From positions 1-28,679 of the IMG/VR virus record IMGVR_UViG_3300023096_000097: DNA of 28,679 nt. The stretch is one strand, 5' to 3'. This DNA is from a virus. The position numbers and the translations under genes are program-made. This document shows positions 1 through 28,679 of this stretch, one piece after another. The notes under the pieces were generated by a model, which saw nothing but the letters and a program-made list of their open reading frames with translations, did no database searches and had not been told where the DNA came from. How positions within the stretch are numbered: the stretch's first letter is position 1; the number at the start of each line of letters is the position of its first letter.

Positions 1-1152
1 ACGTGCCGCTTCAACCGCCGCGTTCAGTGCCAGAATGTTGGTCTGGAACGCAATGCCATCAATGACGCTGGTGATTGCGCTGATTTTCTTCGAGCTGCCT
101 GCAATATCATTCATGGTTTTCACCACGTTGCCGGTCAGTTCACCGCCTTTTTCTGCGGTATTCGACGCATCGCGTGCCAGTTGCGTGGCCTGACGGGCAT
201 TCTCGGCATTCTGTTTCACGGTGGCGGTCAGTTGTTCCATGCTCGCTGCGGTTTCTTCCAGCGCCGACGCCTGCTGTTCAGTCCGTGAAGACAAATCAGT
301 GTTGCCCGCCGCGATCCCTTTCAGGCCGGAGAACATGGTGTCAGCGCCGTGACGCACGGTGCGGACGGTGTCTGCCAGCGACGTTTGCATCTGCTGCAGG
401 CTTTCCAGCATGACTTTAATTTCGTAGCGCCCTTCTGCAACGATGGGCGAAGAGATATCACCGGCCCCGATGCGGTCGAAATGTCCGCGCATAATGGTCA
501 GCGGGGTAAACAGAATGCGGCGGGTCACCACCAGCGCCAGTACCGTCAGGGCAATCAGCAGAACCAGGGCGACGGAGGTGTTGATCATGACATTCTGGTA
601 AGACGCTGCGGTTTGCGTTTGCGCTTCCCCGAAGCGGGCACTGACGTAGGCAGTGTAATCACCGACATCTTTCTGGAACTGATCCTGATACTTTTGCGCC
701 GGGCCGTTCAGAAAACCGTTCATGTCGCCGCTGGACAGCAGCTCAGTCAGCGTCTGCAACATATCGTGCAGTTGCTGATAACTCGCCTTGTTCACAGCGG
801 TCAGTGCCACCGCTTTTTCTGTTCTGCGGGGCAGAGCCAGAAATGCAGCGTAAGCGTCTTCGGCCTTTTTCAGGCTGGCTTTGGCATCCGACATCAGCTG
901 AGTGATGTTTTCCTGGGGCTGTTTCAGCGCCAGACGCGTTGCCGCGCGGTTAAGGGTATTACGGGTCTGCAACAGATAAGACCAGGACTGGCTGAGCGCA
1001 TCACGCTGTTCAGCGGTGTTGGATATCTGCTCAAAATTCAATTTATCCGTGTGGGCGGCCTGCAGCGATAACCCGCTGTTAACCAGTTGCATAACAAAGA
1101 ACACTATCAATAACAAAAACATGCAGGTGGACACACGGATGTGCTTAAACAT
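1..1152 (-). CDS. Methyl-accepting chemotaxis protein (partial, 3' end outside window)
   Basis: Inner-membrane chemoreceptor that signals to CheA/CheW; the first 384 codons are present and the gene runs off position 1. The start ATG at 1152 follows GAGG at 6 bp. The N-terminus MFKHIRVST is followed by a membrane helix. A four-helix periplasmic domain carries the LLQTRNTLNRAATR stretch, which matches the amino-acid-binding helix of Tsr/Tar with its arginines and asparagine. A second membrane helix, HAMP and the methylation/signalling domain follow; the window ends inside the conserved hairpin tip at ...NAAVEAAR. It lies 121 bp downstream of a very similar receptor gene on the same strand, so cotranscription is likely. 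The ligand is unknown; serine or another small amino acid is plausible by family. Confidence 0.95.
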   Translation of the reverse strand, partial: MFKHIRVSTCMFLLLIVFFVMQLVNSGLSLQAAHTDKLNFEQISNTAEQRDALSQSWSYLLQTRNTLNRAATRLALKQPQENITQLMSDAKASLKKAEDAYAAFLALPRRTEKAVALTAVNKASYQQLHDMLQTLTELLSSGDMNGFLNGPAQKYQDQFQKDVGDYTAYVSARFGEAQTQTAASYQNVMINTSVALVLLIALTVLALVVTRRILFTPLTIMRGHFDRIGAGDISSPIVAEGRYEIKVMLESLQQMQTSLADTVRTVRHGADTMFSGLKGIAAGNTDLSSRTEQQASALEETAASMEQLTATVKQNAENARQATQLARDASNTAEKGGELTGNVVKTMNDIAGSSKKISAITSVIDGIAFQTNILALNAAVEAAR

Positions 1153-1165
1153 GGATAACCTCATT

Positions 1166-1189
1166 AGGTGCCAGCCCAGACCGGCACCT
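1166..1189 (-). promoter_or_regulatory. Hairpin just upstream of the receptor ribosome binding site
   Basis: The seven-base arms AGGTGCC and GGCACCT with a 10-nt loop end only 3 nt before the GAGG ribosome binding site of the partial receptor gene. No T-run follows on the coding strand, so it is not a terminator. It could affect translation or mRNA stability; this is inference from position only. The rest of the 1153-1273 spacer shows nothing I can assign. Confidence 0.4.
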
Positions 1190-1273
1190 TTATTCTTATA
1201 CCCTTCAGACTCGGGACTGCCTTTGCGTTAACGGCAAACCTGACTCTTTCGGGTCGCGATGTTATGTACGTGC

Positions 1274-2968
1274 TTAGAAGGTTTCCCAGTTTTCGGTTAA
1301 ATCTGTTCCCTGCGCTCCACCCTTACCGGCTTTAGAACCAGAAAGGTTCGGAGTCAACAGAGACAGCCTCGCCGAAGATGCCGGATTCTGGCGCACGTTG
1401 TTATTTGCGGTCTGGCTCAGCGTAAACACGGCCACTGATTGCGTCAGCAGGCTCGCCTGCTCTTCCAGCGCCGCAGAAGCGGACGCGGATTCTTCAACCA
1501 GTGAGGCGTTCTGCTGCGTCACCCGATCCATTTCAGTGATGGCTTGTGCGACCTGCTCAATCCCGCGGCTTTGTTCATCCGATGCCGAGGTGATTTCGCC
1601 CATAATGTCAGTCACACGCGTAACGGCATTCACCATGTCATGCATGGTTTCACCGGCACTTTCCGCCAGCACTGAACCGGTATTAATGCGGCTGACAGAA
1701 TCATCAATCAGCCCTTTAATTTCTTTTGCTGCCTGCGCGCTGCGTTGCGCCAGGGTACGGACTTCACCGGCCACGACCGCAAATCCACGGCCCTGCTCAC
1801 CTGCACGCGCCGCTTCAACGGCGGCGTTCAGCGCCAGAATGTTGGTCTGGAAAGCAATCCCGTCGATCACACCGGTAATGTCGGTGATCTTTTTCGAGCT
1901 GCTGGCGATGTCATTCATGGTATCGACCACGTTTGCTACCACTTTCCCGCCCTTCTGTGCGGTTTCGGACGCGCTCAGTGCCAGCTGGCTGGCCTGACGG
2001 GCGTTTTCGGCGTTCTGTTTCACGGTCGCGGTCAGCTGTTCCATACTGGCGGCGGTTTCTTCCAGCGCAGACGCCTGCTGTTCAGTACGTGAAGACAAAT
2101 CACTGTTGCCTGCGGAGATCTCGCTCGCACCGCTGTAAATTGCATCAGCGCCATGACGTACACCAGAGACCGTGCGGATCAGTTCGTCCTGCATGTACTT
2201 GAGACTATCGGCAAGCTGGCCGATTTCATTACGGCTTTTCACGACTATTTCGTGCGTCAGATCACCGGTTGCAATTTTACGGATGGTATCGACGATATTT
2301 TTCAGCGGATGGATCAGGATGCGTTGCACGCCAGTCCAGGCCAGCAGGATGAAAATCGCCAGCACAATCAACACGGTACCCAGCATCCATATGGCATGCG
2401 TGAAGGAATTCTCGCTCACTTTCACCGCCTCGTTATACAGACGGTCGTTCTGATCGATATAGGTGACGAAAGCTTTTTCGAAGTTGTCCTGATACTGCTG
2501 AGTCGGTTGTTCGAAGAAGTCATTGATACGCCCCAGACCAATCAGCTCAATCAGTTCCGAAAGCGCGTCATGCAGCACCTGATATTGCTTTTTGGCGTCG
2601 GCGGCAAATTGCGGGTTCTGGCTGGCATCAGCGGGGATTTTTTGATAACTGGCAAAGTGCTGATCGGCGATTTGCAGATCTTTGGTGGCGGTATCAATCA
2701 GTTCTTTGACCGTTGCGCCGCTGCCCATCTGGTTTGCGTCGAGCATGAAACGGATACCCGCACGGTTCACGGTGTTGCGGGTTTGCAGCAGATAAATCCA
2801 ACTGGCGTTAAATTCTGCCTGTTGTAAACGGATTTGCTGAGACGTGGTGAAATTATCTTTGTCTGTCTTTAACGATTTAAAGAACAGGCCACCGGATACC
2901 AACTGTAAAGCACCGAAGACCACCAGTAAGATCACGATGCCCGTGACCACTTTCATACGGTTAAACAT
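1274..2968 (-). CDS. Methyl-accepting chemotaxis protein, Tsr-type
   Basis: Full-length chemoreceptor of 564 residues. I chose the ATG at 2968 over the in-frame TTG at 2983 because AAGGA sits 5 bp before it and because residue numbering then matches E. coli Tsr (R64, N68, R69 and R73 in [14 protein letters not shown]). Order: membrane helix about 7-27, four-helix ligand-binding domain about 35-185, second membrane helix, HAMP, methylation helices with [14 protein letters not shown], and the signalling tip with [20 protein letters not shown]. The C-terminus ends in NWETF, the pentapeptide that tethers CheR and CheB, so this is a high-abundance type receptor able to assist adaptation of others. 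A sigma-28 promoter lies upstream. Serine sensing is the best guess; orthology to tsr is not proven. Confidence 0.95.
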
Positions 2969-3003
2969 GTTGTTCCTTTTCAAATGAGAATTATCTGGAA
3001 CAG

Positions 3004-3030
3004 TTATCGGCAGGAAGAACAGGAACTTTA
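3004..3030 (-). promoter_or_regulatory. Sigma-28 (FliA) promoter for the receptor genes
   Basis: On the minus strand TAAA is followed by 15 nt and then GCCGATAA, an exact match to the enterobacterial flagellar sigma-28 consensus. It ends about 35 bp before the receptor ATG at 2968. This places the receptor pair in the class 3 flagellar/chemotaxis regulon. Confidence 0.9.
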
Positions 3031-3064
3031 TGTGATGGGGGTCAAATTTTTTCGGGGGAAGTGA

Positions 3065-3658
3065 TCAGGCAACGGTGGCGACAAAACTCTTTAAAACTGC
3101 GATGCGATGGGCATCCGGATTGACCAGAAGGTCGTGATGAATCATCAGCACCACGCCTTTAAGTAACTCTGTGGTGTTGTCGATCTGGGACAGGGATTTG
3201 AGTTTTTCGATATCATTACCGATCTCGCGCCCTTTCAGGGAAAGGCGCTTATTGGCCAGACCGGTCGCCAGTTCGGACGTCAGCAAGGTCACCAGGCGCA
3301 GGGCCGCTTCAGGGTTTGATGCCAGCTGATGAATATAATATTTGAGCAGTAACGGCACGAAATCAGGGGTTGCCCCCAATTCCGCACTCGCCATGTTCAG
3401 CAGATCAATCATGTGCGCAGGCACACGGGTTTCCACGGCTTTGCGTTGTATCTGCAACTGCTTTTTGATGGCAGGCACAGACTGAAAAGGGATCACCGCA
3501 ACGCTGTCGCAGGTTTTACATACGCCCGCAATGATATTTTTCACCATACCGCTGCCGTCATCAAACGGCACATCGCGCAGCTGATAGCTGACAATGCGAA
3601 AAGCCTCACAGACACCACACATCGCCTTTTTCTCGTCCCCGACTTTATAAATAATCAT
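3065..3658 (-). CDS. MqsA-like zinc-ribbon protein with RHH-like segments, candidate antitoxin
   Basis: Protein of 197 residues with start ATG at 3658, preceded by AAGGAAG at 3 bp; an upstream in-frame extension to 3715 overlaps the previous gene and has no comparable signal. Two CxxC pairs (C14/C17 and C47/C50) have almost the spacing of the MqsA zinc domain (C3/C6 and C37/C40). MqsA continues into an XRE helix-turn-helix, but here residues 74-113 look like a ribbon-helix-helix: the strand around ETRVP, then two helices separated by GATPD. A second similar segment occupies about 137-178 (RLSLKGREI, two helices around DNTTE). It lies 8 bp downstream of an MqsR-like gene, the toxin-first order of mqsRA. 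Seen: cysteines, length, order. Inferred: zinc binding, DNA binding, neutralisation of the partner. An unrelated conserved regulator remains possible. Confidence 0.6.
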   Translation of the reverse strand: MIIYKVGDEKKAMCGVCEAFRIVSYQLRDVPFDDGSGMVKNIIAGVCKTCDSVAVIPFQSVPAIKKQLQIQRKAVETRVPAHMIDLLNMASAELGATPDFVPLLLKYYIHQLASNPEAALRLVTLLTSELATGLANKRLSLKGREIGNDIEKLKSLSQIDNTTELLKGVVLMIHHDLLVNPDAHRIAVLKSFVATVA

Positions 3659-3666
3659 ATTCTTCC

Positions 3667-3963
3667 TTAATGATGAACGCTGATAAAAACACTGGTGGGC
3701 TCTGTAAAATACCACTTGATGTACCAGGGTACTCCGGCACTACTGACGGTGATGATGTGGACATCAATACTGCTGTCAAAATGGTAGGGGCGAACCTGAT
3801 AATGATCTCCGGATGCCCTGCCGATTAAGGCAGCCACTTCAAAGGGCGAGATGTCACCCGTACTTAACAAATTCTTAAGCTGAATCCCGCGTCTTGCCTC
3901 AAATTCAATATTTCCATTCTTCAAACATTCGATCACCTTCCATTTGATCTCTCTGAAACTCAT
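3667..3963 (-). CDS. MqsR-like protein, candidate mRNA interferase toxin
   Basis: Protein of 98 residues, the same length as E. coli MqsR. ATG at 3963 follows GAGGG. By eye it aligns with MqsR over most of its length: the CLKNGNI helix against LVNAGQV, DISPFEVAALIGRASGDHY against the DFDGMCNVIIGLSESDFY region (Y55 in both), a DVH against DVY, then WYIKWYF against VYLKITV with Tyr81 at the same position, and a final VFISVHH strand against VLIVSFKEK. MqsR Lys56 is Gln here. MqsR is a RelE/YoeB-fold ribonuclease cleaving mostly at GCU. The gene directly downstream encodes an MqsA-like zinc ribbon protein, which supports a toxin-antitoxin pair. Activity and cleavage site are inference. Confidence 0.65.
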   Translation of the reverse strand: MSFREIKWKVIECLKNGNIEFEARRGIQLKNLLSTGDISPFEVAALIGRASGDHYQVRPYHFDSSIDVHIITVSSAGVPWYIKWYFTEPTSVFISVHH

Positions 3964-3985
3964 GAGCCCTCAATGTACGCCAGTT

Positions 3986-4021
3986 GTCGTACTTAATCAA
4001 ATTATCATTTTGCATCACGAC
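3986..4021. promoter_or_regulatory. Inverted repeat upstream of the toxin gene, candidate operator
   Basis: The 36-bp AT-rich segment is bounded by GTCGT and ACGAC, with an inner near-palindrome CAAAT-tatc-ATTTTG. It lies 22 bp upstream of the toxin start. Read leftward it contains TGATAAT, a possible extended -10 element. It is not the AACCT/AGGTT operator of E. coli mqsRA, in line with the different DNA-binding part of the partner protein. Confidence 0.35.
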
Positions 4022-4161
4022 TATTTCCGTGAAGCCCCGTCCCGCAGGGCTATCACGCCATATTCAGTAAAAAGATGCGCAGGGAAAATGATTATTTTTC
4101 AGACAAATGGAAGACATTACGCAAAAACGCGCTGCACGATATGCAACGCGGATTTGTAAAC

Positions 4162-5637
4162 TCAGGACGGCTCGCAAGACACCGTTTTACGCCGCCCCCT
4201 GCCGTTAAAAAGCAAATAACTGAGAAGTGCCAGTACCCATACGCCTGCCGCGCCATAGAGCAGAATGCCTGCAAAGCCATCAGTCAGTGCCTGCGCAATC
4301 TGTGCGCTTTGCAGGGGTTCAATGGCTGAGCCGCCTGCAATACGTTCTGCCAGCGAAGATAATTCCCCTGCTGCGGGCATGACTTTTTTCAGGCTCGCGG
4401 CAATTCCCGCCACCAGCAGGTTTCCCATGAGCGCAATGTTGATCGCCAGGGTAATCAGGCGCGCACTGATATCAATCCCCGACGCCATTCCCGCGCGGTT
4501 GGCCGCAACAGAGCCGGTCGTGGTATTGGTGACCGGTGTATTGGTCAGCCCCAGCGCAATGCCTGCCAGCAGCGCACCCGGCAATAGGCTAAGGTGATGA
4601 ACGACGGCGATTTGCATCAGCATAAAACCTGCGCCTATTGTGAATAATCCCAGCGGGATCAGACGTGACGCGCCAAAACGTGTTGTCAGTTTTTCACCGA
4701 GCGGTGGCATCAGCAACGTGGGTAACGTATAAGCCAGCAGTGCCATACCGGTAGCGACACTGCCATAACCCAGCCCGCCCTGATAATACACCGGCAGATA
4801 AATCATCAGCGGCCAGAAGCTGAAATTCATCCCTACCGACCCCATCAGCGCACCAGAAAATGCCCGGACGCGGAAGACCGAAAAATCAAACATCGGGTGC
4901 GGATGGCGTTTTTCAATGCGGATGAACATCACCGCGCTGACGGCGGTAGCCAGCAGAACAGCGCCTGCTGTAACACTGCTCCAGCCCAGACTGCTGCCCT
5001 GAGTAATGAGGAACGTCGCGCCCAAGACCGTGACCGAAAGGGTAATCAATCCCCCCAGATCCAGTTTTTTAGCCTGTCCGTCACGGGATTCCACCACGTT
5101 TTTCAGCGCCAGAATCAGGGTCAGTACGGCGATAACAACGTGGATCAGAAACACCCATCGCCAGCTCAGCCAGGCGACCAGCGTGCCACCAATGATCGGG
5201 CCGAACCCTAACCCGAAACCAAACGTAATCCCCCATGCGGCAAACGCCTGACTGCGCGCTTTCCCTTGCGGAAACTGCGAGGAAAGGATCGCAATCAGGC
5301 AGGTCAGCATTGCGCCGCCGCTCAGTCCCTGAAGAAAACGTCCTGCGATAAGCCATTGTGCGCTACCGGCGAGACCGCACATCAGCGAGGTCAGCCCGAA
5401 CGCTGTAATGCTGATGATAAAAACACGTTTCCGTCCATAGCGGTCTGCCAGCGTACCGGTCGCCATCAGTACCGTGGTGCAGGCGAGCGTGTAAGCGTTC
5501 ATGATCCACTGAAGCTCGCGGAAACTGGCATGCAGTTCCTGTTCGAGTACCGGTGATAATACGGGGACGCTGGAAATTTCCAGCCCCGACATCAGGGCGG
5601 CCAGACAAACCGCCATCAGTGCGAGTGTGTTTTTCAT
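4162..5637 (-). CDS. DHA2-family MFS multidrug efflux transporter
   Basis: Inner-membrane proton-coupled exporter of 491 residues and about 14 membrane helices, the size of the EmrB/QacA family. The ATG at 5637 follows AGGA at about 8 bp and opens directly into the first helix; upstream in-frame starts would add a non-hydrophobic leader. Motif A, LADRYGRKRVF, lies between helices 2 and 3. Motif C, with GFGLGFGPIIGG, lies in helix 5 and marks antiporters. The C-terminal tail is basic (GRGRRK). No membrane-fusion (EmrA-like) gene is adjacent. It is divergent from the FtrA-type regulator, 114 bp apart, which probably controls it. The substrate cannot be told from sequence; amphipathic drugs or a metabolite are possible. 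Confidence 0.9.
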   Translation of the reverse strand: MKNTLALMAVCLAALMSGLEISSVPVLSPVLEQELHASFRELQWIMNAYTLACTTVLMATGTLADRYGRKRVFIISITAFGLTSLMCGLAGSAQWLIAGRFLQGLSGGAMLTCLIAILSSQFPQGKARSQAFAAWGITFGFGLGFGPIIGGTLVAWLSWRWVFLIHVVIAVLTLILALKNVVESRDGQAKKLDLGGLITLSVTVLGATFLITQGSSLGWSSVTAGAVLLATAVSAVMFIRIEKRHPHPMFDFSVFRVRAFSGALMGSVGMNFSFWPLMIYLPVYYQGGLGYGSVATGMALLAYTLPTLLMPPLGEKLTTRFGASRLIPLGLFTIGAGFMLMQIAVVHHLSLLPGALLAGIALGLTNTPVTNTTTGSVAANRAGMASGIDISARLITLAINIALMGNLLVAGIAASLKKVMPAAGELSSLAERIAGGSAIEPLQSAQIAQALTDGFAGILLYGAAGVWVLALLSYLLFNGRGRRKTVSCEPS

Positions 5638-5751
5638 GATTAAATCCTGCGGGGATAAGAGACGCATAGCATGGAAGATTGGCGTCAGAGTAGAAATCTG
5701 CCGGTATGCCATGTATCGTCAAGATCGTGCCAACCTGAGGGTTATCCTTTC

Positions 5752-6765
5752 ATGCAAAAAGTTGATCTGCCGCTGATGTCTTCCTCCCGCCATCCCGCTG
5801 CGCCCAACCGGCGACTGGTGCTGCTGGCTTATGAATGTCTGTGTACCTTCGAGTTTGGCATCGCCGTCGAAGCCTTTGGCCGTGCCGATGAACTCACGGG
5901 CGAACCGCTGTACGAGTTAGCCGTCGCGTCGGTAGAAGAAGGGACTTTCGGCGCGCAAGGCGGCGTGCGGCTGGTGGTGGATGGCGGGCTGGAACTGCTG
6001 AAAGACGCCGGTACGATTGTGATCCCCGGCTGGCGAAGCATTCACGAACCGGCGTCTGAGCGGCTGATTGCTGCGCTGCAAAAAGCCCATCACAACGGGA
6101 CAAGAATTGTGTCGATCTGCGCGGGAAGTTTCGTGTTGGCCGCTGCGGGTTTGCTGGACGGTAAACGCGCGACGGCGCACTGGAACAGCACCGATGTTCT
6201 GGCGCAAAAATTCCCTGACGTGCAGGTTGAGCACGGCATGATTTATGTCGATGAAGGCAGCATCATCACCTCTGCCGGTGGTGCGGCGGGCGTCGATTTG
6301 TGTCTGCATCTGATCCGCCGTGATTATGGTATCGAAGTCGCTAACCGTACAGCGCGCCGCATGGTGACGCCGCCGCTGCGCGAAGGGAATCAGGCTCAGT
6401 TGATCCAGCAACCGGTACCACGGCATCAGACAAAAACGCTGGCGCCCTTGCTCGATGACTTACGCGGCCATCTCAATACACCGCTGGTGATTGATCAGCT
6501 CGCCAGACAAGCCGGTATGAGCCGCCGCACCTTCCTGCGCCGCTTCCATGATGCTACCGGCACCACACCGGGAGAATGGATGCTGACCGTGCGGCTGGAA
6601 AAAGCCTGCGCCCTGCTGGAAAACGGCACACTGAGTATTGACCGCGTTGCCGAACAGGCCGGTTTCGGTTCGCCGGAAACTTTACGTCATCATTTCCGCC
6701 AGCGGCTGGGCATGTCGCCGACACAATGGCGCAAGGGGTTTGTTGAACGGGATTTGGTGGGATGA
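5752..6765 (+). CDS. ftrA: FtrA/GlxA-family transcriptional regulator (DJ-1-like + AraC HTH)
   Basis: Regulator of 337 residues from the ATG at 5752. GAGGG lies 12 bp upstream, so the site is weak; a start at 5671 would overlap the divergent promoter region. The N-terminal half is a DJ-1/PfpI-like domain, opening with RRLVLLAYECLCTFEFG and holding the nucleophile-elbow-like IVSICAGSFVLAAAGLLDG and the TAHW motif. The C-terminal 95 residues are an AraC/XylS DNA-binding domain with two helix-turn-helices (IDQLARQAGMSRRTFLRRF and DRVAEQAGFGSPETLRHHF). The layout and the CTFEFG opening fit the group annotated as FtrA in enterobacteria. It likely controls itself and the divergent efflux gene across 5638-5751. 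The ligand is unknown. Confidence 0.8.
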   Translation: MQKVDLPLMSSSRHPAAPNRRLVLLAYECLCTFEFGIAVEAFGRADELTGEPLYELAVASVEEGTFGAQGGVRLVVDGGLELLKDAGTIVIPGWRSIHEPASERLIAALQKAHHNGTRIVSICAGSFVLAAAGLLDGKRATAHWNSTDVLAQKFPDVQVEHGMIYVDEGSIITSAGGAAGVDLCLHLIRRDYGIEVANRTARRMVTPPLREGNQAQLIQQPVPRHQTKTLAPLLDDLRGHLNTPLVIDQLARQAGMSRRTFLRRFHDATGTTPGEWMLTVRLEKACALLENGTLSIDRVAEQAGFGSPETLRHHFRQRLGMSPTQWRKGFVERDLVG

Positions 6766-6812
6766 GTTTTGGGGGGCTGGCAGCAGTGGACTTCCGCCGC
6801 CCTGGTGACGCA

Positions 6813-6900
6813 TTTCTAAGCTGCCTGTGCGGCAGTGAACGATAACTGGACTACATCCCCCCGTGCTGATTGTTTCTAAGCTGCCTATCCGGCAGTGGGG
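6813..6900 (-). CRISPR. Orphan type I-F CRISPR mini-array: two repeats, one spacer
   Basis: Two 28-bp repeats (6813-6840 and 6873-6900) flank one 32-bp spacer (6841-6872), exactly the type I-F geometry. On the minus strand the left repeat begins GTTCACTGCC and ends GGCAGCTTAGAAA, the Yersinia/Pectobacterium/E. coli I-F repeat with a GCACA loop. The right repeat, upstream in this orientation, keeps the CTGCC/GGCAG Cas6f stem and the CTTAGAAA handle, but its first four bases are CCCC and its loop is GGATA. The parts that would make up a mature crRNA (handle from the right repeat, spacer, stem from the left repeat) are therefore intact. No cas or transposon tns gene lies within the window. It sits 47 bp behind ftrA. 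Confidence 0.85.
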
Positions 6901-6910
6901 TTAAAACCGC

Positions 6911-6938
6911 ATTATAATGCTTTAAATCAATTAGTTAA
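6911..6938 (-). promoter_or_regulatory. Sigma-70-like promoter facing the CRISPR mini-array
   Basis: On the minus strand TTAACT (6938-6933), a 16-bp spacer and a perfect TATAAT (6916-6911). The predicted start near 6904 is about 4 nt before the first repeat at 6900. The -10 lies in a 12-bp palindrome GCATTATAATGC (6909-6920), so TATAAT occurs on both strands, but no good -35 serves the rightward direction. Confidence 0.5.
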
Positions 6939-6978
6939 CACTCATTCTTCGCGTGAAATTAATGCCTTTGAGTGTTAA
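6935..6978. repeat. Ten-base inverted repeat beside the CRISPR mini-array
   Basis: Perfect arms TTAACACTCA (6935-6944) and TGAGTGTTAA (6969-6978) are separated by 24 bp. The left arm overlaps the -35 of the array-facing promoter, so it may be an operator; alternatively it may fold in a rightward RNA ending at the terminator at 7047-7080. I see no ORF in 6979-7046. Confidence 0.5.
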
Positions 6979-7046
6979 ATAAATCCCTTTTACTTCAGAT
7001 AGTTGAGAATGGTTTTGGGGAAAGGTTTTTGCCTGTCGGTTGAGGA

Positions 7047-7080
7047 GGCTCAATACGTATATTCGGTATTGAGCCTTTTT
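7047..7080 (+). terminator. Intrinsic terminator, rightward
   Basis: The arms GGCTCAATAC and GTATTGAGCC with a 9-nt loop are followed by TTTTT on the plus strand. Leftward there is no T-run after the stem, so it would not serve umuC, which ends at 7096. The nearest rightward gene is ftrA, 280 bp away, so this ends either a long ftrA 3' UTR that is antisense to the mini-array or a separate small RNA. Confidence 0.75.
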
Positions 7081-7095
7081 CATTAGTAAGCGGAT

Positions 7096-8361
7096 TTAAA
7101 CTTTTACCCTCATCAAGTCGCTAAAACGAGTCGTGTATGCAGGAGAAAGCATCTGACGTTTCATCTCCCAGCTCTTTTGAATACCTTGCCCCGCAAACCA
7201 CACCCGCCCTTTTCCGCTATGATTGATGCCATCGAGAACAGCCATGAGTTGTTCACTGTTAGAACGTGGCTTGTACTCGTCGAAAAGGCCAAGCTGGGCA
7301 ACTCCCTGACTGTAGAAGTCACCCAACATCACACCGCATTTTTGGAACCGGTGACCATCTTGCCAGATTGCATCCAGGCACTGCGTGGCAGCGGCTACTA
7401 TATCGCGGCTGTCTTGAGTAGGTATCTGCAGTTTTGTACCTGCAGTTTTGCCGTAATAGACTTCATTCGTAGCGAACGGGCTGGTTTTGATGAATGCAGA
7501 GATGTGCCGACAGTACTGATGCTCACCGCGCAGCTTCTCTGCTGCCCGCACTGCATGGCTGCAGATAGCTTCACGCATCAGGTCATATTCGGCCACGCGG
7601 TCACCAAATGAACGAGAGCAGACGATCTGCTGCTTGGTTGGGGCAAACTCCTCAAGCTCTAGGCAAGGCTCCCCACGCAGTTCTCTCAAAGTTCTCTCTA
7701 AAACTATGTTGAAATGTTTGCGGATCAGTGGTGTAGGCGTATCTGCAAGCTGGAGTGCGGTTTTAATTCCCATATCGTTTAGCTTTTTAGAAATTCTGCG
7801 TCCGATTCCCCAAACCTCCCCAACCTCGACAAGAGCCATCAGTTTTCTTTGACGAGCCAGTAACGATAAATCAACGACACCACCGGTCTTCGTCCATTTT
7901 TTTGCAGCATAGTTAGCCAGTTTGGCGAGTGTCTTAGTCGGTGCAATTCCAACGCCTACGGTCAAACCTGTCCACTGAAGAACCTTGGCCCTCACCTCAC
8001 GCCCAAACTCTTCTAAATTCTGGCAATTACTAATCCCTTGCAGATTCATGAATGCTTCATCTATTGAGTAGACTTCCACAGCTGGAGACATTTCTTCCAG
8101 AATGGTCATCACCCGTGAGCTCATGTCCGCGTAAAGCGCGTAGTTACTGCTGAAGGTAACAATCTTATGCTTTTCGAAGATGTCACGCATCTTGAAGAAT
8201 GGCTCGCCCATTCGGATGCCTAATTTTTTTGCTTCTATACTGCGGGCTATTACGCAACCATCATTGTTACTTAGAACGACGACAGGTCGTCCCCGTAAGT
8301 CAGGGCGAAACACCGTTTCGCAACTGGCATAGAAGCTGTTCACATCAGCCAGAGCAAACAT
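7096..8361 (-). CDS. umuC: DNA polymerase V catalytic subunit UmuC
   Basis: Y-family translesion DNA polymerase of 421 residues (E. coli UmuC has 422). It copies past UV and chemical lesions together with two processed UmuD' subunits and RecA. Catalytic acidic residues are visible as D6 in FALADVN and D101/E102 in YSIDEA. The little finger and tail follow, with QLGLFD (356-361) matching the beta-clamp-binding motif QLNLFD of E. coli UmuC. Similarity to E. coli is high along the whole length, with no truncation. The start ATG at 8361 overlaps the umuD stop (TAATG), so the genes are translationally coupled and share the LexA-controlled promoter upstream of umuD. Confidence 0.97.
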
Positions 8362-8783
8362 TATTGAAACCCGTTAATACTGAAGGTGACGACGCCGAAG
8401 ACTTCCAACTCATCACCGCCGTCATGTAAGACAATTGGGGGGAAATCTGGATTCATAGGCACAAGCTGGAAGACTGGATGCGTACAAAGCCGTTTGACTG
8501 TGTATTCTCCTGCCAATGAAGCGATGATTATGTCCCCGTGCTTTGCCTGCAGGCTACGGTCAACCACAAGTAATGATCCCTCATAGATGCCCGCATCCAC
8601 CATGCTCATGCCCGTTGCCATTACAAAGTAAGTCGCTGCGGGGTGATTTACACAAAGCTCATTTAAATCAATACCTTTCTCAATATAATCCTGTGCTGGT
8701 GATGGGAAACCGGCCTGCACCTTGTCTTGGAAGAAAGGCAAAGAAAGCTTAATTGGGTCAGGGATTGGATAATAAATATTCAT
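8361..8783 (-). CDS. umuD: DNA polymerase V subunit UmuD (S24 self-cleaving)
   Basis: Protein of 140 residues. RecA-stimulated autocleavage yields UmuD', the accessory subunit of Pol V. The cleavage site is A24-G25 (QAGFP; E. coli has C24-G25). The catalytic Ser60 (ATGMSM) and Lys97 (EYTVKR) are at exactly the E. coli positions, so it should be functional. It ends in the usual [12 protein letters not shown] strand. The ATG at 8783 lies 18 bp from a near-consensus LexA box. A second, fragmentary UmuD-like C-terminus lies at 9112-9288 on the other side of the att-like site. Confidence 0.96.
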
Positions 8784-8800
8784 AAGTCACACTCGCACAA

Positions 8801-8820
8801 TACTGTTTATGCATACAGTA
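8801..8820. promoter_or_regulatory. LexA-binding SOS box
   Basis: TACTGT-TTATGCAT-ACAGTA matches the 20-bp LexA consensus at 17 positions, with both CTG/CAG half-sites intact. Leftward it is followed by TATTGT, placed like the -10 of E. coli umuDC. Rightward it runs into a perfect TATAAT at 8819-8824, so LexA would also block a promoter pointing right. Confidence 0.93.
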
Positions 8821-8862
8821 TAATCATAAGAGTTTTTGATTGTGAAGTAAGGAAACTTGTGA

Positions 8863-8955
8863 ATGTTTTATGCCGCTGATCGACAAGGAAAGATAGTTAT
8901 GAGGCCGGTTCGCCATTGCCTGGGGGTTCAAATCCCCCCAGCTCCACCAATTTAG
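8863..8955 (+). pseudogene. Short rightward ORF starting under the SOS box, probably a truncated gene
   Basis: ORF of 30 codons starting at ATG 8863, with AAGGAA 8 bp upstream and TATAAT at 8819-8824. The first residues MFYAADRQGKIVMR look protein-like, but from about codon 15 the frame runs through the tmRNA-type 3' end and stops 6 bp after it. It reads as the 5' part of a LexA-controlled gene cut off at the junction. I do not recognise the family, and a chance ORF is possible. Confidence 0.35.
8922..8949 (+). other. tmRNA (ssrA)-type 3' end fragment, probable attachment site core
   Basis: A T-arm (GGGGG-TTCAAAT-CCCCC), then CAGCTCC as the 3' acceptor strand, then ACCA. CAGCTCC pairs with the GGGGCTG that opens enterobacterial tmRNA, and the segment differs from the E. 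coli ssrA 3' end by one loop change and one compensated stem pair. No tmRNA or tRNA body precedes it, so it is a displaced 3' end as left by integrases that target ssrA. It lies next to gtrA, where SfV-type phages keep their att site. Confidence 0.7.
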
Positions 8956-8975
8956 ATAGGACAGTGAAGGGACAA

Positions 8976-9059
8976 ACTCATATAAACCAGTAATTTATGA
9001 GTAACGTTAGGACTCAACACTGACACCATCTGGACAGAAAAGGATACGTAAAAGATACG
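8976..9059. repeat. Candidate integrase/excisionase arm sites beside the att core
   Basis: Inverted arms ACTCATA and TATGAGT (8976-8982 and 8996-9002), and a direct repeat GATACG (9043-9048 and 9054-9059, 11 bp apart). Such clustered short repeats beside an att core often bind integrase or excisionase. The integrase gene is outside the window, so this is suggestive only. Confidence 0.3.
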
Positions 9060-9079
9060 CGGCTCCTTCTGTTGAGAGA

Positions 9080-9107
9080 ACCTCCGTCACCAACGGAGGT
9101 TTTTTTT
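9080..9107 (+). terminator. Intrinsic terminator, rightward
   Basis: The arms ACCTCCGT and ACGGAGGT with a 5-nt loop are followed by seven T. It lies about 130 bp downstream of the tmRNA-type 3' end and would isolate the gtr operon from transcription entering from the left. Confidence 0.85.
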
Positions 9108-9111
9108 CGCC

Positions 9112-9288
9112 TCAAATGCACGGTGTATCGTCAAACACCTGGTTACCAGCATCATTGATGATGAACGTCACCACGCCTTCAACAACAATCCCGTCATCTA
9201 AGAATTCATCACCAAAAGCAATGAAATCATCTTTATCGATCAGCGACTCCAGCCCGCGCCGGACAATTGTCACCAGCCTGTAAACCAC
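9112..9288 (-). pseudogene. UmuD-like C-terminal remnant or small unknown protein
   Basis: Open frame of 58 codons from a possible GTG at 9288 to TGA at 9112. It contains FGDEFLDDGIVVEGVVTFII, which resembles the last strand of UmuD/LexA-type S24 peptidases (compare [12 protein letters not shown] in the intact UmuD nearby). No catalytic Ser or Lys region is present, and an in-frame stop lies not far upstream. It may be the decayed end of a phage-borne umuD-like gene. The rest of 9289-9423 has a small nested palindrome near 9276-9310 and no ORF I can support. Confidence 0.35.
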
Positions 9289-9423
9289 AGTATGTGGCCG
9301 TCTACAGGTTTTGTTTCATTATCAACAAGCGGCATTGCCCCTGAATTTATGTGTTCTCCATGGTACTGTTTTGCAAAATGCAGACGCTAAATCAAAAAAA
9401 AACTAACATTTCCTTACGTTTCC

Positions 9424-9451
9424 TTGCCTTCTATGAATCAAATGCTACGAT
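9424..9451 (+). promoter_or_regulatory. Possible promoter of the gtr operon
   Basis: TTGCCT (9424-9429), a 16-bp spacer, TACGAT (9446-9451), then 30 bp to the gtrA ATG. Only one GATC lies near it, so the multi-GATC Dam/OxyR phase-variation switch of some Salmonella gtr operons is not evident. Confidence 0.4.
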
Positions 9452-9481
9452 CCTGCAATCTCTCTTATTCCGAATCTTCTC

Positions 9482-9841
9482 ATGTTAAAAATTTTCGTTA
9501 AGTATGCATTTATTGGTGGTCTTAATACCGCAATCCATTGGTTAACTTTTGCAGCCGTATACTACTCGTTTGGTCATGAGCAAATGATCAGTAACTTTGC
9601 GGGATTTTGCGTCGCTGTCACATTTAGTTTCTTTGCTAACGCCAAGTGGACTTATCAGGCAGAACACACAACTACAAAATACTTTCTGTATGTTGGCTTC
9701 ATGGGGGCGCTTGCTCTGGCCTGCGGTTACCTTGGTGATGAGGTCGAGCTTAACCCAATATTAACCCTGATAGGTTTTTCAGCAATAAGCCTCCTTATTG
9801 GGTTCCTATACTCGACATTCATCATATTTAGAGAAGAATAA
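9482..9841 (+). CDS. gtrA: GtrA bactoprenol-linked glucose flippase
   Basis: Small inner-membrane protein of 119 residues with four predicted helices. It moves undecaprenyl-phosphate-glucose to the periplasmic face for O-antigen modification. The family signatures are clear: [19 protein letters not shown] at the start, [20 protein letters not shown] in the middle, and [19 protein letters not shown] at the end, closely matching SfV/P22-type GtrA. ATG at 9482 lacks a good Shine-Dalgarno sequence. Its TAA overlaps the gtrB ATG (TAATG), so the two are coupled. It is the att-proximal gene of the serotype-conversion cluster, as in SfV. Confidence 0.96.
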
Positions 9842-10755
9842 TGAAAATATCTCTTGTCGTCCCTGTCTTCAACGAAGAGGACACCATCGCTATTTTTTAT
9901 CGGACAGTCCGCGAACAACTGTCTCAGCATGAGGTGGAGATTGTTTTCATTAATGACGGGAGTAGCGACAATACAGAAAGCCTAATTAACGCGCTGGCAA
10001 AATCAGATTCGCTCGTTAATGCGCTATCCTTCACCAGAAACTTTGGTAAAGAGCCCGCTCTATTCGCAGGTCTAGAAGCTTCAACAGGTGATGTGGTAAT
10101 TCCTATCGATGTCGACCTTCAGGATCCAATTGACGTGATCCCCCGACTTATCGAGAAGTGGCAGGAAGGTGCTGATGTTGTTCTGGCTAAACGAGCAGAC
10201 AGGTCGTCAGACAGCCATTTTAAGCGTAAAAGTGCTGAGTGGTTTTATAAGCTCCATAACATGATCAGCAAGCCTAAGATTGAGGAAAACGTTGGCGATT
10301 TCAGGTTAATGTCTCGCGCTGTCGTAGAAAACATTAAGTTGCTCCCTGAACGAAACTTATTCATGAAAGGGGTTCTGTCTTGGGTCGGTGGTCGCACTGA
10401 AGTTGTCGAATATACCCGAGATGAACGCGTTGCCGGTTCGACAAAATTCAATGGTTGGAAACTGTGGAACCTTGCTCTCGAAGGCATCACATCGTTCTCA
10501 ACTTTTCCACTGCGAATGTGGACGTATATAGGTCTTTTTGTGGCAGGTCTGTCTTTCGCCTACGGTGTATATATGATTATTGACACACTCGTTTTTGGCA
10601 ACCCCGTTCATGGTTACCCGTCTATTCTGGTTTCTATTCTTTTCCTAGGTGGAATTCAATTAATAGGCATTGGCGTACTTGGTGAATACATTGGGCGTAT
10701 ATATTTAGAAACAAAACAAAGACCAAGATATATTGTTAAAAGGAATAAGAATTGA
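9841..10755 (+). CDS. gtrB: GtrB bactoprenol glucosyltransferase
   Basis: GT2-family enzyme of 304 residues that transfers glucose from UDP-glucose to undecaprenyl phosphate on the cytoplasmic side. N-terminal GT-A fold with [20 protein letters not shown] and the metal/UDP-binding [10 protein letters not shown] (D90, D92, D95). Two C-terminal membrane helices follow, the last ending in [17 protein letters not shown], the usual family ending. Length and motifs match SfV GtrB along the whole protein. It makes the donor used by the type-specific transferase further along the operon. Confidence 0.97.
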
Positions 10756-11198
10756 AAGCGTTAAATCTTTTTTTCTGGCTGGGTGTTTTTATATCTATAA
10801 TCATGACTGTCTTGTTTTTTTTCTCATGGAATAATTACAAGGCGGTTGCACTTCCAGAGTTTGATGAAAAAATTGGCCTCTACTCAATAGATCAATGCAC
10901 GCTTACAGATAAATTTTTATCCATCCACGGATGGGCAGTTTCTGAACAAGATCCAAAAAGTAAAGTTAGGATTTATGCAAAAAAAATGAATGGTTCCGAG
11001 TGGGTTAAGGTAAATTATGCCACTCAAAGCAGACCCGATGTAAGCAAGTTTATCGGAACTTATAATGCTTTTGATAAATCAGGTTTTGAGGGGGCGATAA
11101 GAAATATTAAATTTCTTGGTGGTTTATCAGGAGATATAGCCATCACGATGGCCGATACAAGTGGAAAAGTCAGAGGGGTTATGTATGAATGCAAGTAA
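10752..11198 (+). CDS. Membrane-anchored protein of unknown function in the gtr operon
   Basis: Protein of 148 residues. The probable start is the TTG at 10752, overlapping the gtrB stop (TTGA), with AGGAA 6 bp upstream. One N-terminal membrane helix (about 5-25) is followed by a soluble domain on the periplasmic side by orientation, rich in predicted strands, with [21 protein letters not shown] and QSRPDVSKF and a final MYECK. I recognise no enzyme motif. Standard gtr clusters have three genes, and this one sits between gtrB and the transferase, overlapping both. It is much more AT-rich than the phage structural genes. It may assist or alter the glucosyl transfer or present O-antigen to it; this is inference from position. 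Confidence 0.75.
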
Positions 11199-12408
11199 AT
11201 GGAAGTTCTATTTTGCGACAGGTCTAATCGTAGTGTTCTACATAACCATGTTTCAAACCCTGAGATTGAGAACCAGTAATGATGATGTTTTCTTTTATAA
11301 CGCACTGAATACAAGAAACGTTTTAGAATTCATGCTTTATAGATATGATACTTGGAGTGGTAGATTTACAATCGAGGGTCTACTAGCATCAACGATACAT
11401 TTTAGCACTTTCTGGAAGGTTATAATACCTTCAGCATTCATACTTCTTGCCTGTTCGATAAGTCGTATTGCAACTGGCGAGATACGGCTTAATTTTGTGC
11501 TCGGTTCATCAGCTCTATTGCTTCTTGTACCTAAACTAATAAATATTGATTCTTTTTATTGGGTTACAGGTGCTTATAATTACATCATCCCATTCTCTCT
11601 TGCTACTTATTCCCTTTCCATTTTTTTAAAGCATGAACGAGGGTTAGTTAATTCTTCCTTATCATTAGTGGCGTTAGTTGTTGCTGGATTTTCAGAGCAA
11701 TCCGCAGTCTTTTTGCTACTAATTTGCTATAGCTTAATTGTGTTGAAAAAGGTTAAAATCTCATGGTATTCAATTGGTTTTATTATTCTATTGTCCATAT
11801 GTTCTGCATTCCTTTTCCTTGCTCCTGGAAATGAAATTCGGTCTTCTGCAGAATCCATTAATTGGATGCCGCAATTCTTCGAGTACAGTATATTATTAAA
11901 ATTAATGTTTGGGTTAGATAGGGTCGGAATGGCAATGAGCATGCCATTTAACATCCCACTTATCACTCTATGTATTGCTTTGATTTTGAAAACAAACAAA
12001 AAAGCATTAAGTAATTATATTTCATCAGCCATCATACTGTCTTATGTATTTCTTAACTTTTACATAAGCTTAAAAGGCTCGGCTTTTCATTCGTATTTCT
12101 TTAATTGGCTAAGTCCTGACCTACTATATCCGTGGGCGGAAAAATTCTCGTCTATAACTGGCCAAGCTTATCTTTTATACACCATGTTGTTTATAGTTTG
12201 TATCATGTTCAGATCATCGCTATTCATAGGCGGCCTTAACCGGAGCCTTATTCCTTTGGTGGCAACATCTTGCGCATTTGCCAGCATAGTCATGATTGGT
12301 TTTTCTCCAACAATCTATGCATCATATTTTAGAATTTTATATATGTTTAACATCTGCGTTATTATTGCCACATGTAACATTATTTATATGAAAATAGAAA
12401 ATGAGTGA
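11185..12408 (+). CDS. Type-specific O-antigen glucosyltransferase, GT-C polytopic (GtrII-like)
   Basis: Polytopic membrane protein of 407 residues with about 10-11 helices. I chose ATG 11185 (AGAGGGG 8 bp upstream) over the GTG at 11161; it overlaps the preceding gene by 14 bp. After the first helix the luminal-side loop carries SNDDVFFYNAL with an Asp-Asp pair, then YDTWSGRFTIEG, resembling the acidic catalytic loop and W-GR motif of GtrII/DUF6056-type GT-C enzymes. It would move glucose from bactoprenol to a specific O-antigen sugar, changing serotype and blocking superinfecting phages. These third genes differ between phages, so the linkage cannot be predicted. Strongly AT-rich, suggesting separate acquisition. 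Confidence 0.85.
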   Translation: MNASKWKFYFATGLIVVFYITMFQTLRLRTSNDDVFFYNALNTRNVLEFMLYRYDTWSGRFTIEGLLASTIHFSTFWKVIIPSAFILLACSISRIATGEIRLNFVLGSSALLLLVPKLINIDSFYWVTGAYNYIIPFSLATYSLSIFLKHERGLVNSSLSLVALVVAGFSEQSAVFLLLICYSLIVLKKVKISWYSIGFIILLSICSAFLFLAPGNEIRSSAESINWMPQFFEYSILLKLMFGLDRVGMAMSMPFNIPLITLCIALILKTNKKALSNYISSAIILSYVFLNFYISLKGSAFHSYFFNWLSPDLLYPWAEKFSSITGQAYLLYTMLFIVCIMFRSSLFIGGLNRSLIPLVATSCAFASIVMIGFSPTIYASYFRILYMFNICVIIATCNIIYMKIENE

Positions 12409-12412
12409 TATT

Positions 12413-12440
12413 GGAGGGGGGGATACCCCCTTCTTTTTCT
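12413..12440 (+). terminator. Intrinsic terminator of the gtr operon
   Basis: GGAGGGGG-ggata-CCCCCTTC (one G-T wobble) followed by TTTTT, starting 5 bp after the transferase stop. It lies exactly where the leftward late operon ends at 12439. Leftward there is no T-run, so the late operon is not stopped here. Confidence 0.8.
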
Positions 12441-12639
12441 ACACGTAATCCTTTGTAAACTCTCCTGTTTTCGAATCATGCGAATCACCGATCCCACCAG
12501 TGGCAGGATCGTCCACCCTAACAGCAATACAACCATCCGGCGGAGCCCATTCCTTAATACCATCCCAGGCGACACGATTGATAACAATGTTTGTTGAGAT
12601 ATCAATCACTGCGTAAGTGTAAGTTTCATCATCCATCAT
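12439..12639 (-). CDS. Small tail-fibre-associated protein
   Basis: Protein of 66 residues. ATG at 12639 (with ATG 12636 next to it) overlaps the fibre gene stop and follows GGGAG; a TTG at 12651 is less likely. The pattern YAVIDISTNIVINRVAWDG ... WAPPDGCIAVRVDD ... GIGD ... GEF resembles small proteins encoded directly behind phage fibres in enterobacterial myophages, at the place of the tail fibre assembly gene (Mu U, lambda tfa). It is the last gene of the leftward operon. A chaperone or fibre-tip role is inference. Confidence 0.75.
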   Translation of the reverse strand: MMDDETYTYAVIDISTNIVINRVAWDGIKEWAPPDGCIAVRVDDPATGGIGDSHDSKTGEFTKDYV

Positions 12640-13505
12640 GCATACTCCCAAACAATAAACATACCCTTGGTTGCGTTACCGCCATAAACAGCCGCGCTGT
12701 TTGTTGCCACGCCAGCGCCGCCCCCGCCCGCCCCGTAACCCGCAGCATTACCACCTGCATTTCCACCCGCAGCAATTGCCACATTACCTCCGCCGGTGCC
12801 AAAGCGTGATGCCGCCCCCTGACCAGAAGCCGCGGCGCCGCTAAACACTTTACCGGATTGCCCGAAGACCCCTGGTGTTACAAGACCACTAATGTGTCCA
12901 CTTAAGGTAGGATTTCCACCTACGGCCCCGCCTCCATTTTCAAAATAAGCCACAGTGGAAGCCTGCGCTGATGCCCCACCGCCTCCGCCACCTGGTATGC
13001 TCATTAGTGACCCGAACGTTGATGTACCACCTGCTGCGCCGCTGGCGTAGTTTAGTGCGCCAATTGCGCCTATCGTGACAGCAACACTGCTAAACCCGGA
13101 TGTATACCATGCTTCAGCATAACCGCCGGAAGCACCACCACTGCAACATGTACAACCGTTTGAGCCAGATGCAATACTCCCAGCACCATTACCACCAGTA
13201 CCGATACCCTGAACAAAAATCTTTTTCGTTCCTGCGGTAGGCGTGTAGGTGGTGCTGGCAGTGATGTATTTCACGGCTAACAACCGACCGGGTCCCGTTA
13301 GCGATAACAATGATGCTAATAATTGCGCATCATTAGACGGGTCGAGTGTTAACCCTGCACCGGTCACTACGTTCGCAATCTCACGCTGAATAGTATTCAG
13401 CCACGCCGCATCCAAAATGGTCGGTGCAGTTCCCGCAGCTACATTGCCATTTGTCCACTCGCCGTTAGCATCCGCAGTAGGCGTTATGTTCCCAATTTTT
13501 TGCAT
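12636..13505 (-). CDS. Tail fibre with glycine-rich receptor-binding domain
   Basis: Protein of 289 residues. The N-terminus (MQKIGNITPTADANGEWTNG, then AAWLNTIQREIANVV) is the short virion-attachment module seen in P2/Mu-like fibres. From about residue 110 to the end the protein is dominated by Gly, Ala and Ser with runs such as SIPGGGGGGASAQ, AAGGNAGGNAAGYGAGGGG and the ending KGMFIVWEYA. This resembles polyglycine-sandwich adhesins such as T-even gp38/S16, whose loops between Gly strands choose the receptor. A CTCC cysteine pair (about 136-139) is unusual. It probably binds the host surface directly; the receptor is unknown. It stands at the Mu S position. Confidence 0.85.
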   Translation of the reverse strand: MQKIGNITPTADANGEWTNGNVAAGTAPTILDAAWLNTIQREIANVVTGAGLTLDPSNDAQLLASLLSLTGPGRLLAVKYITASTTYTPTAGTKKIFVQGIGTGGNGAGSIASGSNGCTCCSGGASGGYAEAWYTSGFSSVAVTIGAIGALNYASGAAGGTSTFGSLMSIPGGGGGGASAQASTVAYFENGGGAVGGNPTLSGHISGLVTPGVFGQSGKVFSGAAASGQGAASRFGTGGGNVAIAAGGNAGGNAAGYGAGGGGAGVATNSAAVYGGNATKGMFIVWEYA

Positions 13506-13559
13506 AGAGATTCCCTCACCAGTAAAGGCGCTGATAAAAAATTTTAAAAAGATTAATGA

Positions 13560-14156
13560 TTAATTCGAATAACCGAAAAGCACAACTGTATGAGATGGCG
13601 CAAGTGTATTGAGACGACACTCAAGCCGCTTATTTCCCCAAGAGCGCAAAGGGTCACCGGCATAAGACTGGCCAGCCTGAGCATAGGAAATAGTTGTTTC
13701 GGGCGCTGTTACCAGCCAGGTGAAGGGCCAGTTCTCTCCGTTAAGCGCATCACCGCAGACCGACATTCCCGCCCGCGCCTGACGGTAAAACGTCACGGTA
13801 ATGTCATAACCCAGCGCTTTGGCTACACCGATGAAATAAGCAGCGGACTGACCGCCCGTACTGAAAAGCTTCGAGACCACTGACTTTTGCCTGATGGCAA
13901 TGCTGTCATTTTCCCCTATGGCACAATCATCCGGGAGCCCGAGCGTTTTCTCCCAGTCGGTTAACATGATTGTCGCTGTTGCGGGAAAGGTGCCGGTCAG
14001 CAATGATACTGCCGCATCATCACTGTCCTGATATGACTGTGCCAGCGCCCGCAATACGGCGGTTTGAACACCATCAGTTTTGCGTGACCAAACCAGTCCG
14101 GTTGGCATTAAATTTTGCAGCGCTGACGTGTAATCTTCTAAAGTAAACCGGCTCAT
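13560..14156 (-). CDS. Mu gp48-like baseplate/tail protein (DUF2313, YmfQ)
   Basis: Protein of 198 residues. The opening DYTSALQNLMPTGLVWSRK and the later LALGYDITVTFYRQA-type region fit the DUF2313/YmfQ family that lies between baseplate J and the fibres in Mu-like phages. ATG overlaps the stop of the upstream gene (ATGA), showing coupling. It probably links the baseplate wedge to the fibre. The exact structural role in Mu is not well settled. Confidence 0.9.
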   Translation of the reverse strand: MSRFTLEDYTSALQNLMPTGLVWSRKTDGVQTAVLRALAQSYQDSDDAAVSLLTGTFPATATIMLTDWEKTLGLPDDCAIGENDSIAIRQKSVVSKLFSTGGQSAAYFIGVAKALGYDITVTFYRQARAGMSVCGDALNGENWPFTWLVTAPETTISYAQAGQSYAGDPLRSWGNKRLECRLNTLAPSHTVVLFGYSN

Positions 14157-15298
14157 GTATAAGTCACCGTACCCCTTACCGGCAATTGCCCGGTCGTGGT
14201 GGTAATATTTGCCGAGGGAGAAGTCAGGATAAACCCACCCGTACCGCTGACATTACTGATGGCAATCAGCAGATCAGACAGATAAATCGTGGCCCCCTGA
14301 GGGTTGCCGGACTCGAACAACACCCCATCAATGGCAGCGGCAATCGCGGCAGTTGTTGTACTGTTAGCCGATGCCAGGCCGCTAATCGTAAAATTGATGG
14401 TCGTTTTAATTGGCGAACAGACATACACCAGTGCCGTGACGGGCTGAAGCGGGTAGATATAATCCGCCACCCTTTTTTGATCCCCGGTCGCCTTGGTGCC
14501 CGACCAACTGTCGAGTGAGGAAATACCATCGGTACCCACGGGAAAACCATTATTTGAGGTATCAGTTCCGTCAATCATTATATACACGCCAACAGTACCG
14601 GCCCCCATAAGCCTGCGTACCGTCCACGCCCGCGTAACACCTGCTACGGCAAGCGCCCAGGCTTCATAGTCATCATCATTTCCGCCCTGTGGTGTATTTT
14701 GGTAGGCAAGCAGTGTCCGGGAACGGAAAGCATCTTCGGTTTCGATATCTGCGCCATCCGTAATGGCCGTGCTGATAGTCGCTATCGAGTCAACGCCTGA
14801 AATGTTTACATCCAGCGAGAGTTGTGTGCCTGCCGGAGTATTTCCCGCATCACCGCCACCCGTCGGGTCATCATTAGGATCAGGCAATACCGCTGTGATT
14901 GCGCCGGTAGCCGTGCCTGACGTTCCGATGTCAATCTCTGCATCTGTCGTGTACTGGTAGCCATCACCCCGGTTTAATACCGTCCCCGCCGGAATAGTTG
15001 CCCCATTAGTACCGGTGAAAATAGTGGCATTGTTAGTAGCGGCGTTGGCCGATTTTTGCGTCACGCTTTTTAAGGCAGCCCACCCCGCAAGATTTTCATC
15101 CGTCGCGCTCCATGGCACTGACTGCTTCGCAATCCAGTCTAAATAGCCGAAATGGAGATAAGCCAGCCCCGCATCTGCAGTGCCGAGAATATTTAAGTTT
15201 GAAAACCGTAATGGGGTACCCACCCCTTTTAATTCTGATTCAATCGCGGCGAGGTTACGCGCGCGCAGCTCGGTGAGCGTTGGCCGGTTGTATGGCAT
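14153..15298 (-). CDS. Baseplate wedge protein J (Mu gp47-like)
   Basis: Protein of 381 residues in the baseplate J/gp47 family (T4 gp6-like wedge). Characteristic parts are RPTLTELRARNLAAIESEL at the start, GTNGATIPAGTVLNRGDGYQY, GADIETEDAFRSRTL-type region and VAGVTRAWTVRR, followed by a C-terminal segment with PVTALVYVCSP. It forms the ring that holds the baseplate together and triggers sheath contraction. It starts 3 bp after the gp46-like gene and overlaps the gp48-like gene. Confidence 0.95.
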   Translation of the reverse strand: MPYNRPTLTELRARNLAAIESELKGVGTPLRFSNLNILGTADAGLAYLHFGYLDWIAKQSVPWSATDENLAGWAALKSVTQKSANAATNNATIFTGTNGATIPAGTVLNRGDGYQYTTDAEIDIGTSGTATGAITAVLPDPNDDPTGGGDAGNTPAGTQLSLDVNISGVDSIATISTAITDGADIETEDAFRSRTLLAYQNTPQGGNDDDYEAWALAVAGVTRAWTVRRLMGAGTVGVYIMIDGTDTSNNGFPVGTDGISSLDSWSGTKATGDQKRVADYIYPLQPVTALVYVCSPIKTTINFTISGLASANSTTTAAIAAAIDGVLFESGNPQGATIYLSDLLIAISNVSGTGGFILTSPSANITTTTGQLPVRGTVTYT

Positions 15299-15301
15299 CG
15301 A

Positions 15302-15736
15302 TTATGACTCCCAGACCCAGAAATAACGCTTCGATACAGCGTCCTGTCCCGGCTTTTGGTAGGTGATAAAAAGGTTGAGTCGGTTCGGATACACGATTTG
15401 TGTAACGGGCGTAATGCTGGCCACAACTCCGTCATCCGTAAGCCACTTCAGCGCCTCTGCGGCAAAGTCCTGTGCTTTGTTTGCAACAGCCAGCGTCAAT
15501 TTCTGACGGCGCAACAGCCAAAGACGTGACCCGATGGGATAATCCTGATCTTGATCTCCCCACCAACCGCGGCGATTATCGCCATCATATTCGTCATCTT
15601 CCCGCGCCAGCCGATCGGTAAAAAGACTGATTAGAATGGCAGTTTCAAGGTCAGAGCCTGACTGCAAGTCACCAGAGGATTCTACCCAGTCGCCAACAGA
15701 TTGTTCGGCATTCCAGACAGTTGTAATGTCAGTCAT
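15302..15736 (-). CDS. Mu gp46-like baseplate protein
   Basis: Protein of 144 residues of the Mu gp46 family (gp25-like neighbour in wedge assembly). The motif SDLETAILISLFTDRLAREDDE followed by GWWGDQDQDYPIGSRLWLLRRQK is typical. It connects wedge to sheath and tube in contractile tails. Its ATG overlaps the gp45-like stop by ATGA. Confidence 0.93.
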   Translation of the reverse strand: MTDITTVWNAEQSVGDWVESSGDLQSGSDLETAILISLFTDRLAREDDEYDGDNRRGWWGDQDQDYPIGSRLWLLRRQKLTLAVANKAQDFAAEALKWLTDDGVVASITPVTQIVYPNRLNLFITYQKPGQDAVSKRYFWVWES

Positions 15737-16317
15737 TCAACTAACTCCCCGGGTTTTTCGCTCGTAGGCGATGAACTGCCGCTCTGCACATTTTTAACAA
15801 CGTGATCGTGCATGTTGTAAGTGTCGCGCAGATCTTTCAGGGTGGTGGTATTGCTCCCGGCGTTGTCAATGATGTCCCCTGCACATTTCAGCACCGGTGT
15901 GTCAGCATAGATTTCTTCTGAAGCGACGATGGTCACCTTCGTTGAGTTAACCACCGTGACCGGTTTCCCTTTGGCGTCTATCTCTATGCCTTCCTCCATC
16001 AATTTAAAATGCATACCCCACAGGTTGTAGAGGATCGTTTCGCCCGGGTTTAGGCCGGTTTTTCGGCTACCTTTATGCCCGGAGGCAATCACTACCGCGT
16101 TCGACCGGTCGCCGGAAAGATAGGCAATTAGCACATCAGCGCCATCAGGCAATGAGGAGGAGAAGCCAAACTCCATCAGGCGGGGTGTATCGCCGCGCAC
16201 TTCCATCGGCGTGTTGTATTGCACCTTCTGGATCCCACCGTCGTCATTGGTCAGTGATACGCTGCCTACGCCAATCATCATCATCGCCCGGCGGTAAAGC
16301 GTATTGAGCAGGGTCAT
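15733..16317 (-). CDS. Baseplate spike/assembly protein V (Mu gp45-like)
   Basis: Protein of 194 residues, the usual size for Mu gp45. The N-terminal helical start is followed by an OB-fold region (VQYNTPMEVRGDTPRLMEFGF, LPDGADVLIAYLSGDRSNAVVIAS) and a C-terminal beta-helix-like section ending in HDHVVKNVQSGSS. The family trimerises into the membrane-piercing spike. The HDH stretch near the C-terminus is what would be expected at a metal-binding spike tip (compare HxH in P2 gpV); binding is inference. Confidence 0.93.
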   Translation of the reverse strand: MTLLNTLYRRAMMMIGVGSVSLTNDDGGIQKVQYNTPMEVRGDTPRLMEFGFSSSLPDGADVLIAYLSGDRSNAVVIASGHKGSRKTGLNPGETILYNLWGMHFKLMEEGIEIDAKGKPVTVVNSTKVTIVASEEIYADTPVLKCAGDIIDNAGSNTTTLKDLRDTYNMHDHVVKNVQSGSSSPTSEKPGELVE

Positions 16318-17375
16318 TGGTTCAACTCCTGGATCACGTTGTAGAAGCGGTAAGGCTGAACCGAAAACGCCGCCGGCGGCATCAGTACCATCTGCGCGAC
16401 CGTGCCCTGGTCATCTTTGATGAAAGTGACTTCAGCCAGCAGCCACAGCGCATCATTGATGCCCATTTTGGGGATATTCACAGGGATCAGGGTATTGGGT
16501 TCCCAGAGATTGCCTGCGCTGTCGCGCCAGTTATCAATGGTGACCTGCAGCACCTTCGAACGGCCGTATCGGCGGTTCATTTCCCAGTCGATCGCCTGCT
16601 GGGCCAGCTCTTTGGTGTTCATGGTACTTTCGACGATGATAATCCGGTTGCGGTACCGCATTTTGGCAACGTCCGGGTCATTTGCAGTGGCTTTAGTCAC
16701 GGCACCATAACCACTGTCATCAACCAGCGGGTTAACCGTCATTGAGACGCCGGTGTATTCTGAGAACCGCTCGTCCATCGAGGCTTCATAGGCTGCTGCC
16801 TCGATATTGACTCCCTGTGCGACGCCACTGGCGGCCTTCTTCGTACCCACTCGGGTCAGGTAGAGGCTGCCATCAGGCAGATCATAGTAGAGAAGCGCCG
16901 CCCAGCGGGTGATGCGGTCAATGATTTCCTGAGAGCTCTCCCCCCAGTTCAGCGTGAACTGTGGAACGTTATTTATACCGGTAACATCGCTCGATACAGT
17001 GATCCCGTATGGCGCGGCCAGACGCTGCGCAATCTGCAATGGAGTCGCGCCGGTGATCACGTTGTTGTCCCATTTAGCGGAGCAGTCTACGAGGTCTTCA
17101 CACTTGCTGCGTCCCGTTGCCCGGACCTCATGCCTCGAGGCGGAAATCATCGGCGCCCACCGGTCGATGTAACCAGTAATAACCGTATCACCCCCGAGTT
17201 TAACCACACAGGCATCCCCCTCTTTAACCAGTTGCTTTTCACCGCTTGCTGGATATTCATCCATTAATGACAGGTCAAAATCACTCGGAAAGCGCTCAAT
17301 GCTCCGGGTTACGCGCACAGAATCCCAGCCGGAAATCACCTTATCCCCCACGGTTAATGTCATTTCATCACTCAT
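16314..17375 (-). CDS. Baseplate hub protein (Mu gpP/gp44, P2 gpD-like)
   Basis: Protein of 353 residues, hub family of contractile tails (T4 gp27-like). It opens with MTLTVGDKVISGWDSVRVTR and carries DEYPASGEKQLVKEGD, TGYIDRWAPMISAS and VRATGRSKCEDLVDCSA, typical of Mu P. It forms the central ring on which the spike protein sits. It overlaps both neighbours by 4 bp, in the Mu order N-P-45. Confidence 0.93.
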   Translation of the reverse strand: MSDEMTLTVGDKVISGWDSVRVTRSIERFPSDFDLSLMDEYPASGEKQLVKEGDACVVKLGGDTVITGYIDRWAPMISASRHEVRATGRSKCEDLVDCSAKWDNNVITGATPLQIAQRLAAPYGITVSSDVTGINNVPQFTLNWGESSQEIIDRITRWAALLYYDLPDGSLYLTRVGTKKAASGVAQGVNIEAAAYEASMDERFSEYTGVSMTVNPLVDDSGYGAVTKATANDPDVAKMRYRNRIIIVESTMNTKELAQQAIDWEMNRRYGRSKVLQVTIDNWRDSAGNLWEPNTLIPVNIPKMGINDALWLLAEVTFIKDDQGTVAQMVLMPPAAFSVQPYRFYNVIQELNQ

Positions 17376-18778
17376 GAAGAAAGCGCCTTGAAGGAAAGTG
17401 GCATAAATGCCGGATGAATAGGATCGGCCATTTTTACCAACCCTTCGGTACGGCTCGCATCCTGATAGAGTCGGTTTGACAGGTTTAGTGCAGGCAGTGA
17501 CGCACTGAATATTACAGTTGATACATTGGCCAGTTGTGCCCCTTTATCCTGCAAGGTTGTTTTGACCGTGGTCTTAAGAACGGACAACTCGCTAAATACC
17601 TGGTCATAACCCGCATCTGCCGCAGCCAGTGATACCGTATCGATAACGGTGACCACGCGCTGAAGAAGTTCGGCGGCATCGTCATAGCTTACTGGATCGT
17701 AAAGAGACGCCGCATAGGCCATTGCGCCAACGCTTAGCGTGACGAGGTAAATTTGTGCAGCAGAAGCAATGCCGCTGTCGCTGCTGTCTGGCCGGTAAGT
17801 GGTGTCTGCGAACATCGCCAACGTTTCCAACAGGCGAACCAGATCCAACCCTTTCGCCTCACTGGAAAGTAACGCATTGACCACATCCTGCGCGCCGTTG
17901 GCATACGCGGATACACTGGTTGATGCCAGAAGACTGGATGTTAACGCCTTGACCTCTGCCCTATTTTCGACTGACGCGGCCATTTTCTGTGAAACGAGAA
18001 GGTCATAATCGTCAGTGTCTTCGGTAGTCTTCGTGCTATTGGTCGCACCCGAGGAATTTCCGCCTACCTTGCCTGTGTTATAACGGCTATATCGGCTGCT
18101 GCCGAACGTCGATTTCAGCGTATTACTGAGGTTTGTCGCCTCGTTGGCCGTGCGGGTCACCATCCCGGTCCAGAACGAAACCGTGCTTTTGAGTGTTTTT
18201 ATTGCCTGTGTAACCGTGCGTAAATCAGAATTCACCTCTGCAATAAACGTGGCCGCTGATTTAGCTGCCAGCGCCAGCCAGGATGTCTGAACGGTTGAAG
18301 CTGCTGAAGCAGCGCCGGTTATGGCAAAAACGCGCAGGCCAGACTCGATGACGGTCAGAGAAAATTCAAAAACACGCTCGGAGTCTTTGCTTTCCCTAAT
18401 CTTAAGGCCTCCGTCAGGTATGCTGACAGTTAGCTCTCCAAGCGTAGGATGCACCAGCGTTCCCGGTCCCAAGGCTTCACAGGCCGCAATAAGGCTATCC
18501 CGCTGGGTCATAACATCGGCGGCGCTGTAAATAAGGCTGGATTGAATGATGAATCCATTTAAGGTCAGGCGGCGCGTCCCCCGCCCCAGATCCTCTATCC
18601 ATGCAGTGTCACGATATGGGTATTCGTGGACAGCCTGCCTACGCCCGAAATTTCCTTCCGCATCGATAATTGCAAAGGGTACGCCGCGAAAAGATGCCGG
18701 GTGAATATGATCCTGCCAGTTCCAACTGTCGCCGGAGAAGCCTAACAGCGAAGACAGCGCATTTTGTAACAGTGGCAT
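17372..18778 (-). CDS. Mu gpN-like tail/DNA circularisation protein
   Basis: Protein of 468 residues. The N-terminal third has the DNA_circ_N signature: SFRGVPFAIIDAEGNFGRRQ, VHEYPYRDTAWIEDLGRGTRR and LTLNGFIIQ, with GTLVHPTLGELTV later. In Mu the N protein belongs to the baseplate/tail tip region and is linked to circularisation of injected DNA. The remaining part is helical and Ala/Ser rich. It follows the tape measure gene after a 48-bp gap that contains an intrinsic terminator, so its expression may be lower or depend on antitermination. Confidence 0.92.
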   Translation of the reverse strand: MPLLQNALSSLLGFSGDSWNWQDHIHPASFRGVPFAIIDAEGNFGRRQAVHEYPYRDTAWIEDLGRGTRRLTLNGFIIQSSLIYSAADVMTQRDSLIAACEALGPGTLVHPTLGELTVSIPDGGLKIRESKDSERVFEFSLTVIESGLRVFAITGAASAASTVQTSWLALAAKSAATFIAEVNSDLRTVTQAIKTLKSTVSFWTGMVTRTANEATNLSNTLKSTFGSSRYSRYNTGKVGGNSSGATNSTKTTEDTDDYDLLVSQKMAASVENRAEVKALTSSLLASTSVSAYANGAQDVVNALLSSEAKGLDLVRLLETLAMFADTTYRPDSSDSGIASAAQIYLVTLSVGAMAYAASLYDPVSYDDAAELLQRVVTVIDTVSLAAADAGYDQVFSELSVLKTTVKTTLQDKGAQLANVSTVIFSASLPALNLSNRLYQDASRTEGLVKMADPIHPAFMPLSFKALSS

Positions 18779-18795
18779 CCTGTCCTCCAGAAAGG

Positions 18796-18815
18796 AAAAA
18801 CCCGCCGAAGCGGGT
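18796..18815 (-). terminator. Intrinsic terminator inside the late operon
   Basis: On the minus strand ACCCGC-TTCG-GCGGGT with a stable UUCG tetraloop, followed by TTTTTCC. It lies between the tape measure stop (18827) and the gpN-like start (18778), not at an operon end. Baseplate and fibre genes lie downstream. Confidence 0.85.
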
Positions 18816-18826
18816 CAGGTTGATAT

Positions 18827-20662
18827 TTATGGCATCGACATTGCCGTGGTGACTTTGCCACCGCTTCCAGAGACTTTTTTGCGCTCTCCGGTTCGTTCAT
18901 TAATCAGCGTCAACTCGATTTCGCTTTTATTTTCTTTCAATGACTTAGATAAAGTGTCAGCAAGTTGTTTCATGTCAATTCCACCACCAGATATTCCATT
19001 TGAACCTGCTGCCGGCGCGTTTATATTTGGCTCTCCCCCTTTGCCTGTCTGGTTAATTTCAGTGTTCCCTGAATATCCTTGCGGTACTCTCCAGCGGGGA
19101 TCGGTCATCGATGTATTGATACCATTATCAATATCACTTTCGCTGTAGGGCTGGCTTCCATTTTCATGGCGGATCATCGCGGTCATCAGGCGCTTTAGGG
19201 TGGCTGGGTCACTCAAATCCAGTTTTTCATGCGCGCCAAATCCCGTATCTTTGGTCACTGCATTGATATAGGCCTGTGAGTCATTTTCACTGGACGGGGC
19301 GTAAGTGTGGATAATGCCATAAGGCGTGTCATTCCCCCTTCCACCATACAACTGAAGCTGCCTGCTCATCGCTGCCAGGCCATCGTTCGGGTTACTGAAA
19401 ATAGGGAAACTGCCATCATTGCCTACCGCGTTAGGCGCGGACCGTAAATTACCCGGGTTATTGTTACGGATCCCGCGGGCATTATTATTACCGGGCTGAT
19501 TGAACGATAATGGCGGCACTACGGAAGATGGCGGCTGCGCATACATCGCTTGCACATCTTTTTGAAGCTGGCTCGCCTTATCCGTCGGGCCATAATAACT
19601 GTTAAGCTTTTTGACTAAATCACCGGAGGCATAGCCCAGATTAAGGTCAAGCTTTTCATCCCACGAAAGTGTGGATTTAAACTTTTCATCCTTCAGGGCT
19701 TCCCTAATGCGATCTGCCTGTTCTCCCCCGCGGTTAAAGGTCATTAATGATCCGACCGTCGCAGTATCAAACCCATGCTGCATAACTTGGGAAGCATCAT
19801 CAAAACTTTTCTGAACTATCGGGGCCTGTCCCAGCCACGCCTGCCCCTTCATCAGCATGCCATCCCACGACGCCGAGATCTGGTTTACCTGATTACGGAA
19901 TGCCAGCGCGTTCTGCACATCTTTATCTGAGAAAATCAAACCGTCACGCTGCGCCTGATCTTTAAGGCGCTGGACCTGCTCGGTGCTTTGCCGCAGGTAG
20001 TTCAGAAGATCTGGCGAGAACTGCCCTACCTGCGCAATCACAGACTGGCGAGCTGGTGTTTGTTTCAGCATGGCTCGATTCAGGTCATCCATCAGTTTTA
20101 CAACGTCAGCCATACCCTCTTTGGTTTTGCTGATCTTAATGCCCATCTGCGCCATAAGGGCATTGAAGGGATCATCCCGACCGTTAAGTGCATCATTGGC
20201 ACGCTGATAAAGACCGGTAACAGAGCTTTCAGCAGAATCCCGCGTTGCCCCATTTTCAATCATCGCACCGGTCAGTTCTTGATAGGCCCGGGTGGTTGCG
20301 CTGATATTTTTGGCGGTGGTATCAATTTTATAGCCGGAATCCGCATATTCCTTGATTTGTGATTTTACACCATTCAAGACAGTGGCGAGACCGCCCAACC
20401 CCAAGGTCAGGCCGCCCACCATTTTTAGCGGTGGTACAAGGTCCCCGACAAACTGGACACCATCCCGCGCATTTTTTGCCAGCTTCTCAAGACGCCCACT
20501 GACCTCATCAAGACCTTCAGCGGAACGGCGGCCGCCAAGCTGAATGACTTTTTGCGCATCATTGAGATGGGGTGTCAGTTTTTTCACCGCATCATCAATG
20601 TTCTGAATTGACTGTGAAACCTGATCATCTGCTTTCAACTGGAAATCAAATACATTACCCAT
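18827..20662 (-). CDS. Tape measure protein with internal peptidoglycan-hydrolase-like domain
   Basis: Protein of 611 residues that sets tail length and is injected with DNA. The N-terminus is helical (ADDQVSQSIQNIDDAVKKL), with a hydrophobic segment about 78-98 (LVPPLKMVGGLTLGLGGLATVL). Residues about 396-516 form a distinct module: RGIRNNNPGNLR, then FPIFSNPNDGLAAMSRQLQLYG, IIHTYAPSSENDSQAYINAV and MIRHENGSQPYSESD. This pattern is shared with virion-associated muralytic domains (P5-like). It would open the cell wall during entry; activity is inference. The ATG overlaps the TAA of the chaperone frameshift extension (TAATG) and has AAAGGA upstream. At 611 residues it predicts a fairly short tail. 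Confidence 0.93.
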   Translation of the reverse strand: MGNVFDFQLKADDQVSQSIQNIDDAVKKLTPHLNDAQKVIQLGGRRSAEGLDEVSGRLEKLAKNARDGVQFVGDLVPPLKMVGGLTLGLGGLATVLNGVKSQIKEYADSGYKIDTTAKNISATTRAYQELTGAMIENGATRDSAESSVTGLYQRANDALNGRDDPFNALMAQMGIKISKTKEGMADVVKLMDDLNRAMLKQTPARQSVIAQVGQFSPDLLNYLRQSTEQVQRLKDQAQRDGLIFSDKDVQNALAFRNQVNQISASWDGMLMKGQAWLGQAPIVQKSFDDASQVMQHGFDTATVGSLMTFNRGGEQADRIREALKDEKFKSTLSWDEKLDLNLGYASGDLVKKLNSYYGPTDKASQLQKDVQAMYAQPPSSVVPPLSFNQPGNNNARGIRNNNPGNLRSAPNAVGNDGSFPIFSNPNDGLAAMSRQLQLYGGRGNDTPYGIIHTYAPSSENDSQAYINAVTKDTGFGAHEKLDLSDPATLKRLMTAMIRHENGSQPYSESDIDNGINTSMTDPRWRVPQGYSGNTEINQTGKGGEPNINAPAAGSNGISGGGIDMKQLADTLSKSLKENKSEIELTLINERTGERKKVSGSGGKVTTAMSMP

Positions 20663-20814
20663 TATCTTTCCTTTAACTTATTGATGCGCAATGCCTGATC
20701 CCGCCACCAGTTGAGTTTCGACCATGTTAGCCGCCCGGCCTGATCCGGGCCCCAGCCGTAGTAATACGTCACATCGGCGATGCGTTCACGCCATCTCCCG
20801 CCGTCGGGGAGAAG
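20662..20814 (-). CDS. Frameshift extension of the tail assembly chaperone (gpT-like part)
   Basis: Entering the -1 frame right after the slippery AAC codon gives 50 further codons, open until the TAA that overlaps the tape measure ATG. The translation (LLPDGGRWRERIADVTYYYGW ending WWRDQALRINKLKER in its later part) has the basic, Trp/Tyr-rich look of chaperone extensions that bind the tape measure protein. It would give a fusion of 183 + 50 = 233 residues. It explains an otherwise gene-free 106 bp before the tape measure gene. The same arrangement is known for Mu gp41, P2 E/E' and lambda G/GT. Confidence 0.8.
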   Translation of the reverse strand, partial: LLPDGGRWRERIADVTYYYGWGPDQAGRLTWSKLNWWRDQALRINKLKER

Positions 20815-21362
20815 TTTAAAAAACCCAGCATGTAACCCTCGCAGCGCTTGTAATCCGTAAACGGCAGACGGTTAATGACCTGCGGAGGAATGCCGGAGAT
20901 TTCGGCGATCAGCGCGGACATCGCCGCCAGACCGCCTTTCACTGTCTGGGTTTTATAAAACTGGTCAACCTGGTCAAGACAGGGTTCACCAAGATCGATA
21001 CCTGCCCAGTTATGCTCCCCTTTGCCGTCCTGAAGGGCTTTTGGCAGCACGATCACCGTGCTGCTTTCAACCGGCATAACGGGTTCGGGGATGTAATTTA
21101 AGAAGGTGAGAAGAAATACCTCACACTGTTTGAAAGTGGTAAACGGTATGCGCCTGACAACCTGCGGCGGGATCCCCGATAACAGCGAGATAAGGAGCCC
21201 CATCGCCGCCAGCGCGCCGTCCGTTTTCTGCTTATCAAAGAACTGATTCACTTCGATCAATGCAGGCTCATGCAGTTCAATGTTTTCCCAGACCAGTTTA
21301 CCGCTGGCGTCAGCCAGCGGTTTATCCAGAGGAATGACAATACTTTTTTCCTGCTCTTCCAC
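20769..21362 (-). CDS. Tail assembly chaperone with tandem duplicated domain (Mu gp41-like)
   Basis: Protein of 197 residues made of two copies of one unit: residues about 8-90 and 103-184. Both copies share EP-L-VNQF/VDQF, a Gly-Ala-Leu-Ala-Ala-Met helix, SGIPPQV, R-PFT and a closing FLNY/FLNF. Single-copy relatives (Mu gp41 type) are about half as long. The product coats the tape measure protein during tube polymerisation. The second copy ends at the slippery site that gives the 233-residue fusion; the matching codons in copy one (TTC TTA AAT) are not slippery. Position between tube and tape measure genes is canonical. Confidence 0.9.
   Translation of the reverse strand: MEEQEKSIVIPLDKPLADASGKLVWENIELHEPALIEVNQFFDKQKTDGALAAMGLLISLLSGIPPQVVRRIPFTTFKQCEVFLLTFLNYIPEPVMPVESSTVIVLPKALQDGKGEHNWAGIDLGEPCLDQVDQFYKTQTVKGGLAAMSALIAEISGIPPQVINRLPFTDYKRCEGYMLGFLNFSPTAGDGVNASPM
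20794..20820 (-). promoter_or_regulatory. Programmed -1 ribosomal frameshift site
   Basis: The heptamer T TTA AAC (20820-20814) is in the correct register of the chaperone frame (GGT TTT TTA AAC). A hairpin TCTCCC-cgacggc-GGGAGA (20812-20794) starts 1 nt later; that spacing is short for a classical stimulator, so partial opening or another structure may act. The -1 frame is open for 50 codons beyond. Confidence 0.85.
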
Positions 21363-21364
21363 GA

Positions 21365-21733
21365 TCAGCTCTCCACGACTGAGAAGCTTTCCCAGCGGAC
21401 ATCGAACACAGCGTCTTCACTGTCCACTTCCTGTGATTCGACCGTCCACATCCCGGTACCAATAATCGTTTTACCGTTGGCGAGTTCAGCCACCACGGTG
21501 ACATCGGTCATGCCGTTAAAGTCTGCCACCGTGGTACCGCCGCTGTCGCGAACCTGACAGGAGATATACGGCGCAGAAGGCTTTTCCTTATAGCCATGGA
21601 CACGATCCATCCCGGTCAGTGTTTCGCGTTTAACGGTTGAAGGACTGTATTTGAACTGCCCGGCGACCATGATTGTGACGCCATTGGTCGTCACCGACGC
21701 GGTGCCCGCCAGGCGGTTGGAAGTATCACCCAT
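21365..21733 (-). CDS. Tail tube protein (Mu gpM-like)
   Basis: Protein of 122 residues, the size of Mu M. TSNRLAGTASVTTNGVTIMV, FKYSPSTVKRETLTGMDRVHGYKEKP and ISCQVRDSGGTTVADFNGMTDVTVV are typical of Mu-type tube subunits. It stacks as hexameric rings around the tape measure protein inside the sheath. It lies directly after the sheath gene. Confidence 0.94.
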   Translation of the reverse strand: MGDTSNRLAGTASVTTNGVTIMVAGQFKYSPSTVKRETLTGMDRVHGYKEKPSAPYISCQVRDSGGTTVADFNGMTDVTVVAELANGKTIIGTGMWTVESQEVDSEDAVFDVRWESFSVVES

Positions 21734-21742
21734 TTTTTTTCC

Positions 21743-23227
21743 TTACGCCGCGGCTTGCAGGCGGAACTGGTTGAGAAGAGCAAATACACGCAGCTGGTTG
21801 ATAAGCACACCATCCCACAGCACATCGACGCGGTTCGGATTGGTCGTGCTTTTCGTCACAACCAAACCGGCGGCGAAGGCTTTGGAATCCTGCACATATC
21901 CGTTGTACTCAAGTTGCGTGTACTGGGCGATCATCTCAGCGCGGATAATGTTCGGCGTCACAATTGAGGCCCCCGGAGCGAAACGGATCCCATCGGCGGC
22001 CAGTTTCATTCGCGCAAATTTCGAGGTGACCTGCGTGCGGATAAAGCGGGTGACGAACATCAGCAGGAATAACGTTTCCACCTGCAGATAGCTGTCATCA
22101 GCATCCCCGTACTTGTTGGTCTGATAAGTAGTGATCAGATTTTCCACCTGCACCGTGCTGTCATCAGCCACAGTGAAGGTAGAAATGCCGCTGTAAAGCA
22201 GGTTGTTGCGCTCGGTCAGCTCGAAACGTGAAGCCAGTGGAGGCGCCAGCACGCCGGAAATGGTGAGTGTTTGCAGAGGACGTCCCGGATCATTGCGCAG
22301 GCTACCCGCAACAGCACCCGTTGCGGCCGCTGCCCAGACATAAGCTGGCGTTGGGGAGTCATAAACCCCCAGCAGTGTTGCATGCTGATCATTGCGGGCT
22401 TCACCAATGGTGGTCAACTGACCATAAGTGCCGGATACCGCTCCGAAAACGTGACCGTAAAGCTGGTAAGCGTAGCTCCATCGACCGGTGCTGTCTGACA
22501 GCAAGCTTTTCAGCGCATCCAGAGAAGTCGTGTCGGTATAAGGGGTAACGATAAAATCAAAGGTCCGGTCGCCGAGATTTGCCAGGGCTGTTGTCATGTC
22601 CGGTGACCCAGCGCCGCCAGTAAATGCAGCGAGCGTAATGCCCAGACCATCAGGCGTTACTTCCCCGCCAGCGCTGCCCAGATAATTCAGCCGCAAATCG
22701 AGGGTGTTACCATGCGCGCCTTTATTTTTTGCCGTCAGAGTAATGACGCCAGCGGCAGATGCTGCTGTCACTGGTAACTCGATTTTGGCATTGATTGCTG
22801 CGGCTAACGCTGCTGCCATCGTCGTCACGGTGTCTGTACTTAAGACGGTGATCTGCACGCGCTTACCCGCGACATACAGCGAAATCACCCCGGTTTCACT
22901 CGGTGCCGTGGTCAGCGTAATAGTGCTGGTCGCCGCAGTCATAGAGGAACCATCCAGCAGTGGGAGCAGGTAAATTTCACCAGAAATATCATTTGCCAGA
23001 TATGCTGCAATCTGGTTATGAAGCATAGACCCGGCGCCATAAATACCGGCTGTGTTTGAGGCTGATGATTCAATAACCGGAATATTTGGATTCACCGCCG
23101 CATTCGTCAGCATCTGACCAATGATCAGGGTACGCTGCGTCGCCGTCGCGGTGTTCGCCTGCGAGTTATCGAACTCAGCAAAAAACAAGGGGGTCCGAAT
23201 GTTGCTGGGGATCTGTTGAAAATTCAT
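21743..23227 (-). CDS. Contractile tail sheath protein (Mu gpL-like)
   Basis: Protein of 494 residues, matching Mu L (about 495). N-terminal NFQQIPSNIRTPLFFAEFDNSQA and TQRTLIIGQ, central DFIVTPYTDTTSLDALKSLL, and a C-terminal domain with RNNLLYSGISTFTV, YLQVETLFLLMFVTRFIRT and FAPGASIVTPNIIRAEMIAQY. It contracts to drive the tube through the envelope. This gene shows the phage is a myovirus. It overlaps the small DUF2635 gene by 1 bp. Confidence 0.96.
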   Translation of the reverse strand: MNFQQIPSNIRTPLFFAEFDNSQANTATATQRTLIIGQMLTNAAVNPNIPVIESSASNTAGIYGAGSMLHNQIAAYLANDISGEIYLLPLLDGSSMTAATSTITLTTAPSETGVISLYVAGKRVQITVLSTDTVTTMAAALAAAINAKIELPVTAASAAGVITLTAKNKGAHGNTLDLRLNYLGSAGGEVTPDGLGITLAAFTGGAGSPDMTTALANLGDRTFDFIVTPYTDTTSLDALKSLLSDSTGRWSYAYQLYGHVFGAVSGTYGQLTTIGEARNDQHATLLGVYDSPTPAYVWAAAATGAVAGSLRNDPGRPLQTLTISGVLAPPLASRFELTERNNLLYSGISTFTVADDSTVQVENLITTYQTNKYGDADDSYLQVETLFLLMFVTRFIRTQVTSKFARMKLAADGIRFAPGASIVTPNIIRAEMIAQYTQLEYNGYVQDSKAFAAGLVVTKSTTNPNRVDVLWDGVLINQLRVFALLNQFRLQAAA

Positions 23228-23463
23228 TAGCTCGCACTCCCGGTATCAGTTGATGCGGCAGCTTTTTCAGCGCCTGCATCGGTATTTTTTACAGCGGTTG
23301 TCGACTTCGCGGCGGCTGCTGAAGCATCAACGGTGATAACGTCACCATCACGCAGCCGGCGATCCCAAAACGTACTTTTAGCGACCTCTGCCCCTTCTTC
23401 GGGCAAAAAGGTGCCTTTAACCGGATCACGCACTGTGCGCCCGGCTACGGGTTTAACAAACAT
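23227..23463 (-). CDS. Small Mu gp38-like protein (DUF2635)
   Basis: Protein of 78 residues. The first half, FVKPVAGRTVRDPVKGTFLPEEGAEV and FWDRRLRDGDVI in sequence, is the DUF2635 motif found directly before the sheath gene in Mu-like tails. The second half is low-complexity Ala/Thr/Ser. The function is unknown; a tail-assembly role is assumed from synteny. Confidence 0.88.
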   Translation of the reverse strand: MFVKPVAGRTVRDPVKGTFLPEEGAEVAKSTFWDRRLRDGDVITVDASAAAAKSTTAVKNTDAGAEKAAASTDTGSAS

Positions 23464-23479
23464 GGGATACTCCAGATAG

Positions 23480-24025
23480 TTATTGAGGCAGGTCGATGGT
23501 TACGCCGACTTCCGGCGTGCCGTCAGGCTCGATAATGGTGACATCAATCCCCTGAAACGGGTCCGCTTCGATAGGGTAAAATTCTTCCGGGCCCTGGTAA
23601 TACTCAATATCCAAGTCCATCAGCAACTGGGCGGTATGCCCTTCACCGGCGGCATTGATACCGATCGTTGAGCGTATCTGCAGGAACTGCTGAATTTGGC
23701 GGGTCAGGTCATAACTGTTGATTACCGCCCGCTCAATCTGCTCCCTCAATTGCTCAAGTGATTCTTCCGCTTTGACAGCGCCGTTATCCTCAGCGACATC
23801 ATCAAGCTCCTGAAGACGGCCAGTGATCCGGACTGTCGTTACCGTATTGAATTGCGGCGCATTTCTGCCCAGTGAATTTTTCTGATCAAAAGGGGTTTGT
23901 ACAAGAATAGCCGGGTAGATTTCTTCAGTAGTCGACCAGTCTCGCGGCGAATACACCCGATCTTCTGCATCGGTTTTGCCCGCCAGCGCGCTGATAACAA
24001 GTTGCCGGATTGCTGCTGCGTTCAT
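23480..24025 (-). CDS. Mu gp37-like tail terminator/completion protein
   Basis: Protein of 181 residues. The YPAILVQTPFDQKNSLGR and TTVRITGRLQELDD regions and the LLMDLDIEYYQGPEEFYPIE stretch are of the type seen in gp37/tail-terminator proteins encoded between head-joining and sheath genes. It probably caps the tail tube to allow head joining. Assignment rests on family resemblance and on gene order (Mu 37-38-L). The ATG overlaps the preceding gene by 4 bp. Confidence 0.7.
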   Translation of the reverse strand: MNAAAIRQLVISALAGKTDAEDRVYSPRDWSTTEEIYPAILVQTPFDQKNSLGRNAPQFNTVTTVRITGRLQELDDVAEDNGAVKAEESLEQLREQIERAVINSYDLTRQIQQFLQIRSTIGINAAGEGHTAQLLMDLDIEYYQGPEEFYPIEADPFQGIDVTIIEPDGTPEVGVTIDLPQ

Positions 24026-24366
24026 ACTTTTACCCTGTTGAGGATGAGCTTTGAACCACCATGACTGTCAGGATTGACATCGGCGATAGTAAACAGCGTA
24101 TTCACTGCAACACCGCCAACAACACCAATAAATACCCGGTCTCCTTTTTTAGGAGGGGAGCGGAAATCACCATCCATAACACCCAGCACAGGGGCCGTGG
24201 TATTTATGTTGCTGCCATCATCTAAAGGCTCGACTTCCTGCGTATAGGCGCGGTCGAAAATCCCGCTGATGGTATAAGCTTCACCACGAGCGGGCCGGAA
24301 ATCAACCGGGTCACCAAATACCCCATGTAGTGGACGAAGCAGATGCTGATCCCAGTTGATACCCAT
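24022..24366 (-). CDS. Head-tail joining protein (lambda FII-like)
   Basis: Protein of 114 residues (lambda FII has 117). The pattern ISGIFDRAYTQEVEP, then a KKGDRVFIG turn and the ending ADVNPDSHGGSKLILNRV, parallels GVFDDP...RGDTLTIG...PDDGGSCHLWLGR in FII. It fills the connector after packaging and provides the tail docking surface. The ATG overlaps the upstream stop by one base (TGATG). Confidence 0.82.
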   Translation of the reverse strand: MGINWDQHLLRPLHGVFGDPVDFRPARGEAYTISGIFDRAYTQEVEPLDDGSNINTTAPVLGVMDGDFRSPPKKGDRVFIGVVGGVAVNTLFTIADVNPDSHGGSKLILNRVKV

Positions 24367-24668
24367 CAGACTGCTCCGTTATCAGGTGTCTGGGTTGCTG
24401 GGTCTGAGGTTGTGATGGTAGTTTGACTGTCTGTCTGGGTCACAGAAACTTCCTGCGGGCCAGCGCCTTCCAGTTCTTGCTGCAAATCAGAAAGAGACTT
24501 CACGAAACCCAGCGCAATGAGACGCTTTGAAGCCGCTTCGGATAACTGGACTCGCGTATTCTGAGCGTATTCCTCGCCGTCATGCCGGAGATGTTTCCCC
24601 TTGAGAACAACCACGCTGACCAGGTCAGCGGCCTCTGAGGCCGCTTCAGTTGTTTTATCTTTTGCCAT
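24366..24668 (-). CDS. Small head protein at the lambda FI position (DUF7210-type)
   Basis: Protein of 100 residues from ATG 24668, 2 bp after the capsid stop, with GGTGG upstream; a longer in-frame start would overlap the capsid gene. The core SVVVLKGKHLRHDGEEYAQN followed by AASKRLIALGFVKSL is a short domain seen near head genes of several phages. The tail is Thr/Gln/Asp rich and probably disordered. FI in lambda aids packaging, but sequence similarity to FI is not evident, so the role is positional inference. Confidence 0.65.
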   Translation of the reverse strand: MAKDKTTEAASEAADLVSVVVLKGKHLRHDGEEYAQNTRVQLSEAASKRLIALGFVKSLSDLQQELEGAGPQEVSVTQTDSQTTITTSDPATQTPDNGAV

Positions 24669-24670
24669 GA

Positions 24671-25723
24671 TTACACCACCGTCGCACAAAGAGCCGCGTT
24701 AACCCGGCTTGGGATAACGATTGGAGAAGACTGCATCATCAGAAAACGCTGGGCAGGGTCTTCTTTCAGCCAGCTTTTCGGTGCATAAGCCATCGGGCCA
24801 TAGTTGAAAGCAGGATCCATAATTGCCCCAAAAGCACGGGTACCCATCAGATCAGCGCCAGACATGATCACCGAACCATCGGCAAGCATCGGGGTTTCAA
24901 TGCCGGTATCCGGGTCAATGAACCAGTCGTTGTAAAGCCAGAGGTCGAACTGCCCCCAGCGCCCTTTATATACCGCCCCCTTCTGTACGCGCGCGCCGGC
25001 GTCAATCTGATTACCGAACGGGCTCAGTGCAGGAAATACAATGGCGTTGTCTTTGATGGTGGTATCCAGGCGAAATGCCTTCCAGGACTTGTTGGTGAAA
25101 ACCAGATCAGTCGGCGCAGCGCCTGATTTTTGCAACACCAGCGTCTGCCAGGTTTCAACGTCGTCAGAGGGCTGGGTGTTTGTCGCGCCAGCGGCGAGAC
25201 TCGTCGGCCATTTATCAGAACCGCTGAGCGCAATGGTCAGGGAAGGGTCGCGGCCAAAGTCAACGACAGTGGTCGGGAAGCCTTCGCCTTTAATGGTGAC
25301 GGTACCGGTCGACAGCGCACTGCATCCCATCCACTCGAGGCGGCGATTCAGAATATCGATCTGGTCACTCATCTCGAACTGGATGTTCAGCATTTCACGC
25401 TCAGCAGCGGTGTATTCCCCCCCAATGCGCTCGCCGATCTGGCGACGGATAGGCTTACGCAGATCAGGCGCGCGCTTGTCTTTGATGTAGGCCGGTTTGA
25501 ACTTGTCGGTCTGATAACGTCGGCTTTCGACCAGCTTACCCTCGACTAAAGGCGAGCAAAACGGCGCCATACGACGGAGACCTACGTCAACATCGATCGC
25601 CACATATTCATCGTTACTGGTCTCGATGTTTGGGAAGAAACGGTCGAGGATCCAGTTTTGTGACGTCATCAGGTTTGGAACCAGCCCGACAAGCGACACC
25701 GTATCGTAAATAGATTGAGACAT
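24671..25723 (-). CDS. Major capsid protein (lambda gpE-like)
   Basis: Protein of 350 residues (lambda E has 341). FFPNIETSNDEYVAIDVDVG, then CSPLVEGKLVESRRYQTDKFKPAYIKDK, mirror the early E region (SPIVSGEVIRSRG...FTPGYVKPK). The C-terminal APKSWLKEDPAQRFLMMQSSPIVIPSR mirrors PKNWVTTGDPAREFTMIQSAPLMLL. It forms the HK97-fold shell, stabilised by the decoration protein encoded just upstream. A stable hairpin lies in its leader. Confidence 0.96.
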   Translation of the reverse strand: MSQSIYDTVSLVGLVPNLMTSQNWILDRFFPNIETSNDEYVAIDVDVGLRRMAPFCSPLVEGKLVESRRYQTDKFKPAYIKDKRAPDLRKPIRRQIGERIGGEYTAAEREMLNIQFEMSDQIDILNRRLEWMGCSALSTGTVTIKGEGFPTTVVDFGRDPSLTIALSGSDKWPTSLAAGATNTQPSDDVETWQTLVLQKSGAAPTDLVFTNKSWKAFRLDTTIKDNAIVFPALSPFGNQIDAGARVQKGAVYKGRWGQFDLWLYNDWFIDPDTGIETPMLADGSVIMSGADLMGTRAFGAIMDPAFNYGPMAYAPKSWLKEDPAQRFLMMQSSPIVIPSRVNAALCATVV

Positions 25724-25740
25724 AGCGTATTCTCTCTGTG

Positions 25741-25760
25741 TCCCGACCTGTTGGTCGGGA
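25741..25760 (-). other. Stable hairpin in the capsid gene leader
   Basis: Perfect 8-bp stem TCCCGACC/GGTCGGGA with a 4-nt loop, 18 bp before the capsid ATG, and no T-run behind it on the coding strand. It probably marks an mRNA processing or stability element separating decoration and capsid cistrons, rather than a terminator. The rest of 25761-25823 shows nothing else. Confidence 0.6.
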
Positions 25761-25823
25761 TAAAAAATGGATGCATTACGCCCTACCCGGTTAAGGGCAT
25801 GCGAAGAAGTCGATTAAAGGGTT

Positions 25824-26237
25824 TTAGCTGGCAGGAGCCTGAACGCTACCACGCAGGAAAATACCGTAAGGGCGCAGTGCTGTTTTGAGCGTAGCCAGCG
25901 TCCAACTCGGGTCAAAGGTAATGCGGTTCTGGTTGATTTCAGCCATGAGATACACACCAGCCAGAACATCTGCGGCCGTTGCATCTGCATCATCAGCTAG
26001 AATAGCTTTAGGGACCTGACTACCATCGGTGGCGGTCGCCACACTCAGGGTGTATTTACCCGATGCAGTAACCACGCCAAGCACGGTACCACGCTTATAA
26101 GTTGCTGCTGATCCGGTCAGAATGGTGACCGTATCAGAGACAACCTGCAAAGGACCGGACAGCAACTGATCCGGAATGAAGGTGTCATGTTGCACGCTGG
26201 GCACCCAGGCGTTTTCGCCTACCTGATTCACAGTCAT
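25824..26237 (-). CDS. Head decoration protein (lambda gpD-like)
   Basis: Protein of 137 residues, slightly longer than lambda D (110). YKRGTVLGVVTASGKYTLSV, then ADDADATAADVLAGVYLMAEIN and LRPYGIFLR, are the family pattern. Trimers cement the expanded capsid. It overlaps the upstream scaffold-like gene by 1 bp. Confidence 0.93.
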   Translation of the reverse strand: MTVNQVGENAWVPSVQHDTFIPDQLLSGPLQVVSDTVTILTGSAATYKRGTVLGVVTASGKYTLSVATATDGSQVPKAILADDADATAADVLAGVYLMAEINQNRITFDPSWTLATLKTALRPYGIFLRGSVQAPAS

Positions 26238-26878
26238 TATTTTTTACCTTTTACCTGGTTGTAGAGAGCGGCCGCTTTGGCTACCACGGAGTTTACGGCA
26301 GGGCCACCGGCATCAGCATTACCCAACTGATGGTTTTCGACTTTTGCCATACGCTCGTCCAGTGACATACGGCGGGGTTGCGATGCTACCGGTGCAGGGC
26401 CAGAACTCGCCATCACCCGGATGGCGGCTGCGGAACTCATGCCGGTAGTAATCGCCAGTGATACGGCCAGGGGACCTTTACCTGTAGCATATTTACTGCC
26501 AAGGATACGGGAGATGCGATTGCGTTCAGCGCGGCGACCTTTTTTGACGTCATGATCATCTTCATCATCGTCGCCGTCGCCGTCATCGCCTTCATCTTCT
26601 TCGGCATCCGCATCATCGTCGTCATCTTCCGCACGACGGGATTTGGCTTTTTTAGACTTTTCCTTGTCTTTATCATCTTCATCGTCAGAATCATCGCCAT
26701 CTTCTTCTGCACGCTGAGATTTTTTAGACTTGTCTTTTTCGTCCTGATCGTCCTTATCATCCTCTTCCGCACGGCGGCCTTTGGCTTTTTTGGACTTTTC
26801 TTTTTCGTCTTCATCATCTTCGGACGCATTAGCACCGCGGCCAAAAAGGTGACCAAAGCCTCTGATTTTCATCGACAT
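26237..26878 (-). CDS. Highly charged scaffold-like head protein with RRAE repeats
   Basis: Protein of 213 residues at the position of lambda Nu3. Residues about 20-118 consist of acidic stretches alternating with short Lys/Arg blocks, repeated four times and each closing in RRAE or QRAE (35-38, 55-58, 81-84, 115-118). The C-terminal part (RNRISRILGSKYATGKGPLA, SLAITTGMSSAAAIRVM) resembles the tail that is fused to S49 head proteases in other phages and acts as scaffold. The last lines are helical with NSVVAKAAALYNQVKGKK. It probably guides shell assembly and is removed by the protease. GA-rich codon repeats make it prone to length change. Confidence 0.75.
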   Translation of the reverse strand: MSMKIRGFGHLFGRGANASEDDEDEKEKSKKAKGRRAEEDDKDDQDEKDKSKKSQRAEEDGDDSDDEDDKDKEKSKKAKSRRAEDDDDDADAEEDEGDDGDGDDDEDDHDVKKGRRAERNRISRILGSKYATGKGPLAVSLAITTGMSSAAAIRVMASSGPAPVASQPRRMSLDERMAKVENHQLGNADAGGPAVNSVVAKAAALYNQVKGKK

Positions 26879-26880
26879 CT

Positions 26881-27732
26881 TTATTCTCCAACTAGTTGTA
26901 ATAAATCGCGGAATGCCGCATCAGGCGAGGCTACTTGATCGGCCAGCCCCAGTTGCACACCGTCGGCGCCAAGGAAACAGGCGGCTTCGGTATCCCGGAC
27001 GGTTTTCTCTGTGATCCCGCGATTGCGGGAGACGGTACTCACGAACAGGCGGCCCATTTCATCAATATCTGACTGAATGGCTTTACGCGCCGTCTCGCTT
27101 AATGGTTCATACGGATTGGACTCGGCCTTGCGGTCGCCGTAGGTAATGATGGTGACCTGTAACCCGTCATTTTTGATTTTCTGTGACCAGTCAACGTGCA
27201 TCACGATGACCCCGACCGAACCGACACCACCGGTACGCGGCACGATTATCTTGTCCGCCGCACTCGCCAGTGCGTAAGCAGCGGAATAGGCGCTTTCGGA
27301 TAAAATGGCCCAGACCGGCTTACTTCCGCGGGCGGCATAAATCTCGTCTACGAGGTCAAAACACCCCGCGACTTCGCCGCCGGGCGAATCGATGTCCAGA
27401 CAGATGGCTTTAACTTCACCGTCATTCAGCGCCTGCAGGAAGCAGGCGCGAATACCGTCATAGCCAGTCATCCCGCTGTAGGGCCGTAAGGTGCCGAGTT
27501 TCTGCACCAACGTGCCCTGAATTGGGATCACAGCGATACCTTCCACTACGTCATATCCTGTATCGCGGGCCTGCCTGGAAAATGAATCGTCATCATCATC
27601 CCAGTCAGACATAGACTGTATGCGTGTCAGGCCGAAACGGTCAGTCAGCGCAGCCATCACCACTTCGGCCTTGCGGGGATGCAGCGCCAGCGGCGTATTA
27701 AACAGGCGCTGTGCTAAGTGCGGTAAATTCAC
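26881..27732 (-). CDS. S49-family head maturation protease (lambda gpC-like)
   Basis: Serine-lysine protease of 283 residues of the ClpP/SppA fold that processes scaffold and portal during head maturation. Visible are the CLDIDSPGGEVAG loop (oxyanion region), the nucleophile in SESAYSAAYALASAAD (Ser150) and the general base in GDRKAESNPY (Lys202). In lambda, C and Nu3 are nested in one frame; here the scaffold is a separate gene 2 bp downstream. The ATG overlaps the portal stop (ATGA). Confidence 0.94.
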   Translation of the reverse strand: MNLPHLAQRLFNTPLALHPRKAEVVMAALTDRFGLTRIQSMSDWDDDDDSFSRQARDTGYDVVEGIAVIPIQGTLVQKLGTLRPYSGMTGYDGIRACFLQALNDGEVKAICLDIDSPGGEVAGCFDLVDEIYAARGSKPVWAILSESAYSAAYALASAADKIIVPRTGGVGSVGVIVMHVDWSQKIKNDGLQVTIITYGDRKAESNPYEPLSETARKAIQSDIDEMGRLFVSTVSRNRGITEKTVRDTEAACFLGADGVQLGLADQVASPDAAFRDLLQLVGE

Positions 27733-28679
27733 TGTGCCTCCGGATCTTTAATTGTTTGCGGTGCAAAGGTGTCTGCCTGTGCCCAAGTTGGAACAGGCAA
27801 TCCGCGTTCTTTGAAAGCTTCAATTTCGCGGGCGCGCTGGTCTAACAATTCTTCCCAGTCCTCGCCAACGTTTTCTGATACTTCCATTTCCAACGTAGAC
27901 ATGCCGGAATCCATACCGAGGATCGCACCCTTTTTCTCTGCAACCGGATCGACCCAACCACGTCCCGGCCCCATCCACTGCGCACGGCAATAGGCAGCTT
28001 TGGCCGCCAGAAATTCCGGGGCACCAGCAGGAAGAGGCACCTCACCGAGGTCATGGAGTTCTTCGATAAAGCTGCTGAAGATAGGTTGTGCAAAACCGCT
28101 GGCAAAATCGTCACGACGACGTGTCAGGGTTTTCCACGCTTCCAGCATCGCGGAGCGCGCTGAACTGTAGTTAACGTCGGACCAGTCCTGTGTTAACTGC
28201 TGCGTGGAGATGCCCAGCGCGGCGGCGCAGTTACGGAGCGCGGCGCTTTCGAAAGCGACAAAGTTACTGATCGGGCGCGTTGCATTAACGGTCGTTATTT
28301 CTTCACCAGGCGCAAGAATAGGAATGCGCGCCCCGCTCTGCAGAGACAGGCGGTTATCCTGATGAAACTCTGTACGCATATCCTGATATTCGAGCACGTC
28401 ATCGGTTTTGAGTCCGTCTTCGAATAGCCGTGGATCGTATGGGGAAGTGACGTAAGCCCCAAAGATAGCGTTGAGGATTGATGCTTCCAGTTCGACTTCA
28501 TCGTACTTGATCAGCATTTTTAAGCGCTGAACAATGGGCGTAAAAATACTTGTTCCCCGGTGCTGGGCAGCCCTGTCACCGTCAAAATCGTGGACAACGA
28601 TCGGGCGGCCCCAGGATGTTTCACGCGGAACGCGCTCCCACGTCATTGTTTTCTCGGCGCTCCACCAGTCCCCCATATG
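27729..28679 (-). CDS. Phage portal protein (lambda gpB-like), partial
   Basis: C-terminal 316 codons; the frame stays open through the right window edge, so the N-terminal part (about 200 residues by comparison with the 533-residue lambda B) lies outside. WERVPRETSWGRPIVVHDFD, LKMLIKYDEVELEASILNAI, AALGISTQQLTQDWSDVNYS and RAQWMGPGRGWVDPVAEKKG are typical of the lambda-type portal. It forms the dodecameric DNA gate and docks terminase and head-tail joining proteins. Confidence 0.95.
   Translation of the reverse strand, partial: HMGDWWSAEKTMTWERVPRETSWGRPIVVHDFDGDRAAQHRGTSIFTPIVQRLKMLIKYDEVELEASILNAIFGAYVTSPYDPRLFEDGLKTDDVLEYQDMRTEFHQDNRLSLQSGARIPILAPGEEITTVNATRPISNFVAFESAALRNCAAALGISTQQLTQDWSDVNYSSARSAMLEAWKTLTRRRDDFASGFAQPIFSSFIEELHDLGEVPLPAGAPEFLAAKAAYCRAQWMGPGRGWVDPVAEKKGAILGMDSGMSTLEMEVSENVGEDWEELLDQRAREIEAFKERGLPVPTWAQADTFAPQTIKDPEAQ

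Follow-up and report, generated by a model that had tools for sequence, protein, structure and literature searches.

A one-spacer type I-F CRISPR array at the edge of a Rahnella prophage is very probably a phage attachment site

A solitary type I-F CRISPR mini-array of two repeats and one spacer lies at the border of phage DNA in IMG/VR virus record IMGVR_UViG_3300023096_000097, which raises the question of what such a unit represents. The initial annotation had read it as a single fixed guide under selection. The window, meaning the whole 28,679-base virus record, is divided between host and phage. Its left 6.9 kb is Rahnella chromosome, with 99.1% identity to genome G012 over 6 kb and 92% identity of the same segment to R. 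perminowiae, and the remainder is prophage DNA that includes genes for a contractile tail, umuDC, and a gtr module. The features of the window are as follows.

5671–6765, plus strand: ftrA, the host gene that marks the chromosomal site, with the array just downstream (ORF)
6766–6812, minus strand: host 3′ flank of the array (TGCGTCACCAGGGCGGCGGAAGTCCACTGC...), the same flank that follows the last repeat of G012
6813–6840, minus strand: complete host I-F repeat, the last of the array (GTTCACTGCCGCACAGGCAGCTTAGAAA), with 0 mismatches to the I-F pattern
6841–6872, minus strand: spacer CAATCAGCACGGGGGGATGTAGTCCAGTTATC, exactly 32 nt, on the leader-less side
6873–6900, minus strand: the whole hybrid repeat (CCCCACTGCCGGATAGGCAGCTTAGAAA)
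6873–6880, minus strand: host-derived segment of the hybrid repeat with the sequence CTTAGAAA, which is the 8-nt crRNA 5′ handle, identical in host arrays (attL table)
6881–6895, minus strand: putative attL core CTGCCGGATAGGCAG, a palindrome common to phage and repeat and also the Cas6f hairpin (attL/attR comparison)
6896–7020, minus strand: putative phage attachment arm, a leader look-alike that ends with the CCCCAAAAC motif at −125
6925–6937, plus strand: perfect IHF consensus AATCAATTAGTTA inside the arm (consensus scan only)
7012–7020, minus strand: CCCCAAAAC, candidate integrase site of the arm type, with a constant spacing (−125) to the core
7096–8361, minus strand: umuC, phage translesion polymerase gene (ORF; Pfam IMS / Peptidase_S24 for umuC and umuD)
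8361–8783, minus strand: umuD, phage translesion polymerase gene (ORF; Pfam as for umuC)
9482–12408, plus strand: gtr-like glycosyl transfer module of the serotype-conversion type, variable prophage cargo (ORFs)
12636–28676, minus strand: structural genes for tail, baseplate, sheath, capsid, S49 protease, and portal (Pfam)

Read on the minus strand, as the complement of 6813–6900, the unit consists of two 28-bp I-F repeats and a 32-bp spacer, just as the initial annotation had placed them, and its anatomy was also correctly described in that both Cas6f stems and the 8-nt handle are kept. The repeat at 6813–6840 is identical to repeats in the arrays of G012 and Rahnella sp. AA, and because it is complete and shared with real Rahnella arrays, the unit is not a chance occurrence. 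The repeat at 6873–6900 has 3 mismatches to the I-F pattern, all within its first four bases, and differs from the complete repeat at two positions of the loop. The 28-nt repeats and 32-nt spacing are those of a functional I-F array; the phage arm stands directly 5′ of the first repeat, the position of the leader in such an array, and promoter-like matches upstream of the stub are present in numbers at chance level.

The chromosomal side of the window is a known location for these systems. The cheW–ftrA region of Rahnella is the home of I-F arrays and of the cas1-cas3-csy1-2-3-cas6f operon, and ftrA also adjoins I-F arrays or cas6f in other Rahnella. Cas6f is encoded in 5/14 Rahnella species genomes, in at least three of them at the same ftrA-adjacent site as in the window. 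Uninterrupted arrays are found in the relatives G012 and G001; that of G012, a species-mate of the window, has five repeats and the same 3′ flank, and Cas6f was not found in this genome. It is true, as had been remarked, that no cas genes lie within the window. Because the window is a virus fragment of 28.7 kb and Cas6f is patchy among Rahnella genomes, their absence is uninformative. Two separate observations were made in this chromosomal setting. Between cas3 and csy1 of G006 (L073 11130–11190), two I-F-like hairpins, AAACTGCCGCTTCAGGCAGCTTAGAAA and CTGCCGCACAGGCAG, are separated by 18 nt and face away from the operon; they are absent in G013 and may be a regulatory guide or a relic. In the window itself, positions 1–358 and 1274–2983, upstream of the ftrA region, hold neighbouring chemoreceptor-type genes that are ~78% alike in parts.

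The origin of the divergent repeat was examined by comparing eight attL, two relic, and eight attR junctions. The hybrid repeat of the window is composed of CTTAGAAA from the host, a shared 15-bp core that forms the palindrome CTGCC-N5-GGCAG, and CCCCA from the phage. The adjacent arm aligns with other arms and occurs beside phage DNA in the window, L002, L079 (G403), L080 (G402), L081, G004, G014, G411, and G412; G006 and G013 contain relics of it. At these nine phage-flanked junctions and two relics, the arm always joins inside the repeat, just before CTGCC, and across junctions GTTCA is replaced by CCCCA, CCGTG, CAGTG, CATTG, CTGTG, or TTGAG. In addition, CCCCAAAAC is located at exactly −125 in 8/8 of the non-relic attL arms scored (window, L002, L081, G402, G403, G004, G014, and G411), and the IHF consensus is held by the arms of the window, L002, and L081. 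The initial annotation had thus located the divergence correctly, in the first four bases and the loop, but the differences appear to be the phage half of an attachment site rather than drift tolerated by a crRNA. From these sequence comparisons, we consider it highly probable that the window feature is the attL of a temperate phage that uses a type I-F CRISPR repeat as attB. There is likewise strong support for reading the mini-array as a stub of a Rahnella type I-F array, on the side distal to the leader, from which the prophage has cut it.

Other origins of the arm were considered and dropped. The ordinary arrays examined (G001, G002, G006, G009, G012, G013, and G015) have another leader type, diverged in G009, and the arm is absent from all ordinary Rahnella arrays but found beside phage DNA at other junctions. 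The existence of two leader types of I-F arrays was dropped since ordinary arrays share one type and the other faces phage or relic sequence, and a chimeric deletion between two arrays was dropped on the same leader and arm evidence. No tRNA that could serve as attB was found in the window, and a tRNA attB for its prophage was dropped on this ground. Elsewhere, at L099 279–368 (record G403), a sequence resembling the 3′ end of a tRNA (GGGGGTTCAAATCCCCCAGCGCCACCA) is found immediately inside the attL arm; ARAGORN annotates it as tRNA-Stop with anticodon TTA, and it is probably a fragment.

The window record stops short of the integrase side of its prophage, so that only the putative attL is visible; the opposite junction was seen in related prophages. 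There, the I-F leader comes first, followed by between zero and two repeat-spacer units, then GTTCACTGCCGnACAGGCAG, phage DNA, and the integrase. In G004, GTTCACTGCCGTACAGGCAG stands between the I-F leader and the phage DNA, 42.8 kb from the window-type junction. The same opposite junction is found at 45 kb in G014, where the leader has diverged, at 40 kb in G402, after two complete repeat-spacer units, and at 32 kb in G403. Reciprocal attL and attR with the 15-bp core were recovered in these four, and attL alone in the window. Beside the second junction, all four encode a 381-aa integrase (94–97% mutual identity) with Arm-DNA-bind_1 and Phage_integrase domains and an adjoining excisionase-like gene. 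This enzyme is 47% identical to the integrase of phage 21 and is a phage-21-like tyrosine integrase. An integrase beside one end is found in the same four and in seven flanked viral records.

The association of this integrase with the repeat is consistent. An integrase at least 94% identical is present in 13 IMG/VR contigs, and GTTCACTGCCGnACAGGCAG marks the end in 7/7 of those with host DNA past the integrase; both Rahnella genomes that carry it, G004 and G014, end in an I-F repeat (2/2). At E ≤ 1e-140 it is absent from 86/88 relatives, G004 and G014 being the only carriers, and no half repeat was found beside integrase relatives at 44–50% identity. The repeat used is the first, second, or third (L109, L110, G402, and others), and two array sites are used, one near ftrA and one near an nlp-like gene. 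L109 is cut at the third and L110 at the second repeat of near-identical arrays, and others are cut at the first, which argues that the repeat itself, rather than a flanking gene, is the site. A pattern search of viral contigs for free attP matched only integrated attR copies, and a search of viral contigs for other phages split at an I-F repeat returned terminal or solitary repeats, with no other adjacent integrase by a simple motif screen. As a separate matter, the leader junction of G014 lies beside the nlp-like gene (L075 5711–5799) and its other junction beside ftrA (L084 19865), and this genome lacks Cas6f; the cas operon may have been lost there through recombination between the arrays or prophages on either side of it.

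These junctions bear on a simpler explanation, in which an ordinary orphan array lost its spacers by recombination between repeats and the prophage is merely adjacent. Arrays at the ftrA site are short, several species keep only a repeat remnant, and the species-mate G012 is itself without Cas6f, all of which would suit decay. However, decay does not predict an arm that joins within the repeat just before CTGCC at all eleven junctions and that ordinary arrays never carry, nor a matching half repeat with a leader at the far end of the prophage, and we regard this explanation as very unlikely. The low spacer count may nevertheless be due to decay. The distal stubs at all attL junctions (window, L002, L081, G402, G403, G004, G014, and G411, with relics in G006 and G013) are short, with 0–3 spacers, and intact arrays in cas-positive genomes contain up to 44. 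The distal spacer of G402 recurs in the intact array of G001, where it occupies the last position (44th of 44).

Attachment within the repeat can be described by the following model. A phage-21-like tyrosine integrase would recombine the core of attP, in which phage arms are predicted on both sides of CTGCCGnACAGGCAG, with the copy of the palindrome CTGCC-N5-GGCAG that lies within the CRISPR repeat, and one repeat would become two half-host, half-phage repeats 32–45 kb apart. The leader side would keep the leader, the newer spacers, and GTTCACTGCCGnACAGGCAG, and the other side would retain the older spacers and the 3′ flank together with the hairpin and CTTAGAAA. The window would correspond to the second side, with one spacer and the last repeat and without a leader; a half repeat (GTTCACTGCC...), an I-F leader, and an integrase are predicted at the far end of its phage. 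Over 15 kb, window positions 13358–28679 show 76% identity to the prophage of G014, where the integrase and both junctions are present, and gtrA/gtrB relatives adjoin the G014 junction; in the window, umuC and umuD (7096–8783) sit at the attL end of the prophage. Based on the matching arm and the G014-like structural genes, the window phage was grouped with the integrase-bearing prophages, and it presumably carries the 381-aa integrase; the same evidence suggests that the mini-array is the last host spacer and repeat on the leader-less side. The stub would no longer be transcribed from the array leader, and excision would restore the array. Cas6f cleaves at the 3′ base of the hairpin stem (PMC10651486). 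The crRNA plan looked intact because the split leaves a 20-nt repeat half, GTTCACTGCCGnACAGGCAG, on one side and the hairpin with the 8-nt handle CTTAGAAA on the other, and the apparent pattern of selection is a by-product of the position of the core within the repeat.

The spacer itself is not conserved. At ≤3 mismatches, it is absent from the 14 Rahnella genomes and 392 family genomes searched, and its one other occurrence is in the viral contig L002, at the same junction. Other species have different spacers at this junction, and two contigs from the same site, L081 and L079, lack the spacer. The phage end and host flank of L081 are those of the window; its phage may have entered the last repeat, or the unit may have been lost by deletion between repeats. 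Searches for protospacers gave only chance-level matches in phages and plasmids and no convincing target in the 14 Rahnella or 392 family genomes; a seed-plus-PAM pattern led to one viral contig, which was rejected for its mismatches beyond the seed. Selection for a fixed guide, either a regulatory (Cas-regulating) crRNA or a crRNA for a cas locus elsewhere, would be compatible with the intact Cas6f hairpins and handle and with the 80 array bases that are identical in L002 next to an arm of 94.7% overall identity. That identity is, however, expected if two phages entered the same repeat, and L002 does contain a different prophage at this repeat, which accounts for the combination of identical array and diverged arm. 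Given also that spacers differ between species with no common seed, that no seed match lies near the cas loci examined, and that same-site contigs lack the spacer, a fixed guide is highly improbable. A CreR-type guide was specifically rejected, as the window is without cas genes, the cas loci examined contain no seed match, and seeds differ by species. A remnant was among the three roles initially offered; the one preferred there, selection of a single guide, is not supported.

The wider set of 171 Rahnella spacers was compared with these phages. One G013 spacer matches a gene near the integrase in G402, L105, and L109/L169, another G013 spacer matches G403, and a G001 spacer matches L002, in each case with a CC PAM and 0 mismatches. 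These perfect matches indicate that the phages that integrate into CRISPR repeats are natural I-F targets. In the two genomes whose prophage is intact, no Cas6f was found. One tentative possibility, which we think somewhat doubtful, is that integration into the repeat is a counter-defence: a phage family targeted by type I-F systems would have evolved an integrase for the I-F repeat, and lysogeny would disconnect the older spacers (the whole array, if the first repeat is used), leave crRNA processing of the rest intact, and be reversed on excision.

The position of the unit at a phage end could also mean that it is phage cargo, that is, a phage-borne mini-array or a solitary-repeat RNA anti-CRISPR, and phages are known to carry Cas6f-binding I-F solitary repeats (PMC10651486) and mini-arrays (PMC11656645). 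Yet the spacer side, the last repeat, and the flank come from the host, and a prophage-free strain has this repeat and flank too; the phage contributes only the core and the bases before it, and the upstream promoter-like site is at chance level. Of the explanations weighed, cargo is accordingly the least probable, with hardly any likelihood left to it.

Attachment of the prophage in a CRISPR repeat, which is strongly supported by the junction sequences, would link phage integration to CRISPR memory, and its functional consequences can be outlined conditionally. A CRISPR repeat would offer the phage a landing site that is conserved, multi-copy, and non-essential. In the host, the array would be broken at a fixed point, with consequences for the set of spacers expressed and for the place at which further spacers enter, and excision could undo the break. 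The natural target of the 381-aa integrase would be a CRISPR repeat, and where genomes are rich in prophages, some of the mini-arrays classed as orphans may be attachment sites. The open-access literature searched contained no earlier description of attB within a CRISPR repeat, which does not in itself prove novelty.

Finally, the locus can be compared with known systems. The prophages with both junctions resemble phage 21 and other lambdoid phages in their integrase (47% identity to phage 21 Int), with arm-binding and catalytic domains and an excisionase-like gene, and in their attachment arms and reciprocal half-sites; unlike in those phages, attB here would be a multi-copy CRISPR repeat rather than a single chromosomal gene or tRNA. 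With the Rahnella type I-F array (cas1-cas3-csy1-2-3-cas6f) the stub shares the host repeat, spacer length, and flank, but it lacks a leader, and half of its first repeat comes from the phage. As in the RNA anti-CRISPR RacrIF1, a solitary I-F repeat in a phage, phage sequence contains the I-F hairpin palindrome. In contrast to the solitary complete phage repeat with its own strong promoter that defines the RacrIF1 type, the hairpin here would be a DNA recombination core, with no complete solitary repeat and no evident promoter, and the 3′ handle and the DNA that follows are of host origin. Solitary I-F repeats (GTTCACTGCCGnnnAGGCAG) were also observed in nine viral contigs (L132, L133, L134, L137, L138, L144, L145, L154, and L156), several with a terminator-like hairpin after the repeat, and these are candidate RacrIF1-type RNA anti-CRISPRs. 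Like the mini-CRISPR arrays of archaeal viruses (PMC6858448), the window has a one-spacer array beside virus genes, but its spacer and last repeat belong to a host array.
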